Source: Bacteroidota bacterium (lineage in GTDB: Bacteria > Bacteroidota > Ignavibacteria > UBA10030 > SZUA-254). Taken from it: 64,000 bases of DNA. How positions within the stretch are numbered: position 1 is the first letter of the stretch; every line of letters starts with the position of its first letter. The stretch lies in the NCBI GenBank assembly GCA_020056225.1, contig JAGVIE010000031.1, forward strand, positions 1 to 64,000, written 5' to 3'. The notes beneath the pieces are model-generated. The model worked only from the letters and a program-made list of their open reading frames with translations. It made no database searches and was not told where the DNA came from. Position numbers and translations under genes: made by a program. Shown in pieces: positions 1 through 64,000 of the stretch.

Positions 1-13
1 CGGAGACATTCTG

Positions 14-574
14 CTATCGGTTATCAATCACCGGTGCAATTTGAATTAAATAATTTTTTGTCTTAACTTGTTGTCCAGAAAATCGGGACAAGATCAAAGT
101 ACGTCCATCAATAATTAAATTGAATCTTGAAAATATTGGTAATTCTAAATTTCCACCCAAGTTTATTAATGGTGAGAAGAGAAAATAATAAGTTAGGAAG
201 ATACCTATGCCACCCTGAATATTGGCTCTGAACAATTTATCCTCAACCAAATTGTATTTAATCATTGCCGACAGTCTCGGAATCCAATAATATTTTGATA
301 AATTATCTTTCATGTGTGAAAATAATAGTTCAATGGGAAGCTCATATCTATTACAAAGTGTCAAATTAGCTGAAAAACCAATTACTGTCTGATTAAATTT
401 TTGCGTATCAGAATAATTTGTTTGAATGCCTGTGACTAGAAAGAAAGTCTCTCGCTTTTGAGTAGTTGAGTCATTATTATTAATTTCTTGAGAATAAACA
501 TCTGTTGAACCAAATTCTAAAAAAAATAATAACAGAATAACTATATAGAAACTAACGTTATATTTATTTTTCAT
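14..574 (-). CDS. Exported protein of unknown function
   Basis: A 186-residue protein that I do not recognise. It opens with a Lys/Asn n-region and a hydrophobic stretch (about residues 8-24) followed by YSQE, a plausible Sec signal peptide cleaved near residue 29. The rest has alternating hydrophobic/polar stretches rich in Asn, Phe and Tyr that could be beta strands, so a small outer-membrane barrel is possible but unproven. It is complete, with the stop at the very edge of the window. It lies 21 bases downstream of the lipoprotein gene on the same strand, so the two probably share a transcript. Confidence 0.6.
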   Translation of the reverse strand: MKNKYNVSFYIVILLLFFLEFGSTDVYSQEINNNDSTTQKRETFFLVTGIQTNYSDTQKFNQTVIGFSANLTLCNRYELPIELLFSHMKDNLSKYYWIPRLSAMIKYNLVEDKLFRANIQGGIGIFLTYYFLFSPLINLGGNLELPIFSRFNLIIDGRTLILSRFSGQQVKTKNYLIQIAPVIDNR

Positions 575-595
575 TCATTGTATCCTTCAATATTT

Positions 596-1690
596 TTATT
601 TTCCATGAAGTACAATCGTTTTTTGTGGTATATTGTCTAAATCTTCAGTCAAAATAAACACTTCATCATTAACAGCAAAAATACCATGTCCACCATTATA
701 TTTATCATTTGGATAGAGAATTGCCCAGTCTATTCCATTATAATGATAAGTGTATTCCCCCGTCGCAAAAATGTTATTTTCACCTGTTTTACTCATATGG
801 CCTACATTTGCCGTAAGAATTTTTTCCCATTCTTTGTTATTATATTTATAAAGGTTCGGTCCACTGGAATATAATATCTTGCCATCAGTCCATAATTGAC
901 AACCGAAATGTGGCGATTGGGCTCCCACAATTTGCATAACTGAATCTATCAGCTTCCATGTTGTGCCGTTGAATTTGAAGAAAAAATATCCCGTTGAATC
1001 TATAGGAAAATCATAATCGAATCTATCTGCAGTAGCATACACCTCGTTTGGTGAAACACATGCAATCGATCTTAAACTAAATTCTTTACCTATGTTATAA
1101 ATTGTAAATTGTATACCGTCATAATAATATATCGTTCCATGATAACCCCCTGCCCATATTTTATTCGGTGGATATCCGGCAACACATCTCAATTCCTCTC
1201 TCCTTGGAATTTTTATGTCATTCCATGTTATACCATTGTAATGTATAATCAAACTTGAATCTAAGAAATACGGCGGTGGATTTGGATTATCATATCCATA
1301 GCCACCTACTACATAGATGTCTTTAGATGAAAATCCGTATATATCATATAGATCGAATCCTTGAGTTAGTGTACCTCCCTTGGATGCCATAAGTTCTACC
1401 GGTTCCCAAGCAAAACCATTATAATGGAACATCGCTCCATACCCGCCTCTGTCGTTATGTCCGACCACATAAACATCCTTTGGCGAGCTTGCCCAAATAT
1501 CATACATTAATACCTGATCACTTTTAGGGTAGGATAACACATCAACCGTCCAAACATAATTTCGTTTGCCTGGTTTAAGTGTTAGAGGTTCCGCCCCTTT
1601 ATCCTTGCATCCATATCCCGCAAAGATTTGAAGAAGTAGTATAATTAAGATTATTAATATGGAAACCTTAGTGGAGCGCATAAATTCCAT
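596..1690 (-). CDS. Lipoprotein with repeated HYNG-W propeller-like motifs
   Basis: Predicted lipoprotein of 364 residues. A hydrophobic leader ends in AGYGC, a convincing lipobox with Cys 28 as the lipidated residue. The body carries recurrent 'xHYNGxxW' segments (MFHYNGFAW, IHYNGITW, YHYNGIDW and weaker copies) spaced about 45-60 residues apart, plus repeated 'DIYxVG' or 'NxIxATG' segments. This is the pattern of a multi-bladed beta-propeller. Initiation could be at 1690 or three codons later at 1681; the second gives the cleaner signal peptide (MRSTKVS). The function is unknown. Such propellers usually bind ligands or proteins at the surface, but nothing here names a partner. Confidence 0.65.
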   Translation of the reverse strand: MEFMRSTKVSILIILIILLLQIFAGYGCKDKGAEPLTLKPGKRNYVWTVDVLSYPKSDQVLMYDIWASSPKDVYVVGHNDRGGYGAMFHYNGFAWEPVELMASKGGTLTQGFDLYDIYGFSSKDIYVVGGYGYDNPNPPPYFLDSSLIIHYNGITWNDIKIPRREELRCVAGYPPNKIWAGGYHGTIYYYDGIQFTIYNIGKEFSLRSIACVSPNEVYATADRFDYDFPIDSTGYFFFKFNGTTWKLIDSVMQIVGAQSPHFGCQLWTDGKILYSSGPNLYKYNNKEWEKILTANVGHMSKTGENNIFATGEYTYHYNGIDWAILYPNDKYNGGHGIFAVNDEVFILTEDLDNIPQKTIVLHGK

Positions 1691-2048
1691 TATATTACTT
1701 TAAGTGTGTAAAATAATCAGCGTCGCAAAACCCTCAGTCCATCGTATCTCGGTATGAATCACTCAATCGTCTTATCCTCAACATTCCATCCACAAGAAAC
1801 TACGAAATAATAAAATTAGTGTCAAGGAAATCTTGTAAGACTAGATATGATTTTTTTGCCACATTTCTTGTGATTCTTTTGTAGCAAATCCTATATTTTT
1901 CTTGTAGCATTTTTTGTGACAAGAAAAATAGCCAAATATTGAGAAAGGCATAGTTTTCGAGAAGTAAAAAGTAGTATGGTATAAGTGCGGGAACAGCTCA
2001 CAGTCGTCAATTATTAGATAGGATTATAACAGTTAATACGGCAGATAT
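1691..2048. other. Intergenic region with an A/T-rich inverted repeat
   Basis: A 358-base gap between two minus-strand genes. It must hold the promoter of the lipoprotein gene and the 3' end of the hydrogenase transcript. The one clear structure is a perfect 12 bp inverted repeat, TATTTTTCTTGT at 1894-1905 and its complement at 1919-1930, with a 13-base spacer. Related TTCTTGTG/TTTTGTAGCA strings lie just before it at 1864-1885. The stem is A/T-rich without a proper U-tract, so it is a poor classical terminator. An operator is equally possible. I saw no small gene. Confidence 0.4.
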
Positions 2049-2513
2049 CTAAACTTGTATCGCCCGGATCTCTTCAATTACTAAATCAACCGCTCGAAGT
2101 CCCGCATCGCTTACAGTAGGTGTAATCTCAATACCCATAGAAAAATTTGTTCCTTCGATACCGTAGATAATTAAATGCGGCGGAAGCTGGTTTAATACTC
2201 GAGACAACTCAATTGCTTCCGCCACGCCAAATTGATGTGTGGACGAATGGAAAAATGATTTAGGTATTTTCTGCCGCTGTACATCGACGCGGTGGATCGT
2301 GCCCGGCGGTGAATCCGAAGAGACCGCATCGATGAGAAAAACATATTCTGCGTCTTTCCACCGCTCCATAAGCGCAGTACCTTCGCCGCTTTCTTCAATT
2401 ACCTCTACACCGGGAATGTTTTTTTCTCTGAGAAATCGCGCCACTGCCAGCCCGGCTCTGTCATCGCACCGAAAGTCGCTGCCGATTCCAATCACAAGAA
2501 TTCTATTTTTCAT
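2049..2513 (-). CDS. [NiFe] hydrogenase maturation protease (HyaD/HybD/HycI family)
   Basis: This endopeptidase family clips the C-terminal tail of the hydrogenase large subunit after nickel insertion. The 154 residues match the usual family length. The N-terminal GIGSDFRCDD stretch corresponds to the family's GxGN/S...DD-G motif and holds one nickel-sensing acid. An Asp in 'FLIDAV' (about residue 62) and a His in 'SSTHQFG' (about residue 93) fit the other two metal-contact positions of HybD. Its expected substrate is encoded two genes upstream on the same strand: HydA ends in DPCISCATH plus nine residues, exactly the tail such an enzyme removes. A 50-base gap separates it from the YbaK-like gene, so it is probably the last gene of the hydrogenase operon. 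Confidence 0.88.
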   Translation of the reverse strand: MKNRILVIGIGSDFRCDDRAGLAVARFLREKNIPGVEVIEESGEGTALMERWKDAEYVFLIDAVSSDSPPGTIHRVDVQRQKIPKSFFHSSTHQFGVAEAIELSRVLNQLPPHLIIYGIEGTNFSMGIEITPTVSDAGLRAVDLVIEEIRAIQV

Positions 2514-2563
2514 TTACCGGGCTGCTTTCAAAGAATATTAATATTTCAAGAAAAACTGTCGCG

Positions 2564-3055
2564 CTACCATTCCCTGTCTTCGGCTGAATGCGACGGCTCG
2601 GCAATCTGCGCGATTCGTGGCTTCACCAAATTTTCAAAATCTTTATACTTCATTTTGATAGATTCGGTGTGAGTGCAGGCATTAAACACAATCTCTTCAT
2701 CGTGAGTAATGGATTTATCGACAATTACCTGTATCGAGTAAAGATTGCCGAGCGGCGGCATCGCACCGACCTCACAATCCGGAAAAAGCGAGATCAATTC
2801 TTCTTCCTGTACAAAATGTATGTGCTTGGCGCCGAGCGCGTGCCTGACCATGTTCTCATTCAACCGATGATCGGCGGGCAATACAACCATCCATTTGCTG
2901 TCATCTGCGCGGATGATAATTGTTTTTGCCGACTCGTTATCGGGAACGTGTGTTGCGGTGGCTAAATCGTGTGCCGAAAAGACCGGAACATGGCTTAGCA
3001 ATTCGAACGGAACTCCGGTTTTATTTAAATACTGCAAAAGATTTGTTGTTGCCAT
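2564..3055 (-). CDS. YbaK/ProX-type aminoacyl-tRNA deacylase domain protein
   Basis: A 163-residue single-domain protein of the YbaK/EbsC/prolyl-tRNA editing family, which hydrolyses mischarged aminoacyl-tRNAs. Family marks are the conserved Lys in 'ESAKTII' (about residue 44), the glycine/proline loop 'VGAMPPLG' (about residues 96-103), and a C-terminal 'HTESIKMKYKDFENL' segment matching the usual end of the fold. It sits between hydA (96 bases upstream) and the hydrogenase protease (50 bases downstream) on the same strand. I know of no established link between this fold and hydrogenase maturation, so the position may be incidental. The exact tRNA or substrate specificity cannot be read from sequence. 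Confidence 0.8.
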   Translation of the reverse strand: MATTNLLQYLNKTGVPFELLSHVPVFSAHDLATATHVPDNESAKTIIIRADDSKWMVVLPADHRLNENMVRHALGAKHIHFVQEEELISLFPDCEVGAMPPLGNLYSIQVIVDKSITHDEEIVFNACTHTESIKMKYKDFENLVKPRIAQIAEPSHSAEDREW

Positions 3056-3151
3056 AACTCTCCTCCATTATATGCGTGTGAGACATAAATGTTTATTTAT
3101 TTACGGCAATAGTAAGTAACAAAAAAATCAATTAAAATCAAACAGCGGGTT

Positions 3152-4456
3152 TCACTCCCGCTCTATATGCAATTTCAGGAAATGAGTGGCACACGAGATG
3201 CACGGGTCATAATTGCGGATTGCCTGCTCGCACTGCCATGTGAGTTTATCCTCTGATAATTCGATGTTTTTCGAGACGTAATTAAAGAGGTCTTTTTCGA
3301 TAGTTTTTTGATTTTGAGACGTTGGCGGGACAATTTTCGCATCCAGAATCGAACCGTCGTCAGCCAGCTTGTATCGATGATATAATATCCCGCGCGGCGC
3401 TTCGGTACAACCGTACCCGGTGCCGGCTTTCGGTTTAATATCGATGAATGGTTTCTCCGGCTTTTTGTACTCTTCGACCAGCCTGATCGACTCCTCGCAA
3501 GCGAACACAAGCTCTACACTCCGTACAATGATACTCTTGAAGGGATTAAAACACGTCTTTCCAAGTCCGGCATCTTTTGCCGCTTTCTTTGCTTTAGGTG
3601 TAAGCTTATCGTAATTCAGGTTGTACCGCGCGAGAGGACCAACGTGGTAGGGTCCGCTTCCTACATGAACGGAATGAAGCGCGTTCGCATGCTCAACATG
3701 TTCTTCCTGAAAATGTTTCTCGTACTCCTGAATAGATATATCCAATCCCTTGTTGGAAACCAACCGTCCTTCGGTAATAGGATATTCATCGGGGTGACGA
3801 AGTGATACATATTCATAATCCTGTTCGAAATCAGGAAAGGTCAGAGTCGAGGTCAGCTTTACGGTTTCAAGAGATGCTTCCAGCGCCCATTTCAGCTTAT
3901 CTATCATCCCGCGGAGTTCATGTTCGTAAGGAACCCGGTAGAATCCGCCTACTTTAGGATTGATCGGATGGATTTCGCGCCCGCCGATAATGGTCATCAG
4001 TTCGTTGCCGATTTTTTTCAATTCAAGCGCCCGCTTAACAACATCAGGAAATTTTTGTGCAATCTGGATAGCATCTTGAAATCCTAAAAAATCTGGTGCG
4101 TGCAACATGTAAACGTGGAGCGCGTGACTCTCAATCCACTCGCCGCAGTATAATAGTCGCCGAAGCGCGCGAATCTGTTTATCGACAGTTACTCCAAGAG
4201 CATCCTCCATAGCATGAGATGAACTCATCTGGTAAGCGACCGGGCAGATACCGCAGATACGCGCTGTTATATCCGGCGCTTCACTGTAATCTCTGCCGCG
4301 CATGAACGCTTCGAAAAACCGCGGCGGTTCGAATATCTTAAACTTTACGTCGGTAACTTTATTGTCTTTTATTTTAACAATCAGTCCGCCTTCGCCTTCA
4401 ACGCGCGCCAAATAATCAACTTTTATGGTTCTCGTTTTCGATGTTTTAGCCTTCAT
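3152..4456 (-). CDS. hydA: [NiFe] hydrogenase large (alpha) subunit, group 3b type
   Basis: Catalytic subunit carrying the NiFe(CN)2CO centre. Of 434 residues, the N-terminal nickel motif RICGIC supplies Cys 68 and Cys 71, and the C-terminal motif DPCISC supplies Cys 419 and Cys 422. His 425 follows, then a nine-residue tail that the maturation protease should remove. An early 'RVEGEG' (about residues 18-23) is also typical. There is no signal peptide or membrane segment, so the enzyme is cytoplasmic. The start overlaps the end of hydD by 11 bases, indicating translational coupling. Assignment to group 3b (NAD(P)-linked bidirectional hydrogenase/sulfhydrogenase) rests on the HydBGDA subunit set rather than on this subunit alone. 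Confidence 0.93.
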
Positions 4457-5225
4457 GTGCTTCGCTCTCTAATCGGAATTCTTTCGCATATGCATTTATA
4501 CTGCGGAATTTTCTAACCAAATCTCTATCGGTCATTCCAAGTTTACTCCAATAATCCGCGAATGAAGTTGTGTTCGGTGTTTCCTTCGGACCGAAACAGC
4601 CAAAGCAGCCGCGGTCATATGACGGACAAAGCGCATTACATCCAGCGTGCGTTACAGGACCTAAGCAGATTTGGCTGAATGCAACGGTTCTGCAAATAAT
4701 ACCGCGTCGTTTACATTCGATACATACGCTGTATGCAGGTGTGTTTGGTTTTCGTCCGTTAAGAAATGCATTTAACACTTCGACAAGCTGATACTTATCG
4801 ATCGGACATCCGTGCAGTTGAAAATCTACATGAACATGATCGGAAATCGGAGTTGACTTGCTCAATGTTGAAATATATTCGGGCGTAGCATAAACGATCG
4901 ATGTAAATTCTTTCACATCTTTGAAATTTCTGAGCGCTTGTATGCCGCCGGCGTTAGCGCAGGCGCCGATCGTTATAAGTGTTTTCGATTGTCTGCGAAT
5001 TTTATGAATCCGCTCCGCGTCGTGCGGCGTTGTTATCGATCCCTCAACGAGCGAGATGTCGTACGGACCTTTGCTTACAGCGCGGGACGCTTCAGGAAAA
5101 TTCGCTATATCAATGGCGCTTGCGACCGCGAGCAATTCATCTTCACAATCAAGGAGACTCAACTGGCACCCGTCGCATGATGAAAATTTCCAAACCGCAA
5201 GTTTAGGTTTTTTCGTCTTCTTCAT
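4446..5225 (-). CDS. hydD: [NiFe] hydrogenase small (delta) subunit
   Basis: FeS electron-relay subunit that pairs with HydA. In 259 residues it shows the proximal-cluster motif SSCDGC (Cys 17, Cys 20), the GACANAGG segment (about residue 98), a Cys-Pro in 'HGCPIDKYQ' and a Cys-rich C-terminal part ending in RGCFGCFGP. It has no twin-arginine leader or membrane anchor, unlike respiratory uptake hydrogenases, which supports a soluble cytoplasmic enzyme. It follows hydG by one base and overlaps hydA by 11 bases. By analogy with other 3b enzymes it should pass electrons from the NiFe site to HydB/HydG. Confidence 0.92.
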
Positions 5226-5226
5226 A

Positions 5227-6087
5227 TTAGATTTCTCTTTTCACAAAGACATCTTTAATTGCAGGATACGGATAAACCGGTCCGTCTTTACAAATAAAAG
5301 TCGGTCCGTATTGGCAGTGGCCGCAGAATCCGGTGCCGCATTTCATGTTGCGTTCCATAGATATGTAGATGTTGTCGGGTTCTATGCCGCGTTTTTGTAA
5401 TTCGAGAACGGTGAACCGCATCATTACTTCCGGACCCACAAGCATAGCGACAGTACTGGAAGGATCGAAGTGCGAGCGCGAAATTAGAGTTGTAACAACA
5501 CCGACATTTCCATGCCAATCACCTGCCGCCCGATCGACAGTGACATGAACTTCCATGTCGAATCGCGCGCGCCATTGTTCAAGTTCTTTCCGGTAAAGAA
5601 TATCTTTTGGTGTACGTGTTCCATACAGGAGTACAACTTTTCCATACTTCTCACGGTTCGCAAGAACGTGATAGATTGAAGGACGCAAAGGCGGAAGTCC
5701 GATACCGCCGGCAATAATAAGAATGTCGCTACCTGCCGATTCTTCGGCGGGCCAGTTTGTTCCGAATGGACCTCTTACACCTAATAGGTCACCCTTCTTA
5801 AGTTTTTGCATCGCTTTAGTAACAGTGCCCACTGCACGGATAGTATGAATCAATTTATCGTGCGCTGATGGATCGCCGCAGATCGAGATCGGCACTTCAC
5901 CCACGCCATGGAGGTAGAGCATATTGAATTGCCCGGGCTCAAAATAGAAACCGCCCTTCGGGGGTTCTAAATCGATAGTGAAGGTATCATGCGTGTCTTT
6001 CTGCACGCGGCTGATTCGAAATAATACGGGCTTCCTGTCCGCTGAAGCAGCCGTGATATTTTTTTTCTGTTCAAGGGTTGCTATCAT
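5227..6087 (-). CDS. hydG: Hydrogenase gamma subunit, FAD/NAD(P)-binding reductase
   Basis: Ferredoxin-NADP reductase-like subunit that exchanges electrons between NAD(P)H and the FeS relay. It shows the FAD-binding segment ending in '[10 protein letters not shown]', a glycine-rich NAD(P) segment '[13 protein letters not shown]', and a C-terminal 2Fe-2S cluster made by Cys 250, 255, 258 and 266 (CGTGFCGHC...C), like the dihydroorotate dehydrogenase electron-transfer subunit family. The reading frame extends upstream to 6162, but that would bury 92 bases in the preceding gene. The Met at 6087 starts just before the conserved domain and overlaps the cNMP gene by only 17 bases, so I chose it (286 residues). 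Confidence 0.88.
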
Positions 6088-6535
6088 AAATATCGAGTAA
6101 TCGTATTCGGGTTGATTCAAGCCGTTGATCGACAATTGACGAGAAGCGCTTAAGAAGTTCATAACCTAAATCATGGTCGGCTTCACACTTATTGCGTAAG
6201 CATTTTCCATCGAGCGCAATCGCACGCGTTAGTTCGCTTGCAACAGCATCGAAACGCCACTGGTATGGCGGAATAAGCCACGACCATCCGAGCACTTCTC
6301 CCTCGGTTAGTGTGTCGATAATAATTGAGCCTCGACCCGGCGTGTAAATCTGAAGAGCAACTTTGCCCTGCCGGATAATATAAAATTGATTTGCTTCTTC
6401 ACCTTCACGAAAAATAATTTGCCCGGTATCGAAACGTACATTGGATGCGCAGCCGGTGATAATCTGGGTATGCCGCGGATCAAGTCCTTTCAAAAACGGA
6501 TGTTCGGCTAATAAAGGTTCAAGTGATTCCATCAT
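6071..6535 (-). CDS. Cyclic-nucleotide-binding (Crp-like) domain protein without HTH
   Basis: A 154-residue protein that is essentially one cNMP-binding beta-roll: 'FDTGQIIFREGEEANQFYIIRQGKV' positions, glycine turns, and 'LTEGEVLGWSWL', followed by a helical tail. The C-terminal DNA-binding helix-turn-helix of Crp/Fnr regulators is missing, so it is unlikely to be a transcription factor by itself. It lies inside the hydrogenase operon, overlapping hydB by the 4-base ATGA junction and hydG by 17 bases, so tight coupling with enzyme production is clear. Similar stand-alone domains occur in bacterial 3b hydrogenase operons. A role as a regulatory subunit sensing a nucleotide is inference. Confidence 0.85.
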   Translation of the reverse strand: MMESLEPLLAEHPFLKGLDPRHTQIITGCASNVRFDTGQIIFREGEEANQFYIIRQGKVALQIYTPGRGSIIIDTLTEGEVLGWSWLIPPYQWRFDAVASELTRAIALDGKCLRNKCEADHDLGYELLKRFSSIVDQRLESTRIRLLDIYDSNP

Positions 6536-7701
6536 TGCTTCTCCTTTGTTGATTTGGTCGATGGATTAGTTTGTTCATTGCTTCTAATTGCTTTTAATTC
6601 TTCCGTGACGTCGATGGCAACCGGGCACCAAGTTATGCATCTTCCACATCCTACGCATCCCGATGTTCCGAATTGATGATGCCATGAAGAAAACTTGTGC
6701 GTCAACCATTGGCGATATCGCGACATTACCGATGAACGGATAGACCCTCCGTGTATATATGAAAATCCCAACGTGAAACACGAATCCCATTTTCTGATAC
6801 GGGATGCATTATCGCCCGATAAATCCGTTACATCTTCAATCGTACTGCAGAAACATGTCGGGCAAACCATCGTACAGTTTCCGCACGTCAGGCAGCGTTT
6901 TGCAACTTCCTGCCATCGCGCATGATCTGAATTATTAGTCAGAAGTTCCGCGATATTCGTGGTATCGACTTTACGACCCATCTGTTCGGCGGTATTTTCA
7001 AGCTGACTTTCCGCCGCTTTCAGTTCATAAATATTTGCTTCTTTATGTGGAACGCTTTTCAGGATAGTCTCACCTTGATCTGTTCCCGGCTCCGCAACAA
7101 AATAATGACGGTCTTTTTCAATTATTTCGGTCAGCGCAATATCGAACCCTTTCGTTGCGCCTGGACCTGTTTGCATAGAAACACAAAAGCAAGTACCGGC
7201 AGCTTGTCCGCAATTGACGGCAACGATGAATACATCCGATCGCCTAGCCTGATAACCGACATCGGTATAAGGGCTGGCAATAAATACTTTATCCAGTACC
7301 GAGATAGCCGCAAGGTCGCAGGGCCGAACACCTACAAATGCATGTTTTTGCGGTTCAATTTTTGGTGTTGTAATCGTTACACTGTTCCTGTCACGATGAG
7401 AATGGCATAATTCTAAAGTTGGGGGATGAAGAAATTTTTTCCACGATAGCGGTGCGGTGTTAAAACCGAACACTGATTGATCGCCGTGTTTCACAAGTTT
7501 GTACTTACCTGCATTTTGCTCCTGCGTATATCCAACCGGCATATTATTGCTTGCAGTTATCAAATCATAAACAATGGCGCCTTCCCGCACTGTAGGACCA
7601 ATTACATTGTAGCCGTTTTTTATTAAAGCACTGAATAGGACATCGAGGTTTTTCCGCTCAATCGTAACCGTAGGGGTTGGTAAAGGCTCTTTGGTTTTCA
7701 C
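6532..7701 (-). CDS. hydB: Hydrogenase beta subunit, 4Fe-4S ferredoxin-like
   Basis: First gene of the hydrogenase operon. The 389-residue protein has a long N-terminal domain with the 'RPCDLAAI' motif seen in this family (also in anaerobic sulfite reductase subunit A) and two C-terminal 4Fe-4S motifs: Cys 270/273/276/280 (CLTCGNC-TMVC) and Cys 349/352/355/359 (CVGCGRC-ITWC). It should carry electrons between the flavin subunit and the hydrogenase dimer. The start codon is GTG at 7701, preceded by AAAGGAT at about 8 bases, a good ribosome-binding site. The stop overlaps the next start (ATGA). The promoter must lie in the divergent region up to hemN. Confidence 0.9.
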   Translation of the reverse strand: MKTKEPLPTPTVTIERKNLDVLFSALIKNGYNVIGPTVREGAIVYDLITASNNMPVGYTQEQNAGKYKLVKHGDQSVFGFNTAPLSWKKFLHPPTLELCHSHRDRNSVTITTPKIEPQKHAFVGVRPCDLAAISVLDKVFIASPYTDVGYQARRSDVFIVAVNCGQAAGTCFCVSMQTGPGATKGFDIALTEIIEKDRHYFVAEPGTDQGETILKSVPHKEANIYELKAAESQLENTAEQMGRKVDTTNIAELLTNNSDHARWQEVAKRCLTCGNCTMVCPTCFCSTIEDVTDLSGDNASRIRKWDSCFTLGFSYIHGGSIRSSVMSRYRQWLTHKFSSWHHQFGTSGCVGCGRCITWCPVAIDVTEELKAIRSNEQTNPSTKSTKEKQ

Positions 7702-8168
7702 GCTTATCCTTTGTTGTTTCGGCAGAACAAATTACTATGTATCATTTATGTCTGTCAAAAGATACACAAAAACCATTCCATTTAATGAACTCAAAATATA
7801 TGAATTAAACATTACTTTCAAATACAATTCGATTGCCTTATCACTGTTGAAAGTGTAATCGTCTTTCTGCATTCAATATCATGCCGGCTCAATCTGGTAT
7901 TTATAGTAGATATTATTATTATTCGGTTTAGATTTATTTTCCACCTCTATATATAGTACTCTCATCAGTTTAAACAGAATATATTTATGCCTCTATGTTA
8001 TCATGCGTGAAAAACGAGCGATGCTGTTTCTCAAGGATAATAAATATCCCTCCTGTTTTTAAGGAAAACTAAATGAAAATAATCATAATTTGTGGCATAA
8101 CGATTGAATCAAATCTGATTATCATAAATCATTGTTCTATATATAAAGAGAAACTAAGCAGAGTTATT
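7702..8168. promoter_or_regulatory. Divergent regulatory region, hydB (-) / hemN (+)
   Basis: About 370-470 bases, depending on the hemN start, contain the promoters of the hydrogenase operon and of hemN. A near-perfect inverted repeat is visible: ATTACTTTCAA at 7811-7821 and TTGAAAGTGTAAT at 7847-7859 (two extra bases in the second arm), with a 25-base spacer, about 110 bases before hydB. It is a candidate operator or folded leader element. No FNR-type TTGAT-N4-ATCAA box and no sigma54 -24/-12 pair was found on either strand. AAGGA at 8061-8065 is a good ribosome-binding site for an in-frame ATG at 8073. Confidence 0.45.
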
Positions 8169-9569
8169 ATGAAACCCGATGACGATTTAATAGGCCCAAA
8201 CCTCGCCGAATTAATGAAGAAGTACGATCGCCCGGGTCCCCGTTATACAAGCTATCCAACAGCCCCTCTTTTTTCAAAAGAGTTTGATTATGAGAGATAT
8301 AAAAGAGAAATCATCAAGCTGAATCATCCGAATAACAAAACCGATTTATCGCTCTATCTCCATATCCCATTCTGCGATACGCTCTGTTATTTCTGCGGAT
8401 GCACTACTATCATTACTCAAAACCGGGACCGCGTGAAAGAATATCTTGATTACCTTAAAAGAGAAATCGATTTATTGTCGTCATATATTCATCCAAACCG
8501 TAAAGTAATCCAGATGCATTGGGGAGGCGGAACACCCACGTATTTAACACCGGTTGAAATATCCGGAATCGCGTCGTACATCAAAAAACGTTTCACTTTT
8601 AGCGATGACGCCGAGTTAAGCGTTGAGATCGATCCCAGAGAACTCACGTTAGAGCACCTGCAGGCATTACGACAAAACGGATTTAACCGAATAAGCATGG
8701 GGGTTCAGGATTATTCAGAAAAAGTACTCTCCGCAATCAACCGAAATCAGGGAGAAGAAATCACGCGGCAGGCAGTCGAATGGTCGCGGTCTCTTGGTTT
8801 CGTCAGTCTGAACCTCGATCTCGTTTACGGTCTTCCGCTGCAAACGCTCGAATCGTTCGAGAAAACAGTTGATCACATCATTAACGTTTCGCCCGAACGT
8901 ATTGCCGTGTACAATTTCGCTTACGTCCCGTGGATAAAACCTCACCAGAAACTTATCAAACCGGAAGATTTGCCAACTCCGGAAAATAAGATGAAGATTC
9001 TTCTGATGACAATAAAAAAACTAATCGATGCAGGTTATATATATATCGGGATGGACCATTTTGCTAAAGCTAATGACGAGCTGACAATATCGCAAATGAA
9101 TAAATCATTGCATAGAAATTTTCAGGGATACTCAACAAAAGCCGGATACGATCTTTTCGGACTTGGGATGTCTTCGATTAGTTATTTTGCAAATAATTAT
9201 GCTCAGAACGCAAAAACCTTGACGGGATATTACAAGGCAATCGATGCGGGTCACTTTGCAACCGATGTGGGGTACCAGATGTCATTCGATGATGAACTTC
9301 GCAAGTACATTATTATGAGGTTAATGTGCGATCTCGCGCTTGAAATCTCCGAAGTCGAGCAAAAGTTCAAGATTGTATTTAAAGAATATTTCAAGGATGC
9401 CATTGTAAGTCTTCAACCTTTTATCGAAGATAAGCTGATGCAAAGATCGGGCGGTACATTAAAAGTAACGTCGCAGGGAAGATTGTTCCTTCGAAATATT
9501 GCGATGTGCTTCGATGCTTATCTGACAAAAATCTCGAAGGAAAAACCACTGTTTTCCAGAACAGTTTAA
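8169..9569 (+). CDS. hemN: Oxygen-independent coproporphyrinogen III dehydrogenase (HemN)
   Basis: Radical SAM enzyme that oxidatively decarboxylates coproporphyrinogen III to protoporphyrinogen IX without O2, a step of heme synthesis that fits the cytochrome-rich surroundings. The radical SAM cluster motif is Cys 69/73/76 plus Cys 78 (CDTLCYFCGC), preceded by the family signature GPRYTSYPT; 'HWGGGTPT' and the 'GFNRISMGVQD' stretch follow. With the Met at 8169 it has 466 residues and about 22 residues before GPRYTSYPT, as in E. coli HemN. An upstream in-frame ATG at 8073 has a much better ribosome-binding site (AAGGA, 7-base spacing) and would add 32 low-complexity residues, so the start is open. 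Confidence 0.93.
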   Translation: MKPDDDLIGPNLAELMKKYDRPGPRYTSYPTAPLFSKEFDYERYKREIIKLNHPNNKTDLSLYLHIPFCDTLCYFCGCTTIITQNRDRVKEYLDYLKREIDLLSSYIHPNRKVIQMHWGGGTPTYLTPVEISGIASYIKKRFTFSDDAELSVEIDPRELTLEHLQALRQNGFNRISMGVQDYSEKVLSAINRNQGEEITRQAVEWSRSLGFVSLNLDLVYGLPLQTLESFEKTVDHIINVSPERIAVYNFAYVPWIKPHQKLIKPEDLPTPENKMKILLMTIKKLIDAGYIYIGMDHFAKANDELTISQMNKSLHRNFQGYSTKAGYDLFGLGMSSISYFANNYAQNAKTLTGYYKAIDAGHFATDVGYQMSFDDELRKYIIMRLMCDLALEISEVEQKFKIVFKEYFKDAIVSLQPFIEDKLMQRSGGTLKVTSQGRLFLRNIAMCFDAYLTKISKEKPLFSRTV

Positions 9570-9607
9570 ATCATTTATTTTTTTTAACAGATCCACGGGT
9601 TTATCTA

Positions 9608-10966
9608 ATGCCAGACAAAATATTAGTTGTAGACGATGAGCAGATTATTCGCGAATCAATTTCATATATTTTACGAAAAGAAGGTTACACGGTAGGCGAG
9701 GCAGACAATGGACGCGCCGCATATGAAAAGCTTAAAATTGAATCTTATGACCTCGTTATTACCGATCTTGAGATGCCTGAAATGAAAGGAATCGAACTGC
9801 TCGACCGTATAGTTCAAATGAATCCGGAGACATCCGTCATCATCATTACAGCCTACGGCTCTCTTGAAACCGCCATAACCGCTTTGCGTACCGGCGCAAA
9901 CGATTATATTTTGAAACCGATTGAGTTCGACGAATTACTTGTAAAAATTCGTCGACTCTTTGAGCATAAAAAACTTGCGCTTGAGAATCAGTATTTGCGT
10001 CGTGAACTTCACCGCGAAGCAAGCGTCTCCAATCTGGTCGGTACAAGCGCGCCTATGCAAAGCGTGTTTGATCTTATTAACCGTGTTTCTGCAACCGATA
10101 GTACGATTCTAATCACAGGAAGAAGCGGAACAGGCAAGGAGTTGGTCGCTAAGGCAATTCATTTCAACAGCAAGAGAAAAGAACAACCATTTATTACCGT
10201 TAACTGCGGAGCTATACCTGAGACTTTGATTGAGAGCGAACTGTTCGGGCATAAGAAAGGTTCTTTTACCGGCGCTGTGGCGGATAAAATGGGATACTTC
10301 AAAGCAGCGGACAGCGGAACGCTCTTCCTCGACGAGGTTAGTGAAATGCCGATGCAGCTGCAAGTAAAATTACTGCGAGCAATCGAGCAAAAAGAAATCA
10401 CACCGGTAGGAATGTCCTCTTCCATATTGGTCGATGTCAGGTTTATCGCCGCCACAAATCGGGATCTTCAGAAGCAGGTTGCCTCCGGTCACTTCCGTGA
10501 GGATTTATTTTATCGGCTTAATGTTGTAGATATCAAGCTCCCCTCGCTTGCCGAAAGGAAAGAAGATATTCCGCTTCTTGTAGATCATTTCGTGAACAAA
10601 TTCAGACAAGAGATGCGGAAAGATATTCAGGGCGTAGATAATACGGCGATGCAATTTCTTATCCAGCACGAATGGAAGGGTGAAATACGTGAACTGGAGA
10701 ACGTAATTGAGCGTGCGGTTATTTTTTGTAACGAGAAATTTATTTCAATCAATGATTTGCCGGAATTTTTCCGCATCGGAAGCAATATGGAACTATCGTC
10801 TAACTTTTCGTCTCTAGAATCTGCAATGAATAATCTTGAGCGTCAGTATATCCACTCTGAATTACGTAAACATAATTTCAACAAGGAAATAACCGCGCAA
10901 ACATTAAAGATAAGTCTTCCGACACTTTACAGACGGATAAAAGACTTAAATATACCACAAGAGTAG
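9608..10966 (+). CDS. Sigma54-dependent NtrC-family response regulator (orphan)
   Basis: Transcriptional activator of 452 residues with the standard order: N-terminal receiver (phospho-acceptor Asp 53 in 'VITDLEMPEM'), central AAA+ domain (Walker A GRSGTGKE, sigma54-contact loop GSFTGA rather than GAFTGA, Walker B 'TLFLDEV'), and a C-terminal Fis-type helix-turn-helix ('TLKISLPTLYRRIKDL'). The Met at 9608 removes an upstream extension overlapping hemN. No sensor kinase gene is adjacent, so its partner is unknown. It follows hemN by 38 bases and may be co-transcribed. Its targets may include cytochrome genes, since sigma54-type promoters occur elsewhere in the window, but this is inference. 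Confidence 0.92.
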   Translation: MPDKILVVDDEQIIRESISYILRKEGYTVGEADNGRAAYEKLKIESYDLVITDLEMPEMKGIELLDRIVQMNPETSVIIITAYGSLETAITALRTGANDYILKPIEFDELLVKIRRLFEHKKLALENQYLRRELHREASVSNLVGTSAPMQSVFDLINRVSATDSTILITGRSGTGKELVAKAIHFNSKRKEQPFITVNCGAIPETLIESELFGHKKGSFTGAVADKMGYFKAADSGTLFLDEVSEMPMQLQVKLLRAIEQKEITPVGMSSSILVDVRFIAATNRDLQKQVASGHFREDLFYRLNVVDIKLPSLAERKEDIPLLVDHFVNKFRQEMRKDIQGVDNTAMQFLIQHEWKGEIRELENVIERAVIFCNEKFISINDLPEFFRIGSNMELSSNFSSLESAMNNLERQYIHSELRKHNFNKEITAQTLKISLPTLYRRIKDLNIPQE

Positions 10967-11127
10967 TCATTAAACACACAGTAATTCTCAGTTTTGATAT
11001 ATGGTTACAATATTATCATAATAGAAGGCATATTTTAAATAATTTATATAGGCATATCTTTTGTGATGAATATTTATTATATTTCGCATATTATGTATCG
11101 TGAATGTTGCAAGGATCGGTTTTGAAA

Positions 11128-11646
11128 ATGAAAAAAATCAAAAAGATACTTGTACCTACAGATTTTTCCAAGCTTTCACTAGTAGCCTTGGAGTATGCGT
11201 CGTTAGTATCTGAGCTTCAGGAAGCGGAAATATACCTGCTTCATGTATTGGACAAAGGAACTTCCCGCAAATTAAGTAAAGGCTCAAAAAGTACAGAGGA
11301 TTTATTAAAGGACGCGGAAAAAAATGCGATGAAAAGTTTAGAAGCAATCGCATCCCAGCATCTAAGTGAGTGTGACGATGTCACTAAGAATATTCGCATC
11401 GGGGATCCGAGTAGAGAAATTGTGAAGTTCGCTTTCGATGAAAACGTTGATCTGATCATCATATCAACACATGGACGCGCAGGAATTGCACACATCCTGA
11501 TGGGAAGTGTAGCCGAGAAAGTTATCCGACATTCTCCTATTCCCGTTCTTGCTGTGAAACCGACCAAGGTTCAGATGATTCTGGAAGAAGACATCGATGA
11601 ACAATTGCACCTGAAACTGAATAACGTGAAACGTAAAGAAAATTAA
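11128..11646 (+). CDS. Universal stress protein (UspA family)
   Basis: Single-domain UspA-type protein of about 172 residues. It begins with the family's 'KKILVPTDFSKLS' strand/loop, has the middle 'ADLIIISTHG'-like strand (VDLIIISTHGR), and the C-terminal nucleotide-binding pattern THGRAGIAHILMGS followed by EKVIRHSPIPVLAVK. The first Gly of the usual G-x2-G-x9-GS pattern is Ser here, so ATP binding may be weaker. An in-frame ATG at 11104 exists. I prefer 11128, where the conserved domain begins and AAGGAT lies 11 bases upstream. It is followed 46 bases later by the first cytochrome gene and could belong to that transcript. Confidence 0.88.
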   Translation: MKKIKKILVPTDFSKLSLVALEYASLVSELQEAEIYLLHVLDKGTSRKLSKGSKSTEDLLKDAEKNAMKSLEAIASQHLSECDDVTKNIRIGDPSREIVKFAFDENVDLIIISTHGRAGIAHILMGSVAEKVIRHSPIPVLAVKPTKVQMILEEDIDEQLHLKLNNVKRKEN

Positions 11647-11692
11647 ACTATTCTCCCTCATTAATTTATTCTATTATAATATAGGAGCTGTT

Positions 11693-12247
11693 ATGAAACA
11701 AACTATTGCTGTAATCTTGCTGGTTGCCATCGTTGTTTTAGTTGTCGTGCCCGGGCTGGCAGAAGAGAAAACGCTAAATAAATATGTTGGCGTAAAGACT
11801 TGTTCACCATGTCATAAATCAGGCGCAAAGGGCAATCAGGCAGGTATCTGGCAAAAATCAAAGCATGCAGGAGCATTCAAATCGTTGCTCTCTGAAAAAG
11901 CTGTCGCAATAGCAAAAGAGAAAGGACTCAAAAAACCGGCTTCCGAATCACCAGAATGTTTAGATTGCCACGTAGGAAAAATCGATGCTAAGTTAGCGGC
12001 GGCATCGTTCGATCCTAAAGATGGCGTACAATGTGAAACGTGCCATGGTGCCGGATCAACTTATAAATCAATGGCGATAATGAAGGATAAGGTAAAAGCT
12101 ATCGCAGCCGGCTTGATCGAGTACAAAGATGAAGCGGCTACTGAAAAGCTATGCAAAACTTGTCATAACGAAAAAAGCCCTACATTCAAAGAGTTTAAAT
12201 TTAAAGATATGTGGGCAAAAATTAAGCATCCTGCAAAAAAATCATAA
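11693..12247 (+). CDS. Periplasmic tetraheme cytochrome c (c554-like)
   Basis: Soluble periplasmic electron carrier of 184 residues. A signal peptide (MKQTIAVILL...VPGLAEE) precedes four CXXCH heme sites: CSPCH, CLDCH, CETCH and CKTCH. The spacing and motifs such as 'AGIWQKSKHAGAF' and 'CETCHGAGSTYK' resemble the cytochrome c554 family. GGAG lies 8 bases before the ATG. It is followed by a strong stem-loop with a U-tract, so it is probably expressed more highly than the membrane genes downstream. It could ferry electrons between the inner-membrane complexes and the outer-membrane conduit; the direction is not visible from sequence. Confidence 0.9.
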   Translation: MKQTIAVILLVAIVVLVVVPGLAEEKTLNKYVGVKTCSPCHKSGAKGNQAGIWQKSKHAGAFKSLLSEKAVAIAKEKGLKKPASESPECLDCHVGKIDAKLAAASFDPKDGVQCETCHGAGSTYKSMAIMKDKVKAIAAGLIEYKDEAATEKLCKTCHNEKSPTFKEFKFKDMWAKIKHPAKKS

Positions 12248-12285
12248 CGGCATAGTTCATCGTCTAATGTAGTGAATATTCATTT

Positions 12286-12335
12286 CCCTGCCAGCAGCGT
12301 TTTCGTAACATCCCAATATTGCTGGCAGGGTTTTT
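12286..12335 (+). terminator. Rho-independent-type terminator or attenuator
   Basis: A perfect 11 bp inverted repeat, CCCTGCCAGCA at 12286-12296 and TGCTGGCAGGG at 12320-12330, with a 23-base loop, is followed at once by TTTTTA. It lies 38 bases after the stop of the tetraheme cytochrome gene and ends only 15 bases before the start of the 13-heme fusion gene. It may end a short transcript for the abundant small cytochrome and let a fraction of transcription continue. Confidence 0.75.
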
Positions 12336-12349
12336 ATTGCATAAATCTC

Positions 12350-14518
12350 ATGAAAAAAATCTTGTCTTTAATAATTCTGTCACTGAGTGGTTTACTCGCG
12401 TTGAATCCTCTCCCATCTCTGGCACAATCCAGCGAAGATTGTCTCGCATGTCATAGCGACAAATCTATGTCTATGGAAAAAATGGGGAAGCAGGTTTCTC
12501 TATTCGTCGATGAATCGACTCTCGATAAATCGCCTCATATGAAATTGGGATGTATTTCATGCCATAAAGGTTTCAGTGCGGAAAATATTCCGCATAAGAA
12601 AAAAATTGAACCCGTTAATTGCCTGGCGTGCCATCGAGAAGCGCCGGCTAAACATGGGTTCCATCCCCAATTAGTAAAGGCAATCTTGGCAAAAAAACAA
12701 CCCGACGTAACATGCAAAGATTGCCATGGAAGTCACAACATCGTATCATCAAAAGTGGATGGATCAAAATTCAGCGAAAATAATGTCGGCGAATCATGCA
12801 ATGAATGTCATAACGATGTTAGGGAAAGTTTTACTCAGTCATCTCACGGGAAAGCATTGATCGGCGCCATAAGGGGCGCGCCGGATTGTTTAACATGTCA
12901 TCGTCATGAGATTTCGAACAGCACCGGGATTAGCGATTCATTAAAATACAAAACCGAACAAGAAAAAGTTTGTTTATCTTGTCATCTCGATAACCCTGAC
13001 GTTCGCGCAGAAACGTCGCCCTCTGCTGGCTTCATAGCGGCGTATGAAAAAAGCGTCCACGGTTCAGCCCTGTTGAAGGGGAATGCGAAAGCGGCTAACT
13101 GCGTTGATTGCCATGGAAGCCATGAAATGAAAAAAGGGCAAGACCCGACTGCACTCGTCAGTAAGCTCCATCTTGCTGAAACATGTTCAAAGTGCCACGC
13201 CAGGGTTGCTCATGAATACGAAGGAAGCATTCACAGTGTTGCTTTGAAAAAAGGAGTGAAAGACGCGCCTATATGTACCGACTGCCATGGCGAGCACGAC
13301 ATTCTCCGCCACAGCGATCCAACATCCAGGGTTGCCGCGGCAAATGTTTCTTCCCGCGTTTGCTCGCCCTGCCATAGTTCGATAAAGTTATCGCAGAAGT
13401 ATGGACTTGACAGCGACCGTTTCAAGACATTTTCGGATAGCTATCATGGCTTAGCCAGCGAAGCCGGATCCATTGAAGTTGCAAATTGTGCAAGTTGCCA
13501 TGGCGTCCATAACATCAAACCATCAAGCGATTCTACTTCAACGATTTATAAAGCTAATCTGGCAACCACATGCGGTAAATGTCATCCCGGAGCAAATGAA
13601 AGATTCACAATTGGCTCTGTCCATATAGCCACCGAAAACAAGGACGAGCCTCTGCTCTATTGGATCTCAACATCATATATCATGTTGATTGTAATTACAA
13701 TCGGTGGAATGTTGGCACACAATCTTATTGATTTCGTGAGAAAGTCAAAACGAAAGCTGATGATCAGGCGAGGTTTAATCATCGAAGAACATTATGGCCG
13801 CAGTTTATATCTCCGCATGTCGCTGAGTGAACGGCTGCAGCATGCCACTCTGGTTGTTAGCTTCATTACATTGGTTCTGACAGGTTTTGCTTTAAAATAT
13901 CCAGATGCGTGGTGGGTTGTACCGATACGCAACATCAGTCCGTTGATGTTCGATATTCGCGGAATCGTCCATCGAATCGCGGGCGTTATACTTGTACTGG
14001 TTAGTTTATATCATCTTTATTATATTTTCTTCGTTCCAAGAGGTAAACAATTAATCAAAGATTTACTTCCAACACTCAAAGACGCATTCGACGCTGCGGG
14101 TGTACTGAAATATAATCTGGGAATTTCAGAGGCTAAACCTAAATTTGGGAGATTTAGTTATATTGAAAAAAGTGAATACTGGGCTTTGATATGGGGAACG
14201 ATTGTCATGGCGGCGACCGGTTTCGTACTTTGGTTCGATAATACTTTTCTCGGGTTGCTCACAAAATTGGGGTGGGACGTTGCCAGAACGATCCATTATT
14301 ATGAGGCATGGCTTGCAACACTATCGATCATAGCATGGCATTTGTATTTTGTAATATTCAACCCGGACATCTACCCTATTAACCTTGCATTCTGGAAAGG
14401 CTCTTTGACCGAAGAAGAAATGGCTGATGAACATCCACTGGAACTTGAAAACATCAAGAGTGCAGAATTCTTTAAAGAGATTGAACAAGAATCTACCGAT
14501 GAAAATGAGAAACAGTAA
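12350..14518 (+). CDS. 13-heme cytochrome c / membrane cytochrome b fusion (CbcL-like)
   Basis: A 722-residue fusion. After a signal peptide (MKKILSLIIL...SLAQS) come thirteen CXXCH motifs (first CLACHSD, last CGKCHPG) over about 420 residues. One membrane segment follows, then a di-heme cytochrome b-like domain of the formate dehydrogenase/hydrogenase gamma type with His residues in 'RLQHATLVVSF', 'GIVHRIAG', 'SLYHLYYIF', 'ARTIHYYEAW' and 'IAWHLYFV'. In Geobacter, CbcL has the same c-type plus b-type layout and passes quinol electrons to periplasmic cytochromes; by analogy this is a quinol:cytochrome oxidoreductase. The frame is open upstream to 12272, but the Met at 12350 gives a proper leader. 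The end overlaps the next gene. Confidence 0.9.
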   Translation: MKKILSLIILSLSGLLALNPLPSLAQSSEDCLACHSDKSMSMEKMGKQVSLFVDESTLDKSPHMKLGCISCHKGFSAENIPHKKKIEPVNCLACHREAPAKHGFHPQLVKAILAKKQPDVTCKDCHGSHNIVSSKVDGSKFSENNVGESCNECHNDVRESFTQSSHGKALIGAIRGAPDCLTCHRHEISNSTGISDSLKYKTEQEKVCLSCHLDNPDVRAETSPSAGFIAAYEKSVHGSALLKGNAKAANCVDCHGSHEMKKGQDPTALVSKLHLAETCSKCHARVAHEYEGSIHSVALKKGVKDAPICTDCHGEHDILRHSDPTSRVAAANVSSRVCSPCHSSIKLSQKYGLDSDRFKTFSDSYHGLASEAGSIEVANCASCHGVHNIKPSSDSTSTIYKANLATTCGKCHPGANERFTIGSVHIATENKDEPLLYWISTSYIMLIVITIGGMLAHNLIDFVRKSKRKLMIRRGLIIEEHYGRSLYLRMSLSERLQHATLVVSFITLVLTGFALKYPDAWWVVPIRNISPLMFDIRGIVHRIAGVILVLVSLYHLYYIFFVPRGKQLIKDLLPTLKDAFDAAGVLKYNLGISEAKPKFGRFSYIEKSEYWALIWGTIVMAATGFVLWFDNTFLGLLTKLGWDVARTIHYYEAWLATLSIIAWHLYFVIFNPDIYPINLAFWKGSLTEEEMADEHPLELENIKSAEFFKEIEQESTDENEKQ

Positions 14519-16532
14519 AATGATTTCTTTTCTAAAAATATATTGCACAATTATTTTCCGGATTATATTTTTTCTAACAGCCACAGCCGCTTCATTAGTT
14601 GCACAAGAAAACAGCGACTGTTTGGGGTGCCACGGAGATAGGTCGGCAACCGGCACACGTAAAGGCAAAACTATTTCCGTATTTGTCGATGAGAAAAAGT
14701 TTTCCGATGCTATACATGGTACGCTAACATGTATTTCCTGCCACGCCGATCTTGAAAGTAAAGAATTCCCCCATGAAGATGATTTGAAGCCGGTCAATTG
14801 CGGAACCTGCCATTCATCGGAACAAGAGCTTCATACTAAATCCCTTCACGGGCAAGCGATAGCCCGGGGTGACGCTTTAGCTCCCGATTGTATCGACTGC
14901 CACAGTAATCATGACATTCTGCCTGCAAAAAATCCGCGCTCGCCGATTTCGCCCCTGAAGATTCCATTCCTTTGTGGAAAGTGCCATCTGGAAGGATCGC
15001 CCGTACAGAAACAACGGACAATTCATCAAGACCATATACTTGAAAATTTTTCAGAGAGTATTCACGGTCAGGGCCTTCTTAAAAAGGGTTTAATTGTAGC
15101 ACCCAATTGTGCGACATGCCATACCTCACATTCAATTTTACGCCACACCGATCCGTATTCATCTATCGCTCGAAAAAACATTGCTAAAACCTGTACCCAA
15201 TGCCATGCTGAAATTGAGATGGTGCACCGGAAAGTAATCAAGGGTGAATTATGGGAAAAAGAAGCAAACGTTCTCCCTGCCTGCATCGATTGTCATCAAC
15301 CGCACAAGGTAAGAAAAGTATTTTATGACCAGGGAATGGCGGATAAAGACTGTATGCGATGCCACGATAAGAGTGAAATCAAATCATCTAAAGACAGCCG
15401 ATCATTATATGTGAATTATAACGAAGTAAAATTATCGCGGCATTTAAACGTGTCATGCAGTCAATGTCATTCCGAAGTTAACGCATCCCACATCCGCCCG
15501 TGTGAAACGATCACAAAAAAAGTCGACTGTGCTTCATGCCATGCTGAAATCGGAACACAGTATCTGAAGAGCACTCACGGTCAATTGATGGCAAAGAATG
15601 ATGCGAATGCGCCGATTTGTAAAGAATGTCATGGTACTCATGGAGTATTGGGAAAATCGGATCCGAAGTCTTCGACTTTCGCAACAAATGTCCCCGTGCT
15701 TTGCGCCAGATGTCATCGCGAGGGACGAAAAGCGGCAACGCGTTATACCGGCGATGAACATCAGATTATCGAACATTATAATGAGAGTATTCACGGTAAA
15801 GGTTTGATGAAAAGCGGTTTGACTGTAACCGCGATGTGCACAAATTGTCATACTGCTCATAGCGTTTTGCCTCATGCTGATACAGCATCAAGTATCAATC
15901 CCAAAAATATTCCCGCAACCTGCGGTAAATGTCATCATGGTATGCAGGAACAGTTTGAACAGAGCATCCATTCTAAATTAGTCGGGAAGACCGATAAGTC
16001 GTTGCCTGTTTGCGCGGATTGCCATAGCGCTCACACAATCCGCCGTGCAGATGAAACCGGATTTAAGCTCGATATCATGCAGAAATGCGGGAGATGCCAT
16101 GAAGATATTGCTAAGACTTATTTCGATACTTACCACGGAAAAGTTTCTCAGCTTGGATACACAAAGACTGCAAAGTGTTACGATTGCCATGGTTCTCACG
16201 ATATTCTCGCTATTTCCGACCCGAAGTCGCGCTTAAGCCACGATAATGTTGTCGGAACATGCCAGAAATGTCATGCCGGCGCATCAAGACGATTTGCCGG
16301 TTATCTGACTCACGCGACTCATCATGATCCGAAAAAATACCCGTTTCTATTCTGGACATTCTGGGGAATGACATCGCTATTGATCGGGACATTTATTTTA
16401 GGTGGGATTCATACACTGCTCTGGTTGCCGCGCGCTTTAAAAATGCAACGAGAGATTAAAAAGGCACATCTGAAAAAAGAAGAGCCTCAAGAAAAACAGG
16501 AGAAAGATAAAGATGGAAATAGCAACAACTAG
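14505..16532 (+). CDS. 19-heme membrane-anchored cytochrome c
   Basis: A very heme-dense protein of about 675 residues with nineteen CXXCH motifs (CLGCHGD through CQKCHAG), most alternating with His pairs of the 'CHxxH' and 'SIHG' type that could serve as distal ligands. Repeats of about 35-60 residues ('ESIHGxGLxKxGL...CxxCHTxHSxL') occur twice, suggesting internal duplication. An N-terminal signal and a C-terminal membrane helix ('TFWGMTSLLIGTFILGGIHTLLW', in two parts) followed by a charged tail place it in the periplasm, anchored to the inner membrane. Possible starts are 14499, 14505 and 14520. The 3' end overlaps the cytochrome b gene by 20 bases. It is probably the c-type partner of that subunit. 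Confidence 0.9.
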   Translation: MRNSKMISFLKIYCTIIFRIIFFLTATAASLVAQENSDCLGCHGDRSATGTRKGKTISVFVDEKKFSDAIHGTLTCISCHADLESKEFPHEDDLKPVNCGTCHSSEQELHTKSLHGQAIARGDALAPDCIDCHSNHDILPAKNPRSPISPLKIPFLCGKCHLEGSPVQKQRTIHQDHILENFSESIHGQGLLKKGLIVAPNCATCHTSHSILRHTDPYSSIARKNIAKTCTQCHAEIEMVHRKVIKGELWEKEANVLPACIDCHQPHKVRKVFYDQGMADKDCMRCHDKSEIKSSKDSRSLYVNYNEVKLSRHLNVSCSQCHSEVNASHIRPCETITKKVDCASCHAEIGTQYLKSTHGQLMAKNDANAPICKECHGTHGVLGKSDPKSSTFATNVPVLCARCHREGRKAATRYTGDEHQIIEHYNESIHGKGLMKSGLTVTAMCTNCHTAHSVLPHADTASSINPKNIPATCGKCHHGMQEQFEQSIHSKLVGKTDKSLPVCADCHSAHTIRRADETGFKLDIMQKCGRCHEDIAKTYFDTYHGKVSQLGYTKTAKCYDCHGSHDILAISDPKSRLSHDNVVGTCQKCHAGASRRFAGYLTHATHHDPKKYPFLFWTFWGMTSLLIGTFILGGIHTLLWLPRALKMQREIKKAHLKKEEPQEKQEKDKDGNSNN

Positions 16533-17364
16533 CACCGGTGAAAAAGAATTTCTCCGTTTCTCACGTCTGAACCGCATTCTTCATATTCTGATGATCGTCA
16601 GTTTTATAAGCTTGGCACTTACCGGAATGACGCTCAAATTCTCATACACTGGATGGGCGGTATTTCTGTCACACATACTCGGCGGATTTGAATCTGCCGG
16701 AATTATTCACCGCTTCGCGGCTGTTGTGATGTTCGGTATTTTTTTTACGCATGTGTATGATCTTTTTCGGCGTAAGCGTACAGAATTCGGTTCTTGGAAA
16801 AATCTATTCTTAGGTCCGAATACAATGTTGTTCACAAAAAATGATTTGCATGATTTCACCGGAAGTTTGAAATGGTTTCTGAATTTAGGTCCGCGACCGC
16901 AATATGGCAGATGGACCTATTGGGAAAAGTTCGATTACTTCGCTGTCTTTTGGGGTGTATTCGTGATCGGCTCGACCGGATTAATGCTCTGGTTTCCGGA
17001 AATCTTTACGTTGATATTACCGGGAGAGTTGATCAATGTTGCTACAATTATTCACAGCGATGAAGCCTTACTCGCGGTCGGGTTTATTTTTACGGTGCAT
17101 TTTTTTAATACACACCTTCGCCCCGAAAAATTTCCCATGGACATCGTTATCTTCACCGGAAGAATGACGCTTGAGGAGTTCAAACAGGATAAACCCAGGG
17201 AATATAACGAACTCCTAGAAAAAGGCAAACTCGAAGAAAATCTTGTCGAGCCATATCAACCGATAGTTATACGTTCCGTTAAAATCTTCGGGTGGATTGC
17301 GCTCTCGCTAGGTTTCAGCATAATCGTATGGATCGTTTATGCAATGATATTTGCATACCGTTAA
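16513..17364 (+). CDS. Membrane cytochrome b subunit (b561/FdhI-like)
   Basis: A 283-residue integral membrane protein with about five hydrophobic helices and His residues within them ('LNRILHILMIVSF', 'GIIHRFAAVV', 'FTHVYDLF', 'ATIIHSDEALL', 'FTVHFFNTHL') that can bind two b hemes. It is clearly related to the b-type half of the 13-heme fusion two genes upstream: both have 'GxF/W-YIEK/WEK..YW/FA..WG' and 'ATGFVLWF'/'STGLMLWF' segments. Its start lies inside the end of the 19-heme gene, so the two are translationally coupled and likely form a split version of the same kind of quinol-cytochrome module. Confidence 0.9.
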   Translation: MEIATTSTGEKEFLRFSRLNRILHILMIVSFISLALTGMTLKFSYTGWAVFLSHILGGFESAGIIHRFAAVVMFGIFFTHVYDLFRRKRTEFGSWKNLFLGPNTMLFTKNDLHDFTGSLKWFLNLGPRPQYGRWTYWEKFDYFAVFWGVFVIGSTGLMLWFPEIFTLILPGELINVATIIHSDEALLAVGFIFTVHFFNTHLRPEKFPMDIVIFTGRMTLEEFKQDKPREYNELLEKGKLEENLVEPYQPIVIRSVKIFGWIALSLGFSIIVWIVYAMIFAYR

Positions 17365-17474
17365 ATCAAAATATTTCTTATATTTAGTACCATAAGGTCT
17401 GAATATGGCTTTGAATTAGCAAAATACAAGGCGATGTTTCGGATATCAATAAATTAAGCGAGAAGATTGATTCC

Positions 17475-18968
17475 ATGAAGAGAATATTTCCCCCATCTTT
17501 TTATAACCTGGTTACACTTATAGGTGCGGCTGTTGCCGGCGTGAGCCTGGCATTGATTGTATTCCTGATAATTCTGGAAATGTTCGCTGCACAATCGAAA
17601 CCCTATATGGGAATCCTCACTTTTGTTATTCTTCCTATGGTTCTCTTTGTTGGAATAATCCTTATTGCTTTTGGAATTATTCGTGAACATCGAAGAGAGC
17701 GACTGGGGAAACCACACGGTCTTCATCTTCCGCAGATCGATCTGAATAATCCCCATCATCGCGCTGCCTTCACTCTTTTTTCAGTCGGAACATTAGTCTT
17801 ATTGGCTTTCTCAGCATTCGGCAGTTTCAAAGCGTATGAGTACACAGACTCAGATCAATTTTGCGGCGAAATATGTCACAATGTTATGGAGCCTGAGTAT
17901 ACCGCATATCAATACTCACCTCATGCTCGTGTTGGGTGTGTACAATGCCACATCGGGTCGGGCGCCGATTGGTTTGTGCGGGCAAAAATTTCCGGTAGTT
18001 ATCAGGTGTATGCAGTGCTGTTCAATAAATATCCGAAGCCCATTCCCACACCTATCGAAAATCTACGCCCCGCGCAACAAACATGCGAACAATGTCACTG
18101 GCCCAAACATTTTTTTAGCGAAAAGGAACATGTAAATACTTATTATGTTTCAGATGAACATAACACCAAGTGGACATTAAACCTTTTGATGAAAATTGGC
18201 GGGGGAAATATCGAGGCGGGCCCAACCTCCGGAATCCATTGGCACATGAATATTGCACACGAGGTTTCATACGTCGCGCTCGATACGCAGCGGCAGGTTA
18301 TACCCTGGGTGCGCTCCAAAACTCCGGACGGCAAGGAAACAATTTATAGGAATACCGATATTACAATAAGCGATGATTCTCTTAAGAAATCTTTAGTTCG
18401 AAGAATGGATTGCATTGATTGCCATAACCGTCCGACACATATTTATCATCCACCGGCGCGCTCTGTTAATCATATCATGTCGCTTGGATGGATTGATCCA
18501 AAACTTCCCAACATTAAGAGTGTCTCTGTAAATGCGCTCGAAAATCCATATACCGGCAGGCAAAGCGCACTTGACAGTATTAAGCTCGTCATAAATGAAT
18601 ACTATCAGCAGAACCACCCGGATATTGCATCGTCAAAGAAAATAAAAATCGACAGCGCTATTGCCGAAGTGCAAAAAATTTACAACCGCAATTACTTTCC
18701 CGAGATGAAGGTGAATTGGAAAAACTTCAATGACAATATCGGACATTTATTTTATCCTGGATGTTTCCGATGCCACGACGGCAAACATGTCAGCGACGAT
18801 GGAAAAGTTCTCTCAAAAGATTGTAATGTTTGTCATACAATATTGGCGCAGCAATTCGAACAGGATACACTTCGACTGTCGTTAGGCGGAGTCGATTACA
18901 AGCATCCTGTCGATGTAGGCGATGCCTGGAAAGAAACAAATTGTAGCGATTGTCATAATCCAAAATAA
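17475..18968 (+). CDS. NapC/NirT-type heptaheme membrane cytochrome (ImcH-like)
   Basis: A 497-residue quinol-dehydrogenase-type cytochrome. Three N-terminal membrane helices are followed by a NapC/NirT-like region: a first heme site of unusual form CGEICHNVM (CX3CH), then CVQCH and CEQCH, and four more CXXCH sites toward the C-terminus (CIDCH, CFRCH, CNVCH, CSDCH), seven in all. The 'CHNVMEPEYTAY' and 'HARVGCVQCHIG' segments are characteristic of the family. Size, helix number and heme count resemble ImcH of Geobacter, needed for reduction of high-potential acceptors; that analogy is inference. It starts a new gene string after a 110-base gap and is followed 25 bases later by the 8-heme gene. 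Confidence 0.9.
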   Translation: MKRIFPPSFYNLVTLIGAAVAGVSLALIVFLIILEMFAAQSKPYMGILTFVILPMVLFVGIILIAFGIIREHRRERLGKPHGLHLPQIDLNNPHHRAAFTLFSVGTLVLLAFSAFGSFKAYEYTDSDQFCGEICHNVMEPEYTAYQYSPHARVGCVQCHIGSGADWFVRAKISGSYQVYAVLFNKYPKPIPTPIENLRPAQQTCEQCHWPKHFFSEKEHVNTYYVSDEHNTKWTLNLLMKIGGGNIEAGPTSGIHWHMNIAHEVSYVALDTQRQVIPWVRSKTPDGKETIYRNTDITISDDSLKKSLVRRMDCIDCHNRPTHIYHPPARSVNHIMSLGWIDPKLPNIKSVSVNALENPYTGRQSALDSIKLVINEYYQQNHPDIASSKKIKIDSAIAEVQKIYNRNYFPEMKVNWKNFNDNIGHLFYPGCFRCHDGKHVSDDGKVLSKDCNVCHTILAQQFEQDTLRLSLGGVDYKHPVDVGDAWKETNCSDCHNPK

Positions 18969-18993
18969 CTGTAACGATTTCATTGGGTGATAA

Positions 18994-19734
18994 ATGAAAA
19001 AATTTCTGACCAAATTACCAGAACAAGCCGGTCGACTGCTTATTGTGTTCATTGTGTTTATCGCTCTTGTATTACTGGTGAGGTTCCTGCTTCCGGCTTC
19101 ACTAAAAGACCACAACATTCACATTCAAAACACTGTTGCAACGGAAATGTCGCGTCAGGTTCGATACGCCGGATCGGAAGTATGCGCTTCATGCCACGAT
19201 GAATACAACCTGAAGAAAAACGGGTATCATAAAAATCTATCTTGCGAAACCTGCCATGGCACATTGAAGGAACACAGTGAGAATCCTACGGAAATAAAAC
19301 CGTTGGTGCCCCGTCAGCGCGATTTCTGTACTCGCTGTCATGCATTTGATCCTTCAAGGCCCACAGGATTTCCACAAATTAATCCTTCGGCTCATAACCC
19401 GATGAAAGCATGCGTTTCTTGCCATAATCCGCATGATCCAAAACCGCCGAATGTTCCACAGGAATGTCAGGCATGTCATGCAGAGATCGCTCGAACAAAG
19501 GCAATCTCCTCGCACGTAATGCTTGAATGTACAATTTGCCATGAAGTGCCTACACAGCATAAAGTGGCGCCCAGAAATGTTAAAGCGTCCATTCCCGCTG
19601 AACGAGAGTTCTGCGGAAAATGTCATTCGACACAATCAATAATAAAAGAAACTTCCAAGGTTGATCTTGCCACGCACGGTGAAAAATATCTTTGCTGGCA
19701 GTGTCATTACCCACATATGCCTGAGGTAGAATAA
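18994..19734 (+). CDS. Octaheme membrane-anchored cytochrome c
   Basis: A 246-residue protein with an uncleaved-looking N-terminal helix (about residues 16-35) and eight CXXCH motifs: CASCH, CETCH, CTRCH, CVSCH, CQACH, CTICH, CGKCH and CWQCH. The spacing is tight (about 20-35 residues), so most of the chain is heme-binding. Its stop is one base before the start of the Tat FeS gene, and the two are followed by NrfD, Rieske and cytochrome b genes, so it is most likely the c-type electron outlet of that membrane complex. Confidence 0.88.
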   Translation: MKKFLTKLPEQAGRLLIVFIVFIALVLLVRFLLPASLKDHNIHIQNTVATEMSRQVRYAGSEVCASCHDEYNLKKNGYHKNLSCETCHGTLKEHSENPTEIKPLVPRQRDFCTRCHAFDPSRPTGFPQINPSAHNPMKACVSCHNPHDPKPPNVPQECQACHAEIARTKAISSHVMLECTICHEVPTQHKVAPRNVKASIPAEREFCGKCHSTQSIIKETSKVDLATHGEKYLCWQCHYPHMPEVE

Positions 19735-19735
19735 T

Positions 19736-20476
19736 ATGGAAAGAAGAAAATTTGGTAAAAAGCTTTTTACGTTGGTAGTATCAAGCACGGTCTTCGGAGG
19801 ATTACTGAAGAAGGCGAATGCTCAAACTAAAGATTACGATCCGTCGAAACACTACTACGGAATGGGCATTCAAACAAACAAGTGCATAGGATGCGGCAAA
19901 TGCGTTGAAGCGTGTAAGGATGAAAATAACGTTCCGAAGGAACCGTTTTTCTTCCGTACCTGGGTTGAACGTTACACGATAAAGAAAGATGGCGAGGTAA
20001 CGGTACAAAACATCGACTCACGTATTACAACACATCGTGATAATATTTTCGAAAAAGAAATTCTCAGAAGTTTCTTCGTGCCGAAGCTTTGTAATCAGTG
20101 CGATAATCCGCCATGTGTTCAGGTGTGTCCCGTCGGCGCAACATTTAAAACTGAAGATGGTGTAATTATCGTCGATGATGAACGCTGTATCGGGTGCAGG
20201 TATTGTATTCAGGCTTGCCCGTACGGCGCACGCTATCTCCATCCCGAAAAACAGACCGCGGATAAATGTACGTTTTGTTACCATCGAATTACGAAAGGGC
20301 TGCCGCCTGCCTGCGTTGAAGTTTGTCCGTCGCAAGCGAGAATCTTTGGCGACCTGAAGAGCGGTGCAAGTCCGCTGGGAAGATTCAAACGTTTGTTCAA
20401 ATTGCACGTCCTTAAACCATTTCTTAATACTGAACCAAAAGTCTCTTATTCCGATCTTGATGGAGAAGTACGATGA
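19736..20476 (+). CDS. Tat-exported 4Fe-4S protein (NrfC/DmsB-like)
   Basis: A 246-residue iron-sulfur protein with the twin-arginine leader MERRKFGKK, so it is folded before export to the periplasmic face. Four cysteine groups typical of NrfC/DmsB/PsrB proteins are present: CIGCGKCVEAC, CNQCDNPPCVQVC, CIGCRYCIQAC and a fourth group CTFC...CVEVC. These should hold four 4Fe-4S clusters. It is the usual partner of an NrfD-type quinone-binding subunit, and the NrfD gene follows with a 4-base ATGA overlap. No molybdopterin subunit accompanies it, so electrons must leave through cytochromes instead. Confidence 0.92.
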   Translation: MERRKFGKKLFTLVVSSTVFGGLLKKANAQTKDYDPSKHYYGMGIQTNKCIGCGKCVEACKDENNVPKEPFFFRTWVERYTIKKDGEVTVQNIDSRITTHRDNIFEKEILRSFFVPKLCNQCDNPPCVQVCPVGATFKTEDGVIIVDDERCIGCRYCIQACPYGARYLHPEKQTADKCTFCYHRITKGLPPACVEVCPSQARIFGDLKSGASPLGRFKRLFKLHVLKPFLNTEPKVSYSDLDGEVR

Positions 20477-21690
20477 TACAGCCATTACATCAAACATTAT
20501 ACGAATTGTTAAAACAGGCGACAGGATTTATTTATCCGAATGAGATTGAAGTTCACTGGGGAATCCTTGTTGTGGTTTATCCTTACCTGACGGGACTCGT
20601 CGCGGGTGCTTTTATTCTTGCATCGCTTGTTAAAGTTTTCAACGTAAAAGAAGTGCAGTCGGTTTACAGGCTTTCACTGCTGACGGCGCTTGCTTTTTTA
20701 ATTATCGCGCCTCTGCCTTTATTGCTGCATCTTGGTCATCCGGAGCGATCGTTTGAAATATTTCTCAATCCAAATTTTACCTCTGCTATGGCAATGTTCG
20801 GTTTTGTGTACGCCTGGTATCTGATGGTCGTCCTCTTGCTTGAAATCTGGTTTACCTATCGCAAAGATATTATTCTCTGGTCTAAGAACGAGAGATTCAT
20901 GATGCGATGGATTCATAAAATTATCTCGTTATTTTCTACAGACGTCAGCGAAAAGTCTGTCATCTTCGACAAAAAGATGGTTAAAGTTATCACGATAATC
21001 GGTATCCCATCTGCGTTTCTTCTTCACGGATATGTCGGATTCATTTTTGGATCGATTAAAGCAAACCCATGGTGGAGCAGCGTGCTGATGCCGATCGTGT
21101 TTCTCTTTTCTGCGATTGTCTCCGGTATCGCGCTCGTCATCTTAATTTACATGATCGTTACACCGTCGAGAAGACAAGAAATCGATATGGCATGTCTTGA
21201 TAAGATGGCATCTTTTCTTTTCTATGCCGTAATAATTGATTTCTCGCTCGAGCTTCTTGATTTTATTCATAGATTATATGAAAGTGAGGAATCGATAAAA
21301 ATACTCTCGGATTTAGTCATGAACAAACTCTTCATTAGTCTCGGAATCATTCAGGTCCTTCTTGGTATGCTATTGCCCCTTGGTGTGATGGTTGCAATCA
21401 AATTTTTCAGGTTCGACGCAGAATTAAGGAAGTTGTTATATTTCGTCTCCGCAATATTGATTCAATTGGGAATCTTCGCAACACGGTGGAATGTCGTTGT
21501 CGGGGGCCAAATGTTCTCAAAAAGCTTTAGAGGATTAACAGCTTATAAAATGGAGCTAACCGGTTTCGAAGGAATATTCATGGCGCTTCTCCTCCTCGTT
21601 CTTCCCTTTATTGTACTAGCAATACTTGTGAAGATATTACCTCCGTGGGAGCCTGCCCCGGTCAGTGACCTTGAAGCTGTATCAGATTAG
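20473..21690 (+). CDS. NrfD/PsrC-type quinol-oxidising membrane subunit
   Basis: A 405-residue integral membrane protein with about nine or ten hydrophobic helices. It shows family segments such as 'VHWGILVVVYPYLTGLVAGAF' (in parts) and 'PLPLLLHLGHPERSFEIF', the latter matching the conserved loop of NrfD/PsrC proteins. NrfD-family proteins exchange electrons between quinones and a partner FeS protein and may move protons. The start overlaps the FeS gene (ATGA). The downstream Rieske gene follows after 11 bases. Confidence 0.9.
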   Translation: MIQPLHQTLYELLKQATGFIYPNEIEVHWGILVVVYPYLTGLVAGAFILASLVKVFNVKEVQSVYRLSLLTALAFLIIAPLPLLLHLGHPERSFEIFLNPNFTSAMAMFGFVYAWYLMVVLLLEIWFTYRKDIILWSKNERFMMRWIHKIISLFSTDVSEKSVIFDKKMVKVITIIGIPSAFLLHGYVGFIFGSIKANPWWSSVLMPIVFLFSAIVSGIALVILIYMIVTPSRRQEIDMACLDKMASFLFYAVIIDFSLELLDFIHRLYESEESIKILSDLVMNKLFISLGIIQVLLGMLLPLGVMVAIKFFRFDAELRKLLYFVSAILIQLGIFATRWNVVVGGQMFSKSFRGLTAYKMELTGFEGIFMALLLLVLPFIVLAILVKILPPWEPAPVSDLEAVSD

Positions 21691-21701
21691 GAAAATTTAT
21701 C

Positions 21702-22157
21702 ATGAACAAAGAAATATTAACTCAACCGGAACAGAGCAAGCGAAATTTTCTTAAGATTATTCTCTCCGGAGGTCTCGTCGCTCTTGTTGGTTCGATTCTT
21801 TATCCGATCTTTACATTTCTGAAGCCGCCCAAACAGGGCGAGGTCGAAGTTTCGAGCGTAAAAGTTGGAAAGTTGAAGGATATCGAAAAGAACAGTGGTA
21901 CGATAGTAAAGTTTGGAACAAAGCCTGTTTTGCTTGTCCGAACAGAAACCGGCGACCTGCGCGCATTTTCTGCAACGTGCACTCATCTGGATTGTACGGT
22001 GCAATACCGCAAAGACTTCGGAATGATATGGTGTGCATGCCATAACGGCAAGTATGATTTGAACGGCCGCAATGTCTCCGGTCCCCCGCCCCGGCCACTA
22101 AATGAATATAAAGTAGTAGTTCAAGGTGACAATATCTTCGTCTCAAAAAATGTTTAA
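21702..22157 (+). CDS. Rieske 2Fe-2S protein
   Basis: A 151-residue Rieske subunit. The cluster ligands are in CTHLDC and CACHNG, and the 'SGPPPRPL' segment at the end of the fold is typical. The N-terminus (SKRNFLKIILSGG followed by a hydrophobic helix) resembles a Tat signal anchor with KR in place of RR, as expected for a Rieske protein exported with its cluster. It lies directly before a bc-type cytochrome b gene (21 bases), so the two form the core of a bc complex. No cytochrome c1 gene follows; multiheme cytochromes on both sides probably replace it. Confidence 0.92.
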   Translation: MNKEILTQPEQSKRNFLKIILSGGLVALVGSILYPIFTFLKPPKQGEVEVSSVKVGKLKDIEKNSGTIVKFGTKPVLLVRTETGDLRAFSATCTHLDCTVQYRKDFGMIWCACHNGKYDLNGRNVSGPPPRPLNEYKVVVQGDNIFVSKNV

Positions 22158-22178
22158 ATCCAATTTTGTGGTGTCAAT

Positions 22179-23258
22179 ATGAAATCGGCTTGGAATAAAT
22201 TCTACTCTTGGCTTGATGAACGCGTTCAGCTTCAGAACCTCATACAATTCATGGGTAAAAAATACGTCCCGGTACACAGCCATTCGATTTGGTATTATTT
22301 TGGCGGCGTATCGCTTTTCCTTTTTATCATACAGGTAGTAACAGGCATTTTATTACTTCTCTATTATAAAAGCGGTGAGGAATTTGCATTCGAAAGTATC
22401 CACTACATCATGTCTAAGGTGAATTTTGGTTGGCTGATACGTTCGATACATAGCTGGACAGCAAATCTGTTTATTCTGACTGCTATGATACATATGTTCA
22501 GTGTTTTTTTCGAAAAGGCATATCGTAAACCGCGCGAGATGACGTGGATTACCGGCATGTTGATGTTTTTTCTGGCGCTGGGTTTCGGGTTCAGCGGATA
22601 TCTGCTTCCATGGAACGAACTTGCATTCTTTGCAACAAAGGTGGGAACCGATATTGCCGGTGTTATTCCTATCATCGGTAAGCCGCTCATGATTTTTCTT
22701 CGCGGCAGTGAAGAAGTAAACGGAGCGACCCTTTCCCGGTTTTTTGGTTTTCATGTTGCTGTTCTGCCAGGTATCTTTACCGTCGTTCTTGGAATCCATT
22801 TAGTTCTCGTACAACGTCAGGGGATGAGCGAGCCATTAGGACTGGAGGCAAATTCCAAATCCGGACTGAAAACAATGCCGTTCTTTCCGAACTTTCTATT
22901 GAGAGATTTACTTTTTTGGCTTGTAGTGTTGAATCTTCTTGCTATTCTTGCGGTATTTTTTCCATGGGAATTGGGCAAGAAAGCCGATCCGTTCGCCTCA
23001 GCGCCTGCCGGCATCAAACCGGAATGGTATTTTCTTTTCATGTTCCAGACTTTGAAATATATACCTGCCAGATTGCTTGTTATCGACGGTGAGGTTTTTG
23101 GTATACTGCTTTTCAGTTTTGCCGGGCTATTGTGGATGCTTGTTCCTTTCTGGGACAAGAAAAGTAATCGCGGAGAACAAAATCGTTTCATTAACTATAT
23201 CGGGTTATTTGCCGTTCTCTACATTATTTTCTTCACTATTATAGGGTGGTTGCTATGA
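22179..23258 (+). CDS. Cytochrome b of a bc1/b6f-type complex
   Basis: A 359-residue membrane protein that oxidises quinol together with the Rieske subunit. Two His pairs bind the b hemes: '[11 protein letters not shown]...AMIHMF' (13 apart) and '[11 protein letters not shown]...GIHLVL' (14 apart). The Qo-site motif appears as KPEWYF (PEWY). N- and C-terminal halves are in one chain, so it is of bc1 type rather than split b6/IV. The stop overlaps the start of the 11-heme cytochrome gene by the ATGA junction, strong evidence that this cytochrome takes the place of c1. Confidence 0.93.
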
Positions 23259-24739
23259 AACGAGTAATGTTGTTTTTGCTTTCATTTCTTCTTCCCGTGC
23301 TTAGCAATGGTTTCTCTTACGCAGGTGATAAATGTCTCACGTGCCATAAAGGATTGAGCGATAAACCTTCATCGCTGTATTCACACGATATTCATTCATC
23401 AAAAGGAATATCTTGCGCGGGATGTCATGGCGGAAATCAAAACTCTGACGATATGGAACAGGCGATGAGCAAAGAAGCGGGTTTCATTGGAGTGCCAAAA
23501 GGAGATGACATCTCGAAGGTATGTGCCAATTGCCATGCGAACCTGGATAAAATGAAGGAACTTGGTTCCACGCTCCCGACCAACCAATGGCAACTGCTTC
23601 AAACCAGTGTTCATGGAAAATCTTCACTTGCCGGCAGCGAACACATCGTTCAGTGTATTACATGCCATAGCGTGCATAATATTGTTTCTGTGAAAAATCC
23701 AGCATCGCCTGTATATCCATTGAATGCAGTCAAAACCTGTACAAAGTGTCACGCTGATCCGGCATACATGCGGACATATAATCCATCTATACCGGTTGAT
23801 CAATTTGAGAAATACAAGACAAGCGTTCATGGAATGCGAAATTCCAAGGGGGATCCTAAAACAGCCGAGTGCGCAAGCTGTCATGGCGGCCATGATATAC
23901 GCTCGGCGAATGACGTTAAATCTTCCGTGTATGCTGTTAACATACCATCCACGTGCTCACACTGCCACAGCAATGCAGAATATATGAAGGAATATAATAT
24001 TCCTACAGACCAGTTCGAAAAATTTTCGAAAAGCGTCCACGGAATAACACTGTTTCAAAAGCGCGATGTTGCCGCACCCGCGTGCAACGATTGCCATGGA
24101 AACCACGGCGCAACGCCGCCCGGTGTTGAATCGATATCGAAGGTCTGCGGAACATGCCATGCTTTAAATGCAGAATTATTTTCTTCCAGCCCGCACAAAA
24201 AAGTTTTCGACGAGAAAAAACTACCCGAATGCGAAACCTGCCACAGCAACCACGAAATTATCGCGGCGACCGAAAAACTTCTTGGCGCGACACCCGGGGC
24301 GGTTTGCAGTCGATGCCATAGCGAGAACCAAAATCCAAAAGGATATGTTATTGCAAAAGCGATGAGGCATCTGACGGATAGCTTGGAATCGTCGGAAAAC
24401 TACGCGGGCGCTCTTGTAACCGATGCAGAACAAAAAGGAATGGAAATTTCAGAGGCAAAATTTAAACTCCGCGATATTCATCAGGCACGATTGCAAACAC
24501 GCACTATGGTGCACTCATTCAATAATGAAAAATTTAATGAAGCCGCGGTGAAAGGATTATCGACCGCATCTTTTGTTGCCGGTGAAGCTCAACATGCTAT
24601 TGATGAATACTATTTTAGGCGGTGGGGCTTGGGCATAGCAACGTTGATTATATCAATTGTCGGTATTGCGCTGTATTTGACTATAAGAAAAATCGAGATT
24701 AAACAACAAAATAAGAATAATGGAATCAAGGAAAATTAA
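23255..24739 (+). CDS. 11-heme membrane-anchored cytochrome c
   Basis: A 494-residue protein. After a signal peptide ([10 protein letters not shown]...NGFSYAGD) eleven CXXCH motifs follow, from CLTCHKG to CSRCHSE, with repeated '[10 protein letters not shown]'/'[10 protein letters not shown]' blocks before the heme sites. After the last heme comes a long helical region (about residues 365-455) without hemes, then a C-terminal membrane helix ('[17 protein letters not shown]') and a charged tail. Translational coupling with cytochrome b by ATGA indicates a stoichiometric subunit of the Rieske/cytochrome b complex, probably its electron acceptor. Confidence 0.9.
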
Positions 24740-24742
24740 TTT

Positions 24743-26977
24743 ATGAATCTTGGACATATAAGCATATTAATCGCATTCTTTGTATCGCTCGGTGCGACGG
24801 TTGCATTCATCAGAAATGAACAAACAAAGCTTCGGGCAATACAAATCGGTCGGCAGAAAATTGCTTCTCGTTTATATTATGCTTCAGTAGCTGTAAGCTT
24901 GATTGCATCTGCAATATTGTGGTATGCATTCTTCACACATCAGTTTCAATACTCATATGTAAACGGCTACAGCTCGAAAGACCTTCCGTTGATTTATTTA
25001 ATTTCCGCCTTCTGGGGAGGTCAGGAAGGAACATTTCTGCTCTGGGCTTTATTTGTCGGTCTGATGGGATTATTCTTTCTAAAAAAATCAAACGGAGACG
25101 ACAACCATGCAATGGCGGTTGTGAGCGCTTTCTCTGCATTCCTTTATCTTCTATTGTTAATTAAAAGTCCGTTTGAATTGATAACACCTGTTCCACTCGA
25201 CGGAAGAGGTTTGAATCCGCTGCTGCAAGATCCGTGGATGGCAATTCATCCGCCGATTCTTTTTGTGGGATATGCGGCGGCTACTTTTCCATTCGCTCTG
25301 GTCATCTCCGGATTAGCAAGAAGGAAATACGATCATTGGGTTAACGCTGGTTTTCCCTGGACGCTTTTTGCTTCAGTTTCTTTGGGCGCCGGCATCATCA
25401 TCGGTGGTTTCTGGGCTTATGAAGTTCTTGGTTGGGGCGGATATTGGGGATGGGATCCGGTTGAAAACTCATCGCTCGTTCCCTGGATAGTTATGCTCGT
25501 TTCAATTCATGGACTTGTTGTGTTCAAAGCAAAAGGGTCGCTTCAGCGCACAAATATGTTTTTAGCCATTATCACTTTCATTCTTGTATTGTATGCAACG
25601 TTTCTTACACGCAGTGGTGTGCTTGCAGATTTTTCGGTTCACTCATTCGTAGATTTAGGAATCAACAATTATTTGATGGGTGTGATGGTAGTAAGTATTG
25701 CATTGGGTTTTGGTTTATTGGCAACACGGTTTAGTGAAATCAAATCACCCAAAGTTGACATATCGAGCTTGAATCGAGAGTTATTATTATTATTAAGCAT
25801 GTACGTTTTAGGCGCAGCGGCACTGTTCACGTTTGTTGGAATGTCATCGCCAATTCTAACCGGTTTATTTGGCAAAGCTTCGCAGGTTGATATATCTTTC
25901 TACAATAAAGTGAATCTTCCGGTTGCAATAGCTATTGTTTTACTGTTAGGAATTACACCATTCATGAGCTGGGTAGAGGATAAGAAATTAATTTTCTTAA
26001 AAAGATACTCGATGTCGTTTGCGCTGACAGCGCTTTCATGCGTTATCGCCTATGTTGCCGGTGTAACATCGTTCACATTGTTATTGTTTGTTGGCGCTTC
26101 AGCGTTCGGTCTTATTTCTAATGTAATAATAACATTCAGGCAATATCGTTCCGGCTGGCTGAATATCGGTGGACCACTCTCGCACATCGGCGTTGCGTTG
26201 ATGCTTATTGGCATTGTCGGATCGGGCAATTTTGATGAATCAACACAGTTGATTTTAAAACAGGGCGAGCCGCAAGCTGCGTTTGGATATAATTTTACAT
26301 TTAAAGGTGTTCCCAATCCAGACGCACTGAAGCCAATAATGGATATAGAAGTTTCTGATGGAAAAAGTTCTTTTACCGCCCAACCTAAATTATACTTTAG
26401 TCAAATAAATCAAGCCGTTATGCGCGAGCCGGATATAAAAGTACTGCCGTTAAAGGATTTATATATTTCTCCGCTCGAGTTGAAAATAGATGAGCAACAA
26501 CACCAGCACAACCCAATGCTTGAGATAGCTAAGGGTGATACGAAAGAGATGTTGGGATATAAAATTACATTCACGAAGTTTGATGTTGGACAACACGCTG
26601 AAATGGGCGCTATGTCTGTCGGAGCAGTGCTTAACATAGAAGCAGGCGGAACAATGCATGAGGTTATTCCAACATTGACATTTGATAAACAGAATGGCAG
26701 ACAACCGATACCGGCAGAGTTACCGATGCTTAGCGGATATACAAATCCAGATATGAAACCTCATGTTACTTTAAATGCATTGAGTGTAGAGGAAAAGAAG
26801 ATCATGCTCGAATTCCATGGTTTCACGCAACCGCACGAAGAACCGCAAGCAGCTCAGGCGCTTGTTGTCGATATCAGCATCAAGCCGTTGATGATGGTTA
26901 TATGGACGGGCGTTGTTTTAATTATCCTCGGAACATTGATAGCATGGAGAAGAAGGATGCTTCAAAAGACTGAATGA
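24743..26977 (+). CDS. ccmF: Cytochrome c heme lyase CcmF (system I)
   Basis: A 744-residue integral membrane protein that attaches heme to apocytochromes c. The heme-handling WWD motif is present as 'WGGYWGWDPVENSS', flanked by helices with conserved His residues ('AIHPPILFVGYAAA' before and 'SIHGLVVF' after) as in CcmF. A large periplasmic C-terminal domain (about residues 500-710) precedes a last helix. It follows the 11-heme gene by 3 bases and closes the block. The other Ccm genes are not in the window. Heme sites with CX3-5CH spacing in the neighbourhood raise the question of whether this lyase tolerates variant motifs. Confidence 0.9.
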   Translation: MNLGHISILIAFFVSLGATVAFIRNEQTKLRAIQIGRQKIASRLYYASVAVSLIASAILWYAFFTHQFQYSYVNGYSSKDLPLIYLISAFWGGQEGTFLLWALFVGLMGLFFLKKSNGDDNHAMAVVSAFSAFLYLLLLIKSPFELITPVPLDGRGLNPLLQDPWMAIHPPILFVGYAAATFPFALVISGLARRKYDHWVNAGFPWTLFASVSLGAGIIIGGFWAYEVLGWGGYWGWDPVENSSLVPWIVMLVSIHGLVVFKAKGSLQRTNMFLAIITFILVLYATFLTRSGVLADFSVHSFVDLGINNYLMGVMVVSIALGFGLLATRFSEIKSPKVDISSLNRELLLLLSMYVLGAAALFTFVGMSSPILTGLFGKASQVDISFYNKVNLPVAIAIVLLLGITPFMSWVEDKKLIFLKRYSMSFALTALSCVIAYVAGVTSFTLLLFVGASAFGLISNVIITFRQYRSGWLNIGGPLSHIGVALMLIGIVGSGNFDESTQLILKQGEPQAAFGYNFTFKGVPNPDALKPIMDIEVSDGKSSFTAQPKLYFSQINQAVMREPDIKVLPLKDLYISPLELKIDEQQHQHNPMLEIAKGDTKEMLGYKITFTKFDVGQHAEMGAMSVGAVLNIEAGGTMHEVIPTLTFDKQNGRQPIPAELPMLSGYTNPDMKPHVTLNALSVEEKKIMLEFHGFTQPHEEPQAAQALVVDISIKPLMMVIWTGVVLIILGTLIAWRRRMLQKTE

Positions 26978-26979
26978 GT

Positions 26980-27069
26980 TGTAGAGTCCGATTCTTACTT
27001 GTCCGCCTCTGGTGGAAATCGGACAACTCAGGAATGCCGTGAAGTCCATTTTAAGAAATGGACTCTACA
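26980..27069. repeat. Foldable palindromic element after ccmF
   Basis: A 90-base element bounded by perfect inverted repeats TGTAGAGTCC (26980-26989) and GGACTCTACA (27060-27069). Inside are two further hairpins: GTCCGATT / AATCGGAC (about 26986-27025), enclosing a TCCGCC...GGTGGA palindrome at 27002-27015, and AGTCCATTT-TAAG-AAATGGACT with a 9 bp stem just before the right end. The outer and inner stems share bases and are mutually exclusive. It could be a REP/MITE-like repeat or a structured 3' end; no protein is encoded. Confidence 0.55.
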
Positions 27070-27095
27070 CAAGTTTCTCTAGAAAAAATCGAAAG

Positions 27096-27122
27096 CCCTA
27101 CCGATAGTCGGTGGGGGTTTTT
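27096..27122 (+). terminator. Rho-independent terminator downstream of ccmF
   Basis: Stem CCCTACCGA (27096-27104) pairs with TCGGTGGGG (27108-27116, one T-G pair) around a 3-base loop and is followed by five T's. It is about 120 bases after the ccmF stop and is a convincing end for the 15 kb cytochrome block. The remaining 230 bases up to the ATPase gene hold only a GTGG...CCAC palindrome near 27293-27311. Confidence 0.75.
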
Positions 27123-27352
27123 GATTTCATGCCTTTCTCACCGTTCTCTGTGTTTAAATGTTTCATCGCTGAGGCGCGGAGGAAACGGGGGGAAATTTAA
27201 AATCCTTACTTTTTTATCATGTTGCAAGTGAGCTACAATTTTTCTACATATTTGACTCAGTATCTTGATTTTGTTTTTCCCGGATCACGAGGTGGTGGAT
27301 AATCCGCCACTGAGTGGTTGATTATCATCCATTGATTTATTATATTGGATGC

Positions 27353-28591
27353 ATGGTAAAACGCAATATTACAAATATACTTACGACAGCACTTGCAGAC
27401 AGTCCGGTTGTTCTCTTGAACGGCGCAAGGCAGTCGGGTAAAAGCACACTCGTACAATGGTTGGTGGAGAATGAACATCCCGCGACATATTTAACCCTCG
27501 ATGATCCGACAGTGCTCGCAGCCATTCATCATAACCCAACAGATTTTCTTCAGGAGTATAATGGCAATCTTGTTCTTGATGAAGTGCAGCGCGCGCCGGA
27601 GTTATTTCTGGCAATGAAGAGGATCGTCGATAAAGAACGGAAGCCGGGGAAATTTCTCATGACCGGTTCCGCAAACGTGCTATTGTTGCCGCATCTGTCG
27701 GAGTCGTTGGCAGGAAGAATGGAAATTCTCTCACTCTGGCCATTCGCACAAAGCGAAATCAAAAACTTCAACGGTTCATTTATCGATTCGACATTCTCGC
27801 ATTCATTCAAGATTGGAAAGACCGCAGCCGAATCGAAATCGAGTTTAATCCGGCGAATAATAACAGGCGGTTATCCCGAAGTGCAAAAGAAAGCGGACTC
27901 AGAGCGAAGGCGGGCATGGTTCAATTCGTACATAACGACAATTTTACAGCGGGATGTCCGCGACCTTGCTAACATAAACGGATTAACCGTACTGCCACGA
28001 CTTTTATCGTTGCTTGCAACTCGTGCCGGCACGCTTCTTAATATCGCTGAGATTGCCAACAGTGTTGCAATCCCCCAGACTACACTGAAGCGTTACTTGT
28101 CGTTGCTCGAAACAACATTCCTTATACAGTCGTTGCGTGCCTGGTCGGGTAACTTTAGCAAGCGGCTGATTAAGACACCGAAACTGCTTTTCACCGATAC
28201 CGGTTTAATGACTCACCTTATTGGAGTAAACCATGATCGGCTTGCAGCCGATACCACGTTGTTAGGGCGGGTTCTTGAAAATTTTGTGGCAATCGAATTG
28301 TTTAAAGATGCTTCATGGAGTAAAACGAATCCCCAGATTTTTTACTTTCGGACATCATCTGGGCAGGAAGTAGATTTCGTTTTAGAAAGTCCCGACGGTC
28401 AGATAGTTGGCATTGAAGTCAAAGCAAGTTCAAGCGTAGATGGTGATGATTTCAGAAGATTAAAGGTTCTCTCCGAATTAGCCGGTAAGCGATTTGTAAA
28501 AGGTTTGGTTCTTTATACCGGCTCCGAATCTATCCCGTTTGGGAAAAACATATTCGCAGTTCCGGCGGATCGGTTGTGGAATGTTGATTGA
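27353..28591 (+). CDS. AAA ATPase with DUF4143 domain
   Basis: A 412-residue protein of the ATPase/DUF4143 family, widespread in bacteria and without an agreed function. The N-terminal part has Walker A GARQSGKST and a Walker B-like 'LVLDEVQRAPEL'; 'LMTGSANVLLLPHLSESLAGR' positions match the sensor region. The C-terminal DUF4143 half contains a PD-(D/E)xK-like 'EVDFVLE...GIEVKAS' pattern, so a nuclease-type fold is plausible. The Met at 27353 fits the domain start; the open frame reaches 27314. It stands alone at the edge of a defence-type region, flanked on both sides by palindromic DNA. Confidence 0.88.
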   Translation: MVKRNITNILTTALADSPVVLLNGARQSGKSTLVQWLVENEHPATYLTLDDPTVLAAIHHNPTDFLQEYNGNLVLDEVQRAPELFLAMKRIVDKERKPGKFLMTGSANVLLLPHLSESLAGRMEILSLWPFAQSEIKNFNGSFIDSTFSHSFKIGKTAAESKSSLIRRIITGGYPEVQKKADSERRRAWFNSYITTILQRDVRDLANINGLTVLPRLLSLLATRAGTLLNIAEIANSVAIPQTTLKRYLSLLETTFLIQSLRAWSGNFSKRLIKTPKLLFTDTGLMTHLIGVNHDRLAADTTLLGRVLENFVAIELFKDASWSKTNPQIFYFRTSSGQEVDFVLESPDGQIVGIEVKASSSVDGDDFRRLKVLSELAGKRFVKGLVLYTGSESIPFGKNIFAVPADRLWNVD

Positions 28592-28800
28592 GATGTAAAA
28601 TGATGAGCGTGAAGCAAATAAGATATCAAGAGAGAAAAATATCATAAATTGCAAGTTTTCTGAGTGTAAGAAATTTGAAATTACATTCTTTGATTTAAGC
28701 ATTATACTTCTTACTTTATACAACAAATTTAGAATTAATTAGACTTAACCAAACAACAATTGACTAATAACTTATAACTCATAATTCATAACTAAAATAT
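28592..28800. other. Intergenic, A/T-rich, nothing coding
   Basis: About 210 A/T-rich bases after the ATPase gene with many direct repeats of TTATAACTCATAATTCATAAC type near 28770-28790. No gene, terminator or clear promoter could be recognised. Confidence 0.4.
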
Positions 28801-28934
28801 TAGCGTAGCTTCGGCTGCTGTCTTGACTTAAAAACGTGGAAATTTTTCAGCCAACAAGATGGAGCCAGCATACGCCCCGAAAGGGGCGTGGCTGGTGTAT
28901 CCTTTGTTGGCAGGCATCCACGTGCCTCAAGTCA
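28801..28934. ncRNA. Candidate structured RNA or palindromic mobile repeat
   Basis: A small hairpin with a C(UUCG)G tetraloop (stem 28805-28809 / 28814-28818) is followed by a long bulged stem with nested perfect arms: TGACTT 28824-28829 / AAGTCA 28929-28934; ACGTGGA 28834-28840 / TCCACGT 28917-28923; GCCAACAA 28850-28857 / TTGTTGGC 28904-28911; CCAGC 28865-28869 / GCTGG 28891-28895; ACGCCCC 28872-28878 - GAAA - GGGGCGT 28883-28889. Two of the most stable RNA tetraloops and five nested helices are unlikely by chance. It lies 119 bases before hsdR. It may be a structured RNA, a 5' leader element of hsdR or an insertion-element-like palindrome. The strand and identity are unknown. Confidence 0.5.
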
Positions 28935-29052
28935 GAGGGTCATCGGTTTCACGCCCTTTGTTTTTCTGAGACATTTTTTTTGCACGCCAAATGGTTCAGC
29001 CGATCTTAAAAGAAGCTGGACTGCACCGAAGCTCTGCAGATAAACAGAGCAT

Positions 29053-31440
29053 ATGCCACAATCAGAAGCCTTTTCCCGTGTACTCATTGACCGTGCGTTG
29101 ACAGACAGCGGATGGGATCTGCTTGATTCTCATTCAGTTGAATTTGAACATCATTCAATCGATGGACGCGCGGACTATATTTTAAAAGATAAGTATGGAC
29201 ACGCACTGTGTGTGATCGAGGCAAAGAAAGAGGAGCTCGATCCATACGATGCAAAAGAACAGGCACGCGGGTATGCTGCGAATCGGAATGCACCATTTGT
29301 TATTCTTACTAACGGCATCGTTCATTACTTCTGGAATCTTCAGCGGGCTGACCACCAAGATGCATATCGAATTGAACGGCTTCCTTCCAGAGAGGATTTA
29401 GAACGGCAATTTCTTAAGAACCTCAACCCTCCGCGGCAATTACAAACGGAGCGCATAACACCCGAGTATCTCAAACCATTGCGGAGTGACTTAACTCTTC
29501 GAGGTTATCAAATCCGGGCAATGGACGTTATTGCACAGCAGTTTGATGCACTAGGAAAAAGGAGGTTCCTCCTTGAAATGGCAACTGGAACCGGCAAAAC
29601 ATTACTTTGTGCTGCTTTGATTCGAAGATTCCTTTTAACAAGAAATACCGAACGAGTTCTTTTCATTGTTGACCGTATCGAACTTGCTAAACAGACGATG
29701 GAAGATTTCAATGTTATTCTTCCTGAGTATAATCCGGTCATCTATAAGACAGCAAGACGAACTGGTGAGTTATTGGGTTCATCTGTCGTTATAGCAACAA
29801 TACAATCCTTGCTGATGGATCGAAGATATCGCGAGGAATTCACTCCGTTCTATTTTGACCTCGTGATCAACGATGAAGCTCATCGTTCGATTTATGGCGA
29901 TGCTCGTGAGATGGTTCAATTTTTCCAGGGGACACGCATTGGATTGACAGCAACGCCAAAGGCATATTTAAAAAATGTGGATTCTGCAAAGCTTGCTCAG
30001 GAAAATCCAAAAGCATTAGAAGCGCGTCTTCTACGGGATACTTATCATTATTTTGGTTGCGAACCCGGAGAACCGACATACCGGTACGACATCATCGATG
30101 CTGCAAATGATCCGGAGGGACCGTTTCTTTGCCAACAGAAAATCTTTGATGTGCGTTCGGATATCACTACACAAGCTCTTGAAGAAGCCGGATGGACTGT
30201 AACGATCAATGAGCAGGAAGAAACGTACAAGATTCAAGACCTTGAAAGAAAAATATTTACTCCCCACCGCAATTATGTAATGTGCGATGCGTTCTTACAA
30301 AACGCGCAACGATCGCCCGATGGACAGATTGGTAAGTCCATTATCTTTGCAGTGAACCAAACCCATGCAACCGCTATTACAAAAATACTGAATGAATTGC
30401 GTCCGAGTATTGCGCTTACCATTACTTCACGAATTCCAGATGCCTCCTCTCTGGCAAAGGAATTTCGCGACGGCAGACGATCAGAGCGTGTCGCTGTTTC
30501 AGTTGACATGCTTTCAACAGGATACAATTGCAGAGACCTTCTCAATGTTGTTTTAATGCGGCCTATCTTTTCCCCGACAGAATATATCCAGATCAAAGGT
30601 CGAGGTACAAGAAGATATACCTTCGTTATAAACAATGCAGAGTACGAGAAGAAGCATTTTTTCCTATTAGATTTCTGCGCTGTCGCCGAGTACTTTGAAG
30701 AGAAATATGATTACAGCGCGCCTCTCAAGGTCCGCACCACAGGTGGTTCCTCATCTGCGCCGATTCGATTTCAACCGCCTGAAGGTGGCGGGATTATCAG
30801 CGATACGAATGAAACGTACAGCCCAAGAACGGATATTCCGACATGGGAAGGAATCGATCGCGTTATCAAACAGGAAGTGCGTATCGTCGGGCCGAACGGC
30901 GAAAAAGTTGATGTGATGACATTCCGCGGATCGTTCGAACGAGACATAAAAGATTATGTGCAAGCGGATGAGGAACTTCAGCAAGCTGTGGAAGCGGAGG
31001 ATGATGATTCTATTGAAACCATCGTGCAGGAGCGATTCTATCATCGCCCGGAAATGTTTTATTCACCGGATAAGCTGATTATTTCATACGGGGTTCCTGC
31101 TACCACACCCGCTTTTGTTTATAATGCACTAGGCAAGAAACAGTTGCCGACAAAAAAGGAAATCATTTCGGATACGGTCGATTCTATAGCGGCACAATTT
31201 AACCTTCGGTACAACGAACAAAAATGGTTGAATGCCACCGCAGAACTTATTTCAGATGATCCAGCAGCATTGAAAGACTTCTTAGAAGGAAAGACCACCA
31301 TCTTTGAGCGAAGTCAATTCAGACTTCTTGGTGATCTTCATGCTTTGATGCAATTCAGAGAGCGCGATGCTGCCTTTGAAGCTCTGCGACAGTCATTGTT
31401 GGTACGTCAAGTTACATTGGCAGCAGGAACGACAACCTAG
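29053..31440 (+). CDS. hsdR: Type I restriction enzyme R subunit
   Basis: Motor/nuclease subunit of a type I restriction system, 795 residues. The N-terminal nuclease domain shows the PD-(D/E)xK-like pattern with 'CVIEAKKEE' (about residues 54-62). The superfamily 2 helicase core has Walker A 'MATGTGKT', DEAH box 'NDEAHRS' and later motifs 'FAVNQTHA' and 'YIQIKGRGTRR'. The C-terminal part resembles the EcoEI-type HsdR C-terminal domain. It cuts unmodified foreign DNA in complex with HsdM and HsdS, encoded directly downstream. Confidence 0.93.
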   Translation: MPQSEAFSRVLIDRALTDSGWDLLDSHSVEFEHHSIDGRADYILKDKYGHALCVIEAKKEELDPYDAKEQARGYAANRNAPFVILTNGIVHYFWNLQRADHQDAYRIERLPSREDLERQFLKNLNPPRQLQTERITPEYLKPLRSDLTLRGYQIRAMDVIAQQFDALGKRRFLLEMATGTGKTLLCAALIRRFLLTRNTERVLFIVDRIELAKQTMEDFNVILPEYNPVIYKTARRTGELLGSSVVIATIQSLLMDRRYREEFTPFYFDLVINDEAHRSIYGDAREMVQFFQGTRIGLTATPKAYLKNVDSAKLAQENPKALEARLLRDTYHYFGCEPGEPTYRYDIIDAANDPEGPFLCQQKIFDVRSDITTQALEEAGWTVTINEQEETYKIQDLERKIFTPHRNYVMCDAFLQNAQRSPDGQIGKSIIFAVNQTHATAITKILNELRPSIALTITSRIPDASSLAKEFRDGRRSERVAVSVDMLSTGYNCRDLLNVVLMRPIFSPTEYIQIKGRGTRRYTFVINNAEYEKKHFFLLDFCAVAEYFEEKYDYSAPLKVRTTGGSSSAPIRFQPPEGGGIISDTNETYSPRTDIPTWEGIDRVIKQEVRIVGPNGEKVDVMTFRGSFERDIKDYVQADEELQQAVEAEDDDSIETIVQERFYHRPEMFYSPDKLIISYGVPATTPAFVYNALGKKQLPTKKEIISDTVDSIAAQFNLRYNEQKWLNATAELISDDPAALKDFLEGKTTIFERSQFRLLGDLHALMQFRERDAAFEALRQSLLVRQVTLAAGTTT

Positions 31441-31491
31441 TTCTCTTATTTGTCATTACCACGTGTAAAGAAAAAGAAACGAACAAACCAT

Positions 31492-33003
31492 ATGCAAAAC
31501 GGAACAACGAAAACAACGAACGGCTCCAATTTCTTCTCATCGGGATTGCGTGAAAAGATCGACCGCCTGATGAATGTTTTGTGGGCGGGTGGCGTCAACA
31601 ATCCGATGGATTCCATCGAACAGCTTTCGTATCTCGTCTTTCTTCGCCTTCTTTCCGAGCGGGACGATATGCAAGCCGCGCTGGATAAAAAGTATAAACG
31701 CATCTTCTCCGGTGATTGGGCAAAGTATGCGTGGGGAAACTTTGTTACGCTTACCGGCGATGCATTGTTCGATGCCGTTCGTGGATCTATAGAGAAGTTC
31801 CACGAACTTCCAGAGCTCTCTCAAACCGGTAAGTTACTATTCAACCGTGCTACTTTGAAAATCTATGAACGGGCAACGTTGCGTACGGTGATTCAAGAAC
31901 TAAATGAAATGGATCTCTCGTCACACGACGGACAGGACTTGAAGGGGGATATGTACGAGTATCTTCTGAGCAAGCTTGCACAATCTGGTACCAACGGACA
32001 GTTCCGCACACCACGCCATATCATCGATATGATCGTTGCCATGGTCGATCCGAAACCAAAAGACCGCATCTGCGACCCGGCATGCGGAACGGCGGGATTC
32101 CTTATTTCTGCTTATACTCATATTCTTCAGAAACATACAAAGCCTGCTGATCTTACACGTGGCGTGAAAGACGGAAGTTTGTTGAGTCCAGCAGAATTCA
32201 AATTTCTTGAAGAGCAGGCATTTACCGGATATGATAACGACTCCGGTATGGTGAAGATCGCTATTATGAATCTGTATCTGCACAAATTGGATAAGGCTAA
32301 TATCGAGATTCATAATCCGCTCATAGCAAACAAAGGCGGTTCATATCCTGGAATGTTGTACGATGTGATTCTTGCCAATCCGCCGTTTGCAGGAAAAATA
32401 CAGAAGGAAAGTATACTGGCTGACATCGGATTAGAGACACGCGATACGGAACTACTCTTTTTGAAATGGTTCATCGATCATTTGACGATTGGCGGGCGCG
32501 CTGGTGTGATTATACCGAACGGAGTACTCTTTGGTTCCAGCAAGGCGGATAAGAAAGTCCGCGAGCTTCTCTTAACAACGTGCGAGCTACAGGCAGTGAT
32601 TAGTTTGCCGTCAGGCGTGTTCAAGCCGTATTCCGGCGTTGGCACTGCGGTGCTAATCTTTAAAAAACAAGCTCACCCTAAGTTCGTCTGGTTCTACGAA
32701 CTGACGGCCGATGGTTTCTCTCTAGATGATAAAAGAACTCCAAATCCAGAAAAACCACTGGGCGACATTCCCGATGTGCTTGACAAATGGCAAGCAAAAG
32801 AAGAAGGACCAAATAGTTTCTGCATTCCGATTGAACGGATACAGGAAAACAACTGGAACCTCATGGCAGGAAGATACAGGCCGTTAGTAGTTTCAACAGT
32901 AAAGCATGACCCACCAGTTACAATTCTTAGCGATATCATAGAGTTTGAGATAAAGATTGCTGACCGCGCGACAAAACTCCAAGAGGCCTTGCAGAAAAAA
33001 TGA
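31492..33003 (+). CDS. hsdM: Type I restriction-modification methyltransferase (M subunit)
   Basis: N6-adenine DNA methyltransferase subunit of 503 residues. S-adenosylmethionine motif I appears as 'DPACGTAGFL' and the catalytic motif IV as NPPF in 'LANPPFAGK'. The N-terminal helical HsdM domain ('LFSSGLREKIDRLMNVLW'-type, here FFSSGLREKIDR) is present. I chose the ATG at 31492; an in-frame TTG at 31450 would add 14 basic residues. The stop overlaps hsdS by the ATGA junction. Confidence 0.93.
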   Translation: MQNGTTKTTNGSNFFSSGLREKIDRLMNVLWAGGVNNPMDSIEQLSYLVFLRLLSERDDMQAALDKKYKRIFSGDWAKYAWGNFVTLTGDALFDAVRGSIEKFHELPELSQTGKLLFNRATLKIYERATLRTVIQELNEMDLSSHDGQDLKGDMYEYLLSKLAQSGTNGQFRTPRHIIDMIVAMVDPKPKDRICDPACGTAGFLISAYTHILQKHTKPADLTRGVKDGSLLSPAEFKFLEEQAFTGYDNDSGMVKIAIMNLYLHKLDKANIEIHNPLIANKGGSYPGMLYDVILANPPFAGKIQKESILADIGLETRDTELLFLKWFIDHLTIGGRAGVIIPNGVLFGSSKADKKVRELLLTTCELQAVISLPSGVFKPYSGVGTAVLIFKKQAHPKFVWFYELTADGFSLDDKRTPNPEKPLGDIPDVLDKWQAKEEGPNSFCIPIERIQENNWNLMAGRYRPLVVSTVKHDPPVTILSDIIEFEIKIADRATKLQEALQKK

Positions 33004-34121
33004 GCAAGTGGGAAAGCAAAAAATTGATTGATGTTGCCTATGTCATACGGGGTGTTACGTTTGACAAGGGAGATGTAAGCGATTCACCATCAGAAGGTTT
33101 GGTTCCTATCCTCCGCGCTGGAAATATTGGAAATAACCTCGATACGAAAAACGATCTGGTCTATGTGCCCACTCATAAGGTTGGAAAAGAACAATTACTT
33201 CAAGTCGGTGATATCGCAATTTGTATGTCTTCGGGTAGTCCTGATATAGTTGGAAAAACTTCGAAGTTGGAGGAGATATGGAAAGGTTCTGTTGGTGCTT
33301 TTTGTGCAATCATACGGTTTAATCAAAATGTTATTCCAAATTTTGGAGCTTTATATTTTCAAAGTCGTGCTTTCATAAGTTGGAGAAAGCACCAAGCCGA
33401 AGGTGCAAACATAAAGAACATAAGAAAATCCGATCTTGAATCATTGATGTTGCCAGTTCCCCCACTTACTGAGCAAGAGCGCATTGTTTGTATACTGAAT
33501 GAAGCAGAAGAAATGAAGCGGCTTCGCGCCCAAGCCAACAACCGCACCACTGACTTTATCCCAGCTTTGTTCGATGAGATGTTTGGGGATCCATTAAAAA
33601 ATTTGAAGCAATTTCAGAAAAAATCTTTGGGTGATCTGATCAAAGTGAAGAGTGGTAATGGGTTAACCAGTGAAGCAAGGGAAATTGGTCCCTATCCAGT
33701 CTATGGCGGAAATGGAATCACGGGGTATCACTCAGAATACATGTTTGACAAACCAGTGTTAGTTATTGGACGAGTTGGCGTTTATTGTGGAGCGGTGCAT
33801 ATTTCCTTGCCTAATAGTTGGGTTACTGACAATGCGCTATATGTATCTTCATTTTCAAATGATCTTGATCTTACATATCTGGCATGGGCAATTCGTTTTA
33901 CGAACCTGAACCAGTACGCCGGAAGAGCAGCACAACCCCTGGTATCAGGCAGCAGAATCTATCCAGTTGAAATCGTTGTACCTCCAAAGGAACTTCAAAT
34001 CGAATTTGCCACGAGAGTGAAGGAAATCAGCTCACTGGAAGTGGATCAATCAATTGCTGAACAAAAGCTCGAATCTCTTTTCCAATCACTTCTCCATCGT
34101 GCATTTGAAGGAGAGTTATGA
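33000..34121 (+). CDS. hsdS: Type I restriction specificity subunit
   Basis: A 373-residue subunit that sets the target sequence. Two target-recognition domains (about residues 1-160 and 200-350) are separated by a helical spacer near residues 160-195. Each ends with the typical 'PPLTEQERIVCILNEAEEM' or 'PPKELQIEFATRVKEISSLE' segment leading into a coiled helix. The 4-base overlaps with hsdM upstream and with the next gene downstream show one tight operon. The recognised sequence cannot be read from the protein. Confidence 0.93.
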   Translation: MSKWESKKLIDVAYVIRGVTFDKGDVSDSPSEGLVPILRAGNIGNNLDTKNDLVYVPTHKVGKEQLLQVGDIAICMSSGSPDIVGKTSKLEEIWKGSVGAFCAIIRFNQNVIPNFGALYFQSRAFISWRKHQAEGANIKNIRKSDLESLMLPVPPLTEQERIVCILNEAEEMKRLRAQANNRTTDFIPALFDEMFGDPLKNLKQFQKKSLGDLIKVKSGNGLTSEAREIGPYPVYGGNGITGYHSEYMFDKPVLVIGRVGVYCGAVHISLPNSWVTDNALYVSSFSNDLDLTYLAWAIRFTNLNQYAGRAAQPLVSGSRIYPVEIVVPPKELQIEFATRVKEISSLEVDQSIAEQKLESLFQSLLHRAFEGEL

Positions 34122-34942
34122 TCGGAAGCTTGCGAAATCATTGGATCTATACAGCGCAGGAAATTTGGGAATCGCTTGCAACCCACGAACAAGCACCGCA
34201 GGATTTTTTCTCTGATCTTTACAGTGAAGTGGAAGACCATCTTGGCGTACATACTTCGCAAGCTCTGTTCGAGGAAATACGGAATGATCCTGTTATCGCG
34301 CAGACTAAATTTCTTGCCATCAAAGGAACAGACTTTGCTGCCGAAATGGAGATTGCAAAGTTTCTTGAGGAAGCGTACGAAACAATAGAAGATTACGGAA
34401 TATCTGGCTATGGTGAAAAATTTAAAATTCTTCTGCGATCTTTTCTCACAAAGTATAATTTACGTTACCGGCTCGATGATCCATTTGCACTGCGGTTCCT
34501 ATTACCCGGATCATTTGCCAATCTGTATAACGATCTGAGAAGGATTAACATCACAAATGTGCATCTCCAAACATTGTGGAGTGATTTTGAAGAAGCATTC
34601 GATGAATACTCTCACGAATCATCGGAACGTAAACTCAACGCCTGCCTTACCAATGCCAGTAAATACGCTGAAGGACTTGCGTCTATCACAACAGGTAAAA
34701 ATGGAACACTTGCTGATTTGGCAGATCAAGTAAACGAATGGCCTCATATGGCTCTGAAGCAATCATTAAAAAATCTATATGGTTTTTGTTCGAACTATCC
34801 CCAATTACGTCATGCAGGGAATCCGGCAAGTGCAATACGGAAACTTGACTCAAGAGATTCGATTCTTATTTCAGTGCTCTTCGTTGCATTCTCAGGTTAC
34901 CTGACAACGAATTTGAACAAGCAAGAAGTGCTAGGGGCGTGA
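34118..34942 (+). CDS. Abi-like protein coupled to hsdS
   Basis: A 274-residue, probably all-helical cytoplasmic protein whose start overlaps the hsdS stop (ATGA), so it is made together with the restriction system. Its C-terminal part (about residues 210-262) has 'LYGFCSNYPQLRHAGNPAS' and 'DSRDSILISVLFVAFSGYL', resembling the C-terminal domain of abortive-infection proteins (Abi_C), where an RHG-type motif is conserved. The N-terminal 200 residues I do not recognise. A role as a second-line defence that acts when restriction fails is inference; it could also be a modulator of the type I complex. Confidence 0.65.
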   Translation: MIGSLRNHWIYTAQEIWESLATHEQAPQDFFSDLYSEVEDHLGVHTSQALFEEIRNDPVIAQTKFLAIKGTDFAAEMEIAKFLEEAYETIEDYGISGYGEKFKILLRSFLTKYNLRYRLDDPFALRFLLPGSFANLYNDLRRINITNVHLQTLWSDFEEAFDEYSHESSERKLNACLTNASKYAEGLASITTGKNGTLADLADQVNEWPHMALKQSLKNLYGFCSNYPQLRHAGNPASAIRKLDSRDSILISVLFVAFSGYLTTNLNKQEVLGA

Positions 34943-35261
34943 GCCACTCTTGACATTAGACAATCGGTGAGCTTCCACTCTCTCACCGGAAAATATCCAA
35001 CCTTTGTTGCAATATTAAAATCAATCTTGAAACTTTCCGCACCATTCTATTTTCGATTTTGAAAATTAAACTTTAAAATCTTTCCAATTTTCAACCTTTT
35101 CAATCAAAATCATATATTCACCGCTGGCACAATAGTTGATATTTATAAATATCAACTTTATCCACCTGCGCGTTCCACCTACGCATTCTGCTTTGGTGGA
35201 TAGGATCCGCTTCGGTGGACGAGTTTGTCTACGATTTGTAGGGCAACGATGTAATTCATTT
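34943..35261. other. Intergenic region with hairpin, operator and TCCACC/GGTGGA palindromes
   Basis: The 319-base gap holds, in order: a 7 bp hairpin CGGTGAG 34965-34971 / CTCACCG 34982-34988 without a U-tract (weak terminator of the restriction operon); the perfect 24 bp palindrome at 35134-35157; and two TCCACC copies (35161, 35174) facing two GGTGGA copies (35195, 35214) that can pair. No gene was seen. Confidence 0.5.
35134..35157. promoter_or_regulatory. Perfect 24 bp palindrome, candidate MerR operator
   Basis: The half-site AGTTGATATTTA is followed directly by its exact complement, giving uninterrupted two-fold symmetry over 24 bases. It lies about 105 bases upstream of the MerR-family gene and the Psr operon. 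MerR proteins bind such dyads between the -35 and -10 boxes, so autoregulation and control of the operon is the natural reading. The binding protein is not proven. Confidence 0.6.
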
Positions 35262-35726
35262 ATGAGATCAGAAATCATTCAAAATCAGGATACACCACTC
35301 TATTCCATCAGCACTGCGGCGAAGATGCTCGGCATTTCGGTGCATACGGTGAGGATGTACGAGCGTGCCGGACTTATCTTGCCGTTCCAAAAAGAATCGA
35401 GCCACCGGCTTTACTCGCAGTCGGATATCGAGCGGTTGAAATGTATCCGCCGCGCGATCAACGAAGATAAAATCGGCATCGCAGGCATCCAGCATATTCA
35501 CGCTCTGATTCCCTGCTGGGAGATTGTTTCTTGTTCGCAAAATGACCGTGAGCATTGCGAAGCGTATAGAAATCATACCAAGGCATGCTGGACATTCGAC
35601 CATCCAAAGAACTCATGCAAAACGCGTGAATGCAGAACTTGCCCTGTCTATAAAGAATCAATCGACTGCACGAAAATCAAAAACAGAATTATCGGGATAA
35701 CGGAGAAATATGAATCCACTCTCTAG
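35262..35726 (+). CDS. MerR-family regulator with Cys-rich sensor tail (two-CW type)
   Basis: A 154-residue regulator. An N-terminal MerR helix-turn-helix with wing ('YSISTAAKMLGISVHTVRMYERAGL' in parts, 'SSHRLYSQSDIERL') is followed by a C-terminal domain with about nine Cys: 'PCWEIVSC', 'HCEAY', 'ACWTF' and 'CKTRECRTCPVY'. The two CW pairs match the so-called two-CW domain, which probably binds a metal or FeS cluster. It overlaps the molybdoenzyme gene by 17 bases, so it controls the sulfur operon it belongs to. The start at 35262 opens the conserved domain; the frame is open further upstream from a TTG. Confidence 0.82.
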   Translation: MRSEIIQNQDTPLYSISTAAKMLGISVHTVRMYERAGLILPFQKESSHRLYSQSDIERLKCIRRAINEDKIGIAGIQHIHALIPCWEIVSCSQNDREHCEAYRNHTKACWTFDHPKNSCKTRECRTCPVYKESIDCTKIKNRIIGITEKYESTL

Positions 35727-37899
35727 GAGAAAATTTTTAAAAATATCCGGCGCTACAATTGCCGCCGCCGCGGCGATTGGAACCGTATCAAAAGCCCTGG
35801 ATAAAGCCGAGACTACAAAGCATAAAGGAATCCAAAAAATTCCAACCTTCTGCGATATATGTTTCTGGAAATGCGGGGCAATAGCTTATGTACGCGATGG
35901 TGAACTCTGGAAGGTCGAAGGCAATCCGCTCGACCCGCTCAGCAAAGGCAGGTTGTGTCCGCGCGGAACAGGCGGCGTTGGTGCGCATTACGATCCGGAT
36001 AGATTACGCTCGCCACTGATTCGTACTCAAGAGCGCGGAAAAGAAATGTGGAAGGAAGTAACCTGGGATGAAGCGCTAAGTTATATCGCAGACAAAATGC
36101 AGAAAATAAAATCGCAGTACGGACCAGAATCGATTGCGGTATTCAGTCATGGTATCGGCGGAAATTTTCTGAAACATACTTTGAAAGCATACGGTGCAAT
36201 CAATTTTGCTGCACCGTCGTTTGCGCAATGCCGCGGACCAAGAGATGTTGGATTCAGATTGACGTACGGTGAAGATGTAAGTTCGCCGGAGCGAACGGAT
36301 ATCAAGAATGCACAGTGCCTTGTATTGATCGGAAGTCATCTTGGTGAGAACATGCACAACACGCAGGCACAGGAATTTGCCGAGGCTGTTGGGAACGACG
36401 CGTCAATCATCGTCGTTGATCCTAGATTTTCTGTCGCCGCGAGTAAGGCAAAATATTATTTACCCATAAAACCCGGAACCGACCTCGCGCTCTTGCTTGC
36501 CTGGATGAATGTTATCGTTACAGAAAATCTCTATGATAAAGAATATGTTGAGAAGTACGGATTTGGATTTGAGCAATTCAAGGCGGAGCTTTTAGCTTAC
36601 ACTCCTGAGTGGTCGTATCCGGAAACAGGCATTGAGCCGAAATTGATTCGTGCAACTGCCCGCGAAATGGCGCGTTACAAACCTGCAACGTTAATTCATC
36701 CCGGCAGACATGTCAATTGGTACGGCGACGATGCACAGCGAAGCCGGGCGATTGCCTTGCTGAACGCACTCATGGGAAGCTGGGGAAGGAAAGGCGGTTT
36801 CTATTATCCGGTGAGTATGGATGTTCCCGGATATCCGTATCCGTCTTATCCAACTCCTACGAAAGATAAAGTCGATAATCCCGATAAAAAATATCCGTTC
36901 GCTCATGAAGCGATCACCACTGGAATTCGTGAAGCTACTCTTACAGGAAACCCATATCCGGTTAAGGGATGGTTTGTCTATGCAACCAATCTGATACAAG
37001 CATTACCGAACGAAGAAATAACCAAGCAGGCAATTCAGAATTTGGATTTAGTGGTTGTAGTTGATGTTATCCCAAATGAGATCGCCGGGTGGGCTGATGT
37101 TGTGCTTCCGGAATCGGTTTATCTTGAGCGGCATGATGATATCAATGTCGAGTGGTTCCGTGATTCGTTTGTTGGATTGCGGCAGCCGGTAGTTGAATCA
37201 CCACACGATCAAAAACCGAATTGGTGGATTGCGAAGAAACTTGCAGAGAAATTAGGACTTGGAAATTATTATCCGTGGAAAGATGTCGAAGAGTATATCA
37301 ATTACCGCATGACCGCCGCGGGTTTAAGTTTTGACGAGTTGAAAAAGAACGGCATCATACTCGGCACCAAACAGCCGAATTATTTTGACGAAGGAGTACC
37401 TGCAGAATTTCAAACTCCATCAGGGAAGATTGAATTCTACTCGCTTCAACTTCAGCAAGCGGGATTTGATCCCGTCCCGAAATATAAACGACCCGCAGGT
37501 GGTCCCGCCGGATCGTTCAGATTATTATACGGCAGAGCGCCGGTGCATTCGTTCAGCAGAACCCAGACCAACAGAATTTTATCCGACATGATGCCGGAGA
37601 ATGAAGTTTGGTTGAATGCAAACATCGCCGAGCGTTACAGCTTGAAGAGCGGTGATTACATCAAATTAAAAAATCAGGACGGAGTGGTGAGTAATAAAAT
37701 AAAAGTGAAAGCAACAGAAAGAATCAGGCAGGATTGCGTTTATATGGTGCACGGTTTCGGTCATACTGCGAAGGGATTGAAACACGCGTTTGGTAAAGGA
37801 GCAAGTGATTCACAATTGCTGACACGCTTCGAAACCGATCCGCTCATGGGAGGAACCGGCATGAATATGAATTTCGTAACAATCGAGATTGAGGCATAA
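35710..37899 (+). CDS. psrA: Polysulfide/thiosulfate reductase-type molybdopterin subunit
   Basis: Catalytic subunit of 729 residues in the PsrA/PhsA branch of the molybdopterin oxidoreductases. The Tat leader is MNPLSRRKFLK. A 4Fe-4S motif follows at Cys 48, 51, 55 and 83 (CDICFWKC...C), and Cys 174 in 'FAQCRGPRDVG' sits where the molybdenum ligand is expected; the C-terminal molydopterin-binding barrel is complete. The exported enzyme would reduce polysulfide, thiosulfate or tetrathionate, or oxidise a sulfur compound in reverse. The substrate cannot be fixed from sequence, but two YeeE/YedE sulfur transporters and a rhodanese-like gene downstream support sulfur chemistry. Confidence 0.88.
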   Translation: MNPLSRRKFLKISGATIAAAAAIGTVSKALDKAETTKHKGIQKIPTFCDICFWKCGAIAYVRDGELWKVEGNPLDPLSKGRLCPRGTGGVGAHYDPDRLRSPLIRTQERGKEMWKEVTWDEALSYIADKMQKIKSQYGPESIAVFSHGIGGNFLKHTLKAYGAINFAAPSFAQCRGPRDVGFRLTYGEDVSSPERTDIKNAQCLVLIGSHLGENMHNTQAQEFAEAVGNDASIIVVDPRFSVAASKAKYYLPIKPGTDLALLLAWMNVIVTENLYDKEYVEKYGFGFEQFKAELLAYTPEWSYPETGIEPKLIRATAREMARYKPATLIHPGRHVNWYGDDAQRSRAIALLNALMGSWGRKGGFYYPVSMDVPGYPYPSYPTPTKDKVDNPDKKYPFAHEAITTGIREATLTGNPYPVKGWFVYATNLIQALPNEEITKQAIQNLDLVVVVDVIPNEIAGWADVVLPESVYLERHDDINVEWFRDSFVGLRQPVVESPHDQKPNWWIAKKLAEKLGLGNYYPWKDVEEYINYRMTAAGLSFDELKKNGIILGTKQPNYFDEGVPAEFQTPSGKIEFYSLQLQQAGFDPVPKYKRPAGGPAGSFRLLYGRAPVHSFSRTQTNRILSDMMPENEVWLNANIAERYSLKSGDYIKLKNQDGVVSNKIKVKATERIRQDCVYMVHGFGHTAKGLKHAFGKGASDSQLLTRFETDPLMGGTGMNMNFVTIEIEA

Positions 37900-37901
37900 T
37901 C

Positions 37902-38441
37902 ATGGCACGGTTTGGAATGGTAATCGATACGAAAAAATGCGTCGGCTGTATGGATTGTGTTGTTGCATGCAAAACCGAAAACGATGTTCCCGAAGCATTC
38001 AACCGCGATTGGATTGTGCAGGATGTGCGCGGCAAAAATCCTGATCTTCATATGGAAATAAGAACTGAACGGTGCAATCATTGCGATAATCCTCCGTGTG
38101 TTTACTGCTGTCCCACAGGGGCAAGTCATGTGCATGATCTCGGTGGAATCGTCCTTGTAACACACGATTTATGTATCGGTTGCAAGGCATGTCTTGCATC
38201 GTGTCCGTATGATACTCGATTTATTCATCCCGAAGGTTACGCGGACAAATGTACTTTCTGCGTTCACCGGGTTGAGAAGGGATTAGATCCTGCATGTGTC
38301 TCTGTTTGTCCGACTCATTGCATGTACTTCGGAGATCTCGATGATCCGAACAGTCAGGTAAGCAAGCTTCTTACATCAAGAAAAAATCATTCATTGATTC
38401 CCGAGGCAGGAACAAAACCACAAATATTGTATTTAGTGTGA
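37902..38441 (+). CDS. psrB: 4Fe-4S electron-transfer subunit (PsrB/PhsB)
   Basis: A 179-residue ferredoxin-like subunit without its own signal peptide, so it probably rides across the membrane with PsrA. It has four Cys groups: CVGCMDCVVAC, CNHCDNPPCVYCC, CIGCKACLASC and CTFC...CVSVC. It links the molybdenum subunit to the membrane subunit. It starts 2 bases after psrA and ends 6 bases before psrC. Confidence 0.92.
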   Translation: MARFGMVIDTKKCVGCMDCVVACKTENDVPEAFNRDWIVQDVRGKNPDLHMEIRTERCNHCDNPPCVYCCPTGASHVHDLGGIVLVTHDLCIGCKACLASCPYDTRFIHPEGYADKCTFCVHRVEKGLDPACVSVCPTHCMYFGDLDDPNSQVSKLLTSRKNHSLIPEAGTKPQILYLV

Positions 38442-38447
38442 GGTGAT

Positions 38448-39392
38448 ATGAACGAGTATACTACAACGCGTCATAACGAATTGGTCGATCCGTCACTCCA
38501 CATCTGGGGTTGGGAAATTCCGGTTTATCTTTTTATCGGTGGATTAGTTGCGGGGATGATGATAATTACCGGCTATTTTATCTTCAAAGGAAGATACAAA
38601 GATAAAGCGTGTGTGTGCAGGGTACTTCCGCTTTTGGGAATGATAATTTTAAGCGCTGGTATGTTTACTTTGTTCCTTGATCTTGAGCATAAGCTGTACA
38701 CGTGGAGATTATATCTAACGTTCAAAGTCGCATCGCCGATGTCTTGGGGTGCGTGGATACTCATTGTCGTTTATCCTACGATGATCGCGAGTTTTCTTAT
38801 CAACGTGCCGGAATATTTTTCGAAGAAATTCCTTTGGATGGATAAGATTTCCGAAAAACTTCAACAACATAAATATGCGGTTAAGAATATCGGTGTTGTG
38901 AATATGTTGTTGGGCGGATTGCTTGGAATCTATACCGGAGTACTATTAAGCGCGTTAGGTGCTAGGCCCCTATGGAACAGCTCGATGCTTTGGCTTTTAT
39001 TCTTAGTATCAGGATTATCTGCCGCATCAGCGTTCGTTCACATGGTTGCAAAAAGAGTTGACGAAAGAGAGTTGCTTGCGAAAGCTGATAATGGTTTTTT
39101 AATCCTTGAAATATTTGTAATCGCCTTGTTTATTATCGGAATGGTTACATCTACAAAAGTTCATATCGATTCGGCGCTTGTACTTTTAAGCGGAATATAT
39201 GCGCCTGCGTTCTGGGTTTTTGTTCTTGCGCTGGGAATTGTGATTCCGCTGATTATTCAATTATTGGCTGTCAATCACAAAATCAAACACACACCGGTTG
39301 CACCGATCATGGTAATTGTAGGCGGATTAGTTTTGAGATTTGTCATTGTCTACGCCGGACAGTATACGCATTGGGTAGATGCAGGATTTTAA
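38448..39392 (+). CDS. psrC: NrfD/PsrC membrane anchor subunit
   Basis: A 314-residue integral membrane protein with about eight hydrophobic helices that handles quinones for PsrAB. It shows 'WGWEIPVYLFIGGLVAGMMI' (in parts) and 'LFLDLEHKLYTWRLYLTF', the family's first helix and loop. It is distinct from the longer NrfD of the cytochrome block (405 residues), and the two do not look like recent duplicates. It completes a canonical PsrABC complex on the periplasmic side of the inner membrane. Confidence 0.92.
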   Translation: MNEYTTTRHNELVDPSLHIWGWEIPVYLFIGGLVAGMMIITGYFIFKGRYKDKACVCRVLPLLGMIILSAGMFTLFLDLEHKLYTWRLYLTFKVASPMSWGAWILIVVYPTMIASFLINVPEYFSKKFLWMDKISEKLQQHKYAVKNIGVVNMLLGGLLGIYTGVLLSALGARPLWNSSMLWLLFLVSGLSAASAFVHMVAKRVDERELLAKADNGFLILEIFVIALFIIGMVTSTKVHIDSALVLLSGIYAPAFWVFVLALGIVIPLIIQLLAVNHKIKHTPVAPIMVIVGGLVLRFVIVYAGQYTHWVDAGF

Positions 39393-39406
39393 ACCCTCAC
39401 CCCTAA

Positions 39407-39431
39407 CCCCTCTCCCAGATTGGGAGAGGGG
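39407..39431. repeat. C-rich palindromic hairpin repeat
   Basis: A perfect 11 bp stem, CCCCTCTCCCA (39407-39417) and TGGGAGAGGGG (39421-39431), with a 3-base loop, preceded by CCCTCACCCCTAACC. This strongly resembles a dispersed intergenic repeat found in many unrelated bacterial genomes. It lies inside the sulfur operon between psrC and the transporter genes and could reduce read-through or protect the psr mRNA. Confidence 0.65.
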
Positions 39432-39496
39432 AACAGGGAGAGAGTAGAAAAATAATTTTTTAAAAAAATCTTAGAAAGTAATGAAAGGTTAATAAA

Positions 39497-40039
39497 ATGT
39501 CATCAACATCAACTGAAGTTCACCATGGTCCAAAGCCGTACTGGAATCCGTATCTTTCCGGTATAGGTTTGGGACTCGTACTTCTATTATCGTACGTCAT
39601 CATGGGTCGCGGACTTGGCGCCTCGGGTGCATTCTCATCGCTTGTGGCAACAGGTGTCAGCACAATCGCGCCAGAACATGCGAGGGCGAATACATTTTAC
39701 AACGAATATCTCGCGGATACAACGAAGAGTCCGCTCAAAGACTGGTTAGTCTTTGAAGTGCTTGGAGTGTTGGCCGGCGGATTTATCTCCGGTGCGCTTG
39801 CAGGAAGAATTAAAAAGACAGTCGAGAAAGGGCCCCGTATTTCTGTTCGCGGCAGGTTGTTCTTTGCATTTATCGGCGGAACGATGATGGGCGTCGGCGC
39901 AAAGCTGGCGCGTGGATGTACAAGCGGTCAGGCGCTAACCGGCGGTGCTGTTCTAAATGTCGGAAGCTGGGCTTTTATGCTTGCCGTTTTCGGCGGAGCT
40001 TACATGATTGCATACTTTTTTAGGAGACAATGGAAATGA
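39497..40039 (+). CDS. YeeE/YedE-family sulfur transporter, first half
   Basis: A 180-residue membrane protein of the YeeE/YedE family, whose studied member takes up thiosulfate. About four helices and the Cys-containing motif 'ARGCTSGQALTGGA' are visible. In many genomes the long family members are split in two genes as here; the second half overlaps by 10 bases. The pair sits directly behind psrABC, suggesting import of thiosulfate or another sulfur unit, or export of the product. Confidence 0.85.
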   Translation: MSSTSTEVHHGPKPYWNPYLSGIGLGLVLLLSYVIMGRGLGASGAFSSLVATGVSTIAPEHARANTFYNEYLADTTKSPLKDWLVFEVLGVLAGGFISGALAGRIKKTVEKGPRISVRGRLFFAFIGGTMMGVGAKLARGCTSGQALTGGAVLNVGSWAFMLAVFGGAYMIAYFFRRQWK

Positions 40040-40635
40040 ACGCACCCTTTTTTAAATATGGATTATTCGGCGATGACGTAAGTTTAGTCGTTGCGTTCGT
40101 TATCGGTATTGGATTTGGATTTTTCCTGGAGCGCGGTGGTTTCGGCAACGGTCGAAAATTAGCGGCTCAATTCTACTTCAACGACTTAACGGTTTTCAAA
40201 GTAATGTTTACAGCAATCATTACAGCGATGGTTGGTATTTATTATTTATCAGTGATTGGTTGGATGGATTTATCGTTGGTTTACTTAAATCCGACATACA
40301 TCGTTCCTCAAACTGTCGGTGGATTGTTATTGGGATTCGGATTTGTAATCGGCGGATATTGCCCCGGGACATCGTGTGTCTCTGCGGTGACTGGAAAAAT
40401 CGACGGAATGGTCTACCTGCTAGGCATTGTTGTTGGAATTTTCATCTTCGGTGAAATCTTCCCGCTGATAAGTACTTTCTATACCTCTACTCCGATGGGA
40501 CAGATTACACTCTCGCAGTTATTCAACATTCCTTACGGAATATTAGTGTTTGCCGTAGTGATGATGGCAATCGGCGGATTTGCCGCCGCCGAATGGGCAG
40601 AAAAAAAACTTGGCAATAAAATAGTGGAGCCATAA
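40030..40635 (+). CDS. YeeE/YedE-family sulfur transporter, second half
   Basis: A 201-residue membrane protein with about five helices and the family motif 'GGYCPGTSCVSAVTGKIDG', whose Cys residues are thought to relay thiosulfate in homologues. 'RGGFGNGRKLAAQFYF' near residue 38 is also characteristic. It overlaps the first half by 10 bases and precedes the rhodanese-like gene by 2 bases, so all three are co-translated. Confidence 0.87.
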   Translation: MEMNAPFFKYGLFGDDVSLVVAFVIGIGFGFFLERGGFGNGRKLAAQFYFNDLTVFKVMFTAIITAMVGIYYLSVIGWMDLSLVYLNPTYIVPQTVGGLLLGFGFVIGGYCPGTSCVSAVTGKIDGMVYLLGIVVGIFIFGEIFPLISTFYTSTPMGQITLSQLFNIPYGILVFAVVMMAIGGFAAAEWAEKKLGNKIVEP

Positions 40636-40637
40636 TT

Positions 40638-41291
40638 ATGAAAAATATTTTTCCAAAACTTTCGATGAATAAAAAACTTGCACTTATTGCTTTCGTTCTC
40701 GGTTTGACTGCAATCTTTGCCGGAAATCCATATCGCGGAAGTTCGGTTACAATGGATGTAAAAGAACTTGCACTTATCATCGACAAACAAGCAGACCATA
40801 TATCTTCAGAAGAACTTGCAGGCTGGATCATTCAAGAGAAAAGCGATTTCAAACTACTCGACCTTAGAGCTGAAAAGGAATTCAACGAGTACCATATTCC
40901 CTCGGCTGAACTTGTTCCATTAGCAGAATTGAATGAATATCCGCTTCTGCGAAACGAAAAACTAGTATTGTATTCTGAAGGCGGAATTCATTCTGCCCAG
41001 GCATGGATGCTGCTGAGAGCTAAAGGTTATAAATCGGTTTATATGCTGATGGGTGGATTGGATGAATGGACGGATAAGATTCTTTTTCCAAAGCTTGCAC
41101 AAAACGCAACACCAGAACAGACTGCTGCATTTGAAAAGATGAAAGAGGTTAGTAAGTTCTTTGGCGGCTCGCCGCAAGCCGGCGGTGTGGTGGAAGAAGT
41201 TTCAGCGAAGAAATCGATACCGAAACTTGAAATGCCAAGTGGAACATCTGCGCCAACCGCAGGCAAGAAGAAAAAGAAAGAAGGTTGTTAA
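40638..41291 (+). CDS. Rhodanese-like protein lacking the catalytic Cys
   Basis: A 217-residue exported or membrane-anchored protein: one N-terminal hydrophobic segment (about residues 13-29), then a rhodanese domain ('DFKLLDLRAEKEFNEYHIPSA', in parts). In active enzymes the loop starts with Cys (LYCxxGxRS). Here it reads LYSEGGIHSA, with Ser at 113, so sulfurtransferase activity by the normal route is not expected. The protein ends in a Lys-rich tail and a terminal Cys (KKKKKEGC, Cys 217), the only Cys I see in the chain. It may be a sulfur-binding or scaffold protein for the transporter and reductase. A U-rich terminator follows. Confidence 0.85.
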   Translation: MKNIFPKLSMNKKLALIAFVLGLTAIFAGNPYRGSSVTMDVKELALIIDKQADHISSEELAGWIIQEKSDFKLLDLRAEKEFNEYHIPSAELVPLAELNEYPLLRNEKLVLYSEGGIHSAQAWMLLRAKGYKSVYMLMGGLDEWTDKILFPKLAQNATPEQTAAFEKMKEVSKFFGGSPQAGGVVEEVSAKKSIPKLEMPSGTSAPTAGKKKKKEGC

Positions 41292-41322
41292 ATTGCGCCC
41301 TTTACTTGCTTACAGTTCTTTT

Positions 41323-41353
41323 CCTCATCCTTTTTAGCGGGGTGAGGTTTTTT
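41323..41353 (+). terminator. Rho-independent terminator of the sulfur operon
   Basis: CCTCATCC (41323-41330) pairs with GGGTGAGG (41340-41347, one G-T pair) and is followed by six T's, 32 bases after the rhodanese-like stop. Confidence 0.75.
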
Positions 41354-41403
41354 ATTATTTATCTATAGAACAATGTCAGTAGTAAATGAACATTAGTTAG
41401 TAT

Positions 41404-41988
41404 ATGAATAATATACCTAAAAATATTACCGGAGCCATCCTTGCCGGCGGACAAAGCACGCGCATGGGGCAAGATAAAGCTTTGCTTACGTTGAACGGTA
41501 AATCATTTATTCAGAGGATTGCCGAAGAGCTTCAGAAAATATTCACCGACGTAATCGTCATCTCTGATATTGCAAGCGGCTACGACTTTTTACATTTACC
41601 TGTTTACGGGGATATTTATAAAAACTGCGGTCCTCTTTCGGGAATACATTCAGCGCTCGTTAATTCGAATTCAAAAAGTGTATTCATTGTATCTGTTGAC
41701 CTTCCGCTCGCAAACTGCGCTCTCATGGAATATATTATAGACCGTTCTCACGCGGAAGATACTACTCTCCTTTCCGTCGATGATAGAATTCAGCCTCTTT
41801 TCGGTTTGTATAATCGTACATGCTTGCCCGTATTGATAAATCATCTTGAAGAAAAACAATATTCGGTTCAACATTTCATCAAGAATATTCACTCGAACAT
41901 TCTTCCGGCATCTCCGAGATTTATAAAACTGCTTTTCAACATCAATACCCGGAAAGATTATTTAAACCTTGCCCGCTTGCCGCATTGA
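41404..41988 (+). CDS. mobA: Molybdenum cofactor guanylyltransferase (MobA)
   Basis: A 194-residue nucleotidyltransferase that attaches GMP to molybdopterin to give the bis-MGD cofactor needed by PsrA-type enzymes. The signature 'GAILAGGQSTRMGQDKALL' is at the N-terminus, and 'VYGDIYKNCGPLSGIHSAL' and 'VSVDLPLAN' follow at the expected places. It lies after the terminator of the psr operon but next to it, so functional linkage to the molybdoenzyme is clear even if it is transcribed separately. Confidence 0.93.
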   Translation: MNNIPKNITGAILAGGQSTRMGQDKALLTLNGKSFIQRIAEELQKIFTDVIVISDIASGYDFLHLPVYGDIYKNCGPLSGIHSALVNSNSKSVFIVSVDLPLANCALMEYIIDRSHAEDTTLLSVDDRIQPLFGLYNRTCLPVLINHLEEKQYSVQHFIKNIHSNILPASPRFIKLLFNINTRKDYLNLARLPH

Positions 41989-42088
41989 GGAAATTGAGAA
42001 TTTAATTTTTATCCCCGATACAAGCCAAAATTTTTAATCTATATGTCATTTATGAATAATATAAATATTTTATTGAAAATTCACCTAC

Positions 42089-42104
42089 TGTGTCATATAA
42101 CCCA
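42089..42104 (+). promoter_or_regulatory. Candidate activator-binding site, copy 1 (upstream of heme-sensor kinase)
   Basis: TGTGTCATATAACCCA, the first of three copies of TGTGT-N-AT[AC]T[AG][AG]CCCA in the window. With flanking bases it is a partial dyad (CTGtGT...ACcCAG). It lies 58 bases before the kinase gene. A second element, the 9 bp dyad ATTTAAGAT (42112-42120) / ATCTTAAAT (42127-42135), lies between it and the start codon. Confidence 0.4.
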
Positions 42105-42162
42105 GCAAATGATTTAAGATTTTTGTATCTTAAATGAGATATTTGAATAATCCTTCAAAATA

Positions 42163-43665
42163 ATGTTTAACAAAGTTTTCTCCTCGTTGGGGAATAAAAT
42201 CGCTCTTGCGGTTGTCGTTACATTTCTAATATTTGGCAGTAGCTTCGTATATTTTGCTCATCGTACCGGTTATTCAATGCTCGAGCGAGGCGCGCAAACA
42301 AAAGCTCACGGCGTGGCAGAATTTGGAAAAGCGATACTTGAATACATCATGCTGCGCGGACAGAACGATCAATTACAAGCCGCTCTTGAAAGAGTTATCG
42401 CTTCCGGGCAAGCCGATAATATTCTCATCTTAAAAGAAGACGGCACTACCGTTCTCGGCGCAAAATTAGGTCAACTTACCGAGAAGCTCCCGATCGATCG
42501 ATTTACCGAATTACCTCAGTACCCGGGCGATAAATTCCTTTTTATGAATGAGGGGGGTTCCTCATTCGAATATATAATCACCCCGATAGTAAAAAAGCCG
42601 GATTGTTATTCATGTCATAATGATACCAAAGACACAAAAGGATTTTTAGCTGTAAAAATTTACATGGATGATATTCGAAATGTGGCTCTACAGCACCGTT
42701 CTGTAAATATCATGATGACTATTGCGACCTTCGCGGGACTTGGAGGCGTTCTTTTTATCGCGCTTCTTTTCCTTGTGATTCGACCTGTCAGAAAATTACA
42801 GAAACAGATCATGCAAATAGACGATCAACTCGAGCAATTCGAACAGGGCAATGAAATAATATTTTCCGAATTAAAAGTTCCTCGTCAGCGTGATGAAATG
42901 ACCAGCGTGATGGAATCTTTCAATAATCTCGTTCGGCGCCTTAATGTGACAAATTCCAAAGTGCATGAACTGCATCAATCACATCTCGAGCACGCAGATC
43001 GTCTGGCAAGCGCCGGTGAAATGGCTGCCGGGATTGCACACGAAATAAAAAACCCGATCGCCGGAGTTCTGGGGGCGCTGCAAGTATTCGATTCGGAGAC
43101 TAAGAAAGGCGACGACAGAAAAGAAATAATTGCTGAAATGATTACGCAACTTGAGCGGGTAAACCAGGCAGTCAACGATTTATTATCTTATGCACGGCCT
43201 ACGCCGCCGGTTTTCGATATTCTGAATATAGGTGACTTGATAAAGAAAACGATTTCCCTTCTTTCCCAGCAAGTTAAGAAAAAACAAATTGAGATAAATA
43301 CAGATTTCGGGGAAAGAGAATTAACCATCATAGGAGATCGAAAACAACTCCAACAGGTCTTATGGAATATAACTCTCAACGCCGTCCAATCGATTGAAGG
43401 CAAAGGATTCGTAACAATAGCTATGACAGGTGACGACTCCACGGTGAAAATAATTATTAAAGATACGGGCAAAGGAATATCTCAGGAACAACTCACATCT
43501 GTTTTCCAGCCATTCTTTACCACGAAACATAAAGGAACCGGTCTCGGCATAACAATTTCCAAACGCATCATAGAACAACATCATGGCACGATTGGTATTA
43601 AAAGTGAAACCGGAAAAGGGACAATCGTTTCAATAACACTTCCAAAAGAACAAGATCGGAAATAG
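42163..43665 (+). CDS. Sensor histidine kinase with c-type heme motif in its periplasmic domain
   Basis: A 500-residue membrane kinase. One helix at about residues 12-30 and another at about 180-205 bracket a periplasmic sensor that contains CYSCH at residues 148-152, a complete c-type heme site; the sequence around it resembles heme-containing PAS-type sensors of metal reducers. A HAMP-like linker, phospho-acceptor His in 'AAGIAHEIKNP', and ATPase boxes 'NITLNAVQSIEGKG', 'DTGKGIS' and 'GTGLGITIS' follow. It should sense periplasmic redox state or a heme ligand. The partner sigma54 regulator follows after 6 bases. Confidence 0.92.
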   Translation: MFNKVFSSLGNKIALAVVVTFLIFGSSFVYFAHRTGYSMLERGAQTKAHGVAEFGKAILEYIMLRGQNDQLQAALERVIASGQADNILILKEDGTTVLGAKLGQLTEKLPIDRFTELPQYPGDKFLFMNEGGSSFEYIITPIVKKPDCYSCHNDTKDTKGFLAVKIYMDDIRNVALQHRSVNIMMTIATFAGLGGVLFIALLFLVIRPVRKLQKQIMQIDDQLEQFEQGNEIIFSELKVPRQRDEMTSVMESFNNLVRRLNVTNSKVHELHQSHLEHADRLASAGEMAAGIAHEIKNPIAGVLGALQVFDSETKKGDDRKEIIAEMITQLERVNQAVNDLLSYARPTPPVFDILNIGDLIKKTISLLSQQVKKKQIEINTDFGERELTIIGDRKQLQQVLWNITLNAVQSIEGKGFVTIAMTGDDSTVKIIIKDTGKGISQEQLTSVFQPFFTTKHKGTGLGITISKRIIEQHHGTIGIKSETGKGTIVSITLPKEQDRK

Positions 43666-43671
43666 AGATAT

Positions 43672-45039
43672 ATGCTTTGTAAAACAATTCTAATCGTAGA
43701 TGATGAAAACCTGATAAGGTGGTCATTAAAACAAGAATTAGCCAAGATTGGTTTTACTATCTTCGAAGCAGAAAACATTAAGCAGGCATATTCCCTATTT
43801 CAGGAAAAAGACCCAGACGTTATAATTCTCGATCAGGTTCTTCCCGATGGAACCGGAATCGACCTGCTGACAGAAATTAAACTACAGAACAGTTTCACTC
43901 CGATCATTATGCTGACGGCGGTTGATCGTTCCCAAACAGCGGTACAGGCAATGAAATTAGGAGCGTTCGATTATGTAACAAAACCTGTAAACATGGAGGA
44001 ACTAATTGTTGTTCTTGAGAAGGCATGTGAATCCACTCACCTAAAACGACAAGTTGCACATTTCATCAAAAGCCAACAAAAGACATGCGGCTTCTACGGT
44101 CTTCTTGGATCGTCACCACCTATGAAACAAGTTTGCGAACAAATCAGCAAGATTGCCCAGAGCAGTGGAACAACGGTGCTTCTCACCGGAGAAAGCGGTA
44201 CGGGGAAAGAATTGGCGGCGAAAGCAATTCATCTCCGTAGTGAGCGTCGGGAGAAACCTTTAATACTGGTTAATTTTTCAGCTCTTACTGAGACACTTGT
44301 TGAAAGCGAGCTATTCGGTCATGAGCGTGGTGCATTTACAGATGCCCGCATACAAAAAAAGGGAATATTTGAAATCTCTGACGGCGGAACAATCCTCCTC
44401 GATGAAATCGGAGATATATCTCAGAAGATTCAGGTAAAGCTACTGAGGGTATTGGAGCAAAAAACATTTCAGCGTGTCGGCGGCACTTCAGATATTTCTG
44501 TCGATGTAAGAATTATCGCCGCAACAAATCAACCGCTGGAGCGGTTAGTAAGAGAGGGGAAATTCCGTTCTGATCTTTACTACAGGTTGAACGTGGCAAC
44601 TATCCTGCTTCCACCCCTTCGGGAACGCGGAGAGGATATATTATTATTGGCAGATTATTTCCTTAATGAATTTAATATCTCTTTTCATAAAAATTTTAAG
44701 GGCTTATCGGAAGATACAAAAAAGATGTTTCTCAATTATGAGTGGCCCGGTAACGTGCGGGAGCTGCGCAACGTCGTTGAGCGAGCTGTATTGATGGACG
44801 ATGGCGAATATATCTTCTCCCATCACGTTGAACTTGGGCATATACACTCATTGCGCCGTGAAAAGTCGGAGTTAGCCTTCGATCTCGATTCGGGCGGGCA
44901 CTCACTTGACTCAATTGAGAAGCAAATCCTAATTAAAGCGCTGGAAAAAACAAACCAGAACCAATCTCAAGCCGCAAAGATCCTAAAGATCAGCCGAGAC
45001 ACTCTGCGTTATAGAATGAAAAAGCATCATCTCCTCTAA
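43672..45039 (+). CDS. Sigma54-dependent response regulator, partner of the heme-sensor kinase
   Basis: An NtrC-type activator of 455 residues: receiver with Asp 54 ('IILDQVLPDG'), AAA+ domain with Walker A GESGTGKE, sigma54-contact loop GAFTDA (a known variant of GAFTGA), Walker B 'TILLDEIGD', and a C-terminal Fis-type helix-turn-helix ('AAKILKISRDTLRYRMKK'). It is encoded 6 bases after the heme-sensor kinase, so the two are a cognate pair. Strong sigma54-type promoters upstream of the 8-heme cytochrome gene and the T9SS cytochrome gene are its likeliest targets. Confidence 0.93.
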   Translation: MLCKTILIVDDENLIRWSLKQELAKIGFTIFEAENIKQAYSLFQEKDPDVIILDQVLPDGTGIDLLTEIKLQNSFTPIIMLTAVDRSQTAVQAMKLGAFDYVTKPVNMEELIVVLEKACESTHLKRQVAHFIKSQQKTCGFYGLLGSSPPMKQVCEQISKIAQSSGTTVLLTGESGTGKELAAKAIHLRSERREKPLILVNFSALTETLVESELFGHERGAFTDARIQKKGIFEISDGGTILLDEIGDISQKIQVKLLRVLEQKTFQRVGGTSDISVDVRIIAATNQPLERLVREGKFRSDLYYRLNVATILLPPLRERGEDILLLADYFLNEFNISFHKNFKGLSEDTKKMFLNYEWPGNVRELRNVVERAVLMDDGEYIFSHHVELGHIHSLRREKSELAFDLDSGGHSLDSIEKQILIKALEKTNQNQSQAAKILKISRDTLRYRMKKHHLL

Positions 45040-45251
45040 TTGTATAAGTCTGCTTATCGACCGGCGGTGAGTCTAATCCCTCATACAATGTCAAGATATT
45101 ACGCACCACCGCAGGGATATTCCACCGTATAATTGTGATTATTGAGATTTTCACAAGAAAACTATTCTCATTTAACTTGGCACACGCTTTGTCTTATTGT
45201 TTACATTCAGATCCAATTCGGGAACAACTTTACAATAAGTTTGAGACAAAG

Positions 45252-45638
45252 ATGAAAAAATCCAGTGCTAAAATATTGATTGTTGAAGATGAAGCGCTTA
45301 TCGGCTGGTCGCTCGCAAATGCTCTTAAGAAAGCCGGGTTCACTGTGGTAATTGCCGAGACCGGCGAGAAGGCTTTAGAAAAATTGAGTTCATCGGGATA
45401 CGATCTCGTAATTACAGATTTAAATCTTCCTCATATAGACGGATTCGAGGTTGCTTCATTTGTTAAAAAGTTTTCGTCTGATATACCGGTGTTGATGATG
45501 ACAACAAAAGATAAGAATTTTATGAATGACCCTGCGCATCTGACTAATGTCGATAACGTAATTGAAAAGCCGTTTAACCTAAAAGAGATTATTACGCTTG
45601 TGACTGAATATACTCATCGTAAAGCCGCCTGCAATTAA
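45252..45638 (+). CDS. Stand-alone receiver domain protein
   Basis: A 128-residue CheY-like receiver: acidic pocket 'VEDE', phospho-acceptor Asp 56 in 'VITDLNLPH', a Thr-Thr at 'LMMTTK' and the conserved Lys in 'VIEKPF'. It has no output domain. An open frame extends upstream to 45135, but the receiver begins at the Met at 45252. Placed after the kinase/regulator pair, it may act as a phosphate sink or cross-connector. A 7 bp hairpin GATAATG 45677-45683 / CATTATC 45695-45701 lies after its stop. Confidence 0.88.
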   Translation: MKKSSAKILIVEDEALIGWSLANALKKAGFTVVIAETGEKALEKLSSSGYDLVITDLNLPHIDGFEVASFVKKFSSDIPVLMMTTKDKNFMNDPAHLTNVDNVIEKPFNLKEIITLVTEYTHRKAACN

Positions 45639-45729
45639 TTCTGCTCTCTTCGTTTATATCTTTCTGCGTTTTATTGGATAATGCCCATTTTACCCATTAT
45701 CAAGGTTGAGCAAGCTTAATCATTTTCGG

Positions 45730-45745
45730 TGTGTTATCTGACCCA
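45730..45745 (+). promoter_or_regulatory. Candidate activator-binding site, copy 2 (upstream of sigma54 promoter)
   Basis: TGTGTTATCTGACCCA. It lies 57 bases upstream of the -24 element at 45803, the distance range at which sigma54 activators usually bind. It matches the copies at 42089 and 63078. Confidence 0.45.
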
Positions 45746-45802
45746 CTCGGCTCTAATGATGTCAAACAATCTCTATTAATTAGTCAGTCTTGCTGAATTT
45801 TT

Positions 45803-45819
45803 TTGGCACCATTCATGCA
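45803..45819 (+). promoter_or_regulatory. Sigma54 (-24/-12) promoter of the 8-heme cytochrome operon
   Basis: TTGGCACCATTCATGCA contains the invariant GG and GC doublets with the required 10-base spacing, and TGGCAC is a full match to the -24 box; the -12 box is ATGC instead of TTGC. Transcription would start near 45830, just before the ATG at 45849. The sigma54 activator gene ends 0.8 kb upstream. Confidence 0.75.
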
Positions 45820-45848
45820 AAACAGATACTAGTACCCCAACAAAATCA

Positions 45849-47072
45849 ATGACCAAAAAATCCTTTAAACTTATAGCATTGTGTATCACCTTTTGTGTTA
45901 TTTTCCTGGGTGATGCCCCCAAAAATGATCTGACGTTGATTCTTCCGACGCCAGGTGATACTGTTTCATATGATCAGGGAAAAACTATTTTAGTTTCGGT
46001 TTTAAAAGATGCGGGGGATCGCTTGTTAATTTCAACACAATGGGAAGTTGATAAGCTTGTAGATGTTAATACTAAAGCAACGAAAGATAATTTTGCTAAA
46101 GAATTTTATAAAATTTTCGAACCTCGTACATCTATCGAGCTTCTATCTTATTCATTTAAGTTTTACTCCGGGATGTCAAAACCCGATTCAATTATTTTCA
46201 GTTACTCAGACACTATGACATTACGTTCGTTCTGGCAGACTGCGAGATTTGCGGAGTTTTTGAAAGAAGTTCAATCGATAAATGCTTCTTCAATTTTTAT
46301 TAAGATACGTGGATGGAAGGACAGCATTTACACTACCACACATGAGGACCCGACAAGTGAAGGCAGAGCGCTCTATAAAATTCCCGTTCAACTGATACCC
46401 GACATGAATCGTATTTATTTTTCCATTCCCGGACAATCACAAAATGCGGGTGAATATTCAACACGGTTTATTGTTGATTCAAACCCAATCGATTCTAGTC
46501 CTGAACGATTTCATAATTCAAAACTTGAGCATAGTTGTACGCCGTGTCATGAGGGTCTTCCCAGCAGCAATCCTACGCAAGAAACAAATACTGATTGCGG
46601 CGTTTGCCACAAAGCTTTGATTGGCGGAAAGCTTGTCCACGGTCCCGCGGCTGATTCAAAAGAATGCGGTACTTGTCACTCTTGGTCATCCGAGAAAAAT
46701 GCTATGATAGTCACCAAGGGCGTTCCCGATGTATGTTACGATTGTCATGACGAAAAGAAAAAAGAGATTGAAGATTCAAAAGTGCCTCACCCTGTCGCAA
46801 ATGATTGTGTCTCGTGCCATTCACCGCATGGCTCAAATCAACCGGCTATTCTGAAGAAGGATGTTTATCGTCTGTGCCTTAATTGCCACGATAATTACAA
46901 ATCAAATCATCCGGTTGATAAACACCCTCTGCGGAGCGCAAAACTGAGCGACACAAATAACGAAGAGATTTCATGTGTAAGCTGTCATAAACCCCACGGC
47001 TCTGAAAACGCCGCGCTTCTTAAAGCCGGCGGAGGGTCGATGGCGATTTGTATGCAATGTCATCAAAAGTAA
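45849..47072 (+). CDS. Octaheme cytochrome c with novel N-terminal domain
   Basis: A 407-residue exported protein. The signal peptide is MTKKSFKLIALCITFCVIF-like. Residues about 25-215 form a heme-free domain I do not recognise, with beta-rich segments. The C-terminal half has eight CXXCH motifs: CTPCH, CGVCH, CGTCH, CYDCH, CVSCH, CLNCH, CVSCH and CMQCH, in the paired arrangement ('CHSPHGSNQPA', 'CHKPHGSENAA') of doubled-CXXCH proteins. It is first in the conduit operon behind a sigma54 promoter, and its 3' end overlaps the barrel gene by 16 bases, suggesting that the two proteins form a porin-cytochrome pair. Confidence 0.9.
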   Translation: MTKKSFKLIALCITFCVIFLGDAPKNDLTLILPTPGDTVSYDQGKTILVSVLKDAGDRLLISTQWEVDKLVDVNTKATKDNFAKEFYKIFEPRTSIELLSYSFKFYSGMSKPDSIIFSYSDTMTLRSFWQTARFAEFLKEVQSINASSIFIKIRGWKDSIYTTTHEDPTSEGRALYKIPVQLIPDMNRIYFSIPGQSQNAGEYSTRFIVDSNPIDSSPERFHNSKLEHSCTPCHEGLPSSNPTQETNTDCGVCHKALIGGKLVHGPAADSKECGTCHSWSSEKNAMIVTKGVPDVCYDCHDEKKKEIEDSKVPHPVANDCVSCHSPHGSNQPAILKKDVYRLCLNCHDNYKSNHPVDKHPLRSAKLSDTNNEEISCVSCHKPHGSENAALLKAGGGSMAICMQCHQK

Positions 47073-47995
47073 AAACATATTATCTGATAGTCCTTATTGT
47101 TTGTGCGACATATTCTACAGCCGCACAGCATTTTAACGGCCAGGGCATAATGAGCGGGACCGGCGTTGTTTTTGTTCCAACAACAGGCATTGCTCCCGTA
47201 GCACAATTTAGAGTTCAGTTGGGACGTGTCGAGTATCTCAGAAAAAATTTACGCGGATTAAATATTTTTGAACTCAACGGCGGGTTGTCTACAAATCTTG
47301 AAGGATATATTAAACTGTACAGTGAACAAACCGGCACTATCGTGTCGGCAACGTCATTCGGTATCGGAGGAAAATTTCAGATGCCGTTCAGACTTCCGCT
47401 CGTAGAACATCTGGCATTGTGGACAGAATCAATATCAAGCCAAAAGATCGATAGTACCGCAACATTTTCGCAAAACATTCTGCGCGGCGGGATCTCTGCC
47501 GGATTCAGGATTGGAAATTTTCAACCTACACTTTTTGCAGGCATTGCAAACGTGAAAAATAATTTTAGACCGATCGGCGGCTTCGGGATTCTTCTGCCGC
47601 TCAATTCGTCTGTAATGATAGGCGGAGAGTTATTTTACAATTATTTTTATCGCGACGATATCCATGAATCAATCACAGGCATCGTACGCCTATTGCCGAA
47701 TATAAGTTTACAGGTAAGCTCGGGCTATACATCATCCGCAAAACTCAAAAGCTGGATAATTACAGCAGGAATATCTGTGTCGACTGCTGATCTCGACTTC
47801 ACGCCAAAAGCTCCACTGCCCCAGCAAATGATTGTTCCATCAATAGAAGAGATGGAAAAGCTCTCCTCACAGGAAAAAGGAATCGGTCAGATAATAATAG
47901 ATCCGGCGAACGCTGGAATAGAGAAAAAAGATGAGAAGAATCAAGATCCGAAGGATGACAAGAAAGACGATAAACAAAATGAACCAAAGAAATAG
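47057..47995 (+). CDS. Outer-membrane beta-barrel protein (conduit partner)
   Basis: About 312 residues. The signal peptide ends near 'YSTAAQ', and residues 25-250 show alternating hydrophobic/polar strands with Gly and aromatic girdles ('FRIGNFQPTLFAGIANV', 'GGELFYNYFY'), the look of a 10-14-stranded outer-membrane barrel. The C-terminal 60 residues are a charged Lys/Asp tail (KKDEKNQDPKDDKKDD), probably periplasmic or exposed. I prefer the ATG at 47057 over a TTG at 47048; it lies inside the end of the 8-heme gene, so translation is coupled. No homologue could be named. It may be the sheath for the octaheme cytochrome. Confidence 0.7.
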   Translation: MSSKVKTYYLIVLIVCATYSTAAQHFNGQGIMSGTGVVFVPTTGIAPVAQFRVQLGRVEYLRKNLRGLNIFELNGGLSTNLEGYIKLYSEQTGTIVSATSFGIGGKFQMPFRLPLVEHLALWTESISSQKIDSTATFSQNILRGGISAGFRIGNFQPTLFAGIANVKNNFRPIGGFGILLPLNSSVMIGGELFYNYFYRDDIHESITGIVRLLPNISLQVSSGYTSSAKLKSWIITAGISVSTADLDFTPKAPLPQQMIVPSIEEMEKLSSQEKGIGQIIIDPANAGIEKKDEKNQDPKDDKKDDKQNEPKK

Positions 47996-48001
47996 ATACT
48001 T

Positions 48002-49021
48002 ATGAAAATGATATATCAGATACCGATAATTCTAGGAACGATATTAACTATGCTGTTCTTATTCGGATGCGGGTCGTCAAAAAACGCCCAGGCAGTAGAA
48101 GTTGTTTGGCCCAGTCCGCCGGATGAACCGCGAGTCAAGTACGTGCAAACATATCAAAGTGAAGACGATTTCAGTTCGAAATTGGGAGCTTTGACAAGAG
48201 CGCTTGCCGGAAAATCGTCAAACATACGTTTTGATAGGCCATTCGATGTTTGCGCTGATGATAGCGGCAGAATATATGTTTCAGATGTTTCGCTTGGCAT
48301 CATCATGATCGATCAAAGCGAAAAACAGATGGTGCCTTTAGGCGCCGAGGTTCCGGCGCCGTTAGGAAATACATTGGGAATTACCTGCGGCAACGGAAAG
48401 GTTTTTGTGGGTGTAGGTGAAATTGGCCAGGTTGTGGTATTGACTCCCGATGGAAAATACTTAGGCATCATCGGCAAACCCGGCGCTTTCCCAAACCCGG
48501 TCGATGTGGTTTATGATCACTTCGCCAAGAGGGTTATCGTAGTAGATAATAAATTGCACCAGGTGTTTGTCTATTCGGAAAATGGTGATTCACTTCTTAC
48601 TATCGGCAAACGAGGCGGAGAAGACGGTGAATTTAATTTTCCCCAGAGCGCGGCGGTCGATTCATCGGGGAATATATATGTAGTAGATGCATTCAATTTC
48701 CGCATTGAGGTTTTTAGTTCGGAAGGAAAATTTGAAAGAAAGTTCGGGCAACAAGGAAATATTTACGGAACATTTGCGCGCCCCAAGGGAATTGCCATTG
48801 ATTCGTACCAGAACATTTATATTATCGATGCCATCCATCAGAATTTTCAGATTTTCAACAATAAGTTTGAATTCCTCATGTTCATCGGTCGATTTTCGAA
48901 TAACGACAATTGGGGCTTTCAAAATCCGGTTGGCTTGTACGTCGATCAAAAAAATATGATTTATGTTGCCGATCAACTCAATCAACGGATTCAGGTGTTG
49001 CAATTGATTAAAGGAGATTAA
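48002..49021 (+). CDS. NHL-repeat beta-propeller lipoprotein 1
   Basis: A 339-residue lipoprotein with lipobox LFGC (Cys about 23) and a 6-bladed NHL propeller made of repeats 'FNFPQSAAVDSSGNIYVVDAFNFRIEVF' type (in parts) with 'KFGQQGN' linkers. After the Cys it has the shared signature 'VVWPSPPDEPRVKYV'; two other propellers at 51847 and 53652 carry the same signature. NHL propellers accompany outer-membrane cytochrome gene clusters in Geobacter, where their role is also unsettled; docking or scaffolding is plausible. It follows the barrel gene by 6 bases. Confidence 0.88.
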   Translation: MKMIYQIPIILGTILTMLFLFGCGSSKNAQAVEVVWPSPPDEPRVKYVQTYQSEDDFSSKLGALTRALAGKSSNIRFDRPFDVCADDSGRIYVSDVSLGIIMIDQSEKQMVPLGAEVPAPLGNTLGITCGNGKVFVGVGEIGQVVVLTPDGKYLGIIGKPGAFPNPVDVVYDHFAKRVIVVDNKLHQVFVYSENGDSLLTIGKRGGEDGEFNFPQSAAVDSSGNIYVVDAFNFRIEVFSSEGKFERKFGQQGNIYGTFARPKGIAIDSYQNIYIIDAIHQNFQIFNNKFEFLMFIGRFSNNDNWGFQNPVGLYVDQKNMIYVADQLNQRIQVLQLIKGD

Positions 49022-49112
49022 TTCCACTTCCTCATGTTGCCTCACGAGGATAAGGATTTTATTAAACCAGAGGCATACCTAATTCACAAAAATAACAATA
49101 AGGAGTTACAAT

Positions 49113-49817
49113 ATGAAACAGCTATTTTTCGTGGCAATCTTACTGCTGGTGATCGGTTCGTTCGCAGCAGCACAGACCCTGCCAGCAATGGCAAATGGCA
49201 AGCATGATTTCCGATATTCAAAGACACTTGGCTTTGGAATCAAAGGCGCATCAGAAGCGCTTTGCGGATATTGCCATACACCACACGTACCGGCAACCGG
49301 TGTTCCCACACCGCTCTGGTCACGTTCAATCACAAAGACCACAAACTATGGTCACTATACAAGCACTACAATGGATGCAACTACAGCTGATGTAGTTGGA
49401 ACCCAGGACAATGTCAGCGCAATGTGTATGAGTTGCCATGATGGAAGTGCTTTATTCACTTCTTCCGCATATGTAAAACGTCCATACGGCGGCACCAACA
49501 GTTGGACTGGTATCCAGGACAGTACGGTTAGAGATGGTTCGAACCTTTATAATGGCGTAAAGTATAATGGTTTGTCACACACTCATCCGGTAAATTTTGT
49601 ATATGCCGACGCAGCTGGCGATGCGGGCATTCATGCCACACCACTCGCGCTTGATACCTACGATGCTCCACGGTTATTCGATGGTAGAATGCAATGCGCA
49701 AGCTGTCACGAGCCGCACGAAGCAACTGATATGAGCGGTGCTTCACCAAGTTCACACAAATTTATCCAGATTACAACGGATAATAGTACACTGTGCATTT
49801 CATGTCATAACAAGTAA
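49113..49817 (+). CDS. Tetraheme cytochrome c, conduit type A
   Basis: A 234-residue exported cytochrome (signal MKQLFFVAIL...AAAQ) with CGYCH, CMSCH, CASCH and CISCH. The mature protein begins with 'GKHDFRYSKTLGFG' and has 'CHTPH' at the first heme and 'SHTHPVNFVY' and 'CHEPHEATD' later, the same layout as the cytochromes at 52910 and the N-terminal part of 54641, so the three are related. Ribosome-binding AAGGAG is 7 bases before the ATG. A stable hairpin follows, then the large barrel gene, suggesting it is the plug cytochrome of that barrel. Confidence 0.9.
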   Translation: MKQLFFVAILLLVIGSFAAAQTLPAMANGKHDFRYSKTLGFGIKGASEALCGYCHTPHVPATGVPTPLWSRSITKTTNYGHYTSTTMDATTADVVGTQDNVSAMCMSCHDGSALFTSSAYVKRPYGGTNSWTGIQDSTVRDGSNLYNGVKYNGLSHTHPVNFVYADAAGDAGIHATPLALDTYDAPRLFDGRMQCASCHEPHEATDMSGASPSSHKFIQITTDNSTLCISCHNK

Positions 49818-49831
49818 TATAAATGTTTACA

Positions 49832-49862
49832 AATGCGGTGCACTTTGATTGTGCACCGCATT
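49832..49862 (+). terminator. Strong intercistronic hairpin
   Basis: A perfect 12 bp stem, AATGCGGTGCAC (49832-49843) and GTGCACCGCATT (49851-49862), with a 7-base loop, directly after the tetraheme gene and 22 bases before the barrel start. The U-tract is missing, so it is more likely an mRNA-stabilising or attenuating element that raises the cytochrome:barrel ratio than a full terminator. Confidence 0.65.
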
Positions 49863-49883
49863 AAATAAAATTGGCAAGGGGAA

Positions 49884-51557
49884 TTGAAGCGAGTAATAAA
49901 CATATCGTTTTTACTGCTCATAATGGGTGTTCCATTATGGAGTCAGATTTCATCTATCAATGGAGAAATCCGTTATCAACATCAGTTTCAGGATTCAAGG
50001 ACCGCAGCGTCTTACTCCAAGCTTCTTCGAAAAAATCCCCAACTAACGCTTGGAACGACCGGTTTTCTTTACGCTCCATCTATACTATCGTTTAATCTTC
50101 AGTCCACGCTTAACCTCTATTATAATACAGTTACCGCCGGCGGTTTTTCTACATCATATAAACAATCGCTGTTTAATTATTATAATTTAGGAATCGACGC
50201 GCTTCAAAATTCAAAGGTCCGTGTTTCTTTCAATGCCCGTGATTTAGCGGTTGAATCATCATCCGGCAAGCGATTAGCATCCGAGGGTTTATCAAATCTC
50301 AGGCAGCAGGAACAACGGCTTACGCTTTCAATGTCGAATATTAAGTTTTTACCGACAACCATATTATATTTCTCCCGGACCCATAATTATTCCGATCTTG
50401 CAACACAGAATATTAATCAGCGTCAAAACGAGTTCTCGATCAACCTATCTCAGGCTACGCAGGATGGAATTTATAACATGACCGGAATGATAAATGAGAA
50501 CGTAGACAATATTTCAGGCAGACGGTTCAGTTATTCGCGGTTTCAGTTCAACGGCAGTAAAGAGTTTTCTCCCCTGCACCGCGTCGATATTAATACCGAA
50601 TATTCAAACTACTCATCCGTCTCCTATCTGAGCGGGAACGGTATCTACAACGGATCGGCTGGTGAAAAATTTCGTCTAAGCACTACGCTTCAGGGAAGGA
50701 ATACATTGTCTTCTATGATGTCGTCTACGATCATTGGAGCCGGGCAGGTTGTACAATACCGCCAAAATGAAAATTTCCAATACTCGTGTAATTTTCAAAA
50801 TCAATACGGCAACGACATGTTTTTATCCGATTCGATCAGCAATAAGACGTTCACGAACATTTGGAATACATCGGCATCTGTCCAGCACACAAGACCGATC
50901 GGTAAATTCACTATAACCAACGACCTAAACTTCGGATATGGTCAACAGCGGTCAAACGTAGAACAGAATTCGGCTACAATAGGAATAAATAATTCATTAC
51001 AAACGGCGATCTCAACTTTTCAACTTATCGGAAATCAAGGAATCACGTTTACCAGAGTTTCCCGATATACACCGCGGGACGAAATAAATAATTTTGTCAA
51101 TGCCAATATTACCGGCATGTTACCGTACGGCATCACTACCCAGACAGGCATCGATTTCCGTAACGAGCGCCGCTTCCGAACGCTCGAATACCGGTACAGC
51201 CGCCAAACATTAACATTCAACGAGCTGATGAGCGCTTCTTTCTATTATCATATTCCCTTCACGATCTTGCTCGGAACTACTTTTAATTGGATGTGGAACG
51301 ATATCAACGGCTATTCTTACGGTGTAAATGGAATGTTCAGCAGTAATCATTTATTTTTGGACGGACTTGCAATGAGTTACCGTTTCAACCGGATGTACGA
51401 TATTTATTATCAAAGACCGAACTTTGAGCACACTGTCGAGCTGTCTTATCAATGGCGCTCATTATATTTTCAAGTGCGGCTCCAAGAATTCCGGTTTGTC
51501 GATGTCCGGCATGATTTGTGGTTTATCGTTACACGACCTATTAACATCGGATTATGA
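49884..51557 (+). CDS. Large outer-membrane beta-barrel (MtrB/PioB-like role)
   Basis: A 557-residue protein with signal peptide (MKRVINISFLLLIMGVPLWSQ) and many alternating strands of 9-12 residues separated by polar turns; it ends in an aromatic/hydrophobic strand and a short hydrophobic tail. No Cys-heme site is present. Length and strand number suggest about 22-26 strands, the size of barrels that house cytochromes in porin-cytochrome conduits, although I see no MtrB signature. The start codon is TTG at 49884, preceded by AAGGGGA, a strong ribosome-binding site; no upstream ATG is available. It is flanked by cytochrome and NHL genes. Confidence 0.8.
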   Translation: MKRVINISFLLLIMGVPLWSQISSINGEIRYQHQFQDSRTAASYSKLLRKNPQLTLGTTGFLYAPSILSFNLQSTLNLYYNTVTAGGFSTSYKQSLFNYYNLGIDALQNSKVRVSFNARDLAVESSSGKRLASEGLSNLRQQEQRLTLSMSNIKFLPTTILYFSRTHNYSDLATQNINQRQNEFSINLSQATQDGIYNMTGMINENVDNISGRRFSYSRFQFNGSKEFSPLHRVDINTEYSNYSSVSYLSGNGIYNGSAGEKFRLSTTLQGRNTLSSMMSSTIIGAGQVVQYRQNENFQYSCNFQNQYGNDMFLSDSISNKTFTNIWNTSASVQHTRPIGKFTITNDLNFGYGQQRSNVEQNSATIGINNSLQTAISTFQLIGNQGITFTRVSRYTPRDEINNFVNANITGMLPYGITTQTGIDFRNERRFRTLEYRYSRQTLTFNELMSASFYYHIPFTILLGTTFNWMWNDINGYSYGVNGMFSSNHLFLDGLAMSYRFNRMYDIYYQRPNFEHTVELSYQWRSLYFQVRLQEFRFVDVRHDLWFIVTRPINIGL

Positions 51558-51681
51558 TAAGGAGACTGAACAAGGTGAGATATAGTCGTGAACTGGGTAT
51601 TTCTTATGAAATAACAAACAATGAAAAAAATAGTCGGATAGCAGATTCTTCCTCTCAGCAATCCCCCTTGCCAGAGGAAAC

Positions 51682-51728
51682 GGATTGGAGTTGTTCGCCC
51701 CATCTTGATGGGGCGGGCACTCCAGTCC
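51682..51728. repeat. Two-part hairpin in the barrel-NHL gap
   Basis: Within the 289-base gap 51558-51846, GCCCCATC-TT-GATGGGGC (51697-51714) forms an 8 bp hairpin, enclosed by GGATTGGAGT (51682-51691) and ACTCCAGTCC (51719-51728) pairing over 10 bases with one T-G pair. It may be a weak terminator, processing site or dispersed repeat. The 74-codon frame running across it is probably not a gene. Confidence 0.55.
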
Positions 51729-51846
51729 AATTTATTAATTTACTAAGAAAATGCGGATTGATTGAAATAAATCAATAGTGTGACGCAGGTAAACAACTAT
51801 TCAAATTAAAACAACTATTTTAAAAGCACAAAAAAAGAATATCAGG

Positions 51847-52860
51847 GTGATTAGATCGTTCGTCATAGTATCCTTAATAATTATATCTCTGTTTTTTTGT
51901 GGTTGCGGTACTACACAAGAAACTGTCCCGGATTATTTCTGGCCCTCTCCGCCCGAAAAACCACGAATCAAATTCGTGGGTCTCATTCACGGAAAAGATT
52001 ATTTTGAAAAGACAGGCGTAGATAAATTATTAAGCACTCTCGCCGGTGAAACCGCCGGCTCTGCCTTTGAGCGTCCCTACGCTGTAGCTGTCGATGCATT
52101 GGGAAGTATTTACGTTACCGATACCAGCCTGAAAAAAATTCTTATCTTCGATATAGAAAAAAAGAAATTCCGTAGTATTGGAGACCGGGGAACGGGAAAA
52201 CTTAATACTCCGATTGGAATTGCGGTAACACCATCACGAAAGATATTTGTTGCAGATTCAAAATTAAAACGCGTATTGGCTTTCGACCAGGACGGAACTC
52301 TTCTTTATGGAATTGGTGAAGAAAATGAATTCGCTTCACCTACCGGTATTGCTTTCGATTCAGTATCTCAAAAACTTTACGTTGTGGATACAAATAATCA
52401 TCTTGTGCGCGTTTACACCGAAGACGGCAAATTTCTTTTCTCTTTTGGAAAGCGCGGCGGCGGAGACGGTGAATTTAACTTTCCGACGAATATAGCTATT
52501 GCAGGAAACAGGGTTTATGTCGTAGATACAATTAATGGACGTGTTCAAATTTTCGGACTCGACGGCAAGTTCATAACTAAATTCGGAGAACTTGGAAATG
52601 CCGCCGGACATTTTTCTCGTCCCAAGGGAATCGCAATCGATTCATTTGGTCATATCTATGTAGTCGATGCGGCATTCGATAATTTCCAAATTTTCAATGA
52701 TAACGGTCAGCCCTTAATGTTTGTCGGTCAAGCCGGCAGTGGTATAGCGGGGTTCCAACTACCGGCAGGCATTTGCATCGATAAAAACAATTTTATATAT
52801 ATTGTCGATCAGCTTAATTCACGGGTTCAGGTATTTCAGTTCATCGACAATGAATTATAA
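51847..52860 (+). CDS. NHL-repeat beta-propeller lipoprotein 2
   Basis: A 337-residue paralogue of the propeller at 48002. The start is GTG. A short leader ends at 'SLFFCGC', giving a lipidated Cys at about 17 or 19, then the shared signature 'YFWPSPPEKPRIKFV' and six NHL blades ('FNFPTNIAIAGNRVYVVD', 'FSRPKGIAIDSFGHIYVVD', in parts). It precedes a tetraheme cytochrome gene by 49 bases, repeating the NHL-cytochrome order seen earlier. Confidence 0.88.
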   Translation: MIRSFVIVSLIIISLFFCGCGTTQETVPDYFWPSPPEKPRIKFVGLIHGKDYFEKTGVDKLLSTLAGETAGSAFERPYAVAVDALGSIYVTDTSLKKILIFDIEKKKFRSIGDRGTGKLNTPIGIAVTPSRKIFVADSKLKRVLAFDQDGTLLYGIGEENEFASPTGIAFDSVSQKLYVVDTNNHLVRVYTEDGKFLFSFGKRGGGDGEFNFPTNIAIAGNRVYVVDTINGRVQIFGLDGKFITKFGELGNAAGHFSRPKGIAIDSFGHIYVVDAAFDNFQIFNDNGQPLMFVGQAGSGIAGFQLPAGICIDKNNFIYIVDQLNSRVQVFQFIDNEL

Positions 52861-52909
52861 TAGTAAACGATCATCTGTACAATCTCAACACAATAAAAAG
52901 GAATAATAA

Positions 52910-53587
52910 ATGAAATTCGTTCTAATCGTCGCTGTAGTTCTGCTAATCGTCGCGATCACGGGTTCCGCGCAAATTCGAAATAGTAAACACGACTTGTCGT
53001 TCACTTCAACCGCAACAACAAAAACTACTTCGAGCAGTTATACTGAGGTCTGTGTGTTTTGCCATACCCCACACTCATCCGACAACACAAGTCTTTTGTG
53101 GAATAGAACCTACTCCAATGCAACTTATCAGGTCTATTCAAGCCCGACCATGGAACAGGCGGTTCCCCAACCGGGCGGTGTTTCAAAGAACTGCCTGAGC
53201 TGCCATGACGGCACTGTAGCTTTGGCAAGCGTAATCAACAACCCCGGTTCAAGCGGAGGGATACAACCGGTATTTTCAGGAACAGGCATGATCGACACAA
53301 CCGGATTTACCGGAATGGGGATGAACCTGACGAACGATCATCCGATAAGCTTTGTGTATAATACAAGCCAGGCAACCGATCCCGATCTTCGCGCGGCAAC
53401 CGTTACGGGAAGCAAGGTAACAGTTTCAAATGCCGGCACCTCATTAACGCTTTATGGTACTACAGCCGCAACTGCCACTTTGGAATGTGGAACATGTCAC
53501 GATCCTCACGGTGTTAGCGGCGTTCCAACTTTTTTACGGGCATCGAACGACGCCAGCGTGCTTTGTTTTACATGTCATATTAAATAG
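52910..53587 (+). CDS. Tetraheme cytochrome c, conduit type B
   Basis: A 225-residue exported cytochrome (signal MKFVLIVAVV...TGSAQ) with CVFCH, CLSCH, CGTCH and CFTCH. 'SKHDLSFTS', 'CHTPHSSDNTSLLWNR', 'CLSCHDGTVAL' and 'NDHPISFVYN' match the N-terminal part of the 54641 product and, less closely, the 49113 product. AAGGAA lies before the ATG. Three paralogous heme modules within 6 kb point to local duplication, perhaps giving parallel conduits or a chain across the outer membrane. Confidence 0.9.
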   Translation: MKFVLIVAVVLLIVAITGSAQIRNSKHDLSFTSTATTKTTSSSYTEVCVFCHTPHSSDNTSLLWNRTYSNATYQVYSSPTMEQAVPQPGGVSKNCLSCHDGTVALASVINNPGSSGGIQPVFSGTGMIDTTGFTGMGMNLTNDHPISFVYNTSQATDPDLRAATVTGSKVTVSNAGTSLTLYGTTAATATLECGTCHDPHGVSGVPTFLRASNDASVLCFTCHIK

Positions 53588-53651
53588 TGGCATGCATGGA
53601 GAACGTCTCTTTGATTCTAAGAAGAAAATTGCTTTCATTGTATCCGATCAT

Positions 53652-54638
53652 ATGAGATTATTCATATATATATTATTTTTTTCTTTTGGCTTTCATTTAT
53701 TTATATGTCGGGCTGAAAGCCAGACTCTTGTCTGGCCCCCGCCTCCCGAGAAGGCGCGGATAAAACATCTTCAGACAGTTTCCTCATTGAAAGACGTTTC
53801 CAGCGAGCCTGGCTTTTTCTCAAAAGTTTTTAGTTTCATATTCGGCGGAACTATGGTTTCACAATGGCTGACCCAGCCTGTTGGTATCGCAATATCAAAA
53901 GATGGTCTGCTGTATATTGCCGATCCCGGCATCAAGGGTATCCACATACTTGATCTTCAGGAAAAAGAATACAGCTTCATCGGTGAAACAAAATTTGGAA
54001 CTTTCATCTCTCCGGTCGCTCTTGCATTTGCGGCAAATGGGGATTTATATATATCGGATTCGGAGCGGCGGGAAATAATTGTGCTGAGCGCGGATCGTAC
54101 TCCGCTTTTTTCTATTAAAGATAGTCTTGTCAGGCCAACCGGCATTCGCATTTTCAATAATAAATTGTACGTTGCTGATGCGGGGAAAAATAAAATATTG
54201 GTTTTTAGTTTAGATGGACGCTTCGCGTTCGAATTTGGACGAAGAGGTGTCGATCATGGTGAATTCAATTTCCCTGTACAGTTAACGGCAAACGATTCAT
54301 TATACGTTGTTGATGGGATGAATTTCCGGATTCAACAGTTCACACATGAAGGAAAATATGTCTCTTCTTTCGGGCAAATCGGAAATACTGCGGGATATTT
54401 TGCAAACCCTAAATCAATAGCCCTGGATTCAGATGGACATTTATACGTCACTGATGCTTTGCTGGATAACTTCCAAATCTTCGATAGCGCCGGAAAATTA
54501 TTGTTGGTAGTCGGATCAAAAGGAATCTCCGATGGCGAATTTCTAAGCCCCAGCGGAATTGCCATTGACAGCAACGATAATATTTATATTATCGATTCTC
54601 TCAACAAGCGGATTCAAATATTTAAATATCTGAGATAG
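53652..54638 (+). CDS. NHL-repeat beta-propeller protein 3
   Basis: A 328-residue propeller paralogue. The frame is open upstream into the previous cytochrome gene, but the Met at 53652 gives a proper signal peptide (MRLFIYILFFSFGFHLF). It carries the signature 'LVWPPPPEKARIKHL' and six NHL blades. Unlike the other two, the leader has no clear lipobox (LFIC lacks the small residue before Cys), so it may be soluble in the periplasm or secreted. It ends 2 bases before the large conduit cytochrome gene, so the two are tightly linked. Confidence 0.87.
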   Translation: MRLFIYILFFSFGFHLFICRAESQTLVWPPPPEKARIKHLQTVSSLKDVSSEPGFFSKVFSFIFGGTMVSQWLTQPVGIAISKDGLLYIADPGIKGIHILDLQEKEYSFIGETKFGTFISPVALAFAANGDLYISDSERREIIVLSADRTPLFSIKDSLVRPTGIRIFNNKLYVADAGKNKILVFSLDGRFAFEFGRRGVDHGEFNFPVQLTANDSLYVVDGMNFRIQQFTHEGKYVSSFGQIGNTAGYFANPKSIALDSDGHLYVTDALLDNFQIFDSAGKLLLVVGSKGISDGEFLSPSGIAIDSNDNIYIIDSLNKRIQIFKYLR

Positions 54639-54640
54639 CA

Positions 54641-56524
54641 ATGCGCCTATTGAATTATATCATACTCATAACCGTAAGTATTCTTCTTCAGGTTTCTGCG
54701 TGGTCGCAAAGTATAGTGAACACTAAGCATAACCTGAGCATAACGGGACCCGGAGCGATAAAAGCGTCGGGTGAGACTCAGGTCTGTGTTTTCTGCCATA
54801 CTCCCCACAGTAAACAGGCTACTGTTCAACTCTGGAATCACCAGCCAACCGCGGCAAACTATTCGCTTTATAGCAGCGATTATCTGACATCAAAAAGTTA
54901 TCCTTCAGGAAGTCAGCCGAACGAGAAATCTAAATTATGCCTTGCTTGCCACGATGGAACAATTGCAATCGGAGCTGTTTATAATACAACTGCATCCGGT
55001 TCCATTGGAACAATAGCTTTATCAGGCGGCGTCACAACTATCCCCGCCGGGTCTGCGTCCAACTTAGGCACGGCATTTATGAATGATCATCCGGTAGGAT
55101 TTGGTTATGATCCCACAAAAGATGCCGAACTTGTTTCCCGTTCATGGCCCTGGACATCTGCTGTGAAATTGAGTCCCAATACTGCGGAAGGAAAAGTTGA
55201 ATGTCCCACTTGCCATGAACCTCATAATAATACTAACGGAAAGTTCTTGCAGATATCAAACATAAATGCCGCGCTTTGTGCATTTTGTCATAATAAAACT
55301 AACTGGGCTGGGTCTATTCACAAAACTTCAACACAAAGTTATACACCAACCGGATCAGCTACAACAACCATTGGCGAGTGGTCGTGCCGAAACTGTCATC
55401 AATCGCATAACGGACAGGGCGTTCCGTATCTGCTTAAATTACCTGAAGAGAACACATGTTATCAAACAGGCTGTCACGGTACAACATCCACCGGTGTAAA
55501 CACAAAAAATATTCAAACACAAGCAAATAAAACTTACAAACATCCGGTTAACACAATCAGCGGCTTACATAAAAATCCTGATAACTCAACAAGTCTCAAT
55601 GTACCTAATCGCCATGCGGAGTGCTATGATTGTCATAATCCACATCAGGCAAAAGATGGATTACATACATTGAAAAGTAATGCGGTATCGAATGTGTTGA
55701 CTGGTGCATGGGGTGTTACTCCAGGTTCCGCAACAATTTGGACTCAACCTACATCATTTACTGTAACCAATCCTGTGGTTCAGGAAAACCAGATTTGCTT
55801 TAAATGTCATTCATACTATGGGTTAGGCGTGGCGGTAACCGGCGTTACAACAATACTTGGTCCTTCCGGCATCAATCTTACGGATCAGGCAATGGAATAT
55901 AATATTGCAAACAAATCTGTACATCCGGTGAGTGTCTCACTCAACAATCAAACAGGCGCAACCACTCCGAGACCTCTTGCTGCAGCTCAAATGTCGGCAG
56001 CTTGGAATGGAGTTGGAACACAAACGATGTATTGCTCTGACTGCCACGGGAACGACCAACCGACATCTACAACTGTGCCTCAAGGACCACACGGCTCAGC
56101 CTATAAATTCATGCTCACCGGTAATGCGAAATATTGGCCCCTGAATGCTGCCGGCTCTCTTTGGACTCTTGACGATATCAGAAATAATCGCAACAATTGG
56201 TCAACCAATCTTTTTTGCGTAAACTGTCACCCAATATACTCGGGAGGGACATGGAGAAACAATGTCCACTCAAGAAGTAATCATCAGGGAGCCGGGATTA
56301 AATGCGTTGCTTGTCATGTCACTGTACCCCACGGATCAAAACGTTCACGTCTGATCGGGTATAGAACAGATATATCACCATATAATTACAATGGAACGGG
56401 TCAATATGAAAAATTGGTTATAAGTGGATTTCGAAAAGCATCGGGCCCGAACAGCTATAGTACATCCAACTGTACCTTCACCAGCGGTTGCCATGGAACT
56501 GAATCCGGAACATTTGAACCTTAA
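54641..56524 (+). CDS. Large multiheme cytochrome c, 10 CXXCH plus 2 variant sites
   Basis: A 627-residue exported cytochrome. The signal peptide ends near 'SAWSQ'. Residues about 25-225 repeat the tetraheme conduit module (CVFCH, CLACH, CPTCH, CAFCH); the rest adds CRNCH, CYDCH, CFKCH, CSDCH, CVNCH and CVACH, plus two variant sites, CYQTGCH (CX4CH) and CTFTSGCH (CX5CH, close to the C-terminus). If the variants bind heme, the total is twelve. Size and heme number are like outer-surface cytochromes such as OmcB, but homology is not claimed. No lipobox or T9SS tail was found. Confidence 0.9.
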   Translation: MRLLNYIILITVSILLQVSAWSQSIVNTKHNLSITGPGAIKASGETQVCVFCHTPHSKQATVQLWNHQPTAANYSLYSSDYLTSKSYPSGSQPNEKSKLCLACHDGTIAIGAVYNTTASGSIGTIALSGGVTTIPAGSASNLGTAFMNDHPVGFGYDPTKDAELVSRSWPWTSAVKLSPNTAEGKVECPTCHEPHNNTNGKFLQISNINAALCAFCHNKTNWAGSIHKTSTQSYTPTGSATTTIGEWSCRNCHQSHNGQGVPYLLKLPEENTCYQTGCHGTTSTGVNTKNIQTQANKTYKHPVNTISGLHKNPDNSTSLNVPNRHAECYDCHNPHQAKDGLHTLKSNAVSNVLTGAWGVTPGSATIWTQPTSFTVTNPVVQENQICFKCHSYYGLGVAVTGVTTILGPSGINLTDQAMEYNIANKSVHPVSVSLNNQTGATTPRPLAAAQMSAAWNGVGTQTMYCSDCHGNDQPTSTTVPQGPHGSAYKFMLTGNAKYWPLNAAGSLWTLDDIRNNRNNWSTNLFCVNCHPIYSGGTWRNNVHSRSNHQGAGIKCVACHVTVPHGSKRSRLIGYRTDISPYNYNGTGQYEKLVISGFRKASGPNSYSTSNCTFTSGCHGTESGTFEP

Positions 56525-56565
56525 TGCCTGCAATCAAATTTTATTTATCGTATAAAGGAAGCCAT

Positions 56566-57897
56566 ATGAAACGATCAGGATTATTATTAATTCTTATATT
56601 CTTTCTTTGCAGTTTATCTTCAATATGCGCGCAGGAAAAGGAATCATGCGTGAACGGCAAGTGCCACGCAGCAATGGGGAAAGCGAAGTTTATCCACGGT
56701 CCTGTTGCTATCGGCGAATGCTTATCATGTCATCAACGGATCAAAGACGAAAAGCATAAATTCATTCCAGCAACAAACTCAGAAGAATTGTGCAACAAAT
56801 GCCACGAACCGATGGAGAAAAAGGGTAATGTGCATTCGCCTGTTGCTAAAGGGGAATGCACAAAGTGCCATGATCCTCACCAATCGGATAGGCAATTTCA
56901 ATTAAGGAAATCTTCAACGAGCCAGCTCTGTTTTTCGTGCCATCCCAAAAATCTGACATCAAAAAAATATACTCACGGTCCTGCGGCAGAGGGTGAATGC
57001 TTATCGTGTCATCTTCCGCACATGAGTGAGAAACCAAAATTGCTTTCGAAAGCCACCAACGATTTATGTTTTCAGTGTCATACAGATTTTCAGGAAACTT
57101 TTGCAGCGGCAAAAAACATCCATAAACCGGCTCGTGAAAATTGCGCACAATGTCACAATCCGCACAGCGCTGACGCGAAATATTTACTCGCCAGCAATGC
57201 ACCCGATCAATGTTACACTTGCCACCCTGCTATTCAGGCAGCGGCAACCAAATCTACCGTAAAGCACGCCGCTCTTGACGGTGAGAAAAAATGTTTGACG
57301 TGCCATTCGCCCCATACCGCAGTTCATATTAAACAATTAACAGAAGAGCCGATGTCGCTTTGTTTAAAATGCCACGATAAATCATTGCCCGCAAGCGGGG
57401 GAAACCTTGCCGATATGAAAATGTTGTTCGATAAAAATATTAACTGGCATGGACCAATACGCGAGCGAGATTGTTCTGGATGCCATGAAGTGCATGGCTC
57501 AGAAAATTTCCGTCTGTTGACTCAAACATATCCAGCGGAATTTTATTCACCTTACGCTCCTGAAAAATACGAGCTTTGTTTTAACTGTCATCAAAATACG
57601 CTTGTACAGGATCCGACAACAATGACTTTGACCGGTTTCCGGGATGGAAATCGCAATCTTCATTATCTCCATGTAAACAAAAAGGTAAAGGGGCGCACAT
57701 GCCGAGCATGTCACGAAACACATGCGAGTAATCATGACCGCCACATACGTGAAGCCGTTCCTTTTGGTCAATGGGTTCTACCGATAAAATTTGAGAAAGA
57801 ATCGGGAGGCGGTAAATGTTCTCCGGGGTGTCATGCGTCGGCAACATATAAAAGAAATAAAGCCGAGACACGATTAGAAAAAACGGACGAGGAATAA
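56566..57897 (+). CDS. Large multiheme cytochrome c, 13 CXXCH plus 2 variant sites
   Basis: A 443-residue exported cytochrome made of tandem units 'HGPVAxGECLSCHxPHxS...CxxCH' of about 35-40 residues. Thirteen CXXCH sites run from CLSCH to CRACH; in addition, CVNGKCH (CX4CH) opens and CSPGCH (CX3CH) closes the chain. The Met at 56566 has AAAGGAA before it and a good signal peptide (MKRSGLLLILIFFLCSLSSICAQ, in parts); the upstream frame to 56524 is rejected. The regular repeat suggests a wire-like extended shape. It follows the 54641 gene by 41 bases. Confidence 0.9.
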   Translation: MKRSGLLLILIFFLCSLSSICAQEKESCVNGKCHAAMGKAKFIHGPVAIGECLSCHQRIKDEKHKFIPATNSEELCNKCHEPMEKKGNVHSPVAKGECTKCHDPHQSDRQFQLRKSSTSQLCFSCHPKNLTSKKYTHGPAAEGECLSCHLPHMSEKPKLLSKATNDLCFQCHTDFQETFAAAKNIHKPARENCAQCHNPHSADAKYLLASNAPDQCYTCHPAIQAAATKSTVKHAALDGEKKCLTCHSPHTAVHIKQLTEEPMSLCLKCHDKSLPASGGNLADMKMLFDKNINWHGPIRERDCSGCHEVHGSENFRLLTQTYPAEFYSPYAPEKYELCFNCHQNTLVQDPTTMTLTGFRDGNRNLHYLHVNKKVKGRTCRACHETHASNHDRHIREAVPFGQWVLPIKFEKESGGGKCSPGCHASATYKRNKAETRLEKTDEE

Positions 57898-57924
57898 TTG
57901 TTAGCCGCACTTTTGGGGTTAGCT

Positions 57925-59007
57925 ATGAATATGATGAAAACGCAAGCGATTGTTTTATTTGTCATTTTAATTGCTGTAACACATTGTTACGGTCAGTTGC
58001 CGCTGCAAACATCTGCTCCAAATTTTGCTTTGAAAGACGCAGATGGAAACCCCTGGTCAACCGATAAACATATTACCGGAAAATTTACAATTATATTATT
58101 CTGGGCAACCTGGGGACACGATTCTATCGAAATGATCGATACTGTTGAAGAATTGTATAAGCGGTATCATTCACAGGGATTTGAGGTTGTTGGTGTATGC
58201 GTAGAGCAGCAAACTATTTCAGATTCATTGAAGCATCGAATCAGTGAAACAATAAAAAAGAAAGAAATATCATTTCCGATTGTTTTCGATGACCAGCTTA
58301 AAACTTTCCGTCTATATAATGTGATCGCTGTTCCAACGACCTTTGTCGTTGATGAGCAAGGAAAATTTGTTTATCATCTTGCAGGTTTTACTATTGTAGG
58401 AAGGGAACAACTGTTCGAGTTTGTACGCGAACGATTTGAAGGGAAATGCAATTTTACGGTACAACATAAATTTTCTCGTCTACCCGATAAACATGCATTG
58501 CGTCTTTTTAACATGGCAAGTATGAAATTCAACCGTGGCGAACTCGACACCGCAAAAAAATATGCACAAGAATCCGCCGCGCTAGACAGTGGTTTTGCGG
58601 AACCTTTGATACTGTTGAGTGAAATCGCGACAGAAGAATCTGATTTTATTTTGGCTGAAGAAAATATTTCCATTGCTCTGCGAACCATGCCCGGCTCGAT
58701 CGAAGCACAGAGTTTGTCGGGATTAATTGCCGCCAAGCATGGAGACACAACACGCGCTTTGGAAATTCTGAAAAAAGTATTACAACAATCCGACACTATT
58801 GCTGTTGCGCATTGTTATTTGGGATATCTCTTTGGAATCACGGGCAATCTTAGCGGCTCTGAAGAAGAAATGAATCGCGCCGCAGAACTTTCTCCTTCGG
58901 ATTACAGGATTCCAATGCTTCGAGCCGAATTATTGGAGAAAGCCGGGAAGATAAACGTAGCCAAAGAATTGAAGAAGAAAGCAAAACAATTACGCCGGAA
59001 GCGATAA
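57925..59007 (+). CDS. TlpA-like thioredoxin-fold protein with TPR tail, CXXC missing
   Basis: About 360 residues: signal peptide, a TlpA/AhpC-type thioredoxin domain (residues about 25-165: 'APNFALKDADGNPW', 'IILFWATW', 'VPTTFVVDEQG' with the cis-Pro), then four or so TPR helices (about 190-350). The redox motif that should follow 'WATW' is GHDS instead of CxxC (positions 64-67), so it cannot act as a thiol oxidoreductase in the usual way. As last gene of the conduit operon it may be a chaperone or scaffold for apocytochromes. Starts at 57925, 57931 and 57934 are all possible. Confidence 0.85.
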   Translation: MNMMKTQAIVLFVILIAVTHCYGQLPLQTSAPNFALKDADGNPWSTDKHITGKFTIILFWATWGHDSIEMIDTVEELYKRYHSQGFEVVGVCVEQQTISDSLKHRISETIKKKEISFPIVFDDQLKTFRLYNVIAVPTTFVVDEQGKFVYHLAGFTIVGREQLFEFVRERFEGKCNFTVQHKFSRLPDKHALRLFNMASMKFNRGELDTAKKYAQESAALDSGFAEPLILLSEIATEESDFILAEENISIALRTMPGSIEAQSLSGLIAAKHGDTTRALEILKKVLQQSDTIAVAHCYLGYLFGITGNLSGSEEEMNRAAELSPSDYRIPMLRAELLEKAGKINVAKELKKKAKQLRRKR

Positions 59008-59046
59008 TTTTTACCGCGCGTTTATATGGTGTGTAGAAAAGAACTG

Positions 59047-59529
59047 TTATTTTCTATGGCAATAAACACAAAGGTTGCCCTGAAATGTTTTTTTCGTTCC
59101 TTCGACATCAACACCGCATTCATTCCCCTCAGAATTTGTTTCCACCGACAACGAGGCAAGTAGTTGCGGCTTCGCAACATGGCAACTTAAACATCCAATT
59201 TTTCCATCAATAAGTTTAATGTTTACATTCAAAGCTCCCACCGGCACGTACCCGCGTGGATTTTTATTTTCAGATTCTGTGTATGGCATTCCGATAGAAT
59301 GGTTTTTTGTTCTCATCCAAAGACCGCGGTCAAATTCTATGGGTGCACTCACCGGTCGCAATTCAATCGTTGGTCCGTCTGAACCATTATGGCATTTCAT
59401 GCAATGTTGCGATTCATAATCAAGTTGAGATGGCGGAATACGAATTGATCCGCGATTTTGACTAAATACGCTAAGGGCGATCAGGTTGATCGCAATCAGG
59501 ATTAATCCATATTTTAATTTCATCCGCAT
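59047..59529 (-). CDS. Small triheme cytochrome c
   Basis: A 160-residue exported cytochrome on the minus strand, convergent with the TlpA-like gene. The signal peptide is MRMKLKYGLILIAINLI-like, ending near 'SVFSQ'. CMKCH, CLSCH and CVYCH are the heme sites; the last is four residues from the C-terminus. 'FDRGLWMRTKNHSIGMPY' may supply a distal His or Met. The frame reaches 59577, but AGAGAA before 59529 favours the later start. The partner is unknown; a periplasmic shuttle is plausible. Confidence 0.82.
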   Translation of the reverse strand: MRMKLKYGLILIAINLIALSVFSQNRGSIRIPPSQLDYESQHCMKCHNGSDGPTIELRPVSAPIEFDRGLWMRTKNHSIGMPYTESENKNPRGYVPVGALNVNIKLIDGKIGCLSCHVAKPQLLASLSVETNSEGNECGVDVEGTKKTFQGNLCVYCHRK

Positions 59530-60159
59530 ACCGTTCTCTAATCTTTCGATCAGATAGGTTGCAATTTTGTGCCACAATCTTTCTCAAAAAAACTTCTCTA
59601 ATCCGGCTGAAAACTACGTTTCTCACGATAGAGTGTAATCGGAATGCAATAATTTCAACTATATATTTAGAATATTCTACAATTTATAAGTTATCCTGAT
59701 AATCAACATTCGGGAAATTATATTTCTTGTCTTGTTGTACTGCTGAAATATTTTATCTACGCAATATTTCTTTGTTAAAATTATTTTCCCTTTAATCATA
59801 AATGTGTTCACATTATTCCTTCCAACTGAAAAGATTTAGCACGCTCCGCCACGTTACAACTTCTCTTGACGTATATGATAATCTTATTATTTATTGATGT
59901 TAATTCTCCTGCATCATTTATTGAAATATTTAACTTGGATTCGATTAAAATCTCACACTCGATAGTCATCTTCACTTAATAAATACGGATTAAATTCTCG
60001 TCATCTTTATTTCTGGATATCAAAAAAATGGCTTGAAGGTATATTTTCATATGGCCTCATCTGGGCTAATACCCTCACTCCAATTTCTCACATTTGATAG
60101 AATATTGTTGAATTGGAAGATTAATTAAGTTATTTCGAACAGGTACGGGATGCACCCAA
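59530..60159. other. Long divergent intergenic region
   Basis: About 630 A/T-rich bases between the triheme gene and the T9SS cytochrome. They contain a perfect AATGTG-TT-CACATT palindrome at 59801-59814 and a sigma54-like string before the minus-strand gene (59561-59576, read as TGGCACAAAATTGC), whose GG-to-GC spacing is 9 rather than 10 bases. No small gene, tRNA or clear repeat was found. The length suggests room for distant activator sites. Confidence 0.4.
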
Positions 60160-60174
60160 TGGCACGGTGATTGC
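60160..60174 (+). promoter_or_regulatory. Sigma54 (-24/-12) promoter of the T9SS cytochrome gene
   Basis: TGGCACGGTGATTGC is an almost perfect match to the sigma54 consensus TGGCACG-N4-TTGC. The predicted start of transcription is near 60186, leaving a 40-base leader with AAAGGAG before the ATG at 60226. None of the three 16 bp activator-site copies lies nearby. Confidence 0.85.
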
Positions 60175-60225
60175 GCTTAATAGTATAATAATTCATTATT
60201 ACGGACATATTAAAGGAGATGCACA

Positions 60226-62964
60226 ATGAAACATGTTTATATATTTTTTCTTACACTCCTTCTTGTTCTCACAATGGTGAGTCTGGGTGTTAGCCAGATT
60301 CAGACAGCAAGAATCATTGTCAAGGGTGTTTCACCAGATCTAAAAGCCCTGGGAAGGTACGACGCTTTATCCAGCGGCTTACCAAATGTAGGCAAGGGAC
60401 AGAAGGTGTGGTTGGAAGCATTAGCTCTTTATACTACCGGTACGGTTATCAATAGTTGGATCGATACAATAATTACTGAAAGCTGGACGCTGACAAATCC
60501 GCCGGGTGGATTTGTAACGATCACACATACCGATACGACAACTTATTTTATTCCAGATAGAACGGGCCAATATAAAGTAGATCTCTCTGTGACTACAAGT
60601 CATGGAACCGCAACGGCGTCTGTCTACATTAACTCAGCTTACTGGGTTGGAGTCGGAAACGTTACCGGTCCTGTTTCAAATCCGGCATCATGCGGATTTG
60701 GGTGCCACGGCGGTAAAGTAAGTGAATGGCAAAACACAAGACATGCGAGTATCTTCTCATACAATGTTGACAGCAGCGATCATTATTCTGAAAATTGTGT
60801 GTATTGCCATACAGTCGGATACGATAAATCAGCGACCGCGGTGAATGGCGGTTGGGACGATGTTAAAACAGGGCTCGGTTTTGCAATCCCAAGCCCGCAA
60901 CACCCCGGCGTGTGGGATTCAATCAAAACAAATTTTCCGACGCTCGCGAATGTATCTAACATCCAATGCGAAAACTGCCACGGACCGGGTGGTTTGCATT
61001 TTAGTATAACAGATAAAAACCAGATTGCTGCCAGTCTCTCTGCCGATATATGTAATCAATGTCACGGTAGAAAATTTGGTCACATAAAGGGCTATGAATG
61101 GGAAAATACTGCCCATGCGAAATCTAAGGGAGAGCCGGGCTCGATTGAACATATGAACAGCACAAGCTGTGCACAATGTCATACCGCGCAGGGTTTCATT
61201 ACCGAGAATTTAGGTCATGGTGCTTCCGGTGCGCCGTATGCCGATGTTCAATCTGTTACATGCTCTGCATGTCATGATCCACACAGTGACGAGAATCCAT
61301 CGCAATTGCGAGTTGCATCAGTTGGTGATGCATGCACTGGCTGCCATAAGACACGTATAAGTTCACGCGGCTTGCACCACTCGCCGCAGGGTCCAATGCT
61401 CGCCGGTGTTACCGGAACGCCATTTACAATTGGCCAATCTGGCGTAGGTACGTGGGGCGGATTCCAATTCCCGGGTTACCAATATCGGAATTCTTCACAC
61501 AGTAACATCGCAGGAAAATGTGCCGAGTGCCATATGGCTACAATTGCCGGAGCGGACACACTTCTCATTCCGGGTATTCCATTTAGTCAGTATCGAGGTA
61601 AACTCGGTAATCACACATTTAAAGTCGCTTATGATAATGGTACGCCGGATGAGGCAACAGATGATATACTCAATCCGGTCGGATGTAAAGAATGTCATGG
61701 TACCGTATCATTGGAATTTGTTGAACAAAGCCAGGATAAAATACATTCACTATTGAATGAACTTAGCTCATTACTACCGCATCGTACAACCGGCGATACA
61801 ACTCAGCCACGACCTCATACTGATGCAAGTCTAACAACGATCCAAAAGGCTGCATCATATAATTGGTACTTTGTAAGCTATGATGGCAGCTATGGCGTGC
61901 ATAACTATGAATACGCTTCATCGTTATTACGTTCATCTATCGAAATGGTGAAGCTCGGTGCCGGCGCTGCATCTATCACATCAATAAAAGACGTTCCAAA
62001 CGATCAAGGTAAGCAGGTTCAGGTCGTATGGGATAAATTCCCGGCTGAGAGCTACCCCGACCCGGTCGTCAACTACCTCATTCTACGACAGGACTCTGCA
62101 AGTATGGTACTTGCTAAGACCGTATCAGCGGCATCCTTCCGCGAAATGCTTTCAAAGGTTTCCGACGGATCAAGTGTCGTGCTGAACGGCAGTGTCTGGA
62201 CGAAAGTTGGCGAATTCAAGGCGATCAAACTATCTAAATACTCGCTTGTTGTTCCAACCTTGCTTGATTCAACGATTATTGCCGGACAGAAACTCACGAC
62301 ATTCGAAGTAGTTGGATATACGGCAGCAAATACTGTATATGCTTCTGCGGCTGCAACGGGATACTCGGTAGATAATCTCGTCCCCGCACCTCCATCAGGT
62401 TTTGCATTACAAAGCCTTGCTGGAGTTGTCCATCTTTCGTGGGATTCTCATGCCGATGCGGACTTCAAATATTTCGCAATCTACAGAGGCATTACACCAA
62501 ACTTTAATCCTCACGGTACACCGCTAGCAACAACATCGGATGTGTATTATTCTGATGCTTCAGTTCAGCTTGGCAGTATTTATTACTACAAGCTCACTGT
62601 GTTTGATTTCTCTGGAAACGAAAGCGACTTCACTGAAGAGAAATCCCTAACGGTTACCAGCGTTGAAGAAGAGGCTGGCATCCCAACCGAGTTCGCCTTA
62701 AGACAAAATCATCCGAATCCGTTCAATCCATCGACACAGATTCGATATGAATTGCCTAAAGCCGAGCATGTAAAAATATCCATCTATAATACGCTGGGTA
62801 TGCTTGTTACTACATTAGTCGATCAGTATGAAAGCGCGGGTTATCATACGGCTGTTTGGAACGGTATTGATAATTCCGGCAACTCCGTTGCGACCGGTAT
62901 CTATATATATAAGATGGAAACCGGAGCTTTCACATCAATGAAGAAAATGATGTTGATCAAATAA
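60226..62964 (+). CDS. T9SS-exported surface multiheme cytochrome c
   Basis: A 912-residue protein with a signal peptide (MKHVYIFFLTLL...VSLGVSQ), an N-terminal Ig-like beta domain (about 25-140), a heme region with CGFGCH (CX3CH) and eight CXXCH sites (CVYCH, CENCH, CNQCH, CAQCH, CSACH, CTGCH, CAECH, CKECH; about 150-490), a fibronectin-III-like domain (about 710-810) and a C-terminal T9SS sorting domain with 'NHPNPFNPSTQIRYELP' and 'GIYIYKMETG...KKMMLIK'. The last marks export across the outer membrane by type IX secretion and cell-surface attachment. The 'HHSPQGPM' and 'CxNCHGPGG' segments recall c554-type cytochromes. A sigma54 promoter precedes it and a terminator follows. Confidence 0.92.
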   Translation: MKHVYIFFLTLLLVLTMVSLGVSQIQTARIIVKGVSPDLKALGRYDALSSGLPNVGKGQKVWLEALALYTTGTVINSWIDTIITESWTLTNPPGGFVTITHTDTTTYFIPDRTGQYKVDLSVTTSHGTATASVYINSAYWVGVGNVTGPVSNPASCGFGCHGGKVSEWQNTRHASIFSYNVDSSDHYSENCVYCHTVGYDKSATAVNGGWDDVKTGLGFAIPSPQHPGVWDSIKTNFPTLANVSNIQCENCHGPGGLHFSITDKNQIAASLSADICNQCHGRKFGHIKGYEWENTAHAKSKGEPGSIEHMNSTSCAQCHTAQGFITENLGHGASGAPYADVQSVTCSACHDPHSDENPSQLRVASVGDACTGCHKTRISSRGLHHSPQGPMLAGVTGTPFTIGQSGVGTWGGFQFPGYQYRNSSHSNIAGKCAECHMATIAGADTLLIPGIPFSQYRGKLGNHTFKVAYDNGTPDEATDDILNPVGCKECHGTVSLEFVEQSQDKIHSLLNELSSLLPHRTTGDTTQPRPHTDASLTTIQKAASYNWYFVSYDGSYGVHNYEYASSLLRSSIEMVKLGAGAASITSIKDVPNDQGKQVQVVWDKFPAESYPDPVVNYLILRQDSASMVLAKTVSAASFREMLSKVSDGSSVVLNGSVWTKVGEFKAIKLSKYSLVVPTLLDSTIIAGQKLTTFEVVGYTAANTVYASAAATGYSVDNLVPAPPSGFALQSLAGVVHLSWDSHADADFKYFAIYRGITPNFNPHGTPLATTSDVYYSDASVQLGSIYYYKLTVFDFSGNESDFTEEKSLTVTSVEEEAGIPTEFALRQNHPNPFNPSTQIRYELPKAEHVKISIYNTLGMLVTTLVDQYESAGYHTAVWNGIDNSGNSVATGIYIYKMETGAFTSMKKMMLIK

Positions 62965-63019
62965 TCCCCATCATCATTCAGCCATTATCTCTAATCCGGA
63001 TAGTCGGTTGTAGTGATAT

Positions 63020-63061
63020 AAAAGCGCAGGTAAAATTTTATGCCTGCGCTTTTCTTTTTTT
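63020..63061 (+). terminator. Rho-independent terminator after the T9SS cytochrome
   Basis: AAAAGCGCAGG (63020-63030) and CCTGCGCTTTT (63043-63053) form a perfect 11 bp stem around a short A/T loop, followed by TTTCTTTTTT-type U-tract. It lies 55 bases after the stop and is the strongest terminator in the window. Confidence 0.9.
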
Positions 63062-63077
63062 AGTATTGAAAATCTCC

Positions 63078-63093
63078 TGTGTGATATAGCCCA
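63078..63093 (+). promoter_or_regulatory. Candidate activator-binding site, copy 3
   Basis: TGTGTGATATAGCCCA, 14 of 16 bases identical to the copy at 42089. It lies between the terminator and the last cytochrome gene, about 100 bases before a sigma54-like string. Confidence 0.4.
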
Positions 63094-63195
63094 TACCTCA
63101 CGTGAAATCATCAACCTAAAAATCTACTTTTTAAAATAATAAGCGAAATTTCTAAAAATATCGTGATTCCAAATAGAACAAAAAACTCTGATTAG

Positions 63196-63211
63196 CGGCA
63201 CGGCAGTTGTA
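63196..63211 (+). promoter_or_regulatory. Imperfect sigma54-like promoter before the last cytochrome
   Basis: CGGCACGGCAGTTGTA keeps the -24 core GGCACG and the 10-base spacing but has GT instead of the nearly invariant GC at -12. It is 130 bases before the ATG. The rest of the 376-base gap 62965-63340 has only the terminator and activator-site copy 3. Confidence 0.3.
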
Positions 63212-63340
63212 TTTTATCTATTTACCTTGTACATTGTTCAAGTTCTATAAGAGGGTTAAGATGGTAATCAGAAATTGAACCTGAATAATTTCGAGAAGAA
63301 AATTCACAATTTATCAGATTAATTATAGAAAGGGTTAGAT

Positions 63341-64000
63341 ATGAAACTTGCCACAATTGTTTTAGCACTGATGGTGATAGTATTTTTTAGTTCACCATCT
63401 GTACTGGCACAAACCTACACAGGTACAGAAACTTGCCAGGGATGTCATAGCGGATTTGGGGGTAATCAATATCCTCAATGGCAAAACACTCTTCACTCAA
63501 AAATTCATCTTGTTCCAGATATAGTTTCGATTCGTCCGTTAGTGTCGTTCACCAACGGCGATAGTCTCAGTATGGGTTCATCATATGGAAATGCAAAAGT
63601 ATTTCTCAGACGCTCGGGCAATGATTACTATGCGACTGTTGGTGCCGGTGGAACAGAATATAAAATTGCATGGACTTACGGATGGGGGTTTAAGCAAAGA
63701 TATCTTGTGAAAGTCGATACCGGCTACTACATGCTGCCGATTCAATATAATTTAAACAAGTATCTTGACAATTCTTCAGGCGCTTGGGTTACATATAATC
63801 CGGGTAATTGGTTTACATCGGGTGGGGCTGTTAAACCATTCGACAATACATTCCGAAAGAAATCGTGGGATAAAAACTGCGTGGGCTGTCATGTTACCGG
63901 TGGTAAAGTAGAAACAGTAATTGCCGGCAGTGATACATCATGGCATGCAACTTGGGCAAACAACAGTTCGGCACTAAATATGGTTGTTGGCTGTGAAGAT
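63341..64000 (+). CDS. Multiheme cytochrome c, N-terminal part, cut by the window edge
   Basis: A reading frame of 220 codons open to the end of the window. It has a signal peptide (MKLATIVLALMVIVFF...SVLAQ), then CQGCH followed by 'NQYPQWQNTLHSKIH', a heme-free beta-rich stretch of about 150 residues, CVGCH, and it ends in 'MVVGCED', very likely the start of a third heme site. The layout resembles c554-type or octaheme-type cytochromes with long insertions. AAAGGG lies 8 bases before the ATG. It is probably another exported cytochrome of the conduit; whether it has a T9SS tail cannot be seen. Confidence 0.85.
   Translation, partial: MKLATIVLALMVIVFFSSPSVLAQTYTGTETCQGCHSGFGGNQYPQWQNTLHSKIHLVPDIVSIRPLVSFTNGDSLSMGSSYGNAKVFLRRSGNDYYATVGAGGTEYKIAWTYGWGFKQRYLVKVDTGYYMLPIQYNLNKYLDNSSGAWVTYNPGNWFTSGGAVKPFDNTFRKKSWDKNCVGCHVTGGKVETVIAGSDTSWHATWANNSSALNMVVGCED

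Follow-up and report, generated by a model that had tools for sequence, protein, structure and literature searches.

A probable Kapabacteria/Chlorobi-group variant of the Uet gene cluster, combining OmcE-type cytochromes, NHL propellers, and a large predicted outer-membrane barrel

The 64,000-nucleotide stretch of DNA analysed here (the window), from a member of the Bacteroidota, carries an operon of cytochrome, propeller, and barrel genes on its forward strand, at positions 45849-59007. It begins with an octaheme gene and ends with a thioredoxin-TPR gene, and is wider than the interval 47057-57897 of the original prediction; every gene named there is present at its coordinates. The operon is tightly packed: several gene junctions overlap or measure 0-6 nt, and the maximum gap is 289 nt. 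A regulatory cassette, starting at 42163, precedes it on the same strand.

The cassette encodes a sensor histidine kinase (42163-43665; HisKA/HATPase_c) with one CxxCH motif in its periplasmic sensor; an NtrC-type σ54-dependent response regulator (43672-45039; Response_reg, Sigma54_activat, and HTH_8 domains); and a receiver-domain protein (45135-45638, given as the longest ORF; translation probably begins further downstream). The kinase CxxCH (heme c) motif is kept in homologues near OmcE-like loci from Geobacteraceae relatives, KSB1, Calditrichota, and Bacteroidales. The NtrC regulator shares 45-50% identity with regulators beside OmcE-like genes in loci L117, L118, L119, L052, L054, and L100, and the position of the receiver gene is conserved in L012, L013, L017, L019, and L021. 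A candidate σ54 (−24/−12) promoter, TGGCACCATTCATGCA (45804-45819, forward strand), matches 10 of 11 consensus bases and lies 29 nt 5' of the octaheme gene, the first of the operon. Sites at similar distance occur before the operon or the receiver gene in L012, L013, L017, and L021. Sites matching at least 10 of 11 positions number three per strand here versus 0.45 in shuffled sequence; at a threshold of at least 9 of 11, raw counts in the window are no higher than chance. The candidate promoter is argued from position and from these stricter matches only. The kinase is likely a regulator of the cluster, and heme or redox sensing would drive σ54-dependent transcription.

The operon proper opens with the octaheme cytochrome (45849-47072; eight CxxCH motifs), which has an N-terminal non-heme domain. 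It matches the octaheme of Geobacteraceae omcE loci (hhalign probability 100, E 2e-40); its N-terminal part alone does not (probability 7). A putative small outer-membrane-protein-like barrel of about 312 residues (47057-47995) comes next, followed by NHL propeller lipoprotein 1 (48002-49021; lipobox LFGC), OmcE-family tetraheme cytochrome 1 (49113-49817), and a large, UetC-like outer-membrane barrel of 557 residues (49884-51557). Beyond the barrel lie NHL propeller lipoprotein 2 (51847-52860; lipobox CGC), OmcE-family tetraheme cytochrome 2 (52910-53587), NHL propeller 3 (to 54638, from an uncertain start at 53652 or 53592), a 12-site cytochrome (54641-56524), a 15-site paired-CXXCH cytochrome (56566-57897; Paired_CXXCH_1 E 5e-68), and a thioredoxin-fold (AhpC/TSA) protein with TPR repeats (57898-59007), conserved in L012. 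The operon contains no triheme cytochromes; a 3-site cytochrome is encoded on the opposite strand at 59047-59577, and is kept in L012, L014, L015, and L021. No cluster protein scanned contains a rotamase (PPIase) domain.

The family of the source lineage shares a common order: heme-sensor kinase, NtrC regulator, receiver, octaheme, small barrel, NHL, tetraheme, barrel, (NHL, tetraheme), NHL, undecaheme-type, (15-site, thioredoxin-TPR). Minus the small barrel, this core recurs in L021, and in L141, which represents a different family within the class.

In phmmer searches of the PDB, tetraheme 1 (E 3.9e-16), tetraheme 2 over its full length (E 9.4e-35), and the 12-site protein in its N-terminal third (residues 10-219; E 1.4e-31) all match the OmcE filament structure 7TFS. 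They also match 9YUQ, a 16-chain multiheme cytochrome entry (E 1.9e-16 for tetraheme 1). By sequence, OmcE-family membership holds for both tetrahemes and for the 12-site protein up to about residue 220. The tetrahemes, which the original prediction had cast as conduit cytochromes, belong to a filament family. In OmcS and OmcE filaments, a histidine ligand is shared between adjacent subunits. An alignment of 68 tetraheme relatives, including OmcE itself (7TFS), contains the four heme-motif histidines along with exactly four other conserved histidines, which is what a bis-His heme filament requires if one ligand passes to the neighbouring subunit. The predicted heme-site counts of 4, 4, 12, and 15 hold once CX3-5CH motifs are included: ten CxxCH, one CX4CH, and one CX5CH in the 12-site protein; and thirteen CxxCH, one CX3CH, and one CX4CH in the 15-site protein. 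The best NCBIfam matches to the latter are GSU2203/DmsE-type decahemes, under the cut-off.

The 12-site protein consists of an OmcE-like N-terminal domain followed by eight additional heme sites. In a 30-sequence alignment it is a member of the undecaheme (UetJ-like) family, with the same layout and 12 sites. The twelfth, C-terminal heme motif takes the form CX3CH in 21 of the 30 sequences and CX5CH in six, the CX5CH form being that of the source lineage and L021. The family has 13 conserved non-motif histidines for its 12 heme motifs; among them are the histidines that match the OmcE domain, and H227, which follows the fourth heme and is invariant. A limited literature search found no published description of the twelfth motif or of the spare histidine. 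Thirteen candidate ligands for 12 motifs suggest an end-piece that donates a histidine to the filament. The sequence pattern is suggestive of a filament-to-barrel adaptor, although the conserved histidine could serve other roles. The AlphaFold model of the 12-site protein has a pLDDT of only 48.5, and no structural support is drawn from it.

The three propellers match Pfam NHL with E 1e-19, 4e-35, and 5e-30, in gene order, as predicted. The shared signature proposed for them, WPSPPExPRIK, is present in variant form in all three (WPSPPDEPRV, WPSPPEKPRI, and WPPPPEKARI, the last continuing with K), yet is not special to this locus. A loosened WPSPP-type motif occurs in 78 of the family's 136 NHL ORFs versus two of 1199 other ORFs from the same loci, and therefore marks the propeller family generally. 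The regular pairing of NHL proteins with cytochromes far exceeds chance and is conserved across phyla: of the genes no more than two positions from an OmcE-like cytochrome, 96 of 417 encode NHL proteins, versus three of the 277 that lie at least five genes away. PMC9769857 depicts such pairing in Desulfovibrio ferrophilus, and PMC12016550 remarks on it in Geoalkalibacter. On the basis of this conserved pairing, the NHL proteins are parts of the same machine.

The 557-residue protein is predicted to form a barrel of 28 strands, with an N-terminal signal-like helix and no plug (AlphaFold2, 24 relatives; pLDDT 90.1), in keeping with its original reading as a barrel. It matches no Pfam or NCBIfam family, MtrB_PioB included, so the reported absence of an MtrB signature stands. 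Foldseek returns only generic large barrels, LptD, ushers, and TonB receptors, at TM scores no higher than 0.41, and MtrB is not among the best 50 matches. Profile comparisons detect no relation to the ~750-residue barrel of Geobacteraceae omcE loci (hhalign probability 17) or to the 312-residue barrel. For this smaller protein, the outer-membrane-protein-like barrel fold is putative, and all Pfam families score below the cut-off. It is present only in the source lineage's family and near kin, where its gene occupies the same place in L012-L017, L019, and L020.

An iterated profile of the large barrel finds relatives at 48 of 79 OmcE-like loci, and 44 of these barrels lie no more than three genes from the cytochrome; the profile picked up zero reversed-sequence decoys. 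Going by record titles, the barrels come from Bacteroidota, Calditrichota, KSB1, Zixibacteria, Nitrospirota, Nitrospinota, Gemmatimonadota, Planctomycetota, Verrucomicrobiota, Campylobacterota, Desulfobacterota, and Pseudomonadota. The profile was run on OmcE-like loci only, so this association is biased by design. Genome-wide searches provide a less biased test, and all 20 barrels that they found sit in OmcE-like/NHL clusters. The barrel is sparse, occurring in 11 of 80 near relatives and in five of 394 members of the phylum.

A gene-neighbourhood survey had been proposed as a check on the conservation of the set, and the module does recur, in about 12 phyla: an OmcE-like tetraheme, NHL, a pentaheme or PPIase, barrel, NHL, and undecaheme. 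Most frequently the genes run tetraheme, NHL, pentaheme lipoprotein, barrel, NHL, undecaheme. A SurA-like PPIase is encoded immediately 5' of the barrel in Sulfurimonas, in one Nitrospirae locus, and in several Proteobacteria.

This module has a published counterpart. The Uet cluster (uetABCDEFGHIJ; Tenderiales, Gallionella) comprises the undecaheme UetJ, tetraheme UetA, trihemes UetD/E/G, PPIase UetB, NHL proteins UetH/I, and barrel UetC (PMC10734462, PMC12575090). The source cluster likewise brings together a tetraheme of the UetA type, at least two NHL proteins of the UetH/UetI type, a barrel, and an undecaheme of the UetJ type. Moreover, the barrels of Proteobacterial loci with Uet gene content and an adjacent PPIase belong to the same family as the 557-residue barrel; to Tenderia itself, the likeness is one of published component list. 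The source cluster lacks a PPIase and co-directional trihemes; it has tandem NHL-tetraheme pairs plus an additional small barrel, an octaheme, and a 15-site cytochrome; its barrel is 557 residues long versus about 650 in Uet; and its undecaheme homologue contains CX4CH/CX5CH heme motifs.

Other systems resemble it in part. The source tetrahemes share four CxxCH motifs and full-length homology with Geobacter OmcE (7TFS), and the left half of the cluster shares the octaheme-NHL-tetraheme-barrel order of Geobacteraceae omcE loci, whose ~750-residue barrel-like protein is without detectable kinship and has no undecaheme adjoining; the right half, made up of barrel, NHL, and undecaheme, is that of Uet. 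The omcS companion Osc of G. sulfurreducens is alike by description, with an OmcE/OmcS-type cytochrome, a β-propeller, and channel-like proteins; OscEFG and OscH are likened by description only, and OscH is a PPIase, which the source cluster lacks. MtrCAB, PioAB, and PCC also join an outer-membrane barrel to multiheme partners, but the source cytochromes are of OmcE type rather than a decaheme MtrA. Finally, the OetABI plus OmcS/OmcX cassettes of syntrophic sulfate reducers place a barrel-cytochrome set beside nanowire-type cytochromes, although Oet, by description, uses periplasmic OetA and the lipoprotein OetB.

The locus is most likely a Kapabacteria/Chlorobi-group variant of the known but little-studied Uet kind: PPIase-free, with duplicated propeller-tetraheme pairs, a small barrel, an octaheme, and, in the cassette before the operon, a σ54 regulator and heme-sensor kinase. 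The best overall explanation, to which we give a probability of about 0.72, is that the locus is such a variant and makes an OmcE-type wire attached to the barrel. Family memberships, gene order, co-conservation, and the predicted barrel fold are direct results; from them we infer polymerisation, the propeller and adaptor roles, electron flow through the barrel and its direction, and regulation. The OmcE-type tetrahemes would be exported and then polymerise into conductive surface filaments. The NHL propeller lipoproteins, one per OmcE-like cytochrome, would serve that cytochrome as anchors or assembly factors. The 557-residue barrel would provide passage across the outer membrane, and might hold a cytochrome, export subunits, or both. 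The 12-site protein of the undecaheme family, with its OmcE-like first domain, would join the filament to the barrel, and would also link to periplasmic carriers such as the octaheme and the 15-site cytochrome. The heme-sensing kinase and the σ54 regulator would turn the cluster on.

A serious competitor, somewhat short of an even bet, holds that the barrel is chiefly an Osc-like pore through which nanowire subunits are secreted or assembled, and not an insulating sheath around a conducting cytochrome, with the propellers as chaperones. PMC13194489, in its summary of the Osc study, gives Geobacter OscE/F/G a role in secretion, OscD one in morphology, and OscH one in folding. The SurA-like PPIase gene that lies directly 5' of the barrel at some loci of Proteobacteria, Nitrospirae, and Sulfurimonas points the same way; a wide pore without a plug suits export, and one propeller per OmcE-like cytochrome fits dedicated chaperones. 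However, the undecaheme and octaheme are conserved partners that pure secretion does not need, and a pentaheme lipoprotein immediately adjoins the barrel in many loci.

The original prediction instead saw a possible new porin-cytochrome conduit family. Its porin-cytochrome logic survives in that the locus does encode a barrel-plus-multiheme system, and the novelty might seem to gain from a barrel that falls in no Pfam or NCBIfam family and has no detectable kinship to its ~750-residue counterpart. Yet the cytochromes are of OmcE type, and the set of barrel, undecaheme, tetraheme, and NHL proteins agrees with published Uet in content, order, and partners. Because the wider module is Uet, with a make-up near that of Geobacter Osc, a new family is improbable. 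Ordinary substrate porins, lying by chance in a cytochrome island, are far less probable still. Multiheme genes abound in the window, and the barrels are known from predictions; against chance stand the 20 of 20 barrels in OmcE-like/NHL clusters, and 28 strands without a plug do not fit the substrate-porin plan. For the large barrel, the substrate-porin reading is rejected on these two grounds.

Within the reading of a barrel-attached wire, a more specific proposal is offered tentatively, as rather doubtful: that the undecaheme family is a built-in filament adaptor, whose OmcE module mates with the nanowire via a shared heme ligand, and whose remainder, with the twelfth heme, enters the 28-strand barrel.

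Together, these results extend Uet-type loci to the Kapabacteria/Chlorobi group, in a simplified form without PPIase, and a heme-sensing σ54 circuit seems to accompany OmcE-like loci from Geobacteraceae to Bacteroidota. The field has yet to settle how cytochrome nanowires exit the cell and connect to the periplasm. Filament subunit, large barrel, propeller, and chimeric undecaheme adjoin in many phyla, making the junction directly testable. If the adaptor proposal is true, the undecaheme protein would be the missing link that joins cytochrome nanowires to the outer membrane, common to about 12 phyla.

Beside the cluster, on the opposite (minus) strand, lies a small cytochrome with three heme-binding sites (59047-59577). 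This gene is retained next to the cluster in four compared loci: L012, L014, and L015, which carry the window's family or its near kin, and L021, which has the core gene order without the small barrel. The three-site protein is a possible counterpart of the triheme cytochromes UetD/E/G of the published Uet cluster.

Downstream, a 912-aa multiheme protein (60226-62964) bears a C-terminal sorting domain of the type IX secretion kind, and its gene is accompanied by a sigma54-like site (60160). Next comes its 627-aa multiheme relative at locus L138 (342-2225), with a similar C-terminal tail.

The same genome contains a second OmcE-like locus (L137 in G000:C26, 10013-14445), ordered OmcE-like tetraheme, NHL protein, and 15-site cytochrome; this order resembles both one group in L021 and Geobacteraceae loci L117-L119. 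In Geobacteraceae omcE loci (L113-L116 and L121), OmcE is followed immediately by a barrel-like protein of about 750 aa, which lacks a Pfam family and is another candidate barrel for nanowire export or conduit function.

Elsewhere, the window encodes a bidirectional-type (sulfhydrogenase-like) NiFe hydrogenase operon including a maturation protease (2049-7701, minus strand). The region 35710-41291 encodes a polysulfide-reductase-like molybdopterin oxidoreductase together with its Fe-S and NrfD-type subunits; after these come YeeE-type transporters and a rhodanese-like protein. Multiheme and membrane genes are densely packed at 11693-24739, encoding octaheme-like and NapC-type cytochromes along with NrfD-like, Fe-S, Rieske, and cytochrome b proteins. 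This block looks like a quinone-linked respiratory chain that supplies periplasmic cytochromes.
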